Shown here: positions 1-64,000 of the stretch, piece after piece
Numbering within the stretch: position 1 is the stretch's first letter
Layout: every line of letters begins with the position of its first letter
Assembly (NCBI GenBank): GCA_948567375.1
Contig: OX419762.1
Span: 55,136,841 to 55,200,840 of the forward strand
Length of the DNA stretch: 64,000 nucleotides
Source: Lunularia cruciata
Lineage: Eukaryota > Streptophyta > Marchantiopsida > Lunulariales > Lunulariaceae
Direction: 5' to 3'
The notes under the pieces: generated by a model
Seen by the model: only the letters and a program-made list of their open reading frames with translations
What the model was told of the DNA's origin: nothing
Database searches by the model: none
Made by a program: the position numbers and the translations under genes

Positions 1-1062
1 TCATAAGGTGGTTCAAATCATAACTTTAGAAGTGGCCAAAATTTCAAACCTGATCAACATCTCATCTCCAACACCTCACTTTCTAGAGCTCCAATGTCAA
101 CTGACCAGATCTAATTCAAGATTGATCAAACTCTAAAGTTTCTTGAGCTTAGTAATACAAGCACTTTTTCTTCTCTCCAACCTTTTTAACAAATCATGAA
201 AATAACTCAAAAAGATCTCCAAATTGTCTATTGTGTACTCTTGGGTATGAATTCTATCCCCCTTGATTCAATTGATCATATCTCCCATAGAATTGGCTCA
301 AATCACTCAATTCTAGTGTCCAAATTATAGCCTATTAGCTCTTCTCTCCAACTATGGTCTTATCTTCTTGAATGAAGAGAGTATATCAAATACCACTTAT
401 GGATCTACTATGCACTCCTTAACTCTTTTGAAGGTAAAAAAACTCCTAACTTCTCCTCTTGGAATCCAATCTCTTGCAATTTTGGCATTTAGCCTCTTCA
501 CTTTTTGACAAGTGGACCTCACAACTCTACCTTGAAGCTCATGAGAAAAATTGAGCATGTCTCCATCATCAAGAACACATAGATTTTCAAGTCCTAGAAT
601 TGCTCATAAGTAAGCACCAAAAAGATCTGGGCTTTCCATCATCAACTCTATGAAGACCGCCCCAAAACTTGCCACCATCCAATCTTGTAAGTTGTCATGG
701 TGCAGAAACTAGAGCCTAATGAGAAAATGGTTTGGGAGTGGTAGATCAGGAGCATAGGACATCTCCTAATCAATTGCTCTCTCCAACACCAACCTCCATG
801 CTCTACTATAACTCTCACTCTCAATGTCTTCCTCCCACTTGAGACTCCTCAAACACCCTAAAACACCCTTCCTCTCAACTCTCCACCACTTATATACATA
901 AGAGTCCTCAAAGAAAACAAGACCATAATCATGTGACCAATTGTATACATATACATAGATTGCTCACATGGCAAAAGCATGATCATGGGATTCATCATAC
1001 TACCCACTCCATCTTTATCAAGATAAAACACACAAATTCACTTTTTCATGGCCTATGCTAAC
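1..1062. repeat. Unassigned repeat-like sequence next to truncated M2
   Basis: No coding region is recognisable. Read on the minus strand it joins the M2 gag region near 1062, but beyond that point the match to the second M copy (about 27190 onward) stops. M2 is therefore truncated here or interrupted by another repeat. On the minus strand a TATA-like string lies at about 889-898, so an LTR edge of another element is possible. This is inference only. Confidence 0.3.
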
Positions 1063-1149
1063 CACAACACAACAACATAGGTTCTCTCTAGCACTTTGTT
1101 GGAACTCTTGCAAGCTTCTTAGCTTGTCAATCCTCACTCCTTGGTAATT

Positions 1150-2200
1150 CTACCCCAAACATTGGAATAACTCCATCATGGGGTTAAACCCAGGTACTAC
1201 ACTACCTCCTCTAGTGGTACTTCCACTTGTAGTAGCACTATCTCCAACTGGTGCACCTCCACTAGCTCCACCAATGCTACTAGAGCTAAAACTCATGGGT
1301 ATTGCCAATCTACCCTTAGCAACCAAGCTTGAAGTAATAGAGATATAGTTTGGAGACCAATACTGTCCCCATAACTCATTCTCTTCCAAGTGAGCTCTCC
1401 TAAACTCATGATAGTCATCCATCAATGGACCTCGAAGTGTTGAAACAATCCCTTCAATGCCATGAAATGTGTGAATAAAGTCAAGTTCCACATCTGTTGC
1501 AAACCATACCAATTATTGAATTCTCAAATAAAGTCATCAAATTTAATGGTACCCACTATACCAAAGTAACACTTGGGGCCCCATAGATCTTGTCCATGTC
1601 CCACAACAATGGTGCGGACACACCAAGTGCACTCTCAATTGAATCAGCTCTTGTGTTAAACTCCAACTTAGATTCAATTTCCTCCCTCATTGGGACTAAG
1701 ATACATACTGATATCAAGCACCGCTCTAAGTAAACCCATTATGTATTGCAATTTTATCTCCTCTAGAATCCCCAAAGAGCTCCATTGTGGCAAAGTTACC
1801 AAAAATTGCAAACCGCAACCATAACCATTGCAAGTACCTCATCAAGAATCACCACCAAATGCTAACGCTACCAACCAAAGCTCATACTCTAATGTAACTC
1901 TAATTATGAAAACTAAACTAGGGGAAAGGGTGACCTATAACCTGCCATCACAACACACACTCTCACGGTCTGCATGTCATCATTTCTTGCCTTATTGGAG
2001 AGAAACACTAGTAGTCTGATTGGTCATCACTGCAACCTCACTACCAAAAGCACACCAAAGCAGCAACGCTCGCTCTAAAGTTAGGGGACTTCATATCAAC
2101 ATGGTGCACAAATAGAAAGTAGAGGATGGAGGGAGTCTAATCACAAGAAATCTAAATAGAAACACTCCATCTCATAAATCAACACTAGATTGACTTTGCC
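1150..2200 (-). pseudogene. M2 Gag-like fragment
   Basis: This is the structural (Gag-like) start of the M2 polyprotein. The best preserved piece is 1150-1512: about 120 open codons containing the strings DDYHEFRRAHLEE and YWSPNYISITSSLV, then a Ser/Gly/Thr-rich stretch. M1 carries the same region on the plus strand at about 26880-27170 (DNYQEFMRAHLEE, WSPHYISIISSLV), with more stop codons. Gag of Ty3/gypsy elements packages element RNA. The assignment rests on position upstream of the CCHC knuckles in M1, not on a named domain. Upstream of 1512 the frame is broken. Confidence 0.5.
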
Positions 2201-2337
2201 ACCATTTGGCATTTGATATAATATATGTTATCTACTTCTTAAGCTACCAGGATCACCAAGAATGTGATCAAATAGTCTCTCCTAGCCAAAGCTACATGTG
2301 TATAGAAATATGTGGAATAATCCCTAAGACAAAAAGT

Positions 2338-2405
2338 GAGGGTGGATCAGTTGGCTAGGGTACCAATCTAAGAAACAAAGATCTAGGGTTCAAACCTTAT
2401 TGCAC
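2338..2405 (+). repeat. tRNA-like (SINE-type) segment in the M2 leader
   Basis: An A-box-like string (TGGATCAGTTGG, 2343-2354) and a B-box-like string (GGTTCAAACC, 2387-2396) start 44 bases apart, the spacing of a tRNA gene. The acceptor stem does not pair, so this is not a functional tRNA. M1 carries the same segment at the same place (25950-26015), also antisense to the element. Confidence 0.5.
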
Positions 2406-2667
2406 ACAATCTAGCAAGTTGGGCAAACTTTGCCAAACAATGACCAAAAACTACACTAAACTAGCTAGCCTCATGCCAGCAAGCTTGCTCTTCTAGGCCT
2501 TCATAGCCCACAGTCCTGTGCCTTGAAGCCTCTAATGCCCAAATGAGGCATTTCTTCTTACCACTTTCAACCCTCTCCAAATTTGGCAAACCTCCTCCAA
2601 ATCTGGCCAAGCTTCTCAAACTCAAGCTAAAATTTGACATAAAATATGACATAAATTCCTAGAGTAG

Positions 2668-5600
2668 TGAGACAACTTGGCAAGTATCACTTTTATGATA
2701 ATCAGTAAGTAATATTGTTCTCATAGAGATACAAGTAAAAAATGGTCAAATACAAAGTAAATAATCACAATGTAGTTCTTCTTGGTTGCATCTTTAATCT
2801 CTTAGGTAGAAACTACACCCAGAAGAGAGTAACAAGCACTAACTTGTAGTCTCATCACAAATTAACAACTCTCTTAATCACAACTCTATCAAAGTTTATC
2901 CAAAAAAATCTTGATTGTAACTATTCAGATTCTCCCAAAGACGGTTACTTCATTGGAAAAAGACTTTTCCTCAAAATTGTGTTCCTCCCCTCCATTGAAA
3001 GCACAAATTCCTTGATCAAAATTGCTTCAAATCAAACTCACGTTGCACTCACAATTGTAGAATAATACAAACAGGACAATCCCTCTCAGATCTGTCAAGG
3101 CATTGCTTTGATTACATTTCACTCAAGATCAAACATATAGAATGAACATCAATGTCATGGAATCCAACATCCAACAAGTTCACTAGCTTGCACTTCCAAA
3201 TTCCCCAAACACTCACAAACACATACATAAAGTTGATACTCAGAATTAAGCTTAAACAACAAGTACTAAAATACAGCAGTTTGCTTTACCTATCTTCAGA
3301 AATATAAATATTGAATAACATTTCACTACAAATGCCTCCTTTAAATAGGCTGAGCACTTCAACAACCATCTAACAAAAATACTATTCAACAACAACTTTT
3401 CCAACCTACATATCCAAACCACCTCTTCATATCTGCCTCTTCAAATCTCTAATTTGTTTCTAATCCGATCCAATGTCAATCTCAACTTTGGCTTCCAAAC
3501 CCAATGTTCCATCTTACACTTCTCCTTTGTTGGGTCTTTCTAATACTACTCCTACCTCTTCTATTTCTACTATCCCTTCACTCCAAACTGCAATTGTAGA
3601 CATGGATAATCTATCTACTTCTTTATCTTGCAACCCACTCTTCTCTAATGTCTCAAGCAACTCACCCAAAGACATATGCACTCCTACTTCCACAACTTTG
3701 GACTTTGTGTTCATCTTCATCTCCCTTTGAAGTCTATCTAAATTTGATCTAACAAAATCTAATCCGAGATAGACATTGTCTACTACTTCTAACATCTTTC
3801 TATCTACTCTATCTCTTGGGTGAATCATCAATCTGTTCCTATCTACATCTTCCGCCTTCATCTTTTGAGTTTCTTGCACAATTAGCCTCAACTCATGCAG
3901 TCTTGCTTCTTCCAACTTCCCTTCAAATTCTGTACTTAGCATTGTCTTCAACTCCCTAATGACCGTTGTTGCTCCATCCAATTCCACCTTCAAAACTACC
4001 TTCTCCTTACTTCTCTCTGCTTCTAACTCATTCTGATACATCACCAATTCATCTTCAAATTCAGCCTTAAGTGCCTCCTTCCCTTGCATATACTAGACTA
4101 ATTGATCTTCAACTCCTCATAGCAAACCCCACAATTGTTCTTTCTCCCGAGTACATTTTGCCAATTCTCATTGCCAACTTGGTCCTTCTCCGCCACACTC
4201 TTCTTCAAACTCTCCAGCTCTTGTTCCATCACCACTGTAATTGCCTTTGAGTGTATGACCTCAACTTGTACCTCAACAACTTCCTGTTTGTGGTCTCAAC
4301 CAATGCCTTGTGCTCCTTCAATTCTTTGCTACATTTCATGAAATACTCTTGCAAGGCATCCACGCTTTTCTTCCAAAGAATTGCCTCAGCCCAAAGTTCT
4401 TTAGCTTCCTTCTCTCTCCTTGGGTTAGCTTACTCCTCAATGCCAAGGTCTCCCCATTCCACTTCTTCATGACATCCAACTCATCCCTCATTGACTTTGT
4501 TGCTGGCAAGCATCTATTCCACTAGTGCCTCACTCCAAAGATGTGATCTTTGCATCTTCAAAGTCTCATCCTCCAAGCTCTCTTCATTCTCAACTTTGAT
4601 GGATACGGCAACCACCATGTAAGCACTCCTCTTTGTTCATGCCGCCCTTGGAAAGACCAAGGCACCCTATCCTATACTGCCATCTCCTAGCTTGTTGGTT
4701 GGCAACGGCTTATCTCCTCCTTCCATGCGGTTGATCGCCTCATGGATTTCCCGTTCTTCTTCTCCAGCAATACCTTCTCTTGATTGCTGAACTGTGGCTT
4801 CTCCCTTGCTGCCATTGCTTGACTCTCTGTAGTGTAAATTCTTCTTTGGCTCTCAAGGCTTCTCCTCTTGACTCCATTTCTCCTTCCGACTCTTCCTTCA
4901 AGGTTAAATCTTTCACTTCCATTGATCCAAGCTTTGGATTGAGTCTTTGTATCTTCTGAGGCTGCACCGGCGGGACTTGTCCTTTAGGTCTACTTCTCTT
5001 TTTTGGCATGGGGATGTCCATTTCCATTATCTTCTCCTTTGCACTATTTAGGTAGTAGTCATTGCCTTCACAAACCAGCTTGATGTGATATTGTTCATCC
5101 TCATTTGCATCTCTTCACAAATTGGGGTGAAAATGGAACACCATCCATCCTCTCTCCTTTGGGCTAAACTTGTTGAGAGCTCAATAGGTTCAGCCCAAAG
5201 TAGAAGTGGGTTGCAAAGAGATGAAGTAGTGGGGCAGCATATCCATTCTCCAATTGGTTATCATTTTCCACACTTGTTCATGCAAACACTTTGCCCAGTC
5301 CACCACTTCTCCTATAAACATCTGATGGAAAACATTACTTGCTACATTGTTACATAGGTAGTTTGCTTTGGCTTGAACATAGCCATCATCATGCTCATGA
5401 TCCCTCTTTGCACTAGATCCTTGCAGCTATCTACCTTGTACCCATTCTTGGTACGAGGTCTACTAAAAGAGTTTCTCACCTAAGCAGTTTCTTCCAAAGC
5501 ATCACACTTCCAATAGAAGTGTACCTCTCTTCTTCTCTTCCAAGACTAATATCCAATATAGCTCAATCCAACTCAATCCATCAAGCCGGATTTCCTCTCT

Positions 5601-6353
5601 TTCCCTTGTCTTTGGGCCCATCCTTACAATTCCATGAACCCTGGAAAACTCAAATTCCAATTCCAGACCAAAAATGTGATGCAAAGTCTAGACAAGACTT
5701 TGATCCTCACCACTACATCTAATTGGTGAATTGCAAGACCCCTCACTGCACTTTGCTTATTTCCCTTTGGGGCCTTCATGTGCTTCCTCATTCTCTGCTT
5801 ATGATAGATCAAACCTAAGACTCTAACCCACTCTTCTTGCATATTCACAATTTGCATTCCTTTGGATCTACTTTGAATAGGAATAGGTTACCTGCTAGAC
5901 ATTGTAGTGCTTCCTTGACAAAATCTCAATTTTATAGTCCTTAGCTGATTGGTCATTCTTCAATCGTTTCTTCCCACCAACTTTGTGGGTTGGTTTCCCA
6001 TCACTTTCAAGATTATCTTGGTCTTGAGGTAATCACTTTAGGGTTTTTAGTGTTAGTCGCTTCTTCCCACGTACTTTCTTGATTGGTGAAACCCAAGTAA
6101 AAGTTGTTATAGGTTCTTTGGATTGGGTTGTGCATCTTGATGCAAAGTCCTCTATCCTCAACTTCAAACTTCCATCTGTTTCCCCTGAGTCCCTCTAACT
6201 TTGACCCAAGTCCTTCTAACTTTGACCCTAGGTCAACTTTGGGTATACACCACCAAAACACATGATTCTTTGCATTTCTTCCCCATTTAGCACTTCTTTG
6301 GCTTTACCAATGCACTTCTTCCTTAAAACTCAAAAGAAAATGTGGGTACCACA
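2668..6353 (-). mobile_element. Element A: 3.7-kb TG...CA unit with 5-bp target duplication
   Basis: In element orientation it starts TGTGGTACCCACA (ending at 6353) and its other end, read inward, is TGAGACAACTTGGCAAG (from 2668). Flanks are AGTAG (2663-2667) and AGTTG (6354-6358), a 5-bp target duplication with one mismatch. Copies B and C share both ends, length (3686, 3717 and 3746 bp) and gene content. About 800 bp at the 3' end are noncoding and similar in all three. I see no second copy of either end inside the unit, so there are no paired LTRs. It interrupts M2. Confidence 0.7.
3514..6290 (-). pseudogene. Element A single ORF: coiled-coil protein of unknown function, broken
   Basis: I do not recognise the protein. 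It starts about 65 bp inside the element and runs to about 3514, with frameshifts and stops. Recognisable parts in order: an N-terminal segment (about 6013-6290) matching the N-terminus in B; a central core (about 5100-5500) that in B and C contains KNGYKV and NWAKC; an acidic and Lys/Arg-rich middle (4740-5027); and a C-terminal coiled coil (3514-4089, 191 open codons) with heptad-like Leu/Glu/Lys, including RLHELRLIVQE and DRVDRKMLEVVDN, matched in C by RLHELKLLVQE and TRVDRKILEVEDN. No RT, integrase, DDE transposase or zinc knuckle is visible. Confidence 0.6.
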
Positions 6354-6358
6354 AGTTG

Positions 6359-7090
6359 GCTGACCACCAAATCCTCCACTAAATCTCCATTTGAGCTAAA
6401 TTGGAAGGACGGGTTTCTCCAGTCCACAAATTTGAGGGAATGGGTTCACAACTCCACCTTCAATTTTGACTTTCAAGCTCAAATTGACCTGATTTCACCT
6501 CTTGGTCTCAAATTGAACACCACTACTTGAAATTTACTCTATTCTCAAGGAAATTTGGCCAGCACTTCCACACATAGTCCGCCTCATTGCCAAATCTATA
6601 TCAGTTCATAAGAGCTTCTGCACACAATCACTCTTAGTGAAAACTGGAACCACGCTGAGCTACCAATAATCAGCAAGGCTTGGAGATACAAGCAACACCC
6701 TCAATTCTTCCACCTAATTTCTCCCTTTCTACACTTCTCTGATAAAATCATTTTGTTTGCAACTTGAATCACACTCAATTAGATCAATACTTGATTTGTC
6801 ACTCAACAATCTGCCTACAATTGGGCACCAATTATAGTCAAGCCAAACCCACTCTAGCTAAGAGATTCAAGGTGACGTTCGCCGCCCATTGTCCTCCATA
6901 GCCAAGAACTTGAAGGCTCAACATCAAAGAAGTGAGCTCTTTGGAGTTGTATTTTGATAGTATGCCTTGTGATCTTGACCTAGGTCTCCAACCCTAATGG
7001 TCCCACTGATGGCACACCTGACGGTGTGAATGATGTAAGTGATGGTGGTGGCCACACCATGTAGTCAATACCCCAAACATAAATTTGACC
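6359..7090 (-). repeat. 5' leader/LTR part of M2 beyond insertion A
   Basis: Read on the minus strand this matches the M1 leader at about 23950-24655 nearly end to end, including a shared block around GAGCCTTCAAGTTCTTGGCT and the end block GGTGGTCAGCCAA. No intact reading frame is present. Confidence 0.65.
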
Positions 7091-7594
7091 ATTAACAAGT
7101 AGTATATGAGTAATTGCCAAAATACCTCTAATTACACACACTACTATTCAAGCATCTAAGCATTTTTGGTGTGATGCTACAAATGGCCTCACAATATCTT
7201 TCACATATGGAATTTTACTCTTGCAAGGTAAAGAGTTTATAACAAAGTTTTAAATGGTATATCTTGTGCTATTCTTAATGGCCTAAAATGAAACAATGAA
7301 ACCATAGCTAGCAAACAAATTAATGTTAATTAATAACATAAGATGCTCCATCTTGTAAGTTCTTTTCCTTGCCCAAACCACAACTCACTCACATCCCACC
7401 TATTTGGTCTAGTGAAACTATCACTAGAACAATAATAAGCAAGCAATTCTAAATCCAAGCTCAAATATTTCTACATTGATACAAAATTAATACATAATGC
7501 AACTCGGATGTGCAAATCCTAATTATTAGCTATGAGTCAAATGAGAAACAGCATATGATGACTGCCTGCCCGCACTCAGCTTGTCATTGCCTAA
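7091..7594. other. Spacer between M2 and Harbinger derivative
   Basis: AT-rich sequence without a recognisable gene. The only note is that the left end of the Harbinger derivative lies near 7560-7595, and I could not fix a terminal inverted repeat or target duplication there. Confidence 0.4.
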
Positions 7595-7959
7595 AGGCCA
7601 CTTCACATGTGTTAATAATGTACATTAAATTTGACATCCATCATCTTTTTAATTATTGACGGAAAGAGTATCTCAATGTGTCCATGGGAATGCAGAGGTC
7701 TAGCAGTTAACTTGGACGTCCATCAACCACATAAGTATACCTACAATGACAGGTCACTGTAGATTATTGACCCGTGCTAACAGGTAACCAGCTTTTGAAC
7801 TAGAGTATATCAAATAAGGAATTTGAGACTTGCAAACATCAATATCTTTTGATTCACAAATCTGTTTTGAACAAAAGAGGGTTCATGAAATTCAACTTAG
7901 ATTGAAATAAAAATTCAGACCTAAAATGCTTCTACATTTTAGGTCCATTTCTATATCAC

Positions 7960-8136
7960 ACATGACAAGCATTGAATAATGTTGATTTAAACTATAAAAT
8001 AGTACCACCAATCCAAAAGTGAAAGAGTTCAAACACATTACATATGCACGTGACAAACACTGAATAACATTCAATTCAAACTATAAAATAATACCACAAA
8101 TCCAAAAATGGAAAAGTCCAAACACATTACATATGC
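7960..8136. repeat. 88-bp tandem duplication inside the Harbinger derivative
   Basis: 7960-8047 and 8048-8136 are imperfect tandem copies, both ending CACATTACATATGC. The right arm of the full element holds only one equivalent (about 11330-11410), so the duplication is private to the derivative. Confidence 0.7.
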
Positions 8137-8341
8137 ATTCAATCTCAAATCTCATATCATATGTATTTGCTTGGAAAGTTGAAAAGCTCATACTAAAGAA
8201 ATCCAAAATCAATCATAGAATGAGAATTTTGATAGTTCCATTGCACTTTATATCACCCAACTCATTAACTTAGAAAATTTCACATTCAAAGGGTTCAAAT
8301 GGAGCTAGAATTGCCTAACTCATAGGCTCTGCTAAAGATTT

Positions 8342-8379
8342 GCACGTAAGGCTGACCTAATGTGGTCAGCCTTACGTGC
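8342..8379. repeat. Perfect 16-bp hairpin
   Basis: Arm GCACGTAAGGCTGACC (8342-8357), 6-base loop, exact reverse complement 8364-8379. It is at the right end of the deleted Harbinger derivative. At the matching place the full element has a shorter, different palindrome (ATGTCAGGCAGACCTGACAT). Confidence 0.8.
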
Positions 8380-8929
8380 TGACCTAATGTGCATATGAGC
8401 TCCATCATAGCTCCGTCAATATGACGGATGCCAGACTTTGTCTTTTAGTGGGCCGCCAGAAGGCCACTTCACATGGCTCATTGATGTCCAGCAATATTGA
8501 CATCCGTTTGCCTTCTAAGTACTGACTGAAAGAGTATCTTTAGGTGTCCATGGGAGTGCAGCGGCCCGGCAATTAACCTGGACGGACGTCACACATCTAA
8601 ATATACCTGCAATAACAGGTCACTTTGGAATTATTAACTGGTGCCAACAGGTAACCAGTTTTCTTGTTAGGGTATAACAAATAAGGGGTTTGGGACTTGC
8701 AAATGTCCATATCTTTTGCTTCTCACACTCGTTTTGAACAGAAAAGGGCTCATTGGATTCAGCTTTCAGTCCTCTTTCATATACTCAAGATGGATTTTTG
8801 TGATCTCATGTTTTTCTGGTTGATGGAGTCTAAAACAGAAAATCTCTTGGAGTTAGCCACATTGTTGATGGGAGAAACATTTTTTGAACAAGAGGAAGAT
8901 ATTACACCAGAGTTCTAGAGCTGGTTCTG

Positions 8930-10111
8930 ATGGCAAATAATTGTCTTTTGCTATCTCAAAGAAGAATACCAAGAGACTTCTGGGTGATACCAAGACAGTA
9001 CACATGGTGGGAGATTGTTCACAAGCAAGTATGGTCAATGGATTCAGACTTTCTAAACAATCATATGAGAAGCAGGTACCAAATGTCATATCAGAGTTTT
9101 AAGAGATTGGTTGATGAGATTGAACCACATGTGCCTACTATGTCTGAATGGCTATTTGCTAGAAAAAGAGTGGAATTAGAAAAATGTGTAGCTGTAGTTT
9201 TACACAGATTTGCACACAATTCACCATTGAGAACTCTTAGTGATCTGTATTGTCTTGGTGAATAGACTATAGTGAAGTACATTATAATTATAGGTGAGAT
9301 ACTAGCAAACAAAGACAAAATATACTCTAAATACATCAAATGGCCTATAGTAGCAGAATGTATTGAGAGCATGTCAAAGTTTGCACAGATATGTGGAATT
9401 CCACAAATCATTGGTTGTATAGATGGTACACATATCAAATTGAGAACCAAACCAGCTATGAGATTTTATCCTGAACACTATAGGAATAGACACTCAGATT
9501 ACACTGTTTTGCTACAAGGCATTTGTGATGCGGATCTTTGGTTTTGGGACTTGTGTTGTACGATGCCTGGATCTACTCACGATGCTGCACATTTATGACA
9601 GTCCAACTTATATCACGCAATGGAATCAGGGACAACTCTCACTCAACCAACACTCATTTTTCCACAAGAAAACCATATGATACAAGTGATTCCATCATTG
9701 ATCCTTGGAGATACAGCCTATCCATTACGTCAATGGTTGTTGAAACATTGGCATCAACATTCACATCAAGGAGAACCTATGCAGAATGTATTTGACAACC
9801 ATACATCAAAAGCACGTGTAAGTGTGGAGAATGCATTTGGTCAATTGAAAGGTAGATGGAGCATATTGAGGGACTGTCCAATGTGACTGGAAGTTGTTCC
9901 AAGAGTGACACTTGCATGTGCAGTACTACACAACTTTGTAATTCAACAAGAAGAACCACTACCTACTGACGTCAATGTAGTGGATGAGCATATGAATGGA
10001 GCACATATTTTGCCACTCCCAAGATTTGCAGCAGATAAATGGAGTACAACTAGAGGTGAATTAGTAAGAGCAGCTTTGTACAACAATTCAAAAGTACTCA
10101 TGCTCATCTAG
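8930..10111 (+). pseudogene. PIF/Harbinger DDE transposase with three nonsense codons
   Basis: The protein would cut and paste the element through an RNase H-fold DDE active site. One frame runs 394 codons, normal for the family, with no frameshift. Stops interrupt it at codons 112 (TAG, 9263), 223 (TGA, 9596) and 319 (TGA, 9884). The catalytic acids appear intact: first Asp in CIDGTH (codon 165, 9422), second Asp in GSTHDA (codon 218, 9581), Glu in VENAFG (codon 300, 9827). The N-terminal part holds RRIPRDFWVIPRQ and SYQSFKRLVDEIEPH. All three stops are one C-to-T change from CAG or CGA. An open stretch just upstream (about 8790-8918, another frame) may be a displaced N-terminus. The element cannot now make its own full transposase. 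Confidence 0.9.
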
Positions 10112-10151
10112 ATATAGCAAATGTCATTTGAGAGTGAAGGTATTTACTTAC

Positions 10152-11217
10152 TCAAGATGGCGGTCCACGTTGGTTGTTCTTCAAGATTTCAAGCTCCATA
10201 TGTTTCAGTTCAAGCATTTGGCTCATTAAATCCATCTTGTGTTGTTCTTGAACCATCATTAAGTCAAATTTACGATCTTCTTGCAAGGATCTCTTCTCAT
10301 TTGCTTCCTTCACTACTTGAGTAAATTCAAGCATACACTTTTGCATTTTGTCTTCACCTTCTTTTGATACTCTTCACTTTTTGTTACGTTGCCCAACAAC
10401 ACCAGGTTGAGCACAAGCTTTTGTCCAGGGACTGATTGTGGCCTGATTACCAATTGTCTCTAGAGAAGGTGTAGAGACTTGTGGTGTTTCCTTGTCATCA
10501 TCAGATATCAAAACATCCATATATGATTGTTCAGTTTGATTTATATGAGATGCTTCCTCACTCCCATCAATAGTTTCATCAGTCAAGTCTACAAACTCTC
10601 TCTCACTAGTTATTGAAGTGTTAATACCACCATCACATGCTCCTAGAATGCTTTGTTCTTTGGGCGAACCGCCTCTAATTCTATGCATCTGTTCATAAAA
10701 CTCACATGAACTTGGTTTTGTGCCTGTGGTTTGTTTTCCTTTCTCAACCCTATATTTTTTAACTAGACCATCAAGCTTGTTCCTGAGAATCTGTGGCTCA
10801 TAAGGTGGTGTTATACTGATAGCTTCATTGAACCTATTAGCAAACACCTTCCATTGATCCTGACTTACATTGCCTTGGTTACAATGATTAAAATAAATGT
10901 CTTCATACATATCCAAAAAAAGCCTCACATGACTAGAAATCCACTCCACTTTAGCCTTCTTCGGAATGGAAACACCTGTAAACCCAATTGACAACAGTAG
11001 ATAAATAATCAGCATACTATTATTTTAGAATAGTATTCCAATCTACATATGAAATAGTCAAAATCATACCTCTCACAAGAGCATCCTTTGATGATGAATT
11101 TTTCTTTTTTGCACCAAGCTTCTTCTTGGATGGAGCCTGCAAATCTTTCACCAATGTAATTGGTTCCATAGGTGGAAGAGCTCCCAAAACATTCTCATTT
11201 TCTACAATCTCTTCCAT
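10152..11217 (-). CDS. Myb/SANT-like Harbinger partner protein, two exons, late TGA
   Basis: In PIF/Harbinger elements this protein binds DNA and helps the transposase enter the nucleus and act. Exon 1 is 11217-11070 and exon 2 starts at 10975. The donor GAG|GTATGA and acceptor TTTACAG|GTG flank a 94-base intron and the phase fits. The domain is in exon 2: VRLFLDMYEDIYFNHC, QDQWKVFANRFNEA and LRNKLDGLVKKYR. The reading frame ends at TGA 10374-10376 (249 residues). It stays open in the same frame to 10152, where a charged Met/Leu/Gln-rich tail typical of these proteins follows. The TGA therefore probably replaced CGA and cut a 323-residue protein. Otherwise the frame is clean, unlike the transposase. 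Confidence 0.8.
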
Positions 11218-11546
11218 TCTGCTGCACAAAATTCAAAAAATACACATGGAAAAGGTTGGTTTGACAGAGAAATTTTATTTCACCAATGTCACTGCAATAT
11301 TAATCTATTGTCTTCAGTTTCAAATCACACATGACAAGCATTGCATAACGTTCAATTTAAGCTATAGAATAGCCCAACATATCCAGAAATGAAAAAGTTA
11401 TGATATATTACATACCTGATCAATCTTGAAGATCAAAAATCAGAACCCTAGTAATGTTTGCTTGGAAAGTTGATATGTTTGCTCTCGGGAAAACTGAACC
11501 TGTCAAAGAATGGGAGATTTTGAAACTGTATTGCCCGTTGTATCAC

Positions 11547-11778
11547 CCAACCCATTAACCTAGAAAATTTCCCCTTCGAGAGACTCAGCCAGAGCAAGAG
11601 TTGCATGACGTATGAGCTCAGGCTGAGGGCTTGAATGTCAGGCAGACCTGACATGCACCAACCCATTAACCTAGAAAATTTCCACTTCTAGAGACTCAGC
11701 CGGAGCACGAGACGGAGCAAGAGTTGCATGCCATATGAGCTCAGGCTGAGGGCTTGAATGTCAGGCAGACCTGACATG
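11547..11778. repeat. Tandem duplication of about 115 bp at the Harbinger right end
   Basis: 11547-11656 is repeated at 11657-11778. Both begin ACCCATTAACCTAGAAAATT (or close to it) and end TGTCAGGCAGACCTGACATG, which is itself a palindrome. The second copy has about 12 extra bases. The derivative (8255-8395) has a single version. Confidence 0.8.
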
Positions 11779-12034
11779 CGCATGAGCTCCGGCCGATGAA
11801 TCGCTGCCGTGTTTTGTCTTTTAGTGGGCTGCCGGAGCCCGAAAGAGCCATGTGAATCGCCTAAGAGCTCGAGAGAGCCATGTGAAGGCCACTTGAGAAG
11901 GAGCGGTCGCTCTTACTTTGCTTACGTCGGTAGGTTTTTGGACGACCGCGTTGAGTTATTTTTGATTAAGTTTATTAAGGTTAGCTTTGTAATTAAATTT
12001 ATTTAAGTTCGCTGATCACTTTTGACATCCGACA

Positions 12035-12299
12035 AAGAACTTACGAGTTAACACACGTTGTTGTCCAGTGGAGTAGTCCAATCACCAATGTTCAAACTAG
12101 TCTGAAAAGAATGTCATTTGCTCAGGGCTGGCAAATTACGGAATCCTTGGCCGCATGGTCCAATCACCATTGTTCGAACTTACGACTGAACTCACGTTGT
12201 TCTCCAGTGGAGTAGTCCAATCACCAATGTTCAAACTAGTCTGAATAGAACGTCATTTGCTCAGGGCTGGCGAATTACGGAATCCTTGGCCGCATGGTC
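12035..12299. repeat. 139-bp tandem duplication
   Basis: 12053-12159 and 12193-12298 are near identical, both containing CCAGTGGAGTAGTCCAATC and TTACGGAATCCTTGGCCGC. Homology extends left (GAACTTACGA at about 12037 and 12177), giving a period near 139-140. A short extra piece of the unit (CCAATCACCATTGTTCGAAC) sits between them. Confidence 0.85.
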
Positions 12300-13073
12300 T
12301 AGACAGGTTTTCCTTCAAGACGCTGTGAGAACAAATAATAGAATTGTGAAATATGATCTCTCTTGAAGACGCTCATGCAAGTGTTCGCTTAATTTATTCG
12401 TGAACATTTCTGGATTCTCAAAAGAATAGGAATGATATTTCGGGCAGAGTAAACTTTATTCCAGTTCTGAAAGACATCACATAAACGGTATCCCACCCTT
12501 CTTAGTGACAGAACCGAAGTGCTCCTCGAGGTGTACCGAGGGAGCAGCATTCAGGCACCCGTTTGAGCAAACTTATTTAAACATAGGGTTACACATGCGA
12601 CCTATGAGCACAGGATTCTACGAATAGCGTTTTGCAGCTAGTTATATTGGCTCATCGAAGAGTTATGTGCTTAACGCTTATATCATTCCGAATTTCAGTG
12701 TACTGTTGACCACTGAGGACATTGCTACCTTTGGTCATCCACGCCGGCGATGCCATTTTTTGTCGGAGAGCCGAAATTCATAGAAAGGCAAATCTGCAGA
12801 CAGATCCAAGCTCGTGTAGCCACCATCACATCACTCAAACGCAAATTTAGATTCGGACTGGTAACTTTACACCAGTGAACCGCGAGAGCCAGGAAGCTCT
12901 AATAAGAAAGTCAACCAATGTGCGGACGAGTTAAGCAATAAGGCGTCCGCATCAGGCTATCTACAAATACGAGACGGCTAATGATCATCCCCGGTGTGCA
13001 GTAGAACAATTGCAGAATTGTCAGCAGAGTCTCTGAAGTCTCACCTTGACAAGCCAATATACATTATGGATGA
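12300..13073. other. Low-copy host spacer, no gene seen
   Basis: Base composition becomes more balanced than in the flanking repeats. I see no convincing coding region. It lies downstream of the 3' end of the minus-strand proline-rich gene and may hold its 3' untranslated region. Confidence 0.4.
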
Positions 13074-13475
13074 TCATCCCTCATGAGGACTGGGAGCCGT
13101 GGCAGAATGGTGAGGAGGAGGAGGAGGAGACTTTGTATGTGGACGAGGTGGAAATTTGGAGGGGAATGGGACGGAAGGTAGATGGGAAGGAGGTGCACTG
13201 GGAAGGCGAAAGATATCGGGTAGAGGAGGCACCGTGGGGATAGAAGGATGGGAACTGGAAGATGGGAAAGGGGAAGCTGGAGGTGGACTCGATCTAGGTA
13301 AGCTGGGGAAGAAGTTCCAGAAGTTAAAGTTGTACAAGGCTGGTGGTGGTGCTGATGGAGTATCCGCCATGAGAGTGCGAGATGCCATTGCTGTGGGCAA
13401 TAGCATTCCTCCGATGCACACACAACATACTAGTACCGTACAGAAGCCAGCAGTCGACTGATTCATCTTCCCCAT
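13074..13475 (-). CDS. Small secreted proline-rich protein
   Basis: A 133-residue single-exon protein, not assigned to a named family. Residues 1-31 form a signal peptide: short polar start (MGKMNQ), hydrophobic core (FCTVLVCCVCIGGMLL), and a cleavage context PTAMA before SRTL. The mature part is short and rich in Pro and Ser (SPPPA, PPLPD, SPPPPPHH), with an aromatic patch (YNFNFWNFFP) near residues 50-60. Such composition suggests an apoplastic or cell-wall protein, or a peptide precursor. The start at 13475 is chosen over the in-frame upstream codon at 13598 because a TATA box lies between them. The frame is intact and free of the stop codons seen in the repeats around it. No cysteine pattern is present in the mature part. 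Confidence 0.65.
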   Translation of the reverse strand: MGKMNQSTAGFCTVLVCCVCIGGMLLPTAMASRTLMADTPSAPPPALYNFNFWNFFPSLPRSSPPPASPFPSSSSHPSIPTVPPLPDIFRLPSAPPSHLPSVPFPSKFPPRPHTKSPPPPPHHSATAPSPHEG

Positions 13476-13569
13476 GTCGGCAATTATTCCACTTTCTGCA
13501 AGTCCTGCGTCTACAATCTTCACCCAAACTATGATAAGGCCATACTGGCTGCTAACTGGGTCTATGCAG

Positions 13570-13577
13570 TATATATA
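13570..13577 (-). promoter_or_regulatory. TATA box of the proline-rich gene
   Basis: TATATATA on the minus strand, about 95 bases upstream of the chosen ATG. Transcription starting about 30 bases downstream would give a 5' leader of about 65 bases. Confidence 0.6.
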
Positions 13578-13598
13578 CCTCGGAAGCAGCACTACCAT

Positions 13599-14693
13599 TC
13601 TCTTACCAGATAGCTAGCTAGCGTGCTTGTGAGATTTGGCTTGTTTTGGTAACCACATCATTTCTATGATTGCTGGACTCACAGATAGGAATGTGCATCA
13701 TCTACCTAAAAAGATCTTAAAAGTAGGAATTTGGTAGTCTTAATCACCCAGAACATTCCTAACTTTTTCTCTGTTTTCACCAAACTCTATAGCTCAAGTC
13801 GTATCTTCTTTGAAATCCACAACATTATTAGTTCACTTGCAATTGTTGCTGATTACCAGGACTGGTTGTAATTGATTCTTGATGTTGAACGTTGCAAGTA
13901 TCGAGTGGTAATTAGTTAGTAGAAAAACCATTAGCTACAGGATAGAATTGGATTGTGAAGTAAAGAAAACTGATATTTCCTTATCATCATCGATTGTCGA
14001 TATTTCTAATAGTTATTCAGAGTGTACATCTTCTGTTTAAGAATTGGAAAATTTAGAAAACACATGCAATACAATCTTTTAGTATAGGAACTCCCAGATT
14101 GAATATCAATTTTTAAGATAGTTTATTACAAATTGAAAATTGCTTTCATTGCCAAATATTTTAGGCTTTTACTGCCAATCTGAAGAGAATTTTCAAACTT
14201 GTTCAATGTGTATGGGCAGTTTTAATGTTTTTCTTGAAGATAATATAATACATGATGTATACTTGTTGAATGAAATATGAAATACTTGGTAGAAAGCTAA
14301 AGAATTTTTTATCAGCTGTCCTATTCAAAATAGTCCTCTTTGAATGTTTTTCTCAAAATAAGGTTCGAATCAATCTCCTATCCATATTCCTTAATCTATG
14401 TTCAAGCTTGTTCAACGTAGCATATGGTGATAAGCTCCCATGTTTATCTCAATCCATCTTATATCCTTATGGATTAATCAGTTTTTGAGGTTGTGAGAAT
14501 TTTGTAAAAAGATATGGGCCTACTTAGATTTTATAGGATTTTGAACATGTAGTATGATAAGGTGTGGACGTTGTGTATAAAGGAGATGTATAAAGGAGAT
14601 GAAGAAACTGCAACATGGTGATGTGTTGTTTGCAAGAATTAGCAAATACAACAAACTCCAGAAATCTAAAGGAAAGAGAACTAGACAGTCATC
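13599..14693. other. AT-rich intergenic region
   Basis: Upstream flank of the proline-rich gene. No open frame has recognisable homology. A short direct repeat (TATAAAGGAGATG, at about 14576 and 14589) is the only local structure noted. Confidence 0.4.
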
Positions 14694-14968
14694 ATGCTCA
14701 CCTTTGAAGAAGATGCCTTCAAGATCAACAACCAAGAAATAGAAGCTGATCACTATAACAAAATCAAAGAAAGACAATTGAAAAAAATACCGAAGAAGAA
14801 GAAGAAGAATCATCTACCAAGTCAAAATTTGAAGAGGAGGGGTCTAAGAAGGTCTTTGAGACCACATAAGATGAAGATAAAGAAGCAAAAAAGTCACATG
14901 ACAAAGAAAATTAATACAAGATTTCCAAAGAGAGGAAGTACAGGTCTTGGAAACTCATGAAGAGCTTG

Positions 14969-17900
14969 TGTGACAACCCGACAAGTATCACTTTTGCAGT
15001 AATCAATGAGTAATTTTTTGTTCCCATAGAGATACTGGTCAGGAATGGTCAAATACAAAGTAAACAGTAACCAAATCAGTTCTTCTTGGTTGCATCTTTA
15101 GCCTCTTGGGTAGAAACCACATCCAAAAGAGAGTAACAATTGCTCAATCATAATTTTATCTCAAATTACACATAAATCAGAATTCATCAATTTCTATCCA
15201 AATCAAACTTGATTGTGATGATTCAATCATTTGGAGAAGGCTATTTCACCATGAAGTGAATTTGCCTTGGAATTACATTCCACTCTTCCATTTAAGGTAC
15301 AATTTCCTCAATCAAAATTGCTTTGCATCAATCCAATGCTGCACTCACAAATGTAGAATACTACCAACACTACAATTCCTCATAGATTTGTCAAGGAATT
15401 GCCTTGATTGCACTCCATTCAGGATCAAACACACAATTGGAATCAGAGTTGCAGAATCCAACATCTAACACACTCAGCTGTAATTCAAACTTCTCCACAT
15501 ACTCACAAACACACACTTAGGATTGATACTTAGAATTAAGTTGAAACAACAAGCACTGAGTTGCAGCACTTTGCTTTACTCAACTTCAAAATAAAATACT
15601 AAATAACACAACATTGCAAATGTCTCCTTTAAATAGGCGAAGCACCCAACAATTACCTTAACTACCTAAATTGCTTCAATCACTTCCTACAAATCTTCAA
15701 ATCTGAAGTGTCACTCTACTTCTTTATATCTATCACTTCAAATCTTAGATTGTTACTCTTAATCCAATCTGATTTCTACTTCTACATGCAATGTTACTAC
15801 TAGCATTTCCTAAAATTTGGGTTCATCTATTATATCTACATCTTCCTCTACTTCTATGCTATTCTCAGTTTGAACTGAAATTGAAGTCATGGTCTTCTCC
15901 TTCTATATTCTAACTTCTTCAACTCACTCCAGCAAATCCCCCAAAATTACCTGCATTCCTACTTCCAATACTTCACATCAAGTTCCTTCACTCTTCTTCC
16001 AACTTCTATGAAGTTCATCTAACTTTGATCTAATTAGATCTAATCTAAGACTCACAATGTCACCTACTTCTATCATTTTCCTATCTATCCTATCCCTGAG
16101 ATGAATAAAAAGATTGTTCATTTATACATCCTTTGCCTTCCTCTTCCTTGTCTCTGGCACCAAAAACTTCAACTTGTGCAGTCTAGACTCCTTCACTCAT
16201 ACTTTGGCCTCAATGTTGACCATTACATTTAACTTACTGATGATCTTACTTACTGATCCCGACTTCTCCTTTGAGGCTGACTACTCTCAAGTCCTCTCCC
16301 CTCCTAATTTCTCTTGAAGCATATTCAACTACTCAACATGTTTTGCTTCTAATGACTTCTACTCTTCCACCTAGTGAGTAATCTGTGCTTTTAACCAGAT
16401 CTTCCAACCTATCTTCTTCACAATCTCGACTTGCTAGTTTGTGTTGTTAGGCCTGATCCTTCTCAGCTGCAACTGATCTCCATTTCTCCAACTGCTGCTC
16501 TCTTACAACTGTTATGGCTTTGGAGTGCATTATGTCAAGTTGTGCATCACTGAACTCCTTTCAATCTCTTGAATGGTGCCTTCTCTTCCTTCAATTCTAT
16601 CTCTTGATGCTCCAAGACACTACTGTGCTTCTCAAAACTCTCATACAGATCTTTTGAGCTCTACTGCTGAATCGCCACACCAACCTAAATTACTTCAGCT
16701 TCTTCTTCCCCTTGGGTTAACCTTTCCTTCATCTACAAGACTTCATTGCTCAAATGTTACACCACTTGCAATTCATCCCTCACCTTTGGAGGATATTTCT
16801 TTATCTCTTCCTTCTTCTTCTTCTGCAATTGTTGTAGTAAAGGACAAATGATCTTTGACATATACTTTACTCCTTTGAACTTATCTTCCTCTTGTCTTTG
16901 ACTTTAATATGCAATTCTTCCATTGGTGCCTTATACTGAAGTCCTTATCTTCTTACTTTCACAGTAACCTCTTCCAAGCTTTCTTCATCTTCCTTGGCTC
17001 AGCTTGGTCTTGCACTTGCAGACGTGTTGACCTTATCCCTCCCTAGAATACCAGTCTTTGCTCTTCCTCATGTTCCTTTGGGATATACACCTCAAGTAAC
17101 TCCAAGTATTGGCCATCTCCTCCTTCCATGCGTGCAATCTCTGCATGGAACTGACGATCTTCCTCTTCATCAACTTCTTCCATTGATTGCTATACTTTGG
17201 GTTCTCCTTCATTGCCATTGCTTGACTCCTTGCTCTTCAAGGTGAGCTCTTCTTCTTAAGAGTCTTCATCATTGGACTTTGCCTTTGCCTCTAACTCTAC
17301 TCTTGAAGACAAATTCACCACCATCATCTTGTGCCTTGTTCCTCATCGTGACAAATCCTGAGTCTTTCTTTTTTGCTCTAGGAACACCATAATCATTGAC
17401 TTTTCTTCTTCCGACTTGGGATGGTTATTGCCATGATCTTTTGCTGTCCTATCTTGGCAAATTATTCATTGCCTCCTTGAATCTGTCATTTGTAGTATCG
17501 CTCATCTTTATCTGCATTTTGATGAAGATCTAGGTGGAAATGAGATATCATCTTTTGTTTCTCCTCCGTGTTGAGCAGGTTCTAACCCAAATAGAAATTC
17601 ACCACAAATGGTATGAAGTAATTCCATAGCATGTTCATTCTCCAATTTCCAATCATCTGCCTCATCCATTGGTAAAGACACTTTGCCCAATTCATCTTCT
17701 CTCTTAAAAACATTTGTTGAAAGAAGACCGGCTGTTGCTTTGTCACATAGATAGTTTGCTCTAGTTTTAACACTAATATCAGAACCCCAACAATATTGTG
17801 CCTCATTGGTTCCTTGTAAGTGTCCACCTTGTACCCATTCTTGGTGTGAGGTGCATTGAAGGTATGTTTCAACTCTTCAATCTCTTCCAACGGATCACAC

Positions 17901-18685
17901 TTCCAATAGAATGTGACTCTTGTTGCATCTCCGACTTCTCTCCCCAAAGAAAGTCTCCAATACAACTCAGTCCATCAAGCCAGATTTCCTCTCTTCCCCT
18001 TTGCCTCAAGACCATTTGTACAATTGTTAGTAGCAATTTTTGCCATGGAACCTTGAAAGCTCAAAGTCCAATTCCACACCCAAAATATGATTCAAAGTCT
18101 GCTCAAGACCTCCATCCTGGCCACCATATCAAATCCCAAAATTGTAGGATTATGCACTACCAATGACAAAGTTTGCTTACTTCTCTTCATTGGCAATGTG
18201 CATTCTATAACGGCTGGTCTCTCACAAATTAAACTCCCAACTAAGCTCAGGATTCTAACTCCTTTAGGACAACTTGGAGCTTCCTTGAAAAAGTCTCAAC
18301 CTTATAGTGCTCCAATGTGTGATCATTCTTTAGTCAAACTTCAATTGAAACTCATGCATTTTGCATGTCTTACTCATATCACTCTTAAATTTATCCCCCT
18401 CATGAAGTAGCCATTTTTGTTGAATATACCTTCTTGATTGGATTGACTTGAGTAAAAGTTGTTAAGGTTTCTTTGGATCAAGTCAATCAATCTAATGCAA
18501 AGTATTCTTACTTTTGGTCTACCACCCTTCAAGTCCAATACAAGTCCTTCTTCCTCTAACATGAATTTGACTTCCTTGGGTTGGATCCAAACACAAGATT
18601 CTTCTCTTCTTTTCTCCATTTGGCTTCAACAATACACTTCTTCTTAAAAACTCACCAAAAACCAAAAACAAATGTGGGTACCACA
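14969..18685 (-). mobile_element. Element B: second 3.7-kb TG...CA unit
   Basis: Ends in element orientation are TGTGGTACCCACA (at 18685) and, read inward from 14969, TGTGACAACCCGACAAG. Flanks are GCTTG (14964-14968) and TCTTG (18686-18690), a 5-bp target duplication with one mismatch. Length is 3717 bp. Gene order and the roughly 800-bp 3' noncoding part (14969 to about 15780) match A and C. It lies inside the coiled-coil relic described separately. Confidence 0.75.
15800..18619 (-). pseudogene. Element B single ORF: unknown coiled-coil protein, broken
   Basis: Same protein as in A and C; function unknown. The start ATG (18619) is 66 bp inside the element: residues 1-80 (18374-18619) are open and begin MEKRREESCVWIQPKEVKF. 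The central core is best preserved here (17582-17965, 127 open codons: TKNGYKVDTYKEPMRHNIVG, MNWAKCLYQWMRQ, PFVVNFYLGLEP). Downstream of the core, through to about 15800, only short pieces stay open and the coiled coil is heavily decayed. There is no polymerase, integrase or transposase signature. Confidence 0.6.
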
Positions 18686-19300
18686 TCTTGTGAACTCAAA
18701 AGCACACTCTAGGGAAGTACAACCAAAAGCATAGTAAGTCAAGAAGCTAGAGGAAGTGAGGCTTGAGGAGGAGAAAAAAAAATGGAGGGTTGTTCACTAC
18801 ATTAACAATAGCACTTGCAAGATCCAACTTGACAACAATTTGACTCAAATTAGAAGAATTGCCAATCAAGGTTACAACTTTGTGGCACACTTGTTTGCTC
18901 ACCACATGTCAATATTTCATGAATACTTACCAATGTACAAGCAGAAAAATGTTGATGTTTGCAATTATGCCTCATTGTTTTAGATTTGTAGCTTCATTAT
19001 CAACTTGCATCTATAGACTCTTACAAGAACAAGGTGGCTTACCTCAAGAACAAAGAACACCAACATGGAGAGGAGTAAGTGCTATAATGAAGAAGAGATC
19101 AAGGGGCTAAAGGGAGAAATGATTGCTCAAACCAAGACCCAAATGGCTAAAGATTTGAAGATCAAAGAATTGGATGAAGCATAGGTTGCATTGCATCAAT
19201 CTTTGGCAAGTGACAAGGTAGAAGCAAAGGCAAAGTATTCCAAACTACAATCAATAGTGAAGTAATAGATTTTTCAACATTAGAGATTTCAAGAGCACAA

Positions 19301-20039
19301 GTAGACATACAAATCATCCTTTTATACTATCAATAAACCACAAGCCTTCATTTCATGTTAAGGAGCAATAGATTAAATTTAAAACCAGAAAAAATAAGAG
19401 CTCACTTGTATTTCTTAGGATCTTGAGACCACACTCCAAGGAGTAATCTCACCACCCAATTACACAAATAATGGAGTGCCAACAATCACCACACATAGAG
19501 AAGAAGGAGAAGTTGTGGTGCCATTGTTAGTGAATGGGTATGTAGCAGCACATTCAATATCTTTTGATTGTTTTTTCTCTTTCTTCTTAATGTTGCTGTT
19601 GGGAAAATAATCTATGGGTTGCATTAGTACTATTTGGTGTAATAGAGAAACCGGGAGAATAGTATCTAGATGTATTTAAAAAGTGCTAGTTGCAAGTGGT
19701 ATAAACTTCCTAGGTAGAAACTTGATAATTGCCAAAATAGTGCGGCCGCTTCTATTGGACTGTAGCAGGAATTTTGAGAGTTGATAGAAGAGCAATGGAT
19801 TTGGGTCTGAAGCTTGGAGAGAATCCAAGGCAAGAGCTATAATGTTTCTTCAAACTTGGGAGTTTGTTATGCTATTGAAAGGAAGGAGAAAGAAAAAGAA
19901 ATCAAAAGCAAAAAAACAAGGAACCAGAATTTCACCAACTACAGGAACAAGGCCTTGGGGAGGTTGATGTGAGCAATTGGCACAAGCCTATATGGGTCAG
20001 CTGAAGCCAGGAAAATGGGAGTGAGTTGGCATAATATTG
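19301..20039. other. Intergenic repeat-like DNA
   Basis: No gene seen. It contains one GCGGCCGC (19742-19749), unusual in this AT-rich neighbourhood, and grades into the purine-rich tract. Confidence 0.35.
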
Positions 20040-21480
20040 AGTTTGGTATTTTGGACGGTAGCCAAAGTAAGATCCCTAAGGAATCTAGGGAGGAACATAG
20101 AATTCTCAAAGAGAGAAAAGGACAAAAAAGAGTTTCTCAAAGGAGTTGAGGTGGGGATAGGGTCAAATCGAGGGAGAGAAAATTGGGCTGGACAGCAAGA
20201 GACTTCTGAGAGAAGAGAGAAGTCTCGTAGGGGTTTTTGAGGAGAGGAAGGATAGAGTGTCCTTGGCTGGACTAGAATGGATCAAAGGCAGAGTTTGTTG
20301 TGCAGGAAGGAAGAAATCAACAAGAAACCAAGAGAGTGAAATATTGAATAAAAGAGTAAGGTTATGTGACAAGAAGGAAGGAGAGAAAATATTGAAGGAT
20401 AGGAAGGTAGAATTTTTGAGGAAGAAGGGCCAGTACAAGAAGGGATTTTGAAAGGGGCTTTCTGGTAGAGGAGACAAAAGAGGAAGTATTGAGGGTTTTG
20501 CTAGACAAAGGGAGAGAGAAGAAAGAATTCTTGAGAGGAGAGGTATTTGTTGGACAGAGGACATTAATTTTTGAGAGGAGAAGTATTTGCTGAGCTAGAG
20601 AGAGAGAAATTTTCAAAGGAAGGTTTGGGGACAGAGGAGAGAATACTAATTTCTCGAGAGGAGAGGTTTTTGCTGGACAGAGGATAGGAATTTTTGAGAG
20701 AGAAGAGGGTTTTGATAGAGGAAGAGAGAGGTATTTGTTGGACAAAGGACAGGAATTTTGAGAGAAGTATTTGCTATGCTAGAGAGAGAAATTTTTGAAG
20801 GAGGGTTTGGGGACGGAGGAAGAGAGAAGGAATTTCTTGAGAGGAGAGGTATTTGCTGGATGGAGAACAGGAATTTTTGAGAGAAGAAGGCTGATAGAGG
20901 AAGGGAGAAGGAATTTCAAGAGAAGAAGGTTGGATAGAAGATTCAAGAGAGACATGAATTTTTGAGAGGAGAAGTATTTGCTAGATAGAGAGACAAATTT
21001 TTGAGAAGAAGGGTTTGGACAGAGGAGGAGATTTTTTAAAGGAAAGGCTTGGACAAAGGACATGGCAAGAAATATTGAGAGAGAATTTTGTCTTTTGAGA
21101 GGAGAGAAAATTTTCAAAGAGAAACGTTTGGTTAGAGGAGTGAAGAGAAAACTTTTTGAGAGTGAAGGTCTTGCCAAAAATAAAACTGAAGAGAGAATTC
21201 CAAAGGAGGGAGATTGATGCAAGATTGTTGGCTAGGCAGAGGAACTTTCAAGAAAAAGGATGTCACCAGGACTGAAGTGAGGACAGAGTATCAAAGGTGA
21301 GGAAGGAAGGATTATGGGAGCTTTGATAGGATAGGGACATGTCTTGAAGGGCTGCAAGACAGGGAGGACTTGGAGCTTTGTAGGAGTAAACTCTCAAAGA
21401 AGTATCAAGAAGGAGCCTTGATAGGGAAGAGGAAGAGGACAGTGAGAACATGATGGGAGTTTGCAAGCAGAAGAACTCTC
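20040..21480 (+). repeat. Purine-rich degenerate tandem repeat tract
   Basis: About 1.4 kb of strongly purine-biased plus strand made of variants of GAGAGGAGAGGTATTTGCTGG and GGAATTTTTGAGAGA. A higher-order unit near 190 bp is visible: blocks beginning at about 20568 and 20755 both run through a TATTTGCT.GCTAGAGAGAG string to GGTTTGGGGAC.GAGG. Open frames across it on both strands follow from the repeat composition and are not called as genes. Confidence 0.7.
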
Positions 21481-21658
21481 AAAGACGTTGCATGGCGGAT
21501 TAGTGAAGGAAGGTCAAAGGGAAGCTTTGGCAGAATAGAGAGTTAAATTGTTGTGTTGTAGGATTAAAACTTGGTTGTAATAGGTTCTTTCCTGTTCTTG
21601 CTTGAGCCATTGGAGAACTTTAGGTGTGGTCATTATTTGCTCTGAAGCTATTTGGCTT

Positions 21659-21681
21659 CCCCCCCCCCCCCCCCCCCCCCC
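21659..21681 (+). repeat. Run of 23 cytosines
   Basis: Uninterrupted C tract between TTGGCTT and TTTTATAAA. Its true length is uncertain in any assembly. Confidence 0.9.
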
Positions 21682-23817
21682 TTTTATAAATTGTGAGACT
21701 TGATTGTGGTGAACGCTATGTGGCTTTGTGAGTGACTGCGCTCACTTTATTTTGTAAAGAGTGTCAGGGAGTCCCATTCTTGGAGCTTCCAGTCATTGAT
21801 TTGATTGCACTAATTTGAATCCATTCTTGGAGCTTCTAGTCTAGTTATCTTGATAGATCAAGTCACTAATCTGATTGTACTGATTTGAATCTGGCCGTAT
21901 AACTTGTGACTTGTAATACAAACCCCAATAATAAGAAAACATGAACAGTCCCTGGTGATATGTGAAGGTCAATGTTATCCCAAGAAACTCAACACAAAAT
22001 GCCCTTACGAAGAGTCTACAGCCAAGAGCAACCACATACAAGTTGCTCTAGCAAAAAGGGAACTGCCATCAAGGCAAAGAGTAAAGGCAAATTTCAAACT
22101 ACATGAGAGCTTTTGAGTCATTGAAAAATAGGGCAGTCTAAGCACAAGCAGCCAGGTGCCCGGCACATTCTTGAGACCATACATCCCCGTGACAATCTGA
22201 TATTATTTTTTGATAATTAGTGTTAGAAAATAGGATTTGAAGGTTTTATACATGATAGGCAGCACCAGTGAACATGATGAAGGGTAGGCAACTTCAAAGA
22301 TATGCAATTGGGATAGTTGCCATAGTTTGTCAACTATGGCAACTATCCTAATATCCTTGGTTTGGTACACCATTGACTTCAAATACTTTAGGCCCTTGAG
22401 CCTTTGATTATGACATATCTTTGGGTTTGTCATATCTTTGCTTCATTTTGGAGTCTTTAAGAGCTCCTCTTGAAACATGAAACTTTGCAAGTGCTCACAT
22501 TTGTATTGGTCAAGCATCTACCAATGCATCTTGAGTAAGGTAAATATGTAGAATAGCATACATTCTTGCATTCTATGGCTCATCTTTAGTATGGATGGAT
22601 GATGAAGTACTACATGGTTCCCTTTTGTCCTTGCAAGGCTATGCCTTGTGAGCCTTGTCATAGTGAATTGGAAAAAACCCTACCTCATATTACATTTTAA
22701 TCCGATGTGTCTTCTAGTAGCCAATTGTCACATACAAGGACATAACCTAACAAGGAAGTTAGTGACATCCAAGTACTTGATAGATGAACATGTATTAACT
22801 TGTCCCAATTGGTTTGCTAGATTTGCATCCATTCCTTCCTAACACTTGCATTATGAATAGCTAAAGTTCATGACATGCATCATCACATCCTACTGACTTC
22901 CTCTTGATCTCCATTATCAACGAGTCAAAACATCTAGACTAGTAATTATATTTCTATACATGACATTTGCATATATGACATGATATACAATTTTCAAAAT
23001 ATTAATTTGTTAATATTTTATAGTAGTTCTAGATAATATTACAATTATATTTTATTGTATAAGTATATTACCCAAAGCAAGTATTGTATAAGGATATTGC
23101 AATTATACTATCTTTTCTTTATCATATATGTAAATTTCCTTGAAAATGGTTGTACAATTTTGCAAACATCTTTATAGTTATAATATTTTATATTAGGATT
23201 GTTTTCACATTGATATCTATGTTTTGTTAAAAATAAATGTCATCCACTTAGTAGAAGAATGATATACAATAGAAACAAGGGTAAATTTTCCTATAATTGT
23301 TGTGCTTTAATGAAGAAGTACATACATCCTTATACATTATTTATATTACTTGATATCACATCACTTCTATCAAACAATTCATAATTGCCTATATATATAG
23401 AGAGAGAAGAATTAAATTATATATATATTCACTATGGTTCACAAATCTACAATCTACGTCATCCCCATAAGGATTGCCATCTATGAATTTCATGACTCTT
23501 CCTCTTGGGCACTTTTAATACTCACAAACACTTGAGGTGTTCAACCCCTAATTTAAGCAAAATAGCAAATAGTACTTTGTATGTGCAAGTCTAATTTGTT
23601 ATGCAAATCTCAATGATAACCATCTTGATAAATAAGTTGTGGGTGTCCTTTAACTAAAAGAGGCTACCTTAAGCTTCTTTCTCCAAGGAAAGTACCCTTG
23701 GCAAAGGGAAAACCTCTCCACTCAATTTATAATCTTCATTGTATCAGAGTAAATTTTTTAACTTACATAGGAATTCCTTGAATGGCAGTCAACCTTCATC
23801 TACATTGTCACAATATT
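21682..23817. other. AT-rich intergenic region left of M1
   Basis: No gene seen. A local imperfect duplication is present (CCATTCTTGGAGCTTC at about 21774 and 21820, each followed by a GATTTGAATC-type string). 22980-23450 is very AT-rich, with TATATATA runs near 23391 and 23418. Confidence 0.4.
22311..22348. repeat. Perfect 17-bp hairpin
   Basis: Arm GGATAGTTGCCATAGTT (22311-22327), 4-base loop, exact reverse complement 22332-22348. Confidence 0.85.
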
Positions 23818-24604
23818 TGTAGTGTCAGAGCTAGTTTGCTCAAATGTTGGCAATCATGTTTATTTTAGTAGTTGCTCATGGACTACTTAATGGTGGCCAG
23901 ATTTCATGTTAGGGCTATTGATTACATGGTTAGACACACTATTACATGCACCTTTTGCATGTCATATATACCGTCAATGGTGCCATTAAGGCTAGAAACC
24001 TAGGTCAAGCTAAGGGTTATACTTCAAATTGTAGCTCTAGAGAGCTTACTTCTTTGATATTGAGCCTTCAAGTTCTTGGCTATGGTGGAAAAATGCCAAT
24101 GAGCATCACCTCGAGTCTCTTAGCTAGAGTGGATGTGGTTAACTATAATCAATACTTGATTGGTGGTAGATTATTGAGTACATGATTGAGTATAGATCTT
24201 GTTTGACTATCATTCAAGTGGAAGAGTGAATTGATTACATTAGAGAAGTGAGAGTCAAGGGGAAATTGGATGCAAGAATTGAGAGCATTGGTGGTATCTC
24301 CAAGCTTGGTAGATCATTGGTACATCTGATTGTGTCTTAGATTTTTCTAAGAGTGATAGTGCGCAAAAGTCTTGTTTGAGTTGATACATATTTGGTAGTG
24401 GGGCAGATAGTGTGCAAAAGTGCTACTTAAATTTCTTAGAACTGAGGTCAATTTTGAGTCAATGGATGTCAATTTGAGGGCAAGAGAGTGAATTGGAATT
24501 GAGAAGAAAAATTGGAGGATTTGGGAACTCATCTCCTCAACTTATGGATTCATAGATCCTCATCTTCTCAATTTGGCTCAAGTTGATAATTACTAACATA
24601 ATGC

Positions 24605-24666
24605 ACCTCTTCTACAATTGGTTGCCCACCAAAAAGATTTGGTGGTCAGCCAATTGTAGAAGAGGT
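24605..24666. repeat. Hairpin in the M1 leader
   Basis: Outer arms ACCTCTTCTACAATTGG (24605-24621) and its exact reverse complement (24650-24666), with an inner CCCACCAAA/TTTGGTGG pair. M2 keeps the GGTGGTCAGCCAA side but I do not see the full opposite arm there. Confidence 0.8.
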
Positions 24667-25586
24667 ACGTAATATTGGTAGAGGTTGCCTAGATTTAGAG
24701 GTCAAGTTATTGGAGGTTGTCCATAGTTGGAAGTTGCTTGAATTGCCCTAGCTAGTGCTCAAGAGTGAATTGGACATGAGAAGTAAAATTGGAGTTAGAT
24801 TTGGGAACCCATCCTCCCAATTTAGGGATTTGGAGATCTTTATATTCTCAATTTGGTTCAAGTTGATAGTTAGCAAAGGATTTGGTGGTTAACCAATTGT
24901 AGAAGAGGAATGTCAAAGTTAGAGATTGCTTGAATTGCCCTAGCTAATGCTCAAGTTGGTGAAGCTTGGCAAGATTTGGAGAGAGTTTGAATTGGCAAGA
25001 AGAAAGGCCTTATTTGGCTGAATTTTAGAGGTCAAGTTGGCAAAGGTTGTCCAAAGTTGGAGGTTTTTTGAATTGTCCTAGCTTATGCTTGAGTTGGTGA
25101 AACTTGGCCAATAATACACAGTTTTGCATGTATGTGCTATTATGATATTTAGTTTGATATTATAAGCAATTGAGATATCACTTACATAGATAAAAAGGAT
25201 GATTCTATATTAGTCATGATTAGCTAAACTTAGTCATAGCTAAGATAGAAGGACCTTACTTTAGAGGAGGTGGAAAATATGAACACCACTATTTTGGATT
25301 ATATTTGTATTGACTTTATATTATTCCTAGGTGTTTGGCTTTGAGGAAAGAGTTGACAACTCTTGGACCCACAAGCCTTTTTGCTTTGGATTCTTCTATA
25401 GTCTATGGATAGCCCATGTGAAGGAATCCTTGACTTAATGATTGGGTTAAGATAAGACCACATGCTTAGGAGAATATTCCCATGAGTAAAGATATTCCTT
25501 TTGTCTTTTGACTTTATTTGACTTTTAGTCTAATAACTTGAGTTACTCCAATAATTAATAAATATGGTGCATAACTATTTCACAAG

Positions 25587-25594
25587 TATATAAA
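25587..25594 (+). promoter_or_regulatory. TATA box in the M1 LTR
   Basis: TATATAAA about 520 bases before the probable primer-binding site, in sense with the element. It is a candidate start of the genomic RNA. Confidence 0.4.
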
Positions 25595-25949
25595 CTAAGG
25601 GTGATGAGATACTCATCATCCTTTCATTTGCAACTATTTCTCTCTCATTGAATTCTCTAGTGAGCAATGGTTTGAGTCTTGGAGTGTTAGCCCTGGAGGA
25701 GTATGATGGAGTTGGGGTTCCTTGCCTTCTTAGTCCATGGTGTGCTACCATAATAGCTATAAGAGGTTCATCCCAAGTGAGACATGCCAATTCACAAGCC
25801 AGATTTGAAGAGGGTTTGAATTTGCAAGAAGAAAGGCCTAATTTGGCATTAAGAAGCTTCAAGTTATGGCCTAGAGAGGCTACAAAGGCCAACAAGCCAA
25901 CTTTCTTGTGTGAGTTTAGCCAATTTAGATGAGTTTTGGTAGTTGTTTG

Positions 25950-26015
25950 GCAATAGGGCTTGAATCCTATGTCTTTGGTTCCTAGACTAGTGCCTTAGCT
26001 AACTGGTCCACCTTC
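25950..26015 (-). repeat. tRNA-like (SINE-type) segment in the M1 leader
   Basis: Minus strand: A-box-like TGGACCAGTTAGC (26010-25998) and B-box-like GGATTCAAGCC (25967-25957). It occupies the same place and orientation as in M2 (2338-2405), so it entered before the two copies separated or is part of the family's leader. Confidence 0.5.
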
Positions 26016-26129
26016 ACTTGTTGTCCTATAATTGGTTGATTGATACCTACACACAAGTAACTTTGGCTATGAGAGGCAGTTTGATCCCATACTTGGTGAT
26101 CTTGGTATCAAGCTTAAGAGTAGATAGAG

Positions 26130-27910
26130 ACTTTTATTATGTCAAATGCCAATGGTGGAAAAGTTAGTCCATTGATTTATGAGATGGAAGGTTTTTCTTT
26201 ACACTTCTTGTGATTGGACTTCCTCCATTCTCTAGTTCCTATTTTTGCACCATGTTTGTGTGAGAGCCTCTAAATTTAGAGCATTTGTATTCTAGTGTGC
26301 TCTTTGCAGTGAGACTAGCGTGATGACCAATCAGACTATCTATGTTTCTCTTTAGTGATACAAAAAATGATGATCTACAGTTGTGAGAGTGCATATTGTG
26401 ATGGTAGGTTACAATTTTCCCTAGTGTACTTGTCCCAATTCAATGACATTAGTGAGTGGTGTTCAATTGGTGGTGACCCTTGGTGAGGTACTTGTGATAG
26501 TTATGGTTGCAATTTGAGTTCTTTTGTCACATTGGAGTTCTTTGGGGATTCTAGAGAAGATATTATTGTAGTATACAATGGATTTACATATAGTGGTACT
26601 CAATATCAACTTCTATCTTAGATCCTAGTGAAGGAGAAGATTGACTCTAAGTGGAATTTGATACAAGAGCTGATTTTGTTGAGAGTGCAATTGATGTGTT
26701 TGCACTATTGTTGTGGGACATGGACAAGATTTATGGGGCCTCCAAAGACCCCAATTGCTACTCTAGTACAATGGGTATCATTGAGTTGAATGATTTCATC
26801 TAGGAGTTTGATAGTTGATGTGATTTGTATCATATGCAAAATATGACTTTGTTTGTAACTTTCATGGCATAGAAGGGGTTGTTCCAACACTTGGAGGTTC
26901 CACCAATGGATAACTACCAGGAGTTCATGAGAGCTCACTTGGAGGAGATTGAGCTGTGGAGATAGTAGTGGTCTCCACATTATATTTCTATCATTTCAAG
27001 CTTGGTTTCTAGGGATAGATTGGCAAAACCCACAAGTTATAGCTCTATAGCATTGGTATATCCAATGGTCATGCACTAGTTGGGGACGGTGCTACTACAA
27101 GTGGAAGTATCACCATAGGAGATGGTGTAATACCAAGGTTTAACCCCATGGTGGAGTTCTTGTAGTGTTTGAGGTAGAACTACCAATGAGTGCAAATTGA
27201 CAAGCAAGAGAGCTTGAAGGAGTTCTAGAAAAAGGCAAGAAAGAGTCTACACAAGGTATACCTTGCATGAGATGGATGATCAATTTTACTCAAGGAGTTT
27301 CTAAGGCCTAGGCAGTCCAATTTTGATATGGGATCCTAGATAAGAAGTTGTGACATAGAGTACATGATGTTAAGTTATTATAGGCTACCTCACCTACTTT
27401 AGTGGTGGTCCTTAGTTTGGATAAGTGCATTAGCTCAACATGGTGGAAGAGAGAGTGGTGACATCTGGATTTAGTAAGGAGACCTCATCCATAATCATTA
27501 CTTCCTCTAGAGTCCAACAAAGTGCACCCCATCATGTTGGCTTCCAAGGGTAGAGTGGATAGCCTAGATCTTTCATAGCAAGTGGAGAGCCTAGTGAAAA
27601 TAGACCCTCATCTTCATTTTTGGGTCAATAGCAGCCAATGAGTGGTGGTGGTATTGCTTGTTGGACTTGTGGTGGACCTTATCACAAGAAAGAGTGCACT
27701 AAAGCAATGGACATGATATTGTTAGGCATCACAACCAACACAGAGACAATGTGACTATTGCCTTAGATTTGGTCACGCTAATGACTAATGCTTTGACCTT
27801 CACCCAAAGTTATGGAGTAGTAGGGCTCCTATGGCACGTGGTAGAGGAGCTCCAAGTCATGGAGGATGAGATGGTGGCAAAGGATCTACAATTGGTAGGA
27901 ACCTAGTACT
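26130..27910 (+). pseudogene. M1 Gag with two CCHC zinc knuckles, broken
   Basis: Structural protein that packages element RNA. The Gag body (about 26130-27180) carries DNYQEFMRAHLEE and is collinear with M2 (2200-1150). Two nucleocapsid knuckles of form C-x2-C-x4-H-x4-C follow. The first is CWTCGGPYHKKEC at 27659-27697. The second, CDYCLRFGHAND then a stop then C, is at 27750-27791 in another frame, followed by FDLHPKLW. Two knuckles in tandem are common in Ty3/gypsy Gag. At least one frameshift separates them and many TAG/TGA codons interrupt the body. Confidence 0.75.
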
Positions 27911-28319
27911 TGCCTTTTTTTTCTATACAACTATAGCTACTTGGATTGAGCAGTTGGAGCAAAGATTGGCTAGCATGGATATAGCTCAAAGGAGATCTGA
28001 TTTAAGGTGTTGAGGCTTTCACTTCTTATACTTGTGATAGAGATGTTTGCACTTTATGTGCAAAGTAGCACAAGTATATACATCTACCATAGTGGCTAAG
28101 AGTGCAATACATGCTTTAGAGCCTAGAGGAGCATTAGTGGAGTTGGACTCACAAAGTGGAGAGGTTAGTAGATAGGTCATACTCCTCCAATATTTCATAC
28201 TCTTTAAGGCACTGTAGACAACATCCATGGTCCTTAGACATCCCAATGTAGGTGTGGTAGGAGGTGATGGAGCACATGATGTACTAGATGCTAGTTAGTT
28301 ACTTACTACTACATAAATT

Positions 28320-29280
28320 GAGTCTAGCACAATGATGGGGGCAGCTCAATTAATTATATACTTCCCTTTGTTCTCAACCAATGACATCTTTACATTAGGA
28401 GTTGACCCAACTCCAATGTTTTGGTTAGCTACCACACTTTGTGAGAATAGAGATGATGTAGTTCTTGCTTCTAGAGCAAAGGTAGTTGATAATAGAGCTG
28501 ACTTGGTTAAGGAACATGGGATCCATTTAGCAGCTAGAGATTTATGGAAGTAGCAAGAGCTAGGTTAGAGGAGTTATCAACAAGACATACCTTTGAGTGA
28601 GCCCGGTTCACACTTGGAGTTGTCCTATTGGATAAATATAGTGTGATTTTCTATTTGGTGGGACCTTCTAGGAAGTTCTATACACCACCAAAGGTCTTAT
28701 TAGACTCTAGTGCATGGCCCTTTATGTTGAGGAAGGTAATAGTTGTAAGTCTTGAGCTACAAAAGACCAATGTAGAGAGGTGTTTATTTTTTATCTAAAC
28801 ATCTCTAAGGAGTGGTTCTATATAGTACAGCATATGTGAGGAGCTCATTCTCCAGATTCAGCTCGGTCATCTAACTAATAGCTCTATTGTGAGAGTTCAA
28901 GCCATTGCGGTAGTAGTAGAGTCATATGATGTGCTAGTTGGTGGAGCAATATTATATCCCATGGGTTTAAGTATTGATTACTGGGATGAGACAACCTACT
29001 ATAGGCCAAGTTGGTGAGTTAGGTGAGAGATAGGTATGTTGCCTACCAATACACATTAGTAGTAACAATCTTAGCTCACTATAGTCAAGGACTATGGCAT
29101 TATTTTCAGCATTTTGTGGTTATGTTACTTGGCTTGGTGACTTATTGGAGAAGAATGTCCATGCGGAGGATACCCTAGTACTAGAGGAGATCACTTGGAT
29201 TTGGAGGACAAGAGGGATTGTTCCATCTACCTTGGATTTTCCTTTGTGGAGTTCTGAGGAGGCATTGGAACAATAGGCTT
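28320..29280 (+). pseudogene. M1 retropepsin-type protease region
   Basis: This would cut the polyprotein. An open leader (28332-28553, FTLGVDPTPMFWLATTLCEN) precedes the active-site string LLDSSAWPFML, with the catalytic Asp at 28703-28705. The usual D-[ST]-G is D-S-S here, so Gly has become Ser. Downstream SYDVLVGGAILYPMGLSIDY (about 28921-28980) fits the second, hydrophobic-Gly half of the fold. A further open block (29094-29276) links to the methyltransferase domain. Stops at several places break the frame. The assignment is by motif and by position between Gag and RT. Confidence 0.65.
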
Positions 29281-29408
29281 GGAGGGAAGCCTTTGTACCA
29301 CTAGGAGACCAATATGAGGCTGAGCCTCTAAAGTCTATTATCTTTTCACCTTTGGATATCATGCTTATTGCTTGGTAGTATCTAGTAGAAGGAGTATGCC
29401 TATAACAA

Positions 29409-30053
29409 TTGTTTTGTGGAATCAACACTAGACTAACTACGTTACTATAAATAGTTATATAGGTTTAGAAGTACTTGTATGTGGACAAAGATGACACAGT
29501 TAGGTAAGTCTCTCTACATCATGTGGCACACTTTTTTTATTAGTGCCCTAAGTTATTTCCAATGCTAATAATCAAGGGTTATTAGAGGAGATCCTACAAG
29601 CAAATATTTCCTTATTGGTGGTGCAAGATTTGGAGAGACATGGTCCTACTCATTTGGCAATTTTTGGATGGCCAAGTCAAGGACATATCTATGCTAGCAA
29701 AGATTAGGGCCTACAATCCTTGTTTTGTTGTGTTATGGGAGATTTAACATATATTACAACATCTCCAAGTTCATCAATCTATTTCTTGTACCTTTGATGA
29801 ATAATTCTTGTACAGGGGTGGTGGCAAGTACACATCATATCCATTCTTGTATGGGACCTGTTGTGTTGTTGGATGTAACCATAGTGGGATCACAGGCTCA
29901 TCATGTTTGTCTTTGGTGGATGAAACTCTTACATAGAGAGGTTCTATAGCATGCTTATGATGGGGTTTCATGACTAGATCACCTTATTGTTGATGATATT
30001 TTGGATGTTGGGCATGAGTCTCAAATGGTGATAGTGGCTTATAAGTCATCTAT
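29409..30053 (+). pseudogene. M1 C5 cytosine methyltransferase-like domain, N-terminal part
   Basis: C5 methyltransferases move a methyl group from S-adenosylmethionine to cytosine in DNA. Visible motifs: motif I-like LFCGINTRL (29409-29438; family form DLFxGxGG), then motif II-like YLYVDKDD (the acidic residues that hold the cofactor, about 29475-29495). Next is motif IV-like GWPSQGH (29666-29686), where the catalytic Cys of P-C-Q is Ser. Last is GPVVLLDVTIVGSQAHHVCL (from 29854), at the place of motif VIII. Frameshifts and stops separate them. The domain is cut at 30053 by G1 and resumes at 39439. Its place between protease and RT argues for a captured domain within the polyprotein. The Cys-to-Ser change and the stops make it inactive here. 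Confidence 0.7.
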
Positions 30054-30465
30054 TGTAAAAGATAAAGACCAAGGAGAGAAATAGGAGAATTGAAACTCAC
30101 ATTTGGACACTTGAATGTGGGAAAACTCTTAATGCCTAACATGAGCTTCAACTTTGGTATTTATAGGTAGCATACATGGCCCTTGAGAAGCTTCTCAAGA
30201 AGCTTCCTTGAGCTACTTTCTTAGAGTGAAAGCCAAATTAACCAGGAAGCTTCTCAAGAAGCTTCCTTCTAGAAGTCATCTGCTTGGCATGCAAGTTAAG
30301 CTAGTTAGAAGCTTCTAGAAGCTACCTGCTTGGGGTGCAGGTTAAGCTTGTCGGAAAGCTCTCCAAGAAGCTTCCTAGATGATTCTAGAATATTTTGGGC
30401 TAATTTGGCTTATTCTCTACTTTGTTAGCCTTATTAATTACATTGAAAAACTCCATATTGTTGTA
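30054..30465 (-). repeat. 3' LTR of G1
   Basis: Matches 39013-39438 along its whole length. It begins TGTAAAAGAT on the plus strand, as the other LTR begins TGTAAAATAC. It holds a TATA box (30158-30165, minus) and six GAAGCTTC palindromes. The terminal CA on the other side has decayed. Confidence 0.9.
30158..30374 (-). promoter_or_regulatory. G1 LTR promoter: TATA box with heat-shock-element-like array
   Basis: TATAAATA on the minus strand at 30165-30158. Upstream in transcription sense lie six GAAGCTTC palindromes (30187, 30199, 30246, 30258, 30308, 30367). At 30308-30320 the spacing GAAGCTTCTAGAA gives three contiguous 5-bp units of the heat-shock element (GAA-nn-TTC-nn-GAA). The other LTR keeps TATA at 39117-39124 and a similar array. 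Function is inferred. Confidence 0.55.
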
Positions 30466-30757
30466 TATTCCTCCACCGCTAGTTGGTGACGTCTTTGTTG
30501 CAATTGAAGATTCAAACTCCTGGTTGGTCGTCTGTGCATTTTAGAGGTGAGAAAGAGGTTCCCATTTGTGGCATCATGAAAGGGATACACTTTCCAAAGG
30601 ACTTTGTCCTCTATATGTTGGCAATGTCCTCGTTAAATGTGGCAACATGCAAGGGTATGATCAACTTTGTACTCCTCATGATCATTGACAAGGATGGGAG
30701 GAGATGGAGGAGGTTGGACATGAGAGGAAACAGGAGATGGGTTAGGAACAAAGGGTT

Positions 30758-31560
30758 TCAACTTGGAAATGTGAAAGACAGGATGGATATGCATATGACA
30801 AGGTAAGGCAAGTCAATAAGCAACCAAAGAGATGATTTGGGTGATATCAAAGGGGTCCAATTAGGGGTAAGTTTACAAACTTGGGTATCAAGTGTAAGGG
30901 TTAGGTTACTAGAGGATAGCATGACTTTATCACCAACTTCAAAGGTGAGATCATGACGATGATGGTCTACATATTGTTTTTGACGATTCTGAGCAACAAG
31001 GAGGTGAGATTTGGCTTGTTGGAGAGATTGGGTTATGGTGGTCAAGAAGGTAGAAGTATGAGTTGACCTTAGATGGAGGAGGAGAAAGAAGAGAATCTAG
31101 GGTTTAGGTGGATCTTGGACAAAATTGAGAAAGAAACAAGAAAATCTAGTGCTTGCTTATTTGGAATTCTTGTAGGCAAATTTTGCAATTGCAAGACATT
31201 CATCCTAATGGGTATGGTGGACATTGACAAAGGCACGTAGCATATCCTCCAAGGTACAATTTTCATGTTTAGTTTGTCCACTATTTGAGGATGATAGGCC
31301 ATGGACAAAGCAAGCTTGGTGTCGGGTATCTGGAAGAGTGCTTGCCAAAACTTCTCAATGAATTGAGGATCATGGTTTGAGATGAGTACATGTGGCATCC
31401 CATGATGCGTGAAGACATTATTGAAGTAGATTTAAGCTAAGGTTGGAGCATCCACGGTATTAAAGGTTGGTGCCAAGTGGATTTGCTTACTATGCTTATC
31501 CATAAACACCACAGTTGTTGTGTGTCCTTGCTTTGTCTTGGGCAAGGATGTGATGAGATC
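30758..31560 (-). pseudogene. G1 integrase
   Basis: Inserts element cDNA into the genome. The core (31069-31560) holds HGMPHVLISNHDPQFIEKFW (second catalytic Asp region) and SMAYHPQ; where the family usually has a Gln-Thr-Asp-Gly-type string after this, the sequence reads IVDKLN. The catalytic Glu region follows in decayed form. The C-terminal part (30758-31045) has AKSHLLVAQNRQKQYVDHHR and FEVGDKVML, typical of the integrase C-terminal domain. A chromodomain might follow toward the LTR, but I could not identify one with confidence. Confidence 0.8.
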
Positions 31561-31859
31561 CAAGCTCACATGTCTCCATCAAGCGGATGGATATGGGAGT
31601 AGTTGAAGGAGTCCACTGAACTTCTAGTTGTTGGCCTTGTTACATTGGTAGCTCTCACATGATCTGACAAACTCTCAAACATCTCATGTCATGTTAGGCC
31701 ATCACCATTGGCATTGGAGAGTACCCAAGATCTTGTACACACCCATGTGACCAGCTATTGGTAAATCATGGGCTTCTTGAAGGCGCACGCACTAGTTGGA
31801 GATCAACTTTGGCTAGAACATAGATCTGGTCCTCATGGAATAGAAGGTCTTCCTTGAAG

Positions 31860-33256
31860 TAGAAGGTGTTTTACTCCTTATCACATGCTATAAGACGACC
31901 ATGTACCATTTGGAAGAATGGATCTTGTTGTAGAGCTGATCAAAACTCATTTTGGACCTTGGAGTCAATTGATACCGTTGTGATGAGAGGAAGAGTTTTC
32001 AAATCAGGTTGTCGTGATAGAGCATCAAGGATGACATGGAACCAACCTAGTTTTTACTCAAGTTTGATGTCAAACAATTGGAGTTGTTCTCCCCATCAAT
32101 GATGTTGACTCTTCATGTGTTCCAAGTGTAAGGTCTGCAACAATGGTTTGTAATCAATTTGCATGATCACTTGTTTCCCCAAGAGAAAATGCCTCCATAC
32201 CTTGGTGATATATACCATTGCAAGTTATTCTTGATCTCAAGTAGAGTAATTTCTTTCAGCCATATTTAGTTAGTGAGACACAAAGGCAATGGGACGTAGT
32301 CCATCTGGGAATTCCTATTGCAACACGGCTCCAATTGCAAAGTTGGAAGTATCAAAATCAACCACACAAGGTAGTTGAGGATCATATGTTTGAGAATGGG
32401 CCTTGAAGACACCATATGTTTCAACTAGAATGCTTCTTTGTGCTTGGTGGCCCACTTAAGCTCAAGTTCTTCCCCAAGAGGTGAGTCAATGGTGCAGCCA
32501 CATGAGCATAATAATGGATGAACCATCGGTAAAAAAACTGGCCAATCTATTATATGCTCATACTTTTGTAGAATCCTTTGGAGATGCCAATCAGTAATGG
32601 CCTTGATTTTCTCCTCTTCCTTCTCAATCCTCTCCAATGAGATCTTGTGACCCAAGAAGGTAACTTCCTTCTGACAAAAGGTACACTTTGACTTCTTATA
32701 GTAAAACAAAATTTCATTGTCATAGTCGTCTTAGGACTTCTTGCACATGATTCAAATGTTCTGGTTGTCTTGTTATAGATTAAAATATCATCCAAGAACA
32801 CCACCATGTACCAATCCAATAGTCCGTCCAACACCTGATGCATCTAATCCATGAAGACTTCTGGAGTATAAGTGAGTCTGAAAGGTAGAACTCTCCACTC
32901 AAAATGCTCATACCTTGTGCAAAAGGCAGTCTTTTGCACATCTTCCTTATCAATGTGGATTTGTAAGTAGACACCGTGAAGATCCAACTTGGAAAAGTGT
33001 TGTGCTCCACTCAATTGATCAAGAAAGTCATCAATCCAAGGCAAGGGATATGCATTCTTCATTGTTTGCTCATTGAGCTCATGGTAATCAATATAGAAAC
33101 AAAGTCTTCCATCCTTCTTTGGAACAAACAATACCGGTGCTCCCTAAGGAGATTTGTTGTGTTGTATGAAGTGCTTCTCCAAAAACTCCATAAGTGTTGT
33201 TTGCAACTCCTCCAACTCCTTTGGTGAGAGTTGATAGATTGGTCTTTTCCCTATTC
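31860..33256 (-). pseudogene. G1 reverse transcriptase and RNase H
   Basis: Copies element RNA to DNA. RT: SPKELEELQTTLMEFLEKHF, FVPKKDGRLCFYIDYHELNE, FSKLDLHGVYLQIHI and the intact catalytic string VFLDDILIYNK (about 32775-32805), then VTFLGHKIS. RNase H follows (DFDTSNFAIGAVLQ near 32340). Stops are scattered. Its N-terminal edge is cut at 33256/37003 by element C: the matching upstream piece, GMPFKIELLPG, lies at about 37045-37010. Confidence 0.85.
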
Positions 33257-36200
33257 TGTGGTACCCACATTTTTGTTTTTTTTCTTATTTTTGAAGAAGA
33301 AGTATACAAAAGAAGTCATATTGCGTATAGATGGCATTAGAAGGCAAAGAAAGTATCCTTGGGTTGTAACCCGATGTTAAGTGACTTCATGTCAAAAGTC
33401 AAGGTACTCAGAATTGCCCTATCAGCATACAACCCAAAGTAAGGAGACTTTGTCTTGGGGGTGCTCAACCCAAGGCAAGGACAGTGTAACAAATTTTCTT
33501 TGGGGTTGGACATTCAAAAAGGTACCGCACACAAAAATGGCTTTCATACAAGCGGTGGAAAATTGACAGTGATATGAGCATGCAGGAAGTGTGATTCTTT
33601 GTAGAAACTCAAAGTGAAGAAAGACGGAGAAGGCGCACCACTATAAGACTCGAGATAGAAACGAAGAGATGATGAGTAATTTTCCATTGTCATTAAGAAG
33701 TCATCATGAGAGAGATCATGGAAAGGGAAGTGTAGTAAGAGATGCATTGGTGTGTCAAGAGGAAGTCAGGAGAGTTAGTCCGGGAATCAGTTGAAAGAGT
33801 AGCCACCAACCTAGAGTAGAGGAGAGTAAGATGGGAGGTGGGAAGAAGAACTCTAAATTTGCGATGAGAAATCATGCAATTTGGAGATTAGATGTGATTG
33901 CAAGAATCAAAGTCTTGAGTAGGCTTTGGATCATATTCTTGGCATGGAATTGGAAATTAGCTTTCCAGATTTCATGATGGAGATCATCGAGAGTAGATGT
34001 CTTGATGGGCCTCAGGAAGAAGGGAAGAGAGGAAATCCAGCTTGATGGATAGAGTCAGATTGGAGATTAGTACTCAGAAGAGAGGCGGGCACGGATCACA
34101 AAGCCATGTTCTTGGGGAAGAGAGAAGTAGTTGAAGAAACCCAAAAAGTGGGAGATGCCTTCTCTTCAAATGCATGAAGAATGGCTACAAAGTGGAGAGT
34201 TATAAAGATCTTGTGAGGAGAGGCATTGTAAGTGCAATGATGGCTATCTTGAAGCCGGAGCAAACCACTTATGTGATGAAACATCAAGCGGTGTTCTTCC
34301 ACAAGATGTTTGCAGGAGAGCCAATCAATTGGGCAAAGTGTTTTCATCAGTGTGTGAGACAAATAGTGTGGAACTTCCAAGACAGTTGCCTCCACACTAC
34401 ATTGTGCCGTTTGTAGCACATTTCTGTTTGGGACTGAACTTGTTGAATGCGGCGGAGAGACACAAGATGGTGTTGCACTTCCATACCAATTTGAGAAGAG
34501 ATGTTGATATGGAGGAGCAGCAGTACATCTTGCAAATAAGGAGCAATGATGAGTACCATGCACAAATGGGGCAGAGTGTGCAATTGAAGGTGAACACTCC
34601 AAAGTTGAAGAAGAGGAGTCGACAAGGAGAAGAAGAAGTAGTAGCATCAAGACCTTGGAAGGCCAAACAGGTGAACCCAAGGAAAGACTTGGTGGTAATC
34701 ACGTTGTCAGGCAAAGAATCAGAAGGGGAGGCCGAGTGCAAGTCAGAAGACTCGGAGAAGGAGGAAGAACCCAAATTCATGTTGCAGAGGGGGGAAACAA
34801 GCTGTGAAAGTGAAGATGGAGTGGAGATGCAGTCAGTACTTGAGGAGGAAGAAGTAAAGATGGAGACGGAAGAAGAAGGTAACCCGAGACCCAAAGACAA
34901 AGTTTTGGAGCCGGAGGAGAAGAGGGTGACTATTCAAAGAGGAGTCCATTCCAGATGAAAGGCAAAGTATGAAGCGGGACCAAGTAAAGTAAGAGAAGTG
35001 GAGAGTGGAATTTTGGGGAGTGAAGAATCCATTCCCATAAGGCGATTGTGGCTAAGAAGACAAGTATCAAGTCAAGAAGAGGCAAAGAAGGAGAAAATTC
35101 CGCAAGTCAAGGTAAACCCAAGTGAAGGAGTAGAGTATTTGCGGGAGGTTGTGTGCTCGTTGTTAGTAAAGTTGGAGTAGAAGAAGAAGGAAATGCAGTC
35201 AAAGTGTCCGGAGGTGAAGATTGTGTTGCAAGTATTAGCACAATTAGAGGAAGAGAACTCGGATTTGAAGAAGAGCATAATCCAAGGTGAGGAGGAAAGG
35301 GAAGTACTACGAGTAGATGCAATAGTACAGAATCAGGTAATTGAAAACTTAAAGAAGGAAGTGGAGAGTAGAGAGAGAATAATAGAGTAGAATGACCTAG
35401 CAAGAGAAAGATAGATAGTGGAGAATGAGATCTTGAAACATTAGTTTGTTGATTTGTGATTAGAGATTATTCATGCTATGGAAAATGTAGAGGAGAAGAA
35501 GCAACTCTAGCAAAGAGAGTTGACAGTGAGATATAGAGAGGAAGAAAGATTGAGAGAGTTACTTTGTAGTCTGGAGGAGAAGATTGTTCAAAAGGAGAAG
35601 GATAAGGAGACAGTGAAAGCCGAGTTTGAGGCAGAATTGGCAATATATCAAGAAGATTGGCTTGCAGATTGAGAACAGGAGAGAAGAACAAGACTTGAGC
35701 CATTAAGGGAGATTGTAACAAAGATGAACGCAATGGTGAGTACAAAAGCCAGTGTGCGGATTGAAGAAACAAGACTGCATGAGTTGAAGTTGCTGGTGCA
35801 GGAGATGAGGAGGAGAAATGCAAAGGATAAGGACTTGAATGCCTTGCTTATTAGTCTCAAAACTCGTGTAGATAGGAAGATATTAGAAGTGGAAGATAAT
35901 ATCACGATTAGATTAGATTTAGTAAAGTTGGAGATAGATAAACTTTGGAAAGAGGTAAGAGCAAAGCCCAAAGTAGATAACATAGGAGTACATATATCTT
36001 TGGAGTTACCATCGGAGATATTAGAGAAGAGTGGGTCAGGAGATAGAGATTTAGAAAGAATACCTGTGATAGGAATTGTAGATCAAAAAGAAGAATTAGA
36101 AGAATTGGTAAAGGAATTAGTAGTTGTGAAACCCGAGGATAGAGTAGTGTGTGAGATTACTTTGGGATTGGAAGCCAAGGCAGAAGTAAACATTGGATCG

Positions 36201-37002
36201 GAGTAGTAATAATTTTGAGATATGAAGAGGTAGATATGAAGAGGTGGTTTGTCATTTTGAATTTGTAGGTAGGAAAAGTTGTTGTAGAATGGTATAGTTG
36301 TTAGTAATTGTCGAGTGCTTCACTATTTAAAGGTGGCATTCACAATCATATGTTGTTCAGTGCTCATAATTTTTGAGCATAGATAAAGCAAAGTGCTATG
36401 AAGCAGTGCTTGTTGTTTGAGCTTAATTCTGAGTATTAGTTTTATGTTTGTGTTTGTGAGTGTGTGGAGAATTTTGAAGTGCAAGTCATTGTGCTTGTTG
36501 GATGTTGGATTCCGGAGCCTTGATCTTCATTCTGTGTGTTTGATCTTGAATGAAGTGCAATTGGAGCTATGCCTTGACAAATCTGAGAGGAATTGTAGTG
36601 TTGATGGTATTCTACATTTGTGAGTGCAACATAGAGTTGATGTGAAGCAATTTTGATCGAGGAATTTATGCCTATAGTGGAAGGATGAAACACAATTCTG
36701 AGGTGAAGTTATTTTGTAGTGAAGTGTTGTTTTTAGGAGAGACTGAATCATCACAGTCATGATTGTTTGGAAAGATTTGATGGAGTTGTGATTAAGTGTG
36801 ACAAATTGTTGTGATGAGACTGCGAGTCAATGCTTGTTACTCTCTTTTGGTTGTGGTTTCTACTTGAGAGATTATAGACTCAACCAAGAAGAACTGAAAT
36901 TGTTACTGTGCTTCATATTTGACCAATTCTGACTAGTATCTCTACAGGAACAAACTTTACTTACCTGATTACTGCAAAAGTGATATTTTCCGGGTTATCA
37001 CA
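33257..37002 (+). mobile_element. Element C: third 3.7-kb TG...CA unit, inside G1
   Basis: Begins TGTGGTACCCACATT (33257) and ends CGGGTTATCACA (37002). Flanks are TATTC (33252-33256) and TACTC (37003-37007), a 5-bp target duplication with one C/T difference. Because G1 coding sequence continues across it, both ends are fixed with confidence. Length is 3746 bp. It is the youngest insertion in the M1-G1-C nest. Confidence 0.8.
33330..36206 (+). pseudogene. Element C single ORF: best preserved copy of the unknown coiled-coil protein
   Basis: Function unknown. From about 34174 to 36206 nearly 680 codons are readable, with one frame change near 34380 and stops that are mostly TAG. Parts in order: core (34174-34416: MKNGYKVESYKDLVRRGIV, PINWAKCFHQCVRQIVWNFQ); continuation in the next frame (PPHYIVPFVAHFCLGLNLLN); a long acidic region (about 34620-34950) rich in Glu/Lys/Ser; then a predicted coiled coil (35193-35390 and 35724-36206) with QLEEENSDLKKSI, LKTRVDRKILEVEDN and LVKLEIDKLWKEV. 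The stop at 36206 is followed by about 800 bp of shared noncoding sequence. No polymerase, protease, integrase, DDE motif or zinc finger is seen. Confidence 0.65.
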
Positions 37003-37760
37003 TACTCCCTGGTAATAACTCAATCTTGAAGGGCATACCACGATTGGAGGGTAATCCCTTTGGTAGATCATCTAGAAACACATCCGCAAACTACTAAATT
37101 ATCTTATCAATCTTACTTATCGTATCTTGATGAGGCTCTTGGCCCTCCTCAGATTGTCCTTGCGCAATTGGTTTAATCCACACCCAAAAAGAGACTTGTC
37201 TTCCTCAAAAGCTTGCTCTATGGCCGCTTCACTAAACTTCCCATCTAGGGACTCATCTTTCTTCAAAGCTTGCTCCATGGCTGCTTTCCTAGTAAACTTC
37301 CCATCTTAGGACTCATCTCCCTTCAAAGCTTGCTCTATGGCTACCTTCTCGACAAACTTCCCATGTTGGAACTGACTATTTTTGGGTGTCTTACTTAGAG
37401 GTGCCAGACAACCTAATTGGAAATTCCTACTTTGGTGTTGTACTTGAATTTGTCATTGTGTCCAATCAAATTGAACCTTGTGACGTTCAAGCCAAGGTAG
37501 TCTTAGAATGATATCGTAGTGTAGAGGTGCCACTACAAACCTCATACACTCCATATAGTCCTTCCCAATCTTGAAGGTAACAAGATGCAAGGTTTTGGAA
37601 TGTAGAACCTTTTCTACCATTTGCCATCACTAATCTACTTCCAATTATTAGTTTGATAGGAATACCCACTTCCTTTGCTTCTTGCATAGACATGCAATTC
37701 TTTGAACTTCCAAAATCAACCAAAATCCTACACCCTGATTAGATATCATACCTTGCAAGT
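37003..37760 (-). pseudogene. G1 protease and RT N-terminal linker
   Basis: 37487-37723 is open and begins MVDFGSSKNCMSMQEAKEVG, matching the retropepsin active-site region of gypsy elements (usual form D-S/T-G-A; here D-F-G-S). Downstream toward 37010 the frame is decayed and ends with GMPFKIELLPG, the usual linker into RT, at the insertion point of C. Confidence 0.65.
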
Positions 37761-37919
37761 GAAGCAAACTTGCATATGTCTAACCTTCAAAACAATTGGA
37801 TCTAATCAAGCTCCCTATAGGAGACTTGAAATCTACTATTGGGATTCCTTATTTCTTTGATCATTCTGCTCCACAAACTCCTTCTGGGCAACTTGTTGAG
37901 GTCGCTCATTCTTGAGTGG

Positions 37920-38780
37920 ACATTCAACAATGCAATGTCCCAATTAGTGACAATAAAAACAACCACTATTTTATCATAGTTTCTCTCTATCTACAATGCT
38001 TAGTGGTTTCCGTTGAATAGCATCAATCTCCATTGGTACCGGCTCCTCCACCCGTGTGTTATGTATTGGTAGGTTCTGTGGAGGTCAAGGTCAAGACCAA
38101 GTTGTGGCAACCAAGCAATCAAAACATTTGGCCAACCGCATGGCTTCCTCCAAGTGTTGTGGCTCTCACATGGTTACCTCTAATTTGGTTCTTGACTTCA
38201 AGCCCCTCACAAATTGATCCAGAGCTTCACCTTCCAATATATTTGGAATTTTCATGATGGTGTTCTGGAATTGCGTGATTGACTTCTTATAGAGCCAATT
38301 TGTTTCAATTTTGCCAACCTATCTTGTGCAGCTTGTGTGGCATTTATAGCTTGGAACTAACTAATTATTGCACTCCTTAATTCTACCCATATCAAGATTG
38401 GTGCAACAATTTGTCATTCAGCTTTTTCCACTCAAAATCTCCACCATAGTTTTGCTACTCCATCCAATTGGCTAGAAGCCAAGAGAATTTGTTTTTGCTT
38501 GTCTTGCAAATTGGTAGCTTCAAAATAACATTCACAATCAAACAAAAATTTCTCCACTACACCCGGGAGATTCTTGCCTTCAAGTACCTTGGGTTTAAGG
38601 AATCGGATTTGATCTTCTCCTTCTCAAACTGGTACTCTCTCTACGTGCTCTTGTGGTCAAATATCTCATTCATCCAACAATCAAGTAAGGTGCTTGATTT
38701 GTTGTTGCATAGCAAGGATAGCATCGGGTATTTTTGCCATGGTTTCTACTCTATCACGCCACCCCTAATCTATCTAATTT
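37920..38780 (-). pseudogene. G1 Gag and CCHC knuckle
   Basis: The string EEPVPMEIDAIQ (about 38010-38050) is the usual spacer before the nucleocapsid of plant gypsy Gag. A single knuckle follows: CFYCH-stop-LGHCIVEC (37961-37920), that is C-x2-C-x4-H-x4-C with one internal stop. The Gag body upstream (to about 38780) is decayed. Confidence 0.7.
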
Positions 38781-38999
38781 ATTAACATATAGAAGTAGCA
38801 CGTCCATTTTTCTCCATAAGTTACAATCGGAAGCACCAAGGGTTCCTCAGATATGGTGATCATATGCAAAAAAATCTTGTCCAAAATGTGAGGTGATGAA
38901 TTGTGTGAAACAATGCTTGGGTAGTACTTGGACACAAAAATTCCAATGGTTTGGTGGAAGTGGATTTGGTGGTCCATAAATTCTATCCATCCCATTCCT

Positions 39000-39011
39000 G
39001 CTTTGATACCA
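39000..39011 (-). other. G1 primer-binding site
   Basis: TGGTATCAAAGC on the minus strand, complementary to the 3' end of an initiator Met tRNA, one base inside the 5' LTR. Confidence 0.85.
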
Positions 39012-39012
39012 A

Positions 39013-39438
39013 TGTAAAATACCAAGACCAAGGAGAGAAATAAGAGAATGGAAACTCACATTGGGACACTTGAATGTGGGAAAAATCTGAATGCCTAGCA
39101 TGAGCTTTGGCTTTGGTATTTATAGGTAGCATACAAGGCCCTTGAGAAGCTTCTCAAGAAGCTTCCTTGAGCTGCTTTCTTAGAGTGCAAGCCAAGTTGA
39201 CTAGTAAGTTTCTCAAGAAGCTTCCTTCTAGAAATCGTCTACTTGGCATGCAAGCTAAGCTAGTTAGAAGCTTCTAGACGCTTCCTTCTAAAAGCTACCT
39301 GCTTTGGGTGCAAGTTAAGCTAGTCAGGAAGCTCTCCAAGAAGCCTCCTAGATGCTTCTAGAATATTTTGGGCTAATTTAGCATATTCTCTACTTTGTTA
39401 GCCTTACTAACTATGTCGTTAAACTCCATATTGTTACA
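39013..39438 (-). repeat. 5' LTR of G1
   Basis: Element-sense ends are TGTAACAATATGGAG (at 39438) and ...ATTTTACA (at 39013). TATAAATA lies at 39124-39117 with a GAAGCTTC array upstream of it (about 39144-39370). Confidence 0.9.
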
Positions 39439-40124
39439 TCTATATAATAATTAACCTTGTTGGATAGCCCAAAGTCACTTTACCTACACTTATGAGTTTC
39501 CAAAACTCCCATGCTTTTTGAAAGGGAGGTCTTAGACTTGTTTGGGACTCACAATTACAATAATTGATAGAATCTAACATTGATGAGAGGAAGCATGCAA
39601 TGTGTTTTTGTATCGGTATTACCATTGTTACAATAGTGTTAGAGGCATCCAAATGTCAAGTGTTAGTTCAGGCTATATACCTAAATTGTGAGCCTTGGCT
39701 TGGTATAGTAGCATAAGATGCACTTGATATGTATCAAGACTTGGACACTTGTGAGCTTTATGTCTATCAAAACAATTCAAGCACATGTTGAGGGCAATAG
39801 ACCAAGTTGGCATGGTATTCTTGGGACACATTCAATGACTACTAGTGAGAGTGGTGTACTTGGGGTCCATCCATTTGAGCGTGGTCTACTTGGGTTACAC
39901 ACTTGGTCTACTTGGGATGCAACTAGAGGATGAATGGAGCTTGTAACCAAAGCAAAGAAAGTTTTTGTGCTGAGGTTGGAGGGTAACATTACTACATCCA
40001 AATGCATATTCCACTCCAACATCAATTATAGAGGATACTTGGGAGCCAAATGGTGGATCCAAGCTTACAAGAGGAGAAAGACGGAGAGTTTGAAGGTTCT
40101 TGAGGAGTTACACAAGTTGTTTTA
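39439..40124 (+). pseudogene. M1 methyltransferase-like domain, C-terminal part, and linker to RT
   Basis: Resumes right after the G1 target duplication. Readable in one frame are TLPTLMSFQNSHAF, LRLVWDSQLQ and then NIDERKHAMCF (39576-39608). The last occupies the place of methyltransferase motif IX (family form R-E-x-A-x-x-Q-G-F). QVLVQAIYLNCEPWL (about 39650-39695) follows at the place of motif X (G-N-A/S-V). From 39718 a poorly conserved linker (open pieces 39718-39933 and 39934-40176) leads into RT. Together with 29409-30053 this makes a domain of roughly 300 residues, plausible for a compact C5 methyltransferase. The motif IX and X calls are weaker than I and IV. Confidence 0.55.
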
Positions 40125-41460
40125 CCTTCCATATGAAGGATTTGGATGCTCTAAAAGGACTTGGTATTTGGATTGAGCTAACTAATGATACACCAATTTT
40201 TTGACATCTATAGATATAGTGATATGGAGAGAGCATTGACTCAAAGTTGGAGTAGAGAACTTTTTGAGGCTAGTTTGGTGGAGATTTCACATGGAGAGTA
40301 TGCTTCAACTACAATGATGCAAGCTAAGAAGGATATGCATGGAAATTGCACATATAAGCAGATTTGTAGGGATTATCATCTTATCACCCAATAGACTAGG
40401 GCTGATTGGTATGCTATGCCTACACTAGAAGAGATCTTTGATGTGATTGTGCATGCAAATTCTCCAATAATTTAGATCTTTGAGTAGGATGTTATCAATT
40501 TCCAATCTAAAAGGAGGACACGTCCAAGACAACATTTTGGGCTATTGATCCTCATGGCAGGGGTACATTATATTAGTGGAGGTTATGACCATTTTGATTG
40601 AAGAACACTTTTGTTGAGCTCCAAATGGTTGTGGACAAGATCCTAGCAGGATTAGATTTTGCTTGGTGTTATATTGATGGCATTCTGATCTATAGCACTA
40701 TTGTGAAGGAGCATGAGAGAAATTTGTTGGAGGTGTTTGAGAGGTTGAGATCTCATTGACTCAAATGACATCTTGGAAAGTGCAGATTCTTCCATGAGTA
40801 GTTTGAGTATTTGGGTCACACTATCTACCCTAGAGGACTTGGTATTCAAAAATCAAGGTGGAGGCTATTGCACATATTACTTGGCCTATAGATGTGAGTA
40901 GAGTGTGAGCATTCCTTGGGTTGGTAGACTTCTATCACTAATATGTTAGAGGATTAAGTGCTATTGCCAAGGCTTTGACAAAGTTGGCCAAGCTTACACA
41001 AGACTTGTGTTAGAGAGATGAGCAAGAGAGAGCTTTTATAGAGCTCAAGGAGAGGTTGAAATCTACACTTATTCTTAGGAGACCAATGAGAGGATGATCA
41101 TTTAAGGTTCATACACATTGGAGTACATTGGGGCTTGGAGCAATGTTTACCCAATAGATGATGAGGAGAAGGAGTTTATGGTGTTTAATGCTAGTTTCTC
41201 CAACAATTTAGCCAAGGCAAAGCATACTTCATATGAGAGAAAGTGCTTAGCAATAATGTCAGTAGTAGCACATTTCTAATGTTACCTATTTGGTAACCTT
41301 TTCACTCTCATCATTGATCATCAACCATTGAAGTGGTTGATGGAGTCCAACAAGCTTTTAGGGGAGCTTGCCAATGAGCTCTGATTTTACAAGAGTATGA
41401 TTTCATCATTATTCACATACTTGGAATGGTGAACCATGATGTTTTGGTTTGATCTTGCTG
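40125..41460 (+). pseudogene. M1 reverse transcriptase and RNase H
   Basis: RT: HGEYASTTMMQAKKDMHGN and ICRDYHLITQ (40185-40394), then the catalytic string CYIDGILIYS (about 40667-40696), where the second Asp of Y-x-D-D is Gly. EYLGHTIYPRGLGIQ and AFLGLVDFYH follow. RNase H: ASFSNNLAKAKHTSYERKC and DHQPLKWLMES (about 41190-41345), then ALILQEYDFIIIH. Stops and small frameshifts occur throughout. A 68-bp inverted duplication (41358-41558) sits at the end of RNase H. Confidence 0.8.
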
Positions 41461-41558
41461 GCTAGGAAATGGTGAATTAGATTCACATATTCCAAGTATG
41501 TGAATAATGATGAAATCATACTCTTGTAAAATCAGAGCCCATTGGCAAGCTCCCCTAA
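41358..41558. repeat. 68-bp near-perfect inverted duplication
   Basis: Arm 41358-41425 is repeated as its reverse complement at 41491-41558 with one mismatch in 68, around a 65-base spacer. The left arm is native RNase H coding sequence of M1. The right arm is the extra, inverted copy. Confidence 0.9.
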
Positions 41559-41562
41559 GCCA

Positions 41563-41617
41563 TTTAGAGTAAGCTACATGGTAGAAACCCATTTTCTACC
41601 ATGTAGCTTACTCTAAA
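41563..41617. repeat. Perfect 25-bp hairpin
   Basis: Arm TTTAGAGTAAGCTACATGG... (41563-41587), 5-base loop, exact reverse complement 41593-41617. It begins five bases after the 68-bp inverted duplication. Confidence 0.9.
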
Positions 41618-42480
41618 TTCATTATTGGTGGCATGGTATGTAGACTAATTTATAGCATTTTGTTACCATATGTGTGGTTTGTGACCAAGTTTGAGCATCA
41701 TTTAATGCTCTTATGCCATAATTACACCCGTTACTATCATGGGATTGGGTTAAAGTTGGAGTCTGGACTTTGTTGGACCTTTACCTTTGATTGTGAGACA
41801 TCATTTGTATATTTTGGTTATGGTAGAGCACTTCTCTAAGTGGATTGAGTTGGTGGCACTTCTTAAGTCCAATGAACAACATACTCATTCTTTGATTGGT
41901 TTCTTAGTCATTTTGATGCACCAATTGAAGTTTTGACTAATCAAGGTATAGAGTTCTTGGTGGAGTTTCAAGTCTTGTGTGACAAGGCCTTAATTTATCA
42001 TCATACAACCTCCTAGGATTACCTTGAGGCAAATAGCTTAGTAGAGGGCTTACCATAGAGAGTGGTTTAGACAATGAAGAGAGGATTGCATAAGTATGGT
42101 TTAGAGAGAGGCCACTTGGGAGTTTGGGATCTCCAATTACCTTGGTTGGCCATAGGCTATTGGTTTGTCATGGGCTATTGGTTTAATCGGCAAGCCTCCT
42201 TAGCATCTTTTGCTCCTTTTTTTCTACTCTATGGACAAGATCCAGATTTACAAGTAGCCATTACAGCTATCATAATGTTATTGTAGTTTAGGACTTAGAT
42301 GATCCAAACATATAAGTGAGCGCATGTTCTCAATGGGCAGAGATTTTTTGGTGAGTGATACCGATGGACTTTGAAAATTTAGCAATTGCTCAACATAGAG
42401 ATACCTTATGCTATGCTACTATTTGAGGAGGAGGTTATAGACCCTCAATCTATCAATTTCATCCAGATGACTATATACAT
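41618..42480 (+). pseudogene. M1 integrase
   Basis: Core strings: SLDFVGPLP and LYILVMVEHFSKWIELVALL (about 41760-41870) around the first catalytic Asp, then a decayed stretch. MKRGLHKYGLERGHLG, LPWLAIGYWF and FNRQASLASFAPFFLLYGQD follow (42074-42240), matching the conserved C-terminal half of gypsy integrases. A short internal repeat of GGCTATTGGTTTGTCATG-like sequence (about 42150-42180) disturbs one string. The frame is broken in several places. Confidence 0.75.
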
Positions 42481-42554
42481 GTGCACCATACCACCTCACA
42501 AACATTGATTGCACTATGGACCCAAGTTTGGTACTTGTACATGCAGGCTTCTGG

Positions 42555-42689
42555 TGTATGTTATGTGGCTCTTTTGGAGGAGCTCTTACTATGTTGGTGT
42601 GTGATGGTTGTTTGAGAGGATGGCATATGGTATTTTTTACCCCTCCCCTCGTGATGGTTCCTCAAGGATAGTGGTGATGTCCTAGATGT
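42555..42689 (+). pseudogene. M1 C-terminal PHD finger
   Basis: PHD fingers bind histone H3 tails and so read chromatin state. In one frame: CMLCG (42555), then a short Gly/Ala linker, LVCDGCLRGWHMVF (third and fourth Cys, His, and the fifth Cys changed to Phe), TPPLVMVPQG, stop, W, stop, CPRC ending at 42689. Spacing C-x2-C...C-x2-C-x4-H-x2-[C]...W-x-C-x2-C fits the C4HC3 pattern, including the Trp two residues before the last Cys pair. It sits downstream of integrase, where other gypsy elements carry a chromodomain. One ligand and two codons are lost. Confidence 0.75.
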
Positions 42690-42872
42690 ACTTGACTTAT
42701 AGCTAGTTCTCCCTTTATGTGACATAGATTGTAGATAGGTGAATAATGATGGGGCTCAATAGCACCCGGTCTCTTGATCTTGGCCCACCATAGGGCATAT
42801 CACATACTTGGAATAAATGACAATTTGGAGTTAGAGGGACCTAATTGCCAACTTGGGGACAATTGTGTTATT

Positions 42873-43660
42873 TTAGAGTTCATGAATTTATGTATGAGTT
42901 GTGCTTCTATAGTGTATGATGTTTAGTTATCATTGCATTTGTAGCACCAAAGCTAGTTTTCTCCGATGTTAGAGTGGTAGTGTTGGTAATCATAGATATT
43001 TTGGTAGGTTCTCATGGACTACTCAAAGTTTATCTACCGGGTTTGATTCTTTTTTGGATAGAATAAAACCACTCATTATTATTTTCTTTCTCCCCCAACG
43101 AGGGAATAAACTCCCCAGATTGGTTGCGCTAGTGCCCGAGAATAAAGTCTACAAAAGAAAAGCCAAAGATTGGATTTAGCCCCCCTTCCCCACTGCCAGA
43201 TTCTCACACCCCCACACCACACCACACTTCTCCACACTAGATGGCAACTAGATTTCATGTTAGTTCTATTCATCACATGAGGGATCTACCATCACTTGAA
43301 CCGTTCACACTGTCAAATGTGTAATCCATGGTGCCCTTAGGGCTAGAGCCCTAGGTCGAACATAGGGGTATACTTTTGAAGTGCAGCTCTAGAAAGCTCA
43401 CTTCTCTTATGTTGAGCCTTTGACTTCTTGGATATGGTAGACAAAGACCGTCGAGCATAGTCTGGAATCTCTTAGCTAAAATGGGTGTGGCTTGATTGGA
43501 ATTAATGCACAATTGTCAACATATTGATGAGTAGAGGATTGAGTGCAAGTGAGATTTGAGTGGAAAAGTGAACTTATTAATGTTGCACTTTAGAATTCAT
43601 GTATGACTTATGTATGAGTTGTACTCCTATGGTGTATGATGTTAATAGCGAGTTGAGTAG
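42873..43660 (+). repeat. Truncated right LTR of M1 with an insertion
   Basis: 42940-43585 matches the start of the left LTR (23818 to about 24240), then stops. About 210 bp at 43025-43238 have no counterpart in the left LTR and look like a separate insertion of unknown type. A block of about 55 bp flanks the LTR piece on both sides: 42873-42925 and 43589-43643 share TATGTATGAGTTGT and GTGTATGATGTTA-type strings. Confidence 0.6.
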
Positions 43661-44350
43661 CTAGGTATATACACCCGATACCATGTATGCTCTTTGTACA
43701 AAACTTGCCAACTTCTTCTTGAAAAACTACCGTTCTTTGAGAAGAAAGTATTTGAAAGAACTTTCAGTTTGCTCTCGAGATAGAGAAAATCATACCGAGG
43801 ATATAGCAGTCTTAGGGACTCCCTACTACTCTCTTAATTCGTAAATTTATGTACAGCTCCCGCATATCAATCATCCACTAATGTTGTATTTCTTACTTGT
43901 CCGATGGTTCGTGTTCCTTTCAGTTGCATCTTCCCACTTGCTCGATGTCTGTCCTTATCTTTCAACTGCATCCTCAGTTTTTGGGCACTGCTTGTTCTTT
44001 TATGACATGCTGCTGCATACCAGTGTAGATATTGAATGTTATATTTCGCTCATGGAACTTGTCGGTGTTCGCTTCTGCTGGGGATGGATTTCGCTCAGTG
44101 ATATTTGAATTTTGTCAATTGTATATTGTATGTGTTTATGTGTTTATTTCCTGTGGCTTGCAATGGCATGACTCGGTTTGTTTCCGTTCTTGCATCCATT
44201 TCTTTGCTTCCTTCTGCATGTCTGGGGATTACGTAAGTTCGATCCTATGTGGGATCACCTGTTCTGAGAACGGTTTCTGCCCCCATTATATATATAGAAT
44301 CGTATATCTGGCCTGTTCCTGGAGCAAATGCTGATTTAGTAACTGCTCAC
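43661..44350. other. Low-copy host sequence, no clear gene
   Basis: Composition changes from repeat to host-like after about 43660. A TATA-like string (TATATATATAG, about 44287) lies just before the possible LRR remnant. Open frames here lack recognisable motifs. Confidence 0.35.
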
Positions 44351-45105
44351 AACTTACGAGTTGTGGACCTCTCATACAACAACTTCAATGGTGATTTGAC
44401 TCCAGAATTTCAAAAGTACGTACTCGTTTGTTGGTAACTTGCATCGTGCAACAACGATGAGCACATGCTTCCACACGATGCTCAGATCCGCCCGAACAGC
44501 AAGCAGGGAGGTAAGTAACTCTTCCCTCAAATCCAAATTCTTCATTAAATTTCCTTGCGATTCATACGATCCTTTGAATCCTGGCCAGAGCATCGTTGAC
44601 TTTTAGTGGTCCCATTGGACACCGCATGCGTCAGTTGTTCAGCAACTAACATTTCCTTACAATGTTTGAATTTTGGAGGTGCCCGTTGTAGATCATTCAG
44701 TTGGCAGAGAGATTTTAAGGCTGCAATAGGCGCAGTTGAGAAACAAAATCACTGCAGTCGAGGCCCTAAGTAGTGGAGCAATATCCACAATACGCATACC
44801 TACAAGCGATCTCAAAGAAGGGTCAGGGGATTCTGCTGAAGAAGTAAAATCAGGAAAAGGGGAATTTTTCTTGAAGGTAAGGAAGTGACCAAGGAGAACG
44901 CGCAACGGTGATCCAGGCAGACCTTGGAAGAAAAGGCGAGTTTCATGAACCATGAAGTACAGATAACATCGTCAGATATAACCTGAAAGCCCTTGACTTG
45001 AAGGTTTTGCAAAATCGTACCAGAACAGCAGACATCATTATTGATTTGTCATTCGACGGAAGATGTGATGTCGTGGGGGTAACCTGGAGGACCTTGACTT
45101 GCGAG
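44351..45105 (+). pseudogene. Possible leucine-rich-repeat exon remnants
   Basis: Three short stretches fit the plant LRR pattern LxxLxLxxN. NLRVVDLSYNNFNGDLTPEF at 44351-44410 is followed at once by a GTACGT donor-like string. NLKALDLKVLQN starts at 44980. NLEDLDLR at 45081-45105 is followed by GTCAGT. In plant receptor kinases single repeats are often encoded by separate short exons, which would explain the spacing. I see no kinase domain, no start and no continuous model. This may be a decayed receptor-like gene or part of an unannotated one. Confidence 0.35.
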
Positions 45106-47196
45106 GTCAGTGAAATGAGAGACATTGAGGTTAGATTAGAGTCTATTACGTTTACATTCACTAGCAAAGGCTATTTCTTATGTCTGTGGATATGGGTGCA
45201 TGCATGCACCTAAACTCCCAACGTTTTACCTGGACAAAGGATCGAGTTCGTAACAGCTTTCAGTAAACGAAACCCGAAATCACCAGCATGCAAAAGAAGT
45301 GACCAAAGATTTATTTGGACGAAAAGTCGAGTTCACAACAGGTTTCAGTCAACGAAATCATCACGAGGAAACGATCACTCAATCATATTGGGCATTTCAG
45401 AAGTATTTTTCAACCCGACGTCATCATCTCATCAAACTGGAAAGTCAAGGTCTTACAAGTCACATTATTCAACAATGTTACATCTCTCTCCTAGTCATAG
45501 TATCTCTCCTAGTCATGGGTAAAGCGCTATAAAATTATGTTTACAACTTCGACATAAGTTTGCTAAGTTGGTTACCGTGGAAATAACTTTGGGTCTTTAA
45601 CAAAGAGATTTTTACAATTATCTTTTCAAGATGACACAGTATTTCATGGACCGATTGCATTGCAGTTAGGTCTAGACCCCACTCGAATTGTGGAGCTCAA
45701 GAACGCTGAAAGTGTGAAACAGTGCATTCTAAGCGTTTTAGAGCTGGCGCCGCGATGCGTGTATCGAGTTTCCAACCAATGCACCTGACATGAAAGATGT
45801 AAAGTATGAACAACACAGATTTCCGAAGCCAACTCAAGTGAACGTGCTTTTCATTTGGGAAGACATTAGGAAATTCCAACCTATCACACCAACCATAATA
45901 AATAAAGGTAATAAAGGTAGAATTAGTAATTCGAGAATAGTTGGTGACGATGTGCGTCTGTTCAGTGTGGTCTCTGGCAGGTACTGCCAGACATCCTTGT
46001 TTGTAAATCTAATCTTAAAAGTTAGTAAACATCTAAAAGAACGGAAGTTTGCAGACTTCAATGCGTCATCTCCCTTTGATCCCGACGAATACAATGAAGA
46101 AAGCTTATTGCCTCGGTACTTGGTCGTTTCCTTACTTCGGTACATGATCTGAGTACTTCAATAGTTTTGGAGGTAACCTTGACAATTAGGATTGGAACAA
46201 ATAAGAGCTCTGAAGGGCATAAACCTTCACCTAAACCCTACCATGAACCCATCCACTATTCATCATGACCTTTTTCTCTTGGACTCCAAGACAACGGCAA
46301 GAGCTATTGGTTCGCTTCCTGAACTCCTCTGGAATGGAATTGTTAGTTTTACGAGCTTTCGTGTCCCTTTCACGTGCATCAACTTTCTGATGGTTACAAA
46401 TCCCGTTTGACATACAAAATACTTCTACACGCGGTATATGAAGATGGTTGTGGGATCTAAGGCATTAAACTAGTCACATGAGGAGCCAAGATTGAACTAG
46501 TGGGAAGAACCCAGGAGATGAGAATTCGCTCCGAAGCATATGGAATGCTAGAAAAAGCCTGGTTCTTCTTCTTCTTTAGATGAGGAAAGAAGTAGTCAAA
46601 AGATCTGTAGGACAATCCGGTTCCAAAATTCTGCAAGTCTGTTGGTGTATGCACATGTGGTTACAGTGTTCTGTTACACTTGAATGATCCTCACTTAGTT
46701 GGTCCTTCTAAAAGTAGCGCCGGAAGGGAGGCTTGGGGATCAATCAAGTGGAGGATGTCTTCAGCATGTTCGGAAGGTTAGCTTTAAGCACTACAATAGT
46801 CCAGCGTAACATGCTTAGTGATTCATAAAACCGATTCTTCCTCATACGAACGAAGGACCGGGAGCTCGGATTTGGCAGCAGTTTGAGCACATAGCAAGTC
46901 CAATTTTCCTGCTTCAATTCCTCACTGTTTGGACAATGAAGTTCTCGGGACAGTGGACGCGCCGCTGTCAGGCCCAGCAACGTGAATCAGCACGCCAACC
47001 TTTCCTTGTCCCTACCAGCAGCTCTTTCATCTTTGACTGATTACAATTTTTCTACCTCTCAGAAATCCTCGTATTTAGATATACATTCCTTGGAACACAA
47101 AGAACGGCGTTCACCCATTTACAAGGAAACTGTAACAACAATGATACTTCAAGGGTATTATGAACATAGAAGATATTTTCCAGAGCATGAACTATC
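45106..47196. other. Host spacer and 3' side of glyoxalase II
   Basis: One long open frame on the plus strand (45790-46152, 120 codons) has no recognisable motif, and an opposite frame is also open, so I do not call it. The part next to 47196 should contain the glyoxalase II 3' untranslated region. Confidence 0.4.
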
Positions 47197-50100
47197 TCAG
47201 AACCTGTCCTTTGCTGAGCGCACAGCTGCAAACGCTTCAACGTCGCTAGCGGAAGTACTCAAATGCACCGACTTTCTCAACTCCTTACTAAAGGGTCGCA
47301 AGAATGGATTGAACTTCTTTTCCTCTCCTAAAGAAGTTGGAACCTGCAAGGAACAGTTCCAGACCACATAGCAAGAGTTTAGGGACAAGGGGAATGAACT
47401 TCCAGGGAAGGTTAACGCAGATACTCACCTTCGTTTTGCGTGAGCATAATTCAACGTGATAAGATGATATAAAGCAACTAAACAAAGAAACCTAACGCTC
47501 AAAAATACCGTAGCAAGTCCCTTCCGACGAAGTTCTGCAACTTTCTCGTAACGTGACATCACAGCTTGATTCAGCGGCTCCATCGACATCGCAAATTTTG
47601 CATTCGACTGAACACATACATGAGCGTTACTGACAAGAAAATACAATCACGCTGCACACACGTCTTATGCTCTTGAAAGTAAATGTGTTGAACTAGAATA
47701 GATGCAAACAGCGATCTAAACAGATAATCACAATATGTAGAAGACCTGAAATTTCGGTTAAGGTGGCTAGTGGAGCAAGTAAAACCAATCCCGAATCTAG
47801 ACAGATAAGCAAGTCCATCAAATGATACGTACCAGAGTATACTCGTGTCCACAGTAGACTAGAGTTTCATCAGGCAGCTGACATATCTTCATCAGAGAGT
47901 TCCACATCTGATTGAAGACAAAACAGTCAAATCTATTCCTTTTCACCTTCTGTGTCGTACTCACTTGCACACTCCTCTCTCTTTGAACTCCCCTAACGTT
48001 CATGCTCATCACTGAAGCTTCTCGGACGTGAATGCACTTTCACACCATATAGGAAGCTCCATAATTCAAGCACTTACCCGAATGCAAGGAATTCCTCACT
48101 TCAATGAGAACTTATTGTACAAACTAAGTGAAACATTCAGTAGACCTAACTCTCTTCTATGGAGTTGAGCTAGTCACCTGTTCAGGTGTCCCTTCAAATA
48201 AACGACCGCAACCCATTGAGAAAAGCGTGTCCCCAGTGAAGACCGCTCCAGAATCCGGGAAGTAAAACGTCACATGTCCTGAAATGCTTGTCATTTAGAT
48301 TTCAATCATTTTCACGATTGAAACAACAAATGAGAAACAAACTCTATTTAGTAGGTCTTATTGACGACTTCGAGAAAATTGTATGAGCTCTTTGAACAAG
48401 GAATACCTCGACCGATGCACCAAACGGTCCTTGTCACTCACGAATAAAGATGATTGGCATATCTCCATGATATACATAATATACTCAACAAATCACCTCC
48501 ATGATACAAGAAAACATCCAATTTCGGTAGAACGTCACAAATAACCTTTTTGGCCTAGGACTCGTCGTCTATGCTGCACTGCTTCAGGAACGAGAGCGAT
48601 CATGGTAACTAATACTTATAACTGGTTCATTATCCATCCTTCCAAAGGGAAATAAAATAACCTCGAGTATGACCAGGGGTGTCCAAAACAAGCATCACTT
48701 GCTCGCCTAACTTCCAAATTTCTCCATCGCGTAAAGCGATATCTATCTCAGGTATGCGCTCTTCATCAGCCCGAGGACCTACAATCTACAAACACGAGCA
48801 CAGTGATTAATCAACAAACTGCTACTCTTCTTGATTACTGACAGAAAATAAGCAATAGTGGGATAAGGGAACAGCACCTGTAATGTGAACCGCGCAACGA
48901 TCCCCGAACCAAAAAGTCAAGCAAATAAAAATCTCCAACGCTATTTTACTTCTATGAGACATCGTCAGCGCATGCATATGCGTACCAGCCATATTGATAC
49001 GAGCACAAAACCGGTGATTATTTTCGAGCACTTTTACGACCTCTATCTAAGCAATGAGTCCATTAAGAGACCGCGGGTATGTATCTGCATCCTCAATTCA
49101 CGCCAGAGGTTAAGTAAAGCACTTACTTTGGCATTATATTTTCGTTTCAGTTCGGCATTGCCACCTGTATGATCCCAGTGATGATGAGTATTGAGTATGA
49201 AGTCCAACGAAAGACCCCTCTCGTTCAACGCGCGGATTACAGGACCAGCTGCTGAAGGATCTACAATGGCGGTTACTCTTGCGTTCACATCATGTAGGAG
49301 GTATGCATAATTATCCACCAAGCATGGAACCTGATGCACACCCAACAGACCTCCAGCTGAAGTTCTACAAATGAGATAGGCAGTCTGTTAGTTTGAAACT
49401 ATGAAAGCAAAAGCAAACCCATACTGTACAAAAACCTGACAGATGACTAGACGAGTACTTCTTTTAGGTCCTCCTTATGCTTCAAAACATTCCCCAAACT
49501 TCTCCAAAGTCGATCCTCTCCACTCTGGCAATCTTAAACTACATGATCGCTTCCACATCCACTCTGTCATTATTAATTTTCACAAGGTCAATATTACAAC
49601 GTTTTAGCTTCGCGAACATACCATCTCAATCTGCAACCTTGAAGTTATAACGTTGGTGCTGTAAGATCGTCCGTTGGGGTACACTCCCCTCGAATTTCGA
49701 GCGGGGCCCGAACTCGAGTAGTATGACGGCATTTCCGGAATTCCGGCCTGTTGAACCAATCTGCATAAACGTGCCCTTTGCCCGGCACCTGAGGATCTGA
49801 AGGCTCTATTGACCTGCTCCACACCAAAAGAGGTCCTAGATCGTCAAACCAGATATATCTATTTCCTTGGACCAACAAATGAATGGAATGAAGGCATATT
49901 TGATTGAAAAAACCAACTCCGTCTTGAATATTGCGATACGTCTACGCTTCGTTAAATTAGTGGGAGTTTCCCTTCACCTTCGCCAATCCTGATATTTCTT
50001 CAGAAAACGCTAAAGTTTCCACATTTAGCATCAAGAAGACTACCGCTATACATAACAGCCACGAAAATGGATTAAGCTGGCTGTAGAGCAGAAAAGCTGT

Positions 50101-50791
50101 AAAATTTGGTCCTATTCATTCAACACCAACAGTGTGGCGCAGACCAATGTAGGAGAGTTCTTTAAAAGCTAGAAAAACTTGTCCACTTCTGCATTTATTA
50201 ACAAGTTTCAATCATATATCTGGAACTCTTGACAAAACCACAATTGAAACTTCAACGGTGACGTACACTAAGCTGAGGTAATTAACTCGCAATAATCAGG
50301 AAACAGAGGAAACATAGGCCCTGAGCTTCCCATAGATTGCGAAGGAGCCTAAAACTAAAGCTCTCGATCATATGGTTATTACACGCAACGGTGTGAAGTC
50401 AGTGGGCCAAACTCATGCTTGTGGATTGTCTCGAGCACTCCGGTCAGATGTTTCGGGAAGCGCCGAAAAATCAGATTGACGGGCTACAAAATCAACGGTG
50501 GTGTTTACTCTCTCGTATCTGGCGATAAGAACACTAACAAGAGATAGTTTCCCCGCATGCCCTTTCAATCTTCAACCAGATCACTTCCGGAAGCCCGCAG
50601 TTCCAAGAGCGATTCGGAAACGAAATTACAAATTGAAGAAACAGGGATACAATTCAAGAAGAACTCAAAATTGTCAAACAAAGACTTCAAGTTCACTCAC
50701 GTTTCATCAAGCAAGCTCCGGAACCTACCAAAGAAACGCAGCTGGGAGATCCAGACCCGCGGAACAGCGAGATTGGTGCGACAGCGGCCAT
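47197..50791 (-). CDS. Organelle-type glyoxalase II (hydroxyacylglutathione hydrolase), eight exons
   Basis: Hydrolyses S-D-lactoylglutathione to D-lactate and glutathione, the second step of methylglyoxal detoxification. It is a metallo-beta-lactamase fold enzyme. Exons (minus): 50791-50701, 49788-49638, 49364-49127, 48785-48662, 48278-48178, 47907-47833, 47607-47509, 47343-47197; all introns start GT and end AG, phases fit, 341 residues. Metal ligands: THHHWDH (exon 3), TPGHT (exon 4/5 border), FTGDTLF (exon 5), YCGHEYT (exon 6). The C-terminus has FNPFLRPF. Exon 1 starts [12 protein letters not shown] and exon 2 is Arg/Ser-rich, so residues 1-80 look like a transit peptide to mitochondria or plastid. 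The exon 1/2 acceptor and exon 2 donor are my choice among alternatives: a stronger donor (ATG|GTATGT, about 49623) gives the wrong phase. Exons 3-8 are secure. The gene seems intact. Confidence 0.9.
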
Positions 50792-53700
50792 GCCGACGTA
50801 CAGGCTTCGTTTACGCCTTCGTTCTCCGCCTTCACCGAGAACCAGACACTCCAGCTCATAAACTTCTTCTCTCAGAAAATGTGGCGAACATGACCCGCAG
50901 CGATTTCGCAAAGAATCGATACGGCATCAGCTTTCTGTTCAGCGCCCGGAGGATGGAGCGTCTCGGGTGCATGATCCTCGTCCATTTGTGATCGCCACGT
51001 ACCACAGATGTGAGAATCAGGACAAAAGCGTTCCATTGTTAGTGACCAAAAAGCATTAGTGTTGACGAGAAGATGAAGGCTTGAGATCCAGAGATATGAA
51101 ACTCCATGCGTTGAAACAAAATTCCTCTGAATCCAGAGCTGAATCATCTTTTGGAAGTTGTTGATTGTTGACAGGTGCTTGTGAGTTGGAATCAGAAGAA
51201 CTCTTCAGCAATTTCGCCATCCAGAATCAGTTCAAATCTTATTGGTATTCATTCACCTAGTGGAGAGGATCATGGGTATTTGGAACTTTGGTTAAAACTC
51301 AGGGGTGTCAACATTTTTTCTCGTTAAATTCATGCTTAAATATGTTAAATGCACTTTCGAAATCGTAATTCAATTTGACCAGATAGACTGTGATATTCAC
51401 GTTAGCTCTTTCACGAAATATATATTCACCTTGGTGGCTATTACGATTTTATTTATTTTATCATAAATGCTCTATCCTCTGCTTTATTTAAGGCCGTGAG
51501 GTCATCAAAACACGAGAGTATTTCTAATACTATTTTTCTCCTGCTTCGCTGCAAATAGGATATATAAATTATCGTCCCCATATTCTACTTTTCATACGTA
51601 CAACTATTAACAAACAACCATACTCATGTACTCTCATATAAAATTGAAATATTATAAAATATCACTACAAACTTTAAAATTGTAATGTTAATAATACTCT
51701 AGAAATGATATATTGACTCATTGTAATTTCATGATCTGCTTTAAAATTAGCTGCGACCTGAAATTAAAGTGTCTAATGAAATAACTTTCTATACTATTAA
51801 AGTTATATCGTAATATTTTGATTATCCGTCGAAATAAATCCTGAGAATGAGAAGACAATTCCATAGTGAGGTCAATGATGCCAGGAAGATACCACGAGAT
51901 ATCTTGTGGTACCATTGAAGATTGATTTGGATATCAGGCTTCAATGTCAAGAGGCCAAAGGTCAGGTAACATTAACGGAGTTATTTAAGTAGATCTATAT
52001 TGATATTCTGTAGTCAATGGCTCCGAAGGACATATTTATATAAGTCCATCCTAGTTCAGGGTTCTAATATATCATCATTTACTTGATCTTGAGGTTTAAG
52101 ATAGATTTTTGTCTTCACATACATTGAACAACATCACTCATTATCTCCTCAAACTCCACACTACTTGTTCAGCTAAATGCAGAATAGATTTATATATTTT
52201 GACATGTAGCCGTAGAGGTCAATGACAATCTCCTATCAGCCTATAATCCAAACTCCTATCTCGTAGGCTTTTCTTTAAATGATTTGAAAAATTCGCTTAA
52301 TTTCATGAATGTCTATTGTACTATAGACAAGTATTACACCAAGCAAGCAAGTAAGTACAACCTTTTCCTTTATTAGTGTGTATATTTATGATTTCTATTT
52401 CTGACTAGTATCATCCGCATTCACCAGTGGTGTCTAGGTAAGCTTATTATTTGCATTTGTTGTACATTTCTTTTATGCATAAAAATATTCTCAACAAATT
52501 CATCATTAGAATGTGCTAATTTTGTGGGTATTTTTTTTAATGAACCGCCTTTTGAGTGAATGACCGCGGTGGCCCTTGTATAGTGTGCCGTAGCATTTCA
52601 AAATCGTTGTTCCAAATACAGAAATTGTAAGGATCTGTATTCATCTCGTAATGCATGTTCAACTTGTAAGGTTTGCTGTTGAATCAATGGATCTGTTTCT
52701 ATTGCATTGCTGTAGATATTACTGTTCCAGATAACGTAGAAAGGTTAGGAATATTAAAGCAACATACCTAGAGAGAATGATATTTCAGTTGGAACGAACG
52801 AACATAGGACCCACTTCTCGACCTCGAACTGACAGAGACTTAAAAAAACTGTATGCCGAGTTCTTGAGCGGATGTCTTCGATTTTAGTTAGTGAAAATCT
52901 TCTCAAAGGTAATGGTAATTATGAAAATGGAAAAGATCTCCCATTGAGGGTTGTTACACTATCTCATCAGCCTGAGGTCCAAGCAGCAGAACATTACTTG
53001 GCATATTCTGAAGTGCTTGTGGATTAAATTGATACATCCACAATTTATTGCCGATATACAGGGTATGTAGAAGACAAAACATAGGAGATTCAATATCCAA
53101 AGCTCTTCAAATGCACAACACTTTTGAAAACAGAATTTAATGCTTCTGTTTGTCAAGTATAATGTTAATGTCACAAGAAAGCAATGAGTAAGAAGACCAT
53201 CTACAAAGCTTGCCGACCCAGGAAGAATAGAGTCTTGTGAGGAAGTTCCTATTCATCACCCTGTGAGTTGCTTGTCTTGGAACACGACTTCTCGAAGTGG
53301 ATGAGAACAAGCTTTCCCGACAAGAATAATTCGTTGACAAAATCTTTGACTTATAGTTGTTTTAACGTGCGAATGAACTCGGCTTAGTGTTGGAGTGTAC
53401 TCTCCAATTTCATTCTCTCCCCGTGGGAATCGAGCTGTCTGCGAGTCAGTGGGAGAATCTACCAGAGTAAGCGCCTTGTCCTGACTGATCTGGTGACCCA
53501 ACATCGCCAAGCAAAACCACCCGCATGGAAGAAAGAACCCACAGAATGAAGCCGTTTCTAATGCAAATTTTCGTCGCAGACTTGACGATAACGTGAGTCT
53601 TACTCGCTTCAGAAATCTAACCTGCTTTCACACGCAATGGCTCGAGGTTGTGCTGGAATGCAGATGCTTACTTTCTCTGCACTTTTCCCTGCCAGGAGCA

Positions 53701-54724
53701 CATACTGTAGGGGACATGTGCATCCATGGAGGTAAAATCAGTCTTCTTGAGTTCATGCGGACACGAAACGGGTGTTTCTTTCTGGACTTCAGTAACAAGC
53801 CTGAGATCAAAACAGCGAGGAAAACATGACGGTGAAGTGAACGAAGCAAGTTTTATTTGTTCTTATGTCGTGAACACCGCACTGGCAGCGTTATTAGTCT
53901 CTCCAGCTGGAACTCAATATTCGGCACACAAATTGCAACTCGCATTCCTGTACATAAACATTCGAGTCCAACGAGTTACTGTCACATTGTCTGGACTCAC
54001 TTACACCACGATACAAAAGGAAGATTACCACTAGTGCGCGGTTGGGGCTAATTGAGTATGCGACGACACCTGAAGTTTTAACGTAAACACCAGAGAGTCT
54101 CTTTGCTGTAAACCTTCGTGAAATGTCTGGAAGAAGTTTGTCTGAGAAATTAAAATCAACAAGGTGACTGTTCTTATAACGCTATGCTACACTGTAATAG
54201 TAGTTCTAAATCAAAAAGATGAACCCAATAATTCGAAATCAAGCATCTTGTGTGATCGAAATTGGTCAATCGCGCCATAAATTAGGAAAAAAACGTGCAC
54301 ACCGGCAATGTCAATGAAACAAATATTTCACAGGTAGAACCGCAATCTTCAGAATAAGATTCTAGATCTTATTGGTGAGATCTAAATCTTTGACTACCGA
54401 TATTTTCTGGAACGCCTCAAATCCACTAAGCCCGGGTAGACTAAAAGCGTACTAGGATTTTGTACAGGGGGCAATTGAATTTCAATAAAGTTCAACTACT
54501 GACGGTAGGGCATTTCCGACTAGCCTGGTGTCTCCGGGGTCTCTGGAATCTGAAGTCTTTCTCTATTGTGAAACTTCTGAGAGGGAAGAGGGCCGACCAA
54601 TTTTTCAACTCTACCTCTTCTATCTCCGACTTCCTGCGTTTGGACTTCTGCGTTCAGTAAAACCTCAAAAGCGGGAAACATGCTGTAAGCCTGAGAAAGG
54701 CTCCTTCGTAATTAGTTTGCGCTG
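50792..54724. other. Host intergenic region
   Basis: 50792-51200 should hold the promoter and 5' leader of glyoxalase II. 51250-52760 is AT-rich. I see no supportable gene up to 54724; short open frames on both strands around 53.1-54.1 kb have no recognisable motifs. Confidence 0.4.
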
Positions 54725-55135
54725 TTACCACCTCGTATAGCCTGATGCATAACTTAAGGAGTCTTCGTCCAGCAAAGAATCCATGTAAGTTCCAGACGAG
54801 CCACGGTTGGTGGCACCTTGAGTGCTTCTGCTAGAACTCTTGGATGCACTACTGTGGGCAAAGAAGCGGCTCGTGCTTCTATTTCCTGTCAACATCATCA
54901 CCATGCGCATGTACGCATCTTTCAACCTTTCACCAAAGCTTCCAGAAGAAACACTGCAAATGCGCAACTTCGGAATTTTAAGACCCCATGATCGCTTTCC
55001 CATCTTCGTGCTCCTGATTGCCTTCCTTCTTCTTTCCGAGTAGCATCGTCTGTCCATGTGCTGATATGTATCCCGAAACCGATGCTTTCTTACTTTTTTC
55101 AGCACAAAAGGGAGAAGACCCGAATAGCCCTCCAT
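54725..55135 (-). CDS. Small basic protein, unknown function
   Basis: A 136-residue single-exon frame, start ATG at 55135 (MEGYSGLLPFVLKKVRKHR). I cannot name the family. The first 60 residues are strongly basic (DRRCYSERRRKAIRSTKMGK). The middle carries LKIPKLRICSVS and RLKDAYMRMVMMLTG, a Lys/Pro-Leu plus Arg-Leu-x-Asp-Ala-Tyr pattern that I associate, from memory, with small plant proteins of unknown role. The C-terminal third is Ser/Thr-rich and ends DSLLDEDSLSYASGYTRW. There is no signal peptide, membrane segment or cysteine motif. The frame is clean and its codon use looks host-like. A chance open frame is possible. Confidence 0.5.
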   Translation of the reverse strand: MEGYSGLLPFVLKKVRKHRFRDTYQHMDRRCYSERRRKAIRSTKMGKRSWGLKIPKLRICSVSSGSFGERLKDAYMRMVMMLTGNRSTSRFFAHSSASKSSSRSTQGATNRGSSGTYMDSLLDEDSLSYASGYTRW

Positions 55136-58100
55136 GGACCTCAAGTTCGATTCCGACTAACGAATCAAATTGACCAAATGCTCAACCCCAATAACAGCAT
55201 ATATGTTGTCTTCGAAACAACAGAAGTATGGAGTCTCCCGAACACTATGCGCCTTCTTCCTGAAACTCCTTCTAAGCAAGCTACCTGCATACTCGTAACC
55301 GGAACCTAAGCACGCACATTCTGAAATCACTTGATCACTCTGCTGTCGATCGACCTCCAAACTGACCCTGCGGATTCAAACCTGTTTCGATCACAAGAAG
55401 CTTGTCAATTCCACAAGATGATCAGAGTGTCTCCTGTACTTTCAACGACAGGGTGTATCTGGACACTGCAGGTGTGAAGACCTTGACGATTCACCAGGGG
55501 CCTCCCTTACCATGTATTCCAACGGAGCCCCCTGTGCGCTATGAGATCCAGGAATGCGTAGGCCCTACTAGACTTCCTCTCAAGAACTATGTTTACGAGT
55601 CAATTGCTTGATCTGCAATGGTGACGATTCGCAATGCATGATATTAATGTCCAGTTTACTTCCACATTGCAACTGCAGTACAGAACTGTAACAGCTCTGG
55701 CGGTAAGTAATGATATAAATGACCAGACGTGGCCTTAACTGCCGTACAAGAGACGAGGCTGGAGTCAAAAGATTTTGGCAAACGTGGTCAGTCATCATTC
55801 CGGTCTGGGGACACTACGGGATATTGGTATAGTCCGGCGCAGAGTCGACTAGGGGTATTACAGTCCTGTAGTGTACCTCAGGACGAATCTACAATAGACC
55901 ATGAGTTCCAAGATCTGATCCATAAGATCCCAATCCAGAGTTTCTTGAGCCAACACAGACGAAAGTATGGCAACAGCCGGAATCTTTAGTATTTGGCGAG
56001 ATTTGGCGATTCGTCTTTCAATGCCAAGAAAGGATTTTAACGCAACCTAATGTAGCAAGTATCCAAAATAATCTATACCGCTTTTTGACGAGCCGTTAGA
56101 TTGCCTCAATAAATTTCACTACAGTCTATGGACTCTAAACAAGGAAACAACTGTGGGACGCGAGAGAACATAAGATGCCTTGAGTCAGCTTTTATCAGTA
56201 CATGCGCGTGGTTGTACCCCGGCGCGTGGGGCCCGGCCCTTTCTTGGCATTGTTCTTACGTACATGTTGAAAGGCCGTGAGTCACTAAAGAACTCAATCG
56301 CAACTCCTTTCGCGTTTCTCTCTCTCAAGTACATACACCTGGTAGAGGAGTCTATCATGCTTCACTCCAGCACATTTAGCCGTTTCCCACGCCATCATAA
56401 AACGTCACTCTCGTCTGTGATGACTACGATGTCGGGATAAATCCACATAGAATGCAAATATTTTCCTGCTAAAGACATGGTCTCTTGGTTGACCCATCAC
56501 GATTGTTGAAGTGGCGTGGTTTAGAATTGATTAATTTACGCCAATTGGAGGTTTCTGTTTACAGCTTCGAAATTGCACAAGGGATCATCAACAATTCCGC
56601 CTGTTTAGGCGGAAGGATAGAAGATTGAAGATGTGACCTATTCTAGCGTAAAGCAAAATTTTGATTGCTAAGACAATTCCTCACTGTTTCACCTTTACGT
56701 AGTAAGCAGAAACAGATAAGTTTGGCGACCACCACATTGCTCATCAGTAAGTACAATATGATCATCTTGCAAGTGATTGGATCGAGTCGAATGACAGTTT
56801 GGGGTGGAAATCAACGTCCAAAATTCCTCTATGTAACACTGTAGATATGAATGTCATGGAGTATGCGGCAGAGAGCGATTCCTCACCATTCCTATTCTAC
56901 TGAATCAGGACTACTGAACTATGCAAACGTTTCTCTACGGATGTAGGAAGTAACCCCTAACGTTGAGCAATTTTACAGATATGACATCAACATTCAAACA
57001 TTTCCACCAACGAACCCAATTGCAACATACTATTTTCACAAGTTATCCTCGACCCTTATGACTTAAAGCCCATACATCGAATAATTGAGCTGATACAAAG
57101 AGACACGGAAAAGACAAGGATGGTTGGTTTTGGGTCCAAGGCACGACACACACTACTGACCAGAACAACTGTCTCGTACATAACACAGGCAGAAAAGACA
57201 ACACGGAGAGTACATTTATTTTCAAAGAAGTTGTAGTTCAAAGTTGGAAATGTTTCGTTTTGGTCCAGTATCCAACACGGCATCTAGATCCGTATCGGTT
57301 ACACGACGTGGTAATTTCAGTCGAAGGCACAATGGTACGTACTGATATCTCTCACGCAGAATGAAGAAGGACGATGTCAGTTATATTGTTAGGAAATGCT
57401 ATCATCAGTTATTTTGATGATGACATTTATAATCAATTTAGACATAATTAATTCAAAATGACAATTTGACATAGTGGAAGTACATACCAAGCATCTGGGA
57501 AACCTCCATCCAACCATTGTGGAATTCTCCCAAGTTTTACACCTGTATTGCGGTTGAAAAATGCGTAACGAGACAAATCTATCTCCACTAGATTGAATGA
57601 GATTTGGATCTGGGGAACTCCAAGAAGGTTAAGCGTTAGGACGCCGTACAGCAAATGAATTTTTCTGTCTTTTATGAGATAACTTGTTTCTGTTTGAACA
57701 CTATATTTCAAAAGTCAATTATTTATTAGCCAAGATATCGTTACCTCCTTTCTTCTTCCTCGAAATCATGGTATCCAGTGCCTACTGTAGTGCACAAGTC
57801 AAACAGATAGTTTCTCCGGTTGATAACAGCCGATCTTCCTCCTTTTTGCATTCCTGAAGACAGGCACACAACAGCTACAACCTACTGCCTTAAGTCTACC
57901 TATCTCGCCAGCAAGAGGGACGCTTGGTCTCAAGGTTATGGCAAACACGTCTCTAAGACTGCATGTACAGCGTCACTCTTTAGTGCTGCATTCTTGCTTC
58001 TACTCCGAAAAACTGCATGGGCCTTGCAGAAAACTGTGAGGTTGTAGCTTTCAATCGTAGAGAGGTGACAAGGACTAAAGGTTGGGGATTGAGGACTACA

Positions 58101-60611
58101 TCCAACCTTTGAATTTGATACCCGTTATTATTCACATTCACAAATCTGATCATGTACTCTCAGAGTGTTGAAATTGTACATAATTTTATCATCTTCCAAG
58201 AGAAAATGTTACCTTATTTTTCGTGTTTGTAGTCAAATAATTTACTCACGAAAGCTCACTCATCCCCAAATCTCCACAATACCACAGCTACACTCTACCG
58301 TACGTCCCAGTAATGGGTGAAAAGGGCGACCCCTAGTAAACACTAAGGATGGGAAGACGGTACACTCTACCGTACGTCCCAATAATGAAGGCATACAGAT
58401 CCTTGACCATATCATCATATCTTAGCGGCGAAGGTGTTAAGGAAAACCACAAATTGTCAAGAAGAATAAAGAAGTGAGTTGTAAATATGGTAGAAGGCAA
58501 GAAGCACCGAACCCAAAGTCGATATGAACGAGCGGGATAGAGCAGTTCGAAAGGATGTATATAAAGTAACAAGTATTGGCGTCCAGAACAGGTATGGTAT
58601 GCTCTCGCAATACATCGCGTAAATTTCTAATACTCTCTGGTCTCCGTTCTGTGGCATGACATCGAAGGTCTGGACCTAACAGACATCGTGTATTCACCTA
58701 GATTTGTGGACGTTTCGCGATTGTAATAAATAATGATGGTCTGCGATTCGAAGAAAACACTTCTATAACAACATATCATACTCCCCGGATAATCGGATTT
58801 GGTAGAATCCCCAGACTACTCCCTTATGTCTCGTGGGTCCAATGGCGTCCTTGCATAAATCTAAACGGATGGTAAGCTGATTGTTTGCGGCTTCGGCTCT
58901 ATGCTTAGTTCCAGTCCTTTCTGAACGTTTTGAGCAATCTACTACAATAGCGTCTGCTTTCGTCCATGTCCCACACGTACCTTTATGTTCAAGTTCACGA
59001 TTTCAAGGAAGGGTGTACGCTAAATAACGCCAAAGAGCTAAAACCGACATTCAAGGCATTCAGAAGTTGTTTTCCTAACCATATACTTTTGTAAAACATG
59101 AGCCCCGAGTTGCAAACGTTTCTTGAAATCTTTGCTCTAAGGATGTGATAATATACTGTACAAGCAGGAATGATTCGATCTGGAGTAGAGAATGTGATTG
59201 ACGAATATCAGCCAAATAGAATACCATGAAGGAACAGAAGAGGAAAGTGAATTGACAGGAACCGTTATTTGTGCATAAAGTGTTAACAAGGATGATCAGT
59301 TATGATAAGGTTTACATGAATTCGTAATTGTTACAAGTAGAGGGATTGAAGTGTTGACCCTCAGCTACAGTGTGAGTATTGTACTTCAGTGGCCCAAAGT
59401 TAAAACTCTTGAAGCTAGATCTCAACCACACACCAAGTCCATTGCCCTTTTCCGAATTGTCAGAGAGTTCTGATGATATTCTCGCGTCTCAGGGGTAGCT
59501 CCCTTCCGCGTTATAATCATGAGGTTGGCAGACCCTTATTGGAATTGCAGAATCTGAAGATTACCTGCAGATATGGGGCAGAAAGAGTTGTCGTGCCCCG
59601 TCAACAAGTGAGAACGGCAAAGTGTTCCTTTCCCAAAAGCTCTTGCTTTCTGGAACTCTTCCACTTCTACGAGCATACTATAATAACTACCAAAGTACCA
59701 GTTCCAACAAATCTGTCTATGGCCATCAAAAGTTCCAGTGGATTCTAGCTACTTGCAGCATCAAAAGTGGTTTCTATATCCTTGCGATCTATTGGGATGC
59801 AAAATAATAATCAACTGTAGGTCTGCAGGCAATCTTCTCTCTCTTACCTACCTCGCTCATTCAACTTACTCAATATTCATCATTTCTAATAAACAGATTT
59901 CAGCGTCTCAACTATGTCAATCATCCGAGAAAACCGTATGCCCTGGACAGGATCTCAAGAGGAACCTGACCATGAATCTGTAAAGAAAACTTCCAAATTC
60001 CTCGGTGTAGACATTCTCACCTAATCGCATATGGCTTGTCAAATATACTCTAAGACTGACCGCTTTGTCGTAAGAAAGCGGTTGCTGGTGCAGCCCTTTT
60101 GCTTTCCTCACTTTCTGTTTCCTGTCCAATCGCAATAGTGGTCAATAACTTCCTTTCTGCCGACCAATTTGAAATGAATATCTGGTGATAGCGAACACAC
60201 GACCAGCCGACTACAGAAGGTATACTTCAAGCACTGGAGAAGTTACAATGACACAGGAACGGGGTACCAAGTATTGCAACGACAAAATTCTGATCCATGT
60301 GTAAAATATAGCTTATTCAGTAACTCCTATTTCTCCTCACTCCACGCCGCCCACGCGCACTGAACGCAACTCGTGGGTAGAGGTCAACATTGACTCCTTG
60401 TCAAGTGACAAAGACCATGGACCCATGTCATGGAGGTTGGCTTCATAGTTCACTACTGTATTGCATCTCCTGAGATCACGGATCCTTCCTTTTGTACATC
60501 AAGAGAAGGAGACCATGTCATTCATTTCAGCTACTTAATGGCGGACAATTTCGTCGTGAAACCTTTCTCGCAAACGAGGTCATCGCACGTCATTTCCATC
60601 TCACTGTGCAC
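55136..60611. other. Host intergenic region, no supportable gene
   Basis: Open frames at 55402-55611, 56180-56440 and 59473-59748 (plus) are 69-91 codons long, lack motifs and are not called. The sequence is low-copy in character, with no transposon signature found. Confidence 0.4.
58289..58387 (+). repeat. 27-bp direct repeat, 72 bp apart
   Basis: TACACTCTACCGTACGTCCC followed by a near-identical tail occurs at 58289-58315 and 58361-58387, with one difference (CAGTAATG against CAATAATG). Confidence 0.85.
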
Positions 60612-60702
60612 ATTCATGGATCCTCTTAAGGTTTAGAATAACCTCAACCTTCGAGCTTAGTTTGAGGTTTTTCTAAACCTCAAATTAAGAGGATCCATGA
60701 AT
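60612..60702. repeat. Hairpin with arms of about 36-41 bp
   Basis: 60612-60647 (ATTCATGGATCCTCTTAAGG...) pairs with 60662-60702. The outer 17 bases match exactly; a small insertion and substitutions lie in the inner part. Confidence 0.85.
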
Positions 60703-61338
60703 TTGGGAAGGTTGACATCATACGTTCAAGCAAAATCAAGAAGACGCAGAAGATAAAACTGGTTGCACATCCCAAGTGAAGTTGCCTTTAGTTACAAAGT
60801 TTATTTCCACTTTTACCTGTGGAAATCACCTACACTGGAATTGCCGTCGATGTAAATGGTACGATGAATGTATCTGCAGTGAAATAACGTGATACGAATG
60901 GATATCAGCACTGGAAATCAGCAGACCAAGACATCCTTGACCTCCTTTTCTTATCTCCTTGGTACATCATCTATAGATTGGACAGTGTTAAACTCCAACT
61001 AGAGTACAGGCACTCCATCCTCATATGATATTGCGAATAAACGTGCCCGTGTGCTCTAAATGGTGTGTAGAATCAGAAGAAGCTTCGCTAAAGTGCATTG
61101 ACATTGCCTTGCCCTTTACAGTTATGTGCTTGTAGATATCCTAACTTATGTTCATTTCACTTAGAAGGGCCTAGGGACTTAAGGGGCCCTTCTAAGTGAA
61201 ATATTTCATGCCAATTTACTTATACTACTTTTGATGCACAGAGGGTAAATTAGACTTACGATTTCTATATATTGTAGGCAATCTAGCAAATTAAAGTCGC
61301 AATCAAAGGGAATAACAAGGGATTAAAACTTGAATTCA
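60703..61338. other. Intergenic region
   Basis: No gene seen. It contains the 18-bp hairpin at 61154-61202. Confidence 0.4.
61154..61202. repeat. Perfect 18-bp hairpin
   Basis: ATTTCACTTAGAAGGGCC (61154-61171) and its exact reverse complement (61185-61202), with a 13-base loop. Confidence 0.85.
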
Positions 61339-62130
61339 TAAAGAGGAAGTGTTGATGAGTATTTTAAGCTACATTATCTGGCGGACTGAAAGAGCTAGAG
61401 AACTTAAGTTCTAACAAAGATAAGATTAGTACAAGTGAAGATGCAGTCACTTAAAACGGTATTAGTAGAAGGCTCTCAAACAAGAGGAGCAAAGGATAAG
61501 AGTAGTGCGAGAGAAGATACAGTCACTTAAAACAGTATAAGTAGAAGGCGCTTCAACAAGAAGAGGAGACATACCAAAATGGATACTGAACATGGAAGAG
61601 GCAAGGGACCTCAATATCGGGAAAATTGATGTGACGGATTTCTCGAGCTCTTTCGATTAAACATGTTATTAATTCAATGGAAAGAGCTCAAAAAGAAGCC
61701 CCCTTTGGATTTGACCAAGATCAAATAATACATAACCAGTATGAGTATACAAAGTAATATGACGAAGTATTGAGATCAAAGTCGTAGCAATAGATGAAAC
61801 CATTAAGAGTATGAGAGAGATTCAAAGTGATACAGAGCTTGAGACCAAAACCTTGCTAGATTAAAGCTAAATACATGGCCACAAAGAGGAGATGTTAATA
61901 AGCACTTTAAGATACTTAATATAGTATAGCAAATTGAAGGAGTTGGAGACCTTAATCTTTTAGAGCATAAACTATAGGAGTATTTGCAAAGAGAAAAGTG
62001 CACAAGAGGATAGAGTTAGCTAGATAAATAACAGTGTGAGACTTTTCAACTAGAAGAGAAGACATTGCATAAATGGAAATTCAAGATAGGTTTAGAGCAG
62101 ACACAGCACCAACATGGAAGAGGAGAGAGA
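61339..62130. repeat. Diverged repeat block with a 75-bp tandem duplication
   Basis: 61419-61493 and 61494-61568 are tandem copies (shared CAGTCACTTAAAAC and GTAGAAGGC). On a larger scale 61339-61620 resembles 61884-62130, offset about 545 then 522 bases (AAAGAGGA.. start and CATGGAAGAGG end). It may be a decayed LTR pair or nested repeat; no coding motif is seen. Confidence 0.5.
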
Positions 62131-62774
62131 TCGGGATATGGAACGAAATCGATCATCTTGTCAATGAGTTTGTATTTTATTTTGGAGGATTATATAAAAG
62201 GAGTTTTACATATGGAGAAAAGAAGCGGAGTCGGATGTTTCAAATGAAAACTAAGCGAAAGCGGGGGAGAAGGGAAAGCGTGCAGCGGCATTTGTTAATC
62301 AGGATGGGCATAATCGACCCCTTCACATGAGAGGAGAGGGAAGGGGAGAGAGAGAGAAAGGAGGCAAGGAATGAAAGGATATTCTAGAGTTTTAGAGACT
62401 TCACCAGCCTACATCACATGAGTGAATAGCCGGGTCTATTTGTTTTTCAATTTTGGTTCCATTGGTACCTAGATTGAAGGCTATGGAGAATTGAAAGAAA
62501 GTTATGAACACTTTTAGGTTTTTTAGGGTTTAGAGAGATTATTCACATTAAGAGTGATGGGTCTGGAATTTTTGTTTTGTAATCTCTTGCTATTCATGCT
62601 TGAGTTCCATGGGAACTTAGTTTGAAAACTTTTGAGATGAAAATTGGAAATTATGACAGTTTATAGTCTTTAGGGTTTGTAGAGATTGTATTTACTCATA
62701 TGAGTTGGGATGTGAGGGGTTGTGGTTTTGCAAGTATATAGAGAAGGGCATCATGGGTCACAATAGTTATTCTT
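62131..62774. other. Spacer or 5' leader of the LINE-like relic
   Basis: Purine-rich at 62330-62400, otherwise AT-rich. No gene is called. It may contain the untranslated leader of the downstream relic. Confidence 0.35.
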
Positions 62775-64000
62775 GTGCTAGCCATGGCTACACTTCTTCA
62801 TATGGGGTCGCCTAGAGCAGCTCGGGATGTACCATGCCCGGTGTATCATAGAGATTTTACCTTGCAAGGAGTAAAGACCCATGTGGGAAGGATGCACAAA
62901 AACTATGATTGGACCACTTGGGATGCTCACGTGGCGAGTGACCACATCTACAGTGGTGACATTCAAGGACTACACATGCTTCCTCTATCCCTTCATTGAC
63001 TGTTCCAGGAATACAGATAGAATTGTGGGAGTGCTTAGTATCTTAGGCAGGTTGTATCTTGGGGTTATTTGAGACTGGTTTTCCATGTCCACATATATTC
63101 CATAGGCTACCCCATACACTCCATGATGAGGCTAGACATGCTTCTTTTTTTACCACTTGATCATTTAGCAGGTGATTCCTTGGACGAGTTAGCATGGTTC
63201 TTATTCCTCTTACTCCCTTTATGGTGCCTTTGCTATGCTAGAGAAGGACATGCATGGAATATAAACGTGGCTGCTAGATTTTGTAAATTCTGAGTGGAGT
63301 ATTGTACTGCATTGCAAGAGGAGTGTGTTAGGGCTGCACATTTTAGGAGATAGATTCTGCCATAGGATACCACAAAGTCCACAAGATTACAATGGTGTAG
63401 GATATTGGGTAAGGCAGGAGAATTTAGTAGAGCAGAACAAGCATTACACCTTCTGTTTATGGCCAGTCCCACTGATGAGACTATCTCTTCCATGCACTCA
63501 CTACATCCTATGGCAAGAGAGGGAGTACCATAAGAGGTCTAAGAATATTAGCTTGAGCAGCTTTTATGTCTTGATAGGTTACTATTTTCACAAGTGTTGT
63601 GCTTTGCCCCTTGCTTCTCCTTTTTTGCTTGTCAAGGATGATATATGAGCATCTTAGAGATTTCTTTCAAGCAAATGATCCTTCTAGTGGATTTATAAAG
63701 CTATTTTAGGTGGCTATAGTAGTAGCAAGGGACATATTCCTATGCAAATTAGTTGGGTGTTAGCGGTTAGTTGACTTCTCATGATAAAGAAGAGCATAAG
63801 GTGCATTAGACCAGTTGTAATTAGAGAGATCTTTTGCACTTATTTAGCCACACCATTGTCCTTCAACATTAATCTCACTTCCAAGAGCACCTTAGTCCAT
63901 ATCAATTTGGAGTAGCTACATTTGGAGGTCGCAAAGCTATTTCCCTAGGTATTAGGGCACTCCTAGATATCCATCTAAAATGGGTTATCCTATAGGTGGA
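62775..64000 (+). pseudogene. LINE-like polyprotein relic with C2H2-type finger and RT-type sequence, runs off the window
   Basis: 62775-62999 is open and carries CPVYHRDFTLQGVKTHVGRM followed by H (62835-62897). This is a C2H2-type finger with the second Cys changed to Tyr by one base. After a decayed middle, RT-type sequence appears. IKKSIRCIRPVVIREIF (about 63795-63835) fits the RT block with Lys/Gly-x-x-x-Arg-Pro-Ile, and HLSPYQFGVATFGGRKAIS then LGIRALLDIHLKWVIL (63882-63996) fits the next conserved block of non-LTR RTs (x-P-x-Q-x-G-V-x-x-x-x-G). A finger N-terminal to RT is usual for several LINE groups. The catalytic Y/F-x-D-D box would lie beyond 64000. Stops are frequent. Confidence 0.5.

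What the first reader, a model, noticed from the sequence alone, without database searches (positions are those of the whole stretch)
29409..39700. Cytosine methyltransferase-like domain inside a Ty3/gypsy polyprotein
Between the protease and RT of M1 lie, in order, LFCGINTRL with YVDKDD (motifs I and II), GWPSQGH (motif IV with Cys to Ser), SQAHHVCLWW (place of VIII), NIDERKHAMCF (IX) and QAIYLN (X). The order matches C5 DNA methyltransferases. Retrotransposons that captured cytosine methyltransferases have, as I recall, been reported in a few lineages including dinoflagellates and a charophyte. A plant-type element with this layout could methylate its own copies and shape host silencing. This copy is dead, so the claim concerns the family.
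Basis: partly seen in the sequence, partly recalled or inferred. Interest (0 to 1): 0.92.

Follow-up and report, generated by a model that had tools for sequence, protein, structure and literature searches.

The report
Jumping gene carrying a DNA methyltransferase
A very abundant mobile element in a liverwort-like plant genome carries its own DNMT3-type enzyme, of the kind that chemically marks DNA and helps plants silence such elements; related enzymes turn up in other liverworts, peat mosses and green algae, so the puzzle of why a parasite carries it can be studied in land plants.

Summary
On the + strand, element M1 (23806-43680) carries a decayed C5 cytosine methyltransferase between protease and RT (29364-30053, 39447-39701), split by a younger minus-strand LTR element (30054-39438). 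M1 is dead (Cys to Ser), but all 40 related copies aligned keep the Cys. GWPxQGH occurs at 1832 genomic places; 98 of the 100 listed read Cys. The domain passes PF00145's cut-off, is DNMT3-type (DNMT3A, profile E 1.9e-26) and models confidently (pLDDT 93).

New here: split direct repeats (A-coding-B-A-B), TG...CA ends, 4-bp TSDs in 3 of 4 copies, and a PHD finger after the integrase. Homologues come from Marchantia, Calypogeia, Riccia, Sphagnum, Closterium, Klebsormidium, Monoraphidium and metagenomes. The 48 homologue domains in the tree form one clade apart from the few host and phage enzymes sampled, and sit at two places in pol (PR|RT, RNaseH|INT). The kind is known (KnitGypsy-Dnmt3, 2018); my searches found no land-plant report. 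Genome size and one host gene suggest Lunularia cruciata, whose size is attributed to Gypsy bursts. Methylating its own cDNA is the likeliest role, but unproven.

The parts
23806..43680 (+). M1: whole decayed element (starts TG; ends TA where other copies have CA), including the nested insertion
   Evidence: blastn of extended copy L013 and edge sequences; A1/A2 71.6% identical over 296 columns
23806..24245 (+). A1, 5' split direct repeat (end approximate)
   Evidence: matches the A repeat of L013
26481..28001 (+). gag, broken; CCHC-like knuckles by eye only
   Evidence: tblastn of L009 gag piece, E 7.5e-150; no Pfam hit for that piece
28044..29138 (+). protease region
   Evidence: tblastn of L009 PR piece, E 3.5e-105. 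No Pfam hit for the L009 piece; aspartyl protease in homologues P0036 and P0071 below the curated cut-off and in the precomputed Pfam of P0020, P0027, P0031, P0033, P0077
29364..30053 (+). DNMT domain, first part (motifs I, II, IV with Ser for Cys, VIII)
30054..39438 (-). nested Ty3/gypsy LTR element, not part of M1; 5-bp TSD TCTAT at 30049-30053 and 39439-39443
39447..39701 (+). DNMT domain, last part (motifs IX, X)
   Evidence: tblastn E 1e-26
40442..41443 (+). reverse transcriptase and RNase H, broken
   Evidence: tblastn E 1.4e-116
41605..42507 (+). integrase (H2C2 and DDE core), broken
   Evidence: tblastn E 3.7e-90 and 6.5e-69; Pfam rve and H2C2 in L009
42555..42692 (+). PHD finger at the integrase C-terminus, broken
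   Evidence: tblastn; PF00628 6e-11 in copy L013
42862..42923 (+). B1 split direct repeat (partial)
42924..43580 (+). A2 split direct repeat (approximate)
43581..43680 (+). B2, 3' end of the element

Best explanation
M1 is a dead copy of a large family, with recent insertions, of Ty3/gypsy-type retroelements with split direct repeats (A-coding-B-A-B), whose coding part reads gag - protease - DNMT3-type C5 cytosine methyltransferase - RT - RNase H - integrase - PHD finger. Shown: the family, the intact catalytic motifs in other copies, domain order, termini and TSDs, conservation, and the wider clade. Inferred: the polyprotein carries the methyltransferase into the particle beside the RT, it methylates cytosines of the new element DNA after reverse transcription, and the PHD finger steers integration to chromatin with a given histone mark, so that new copies arrive already marked like host heterochromatin. 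Identity about 0.95; the self-methylation step about 0.45.
For: PF00145 32.4 bits against a cut-off of 22; homologue profile against DNMT3A 1.9e-26, in three stretches in unrearranged order; AlphaFold2 pLDDT 93.2, pTM 0.92. Cys in 40 of 40 aligned copies and in 141 of the 144 homologues with a residue at that place (4 more gapped). Against Marchantia P0003: DNMT 74%, gag 59%, PR 53% identical; RT/RNase H against P0018, P0008, P0080: 77, 69, 63%, DNMT against the same three: 66, 71, 62%. Non-CpG variants shared by 4 or more copies are poorer in amino acid changes and stops than singletons (5:13 against 77:48 silent, Fisher p 0.0098). A-B-A-B repeats, 4-bp TSD in 3 of 4 copies, PHD. From PMC5890265, sections read: two Symbiodinium retroelement DNMT3 domains methylate CG in yeast; Ka/Ks below 0.2 for the K. 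nitens domain.
Against: No activity, expression or methylome data were seen here. The Klebsormidium relative gave no methylation in yeast, called inconclusive by its authors. CG/CHG decay in copies (C-to-T type minor alleles per site-copy 0.033 and 0.026, CHH 0.0047) is matched in the nested element's LTR pair (CG 3 of 4, CHG 4 of 10, CHH 18 of 154, small numbers), so it may be host methylation only. 30 of the loci behind the 40 copies were the best by protein score, which favours intact motifs. The selection test is weaker with shared and rarer (2-3 copies) variants pooled (p 0.032), and RT, tested only in that pooled form, is not significant (p 0.165). CpG changes were left out of these tests.
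Confidence: 0.6

Rival explanations
1. The enzyme modifies RNA (element RNA or primer tRNA), not DNA.
For: Some enzymes of this fold act on tRNA (tRNA cytosine-38 methyltransferase and DNMT2 match at 5e-8 to 9e-8). The Klebsormidium domain was inactive on DNA in yeast, inconclusively.
Against: DNMT3A and 3B match far better (1.9e-26 at best). Two Symbiodinium DNMT3-type retroelement domains methylate DNA.
Confidence: 0.2
2. The domain has a structural, targeting or decoy role in the element and catalysis is secondary.
For: The coding part also holds a PHD finger after the integrase; conserved positions are spread along the whole domain.
Against: Catalytic residues are kept over the homologue set: Cys in 141 of 144, E149 in 158 of 170.
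Confidence: 0.15
3. Two or more separate captures of related DNMT3-type genes: one between PR and RT, one between RNase H and integrase.
For: Two clear positions; position-2 rows are a clade in the DNMT tree (100/99) and in the RT tree (99/100).
Against: All 48 homologue rows are one clade at 100/100 against 2 DNMT3s and 5 phage enzymes. A clade of position-1 enzymes is weakly rejected (AU p 0.036, a group named after the first tree was seen), so position 2 looks nested; the RT tree does not decide (AU p 0.235). Few free-standing enzymes were sampled and no Symbiodinium one.
Confidence: 0.25
4. Passenger: a captured gene without function, decaying in all copies.
For: The window copy is dead; of 100 listed motif places one reads Phe and one Tyr; some aligned copies have stops in the domain.
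Against: Open frames up to 1448 aa through the domain, domain better conserved than gag or PR, shared variants depleted in amino acid changes.
Confidence: 0.04
5. Chance resemblance of scattered peptides.
For: M1 alone is full of stops.
Against: E down to 1.4e-39 for M1 pieces, shuffles at most 25 bits; Pfam, model and homologues.
Confidence: 0.005

Closest known systems
KnitGypsy-Dnmt3 of Klebsormidium nitens (de Mendoza et al. 2018, PMC5890265)
   Same: Gypsy-type pol with a DNMT3-type domain; DIRS-like repeat arrangement (section and legend read). My K. nitens hit P0071 has CCHC - PR - DNMT in that order; that it is one of their elements is my inference
   Different: P0071 is 36% identical in the domain. 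Here the family is in a bryophyte genome with 1832 motif-bearing places. PHD finger and 4-bp TSDs are found here; 'PHD' does not occur in that paper's main text; I did not test PHD or TSDs in K. nitens
SymbioDIRS-Dnmt3 of Symbiodinium (same paper)
   Same: DNMT3-type domain in pol, A-coding-B-A-B repeats, two domain orders (section read)
   Different: DIRS class with tyrosine recombinase; here an rve integrase with TSDs. No sequence of it was in my tree
Algal and metagenomic Ty3/gypsy with RT - RNase H - DNMT - INT (P0043, P0058, P0064, P0084 Monoraphidium)
   Same: Same DNMT clade and related RT; PHD after the integrase in P0043, P0056, P0064
   Different: DNMT lies between RNase H and integrase (for P0084 the stretch shown ends after the DNMT); P0043 adds a Tudor domain
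Host DNMT3 and DRM genes of the same genome (L016, L017)
   Same: C5 methyltransferases; the host DNMT3 is unrearranged and also has PCQ
   Different: Outside the clade of the element enzymes (DNMT3; DRM only). DNMT3 lies in at least two open pieces, DRM motif order is rearranged

Membership tests
C5 cytosine methyltransferase (PF00145) | Pfam match over the curated cut-off, conserved motifs in order | tested here: met
   L009: 32.4 bits against 22, over residues 161-240 only; motifs. M1 itself lacks Cys and ENV
C5 cytosine methyltransferase (PF00145) | Methyl transfer to cytosine | not testable with these tools
   needs an assay
DNMT3 class | Closest to DNMT3, unrearranged motif order | tested here: met
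   DNMT3A 1.9e-26; DRM2 1.3e-9; 4onj, labelled only DNA methyltransferase and recalled as a DRM, 6.4e-13. DNMT3A has PCN, here PCQ as in the host DNMT3
DNMT3 class | Branches inside a broad set of eukaryotic DNMT3 genes | tested here: inconclusive
   only 2 DNMT3s plus phages sampled; the element clade is separate from them
Ty3/gypsy | PR, RT, RNase H, INT order with Ty3-type RT | tested here: met
   RT best PDB match is Ty3 RT, 3.1e-61 (the name Ty3 is printed for the second entry, 5.1e-61); RT, RNase H, H2C2, rve. The PR label rests on homologues
Ty3/gypsy | Two identical LTRs at the ends | tested here: not met
   A1...B1A2B2 instead in L013, L014, L015 and, with a short A1, L009
DIRS/PAT/Ngaro | Split direct repeats | tested here: met
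DIRS/PAT/Ngaro | Tyrosine recombinase, no TSD | tested here: not met
   rve integrase present, 4-bp TSDs in 3 of 4 copies; no tyrosine recombinase among Pfam hits of the pieces scanned; the leader was seen only as ORFs
KnitGypsy-Dnmt3-type elements | Gypsy pol + DNMT3-type domain in pol + A-coding-B-A-B repeats | tested here: met
   against sections and legends of PMC5890265; same clade as K. nitens P0071

The most novel reading that the evidence does not exclude
One capture of a DNMT3-type enzyme by a split-direct-repeat Gypsy element founded a clade now spread over green algae, streptophyte algae, mosses and liverworts; the enzyme later moved once from the PR|RT to the RNaseH|INT junction. 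By methylating its own cDNA, and guided by its PHD finger, the element enters chromatin already silenced, which makes large copy numbers bearable; in this liverwort (probably Lunularia cruciata) it is a main driver of the doubled genome.
Probability: 0.25. Interest if true: 0.88.

Novelty: new member of a known kind. Interest (0 to 1): 0.68.

Why it matters
De novo methyltransferases silence transposons, so an element that keeps one under selection is a paradox. Such retroelements were described from dinoflagellates and one charophyte (PMC5890265); here is an abundant family in a land plant, with annotated homologues in Marchantia polymorpha, a genetic model, which makes the question testable by ordinary genetics. 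The clade with two positions in pol gives a possible shared history to green-lineage cases, and the family may be part of the Gypsy bursts to which the size of the Lunularia genome has been attributed.

Tried and rejected
Rejected: chance; dead passenger; a DRM-like origin (order unrearranged, weaker match). A phage origin is not favoured: 448 phage records match by tblastn, the listed ones at 25-35% identity, E down to 2e-15 and mostly over about half the domain, but 5 of 6 phage enzymes branch apart. KashFlow phage, Closterium P0054, the permuted host DRM and P0089 were dropped from the second tree as long or gappy rows; with them the clade has support 97/89 and KashFlow, a very long branch, falls inside it. 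In the RT tree 7 of 19 rows fill under half of the columns.

Not conclusive: CG/CHG decay as proof of self-methylation (the nested element shows the same). RT tree for one or two captures. A genome-wide count of Cys-coding places alone did not complete; I give 98 of the 100 listed of 1832 places, all 100 on contig C1. L003 and L004 did not align with the family and were left out; L018 is the same copy as L009. Of the 123 PF00145 places only part were looked at. The Lunularia identity rests on assembly size 565.77 Mb against 565.6 Mbp (PMC12885004, passage) and a host DRM nearest to Riccia (74% over 73% of the query, another Riccia protein 63% over 92%; Calypogeia 55% over 84%, Sphagnum 54% over 85%; best 120 of 984 hits listed): inference only. 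Rows named Marchantia, Calypogeia and Sphagnum do not follow host phylogeny as I recall it; horizontal transfer and old sub-lineages were not separated.

Papers: PMC5890265 abstract, sections 6, 9, 10, 11 and passages; PMC9985172 abstract and passages; PMC12344493, PMC9516144, PMC6338049, PMC12885004 passages only; others only as search listings. No report of a DNMT-carrying retroelement in land plants was seen in the listings of searches of this open-access library (some list only part of their hits; subscription papers are mostly missing). PMC12344493 says in a passage that some DNMT3 members are embedded in retrotransposons (it names Copia and DIRS) as reported in streptophytes and dinoflagellates, citing the 2018 paper.
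Full report
Observation. Between them lies a minus-strand Ty3/gypsy element with LTRs at 30054-30462 and 39013-39435 (89-90% identical); its edges read TG at 30054 and CA at 39438, flanked by TCTAT on both sides. It fell into the methyltransferase region of an older + strand element, M1. Piecewise tblastn with parts of other copies gives M1 in order: gag 26481-28001, protease region 28044-29138, DNMT 29364-30057 and 39447-39701, RT/RNase H 40442-41443, integrase 41605-42507, PHD finger to 42692. The DNMT pieces score E 1.4e-39, 1.3e-26 and 2e-31; the best of 200 dinucleotide shuffles of the first piece has 25 bits.

The family. The genome (565,766,749 bases, 74 contigs) gave 123 scored PF00145 matches, all over the cut-off; two of them are host genes (an unrearranged DNMT3, L016, and a DRM, L017). 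A search with the domain scored the best 118 of 13,809 first-look candidates; all 118 cover 342 or 343 of 343 residues at 96-100% identity, in open frames up to 1448 aa. The pattern for GWPxQGH has 1832 exact places and its reversed control none; of the 100 places listed, all on contig C1, 98 read Cys, one Phe, one Tyr. In 40 aligned copies the Cys codon is kept in all; 39 read PCQ and one, L013, has a stop after the Cys. M1 has Ser there. If each of the 1832 places stood for a full 9.9-kb element, the family would fill about 18 Mb, 3% of the genome; this rough figure was not tested.

The domain is of DNMT3 type. The 519-aa piece of copy L009 scores 32.4 bits with PF00145 (cut-off 22) and finds DNMT3A first in the PDB (1.9e-9). 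A profile of 24 homologues finds DNMT3A at 1.9e-26, an entry labelled only DNA methyltransferase (4onj, recalled as a DRM) at 6.4e-13, DRM2 at 1.3e-9, HaeIII, HhaI and DNMT2 at 7e-9 to 9e-8. AlphaFold2 gives pLDDT 93.2 and pTM 0.92. A comparison of that model with solved folds could not be run.

Termini. Four copies show A1 - coding - B1 - A2 - B2, with A of about 449 bp (77 bp of A1 in L009) and B of about 107 bp. Three of the four have a 4-bp target-site duplication (TTTA, AGTG, TAGC); L014 has none. At M1 the flanks read ACAT and CCAT. The arrangement is that of DIRS elements (A-coding-B-A-B, legend in PMC5890265), while TSDs and an rve integrase point to DDE-type integration; the 2018 paper says of the K. 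nitens element that repeats are DIRS-like and domains Gypsy-like. A1/A2 differ by 1.35% (L013), 2.25% (L015), 10.2% (L014) and 0 of 73 sites (L009); those of M1 are 71.6% identical. So M1 is old and the family has recent insertions; I give no ages, as no rate was calibrated.

Relatives. Two protein searches returned 89 and 173 homologues (best 120 listed), 202 distinct ids held: among the names are Marchantia polymorpha, M. paleacea, Calypogeia fissa, Riccia sorocarpa, Sphagnum species, Closterium, Klebsormidium nitens and Monoraphidium neglectum; many have no name. Several are fragments in which no other element domain was seen. One is named as a bacterial MAG (P0106); it lies among position-1 rows and may be a misassigned contig. 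Of the 202, 148 align at the catalytic place: 141 Cys, 3 other residues, 4 gaps. Domain order shows two places in pol: PR-DNMT-RT (bryophytes, others; K. nitens P0071 shows PR-DNMT) and RT-RNaseH-DNMT-INT (Monoraphidium and unnamed proteins, many of them showing only part of that order). PHD fingers follow the integrase in copy L013, in Marchantia P0051 and in P0043, P0056, P0064.

History. In a tree of 55 domains the 48 homologue rows (38 with a known position, 10 without) form one clade (100/100) apart from host DNMT3, human DNMT3A and 5 phage enzymes; with four long or gappy rows kept, support is 97/89 and one long phage row falls inside. Position-2 rows are a clade in the DNMT tree (100/99) and in the RT tree (99/100, 19 rows). 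A clade of position-1 enzymes is weakly rejected (AU p 0.036, group named after the first tree), not so for RT (p 0.235). The simplest reading is one capture at PR|RT and one later move to RNaseH|INT, but free-standing DNMT3 genes were thinly sampled.

Selection. Against Marchantia P0003 the L009 pieces are 59% (gag), 53% (PR) and 74% (DNMT) identical. In three Marchantia proteins with RT, RT/RNase H is 77, 69 and 63% and DNMT 66, 71 and 62% (P0018, P0008, P0080), so the two are about equally conserved. Among copies, non-CpG changes in the DNMT region that alter or stop the protein are 77 to 48 silent among singletons and 5 to 13 among variants shared by four or more copies (p 0.0098); PR 97:35 and 6:11 (p 0.0036). 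Pooling variants of 2 or more copies gives p 0.032 for DNMT and 0.165 for RT. The sample favours intact copies, which should lessen the contrast.

Methylation marks. C-to-T type minor alleles per site-copy are 0.033 (CG), 0.026 (CHG) and 0.0047 (CHH). CpG observed/expected is 0.06 and 0.13 in the two parts of M1 and 0.48 in L009, 0.74 in the 44-64 kb part of the window. The nested element, where a search with the domain found nothing, shows the same bias in its LTR pair (3 of 4, 4 of 10, 18 of 154). This fits germ-line methylation of both elements, and nothing shows that the family's own enzyme does it.

Host. The DRM gene is nearest to Riccia and farther from Calypogeia and Sphagnum, so a complex thalloid liverwort is likely. 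Lunularia cruciata has 565.6 Mbp (PMC12885004, passage), and its size was attributed to Ty3/Gypsy bursts in a paper whose main text has no 'methyltransferase' (PMC9985172). The identity is an inference, and the family's share in those bursts was not measured.

Mechanism and novelty. The likeliest role is methylation of the element's own DNA beside the RT in the particle, with PHD-guided integration; rivals are RNA methylation and a non-catalytic role. The kind is known from K. nitens, so this is a new member. New, so far as my searches of the held library show, are its presence and abundance in a land plant, the PHD finger and TSDs, and one clade with two positions in pol.

Noticed in passing
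window 1078-2631 and 6353-7193 (- strand): A second decayed family copy or copies on the minus strand: leader and gag at 1078-2631, A repeat and leader at 6353-7193, with other sequence between.
   Followed up: partly
window 33143-37487, inside the nested minus-strand element: About 4.3 kb between its protease and RT hold + strand open frames (34206-34958, 35673-36206) that look acidic or coiled-coil-like; by eye similar frames lie at 3514-4092 and 17582-17974 on the other strand. Possibly a further nested repeat.
   Followed up: no
P0043 (protein of a JGI source): A relative with DNMT, integrase, PHD finger and a PTM/DIR17-like Tudor domain in one protein: a possible chromatin-reading tail.
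   Followed up: no
DNMT tree: The Sphagnum element groups with Marchantia rather than outside the liverwort rows; horizontal transfer or old sub-lineages are possible.
   Followed up: no
L016: The host DNMT3 has PCQ, not PCN, in motif IV.
   Followed up: no
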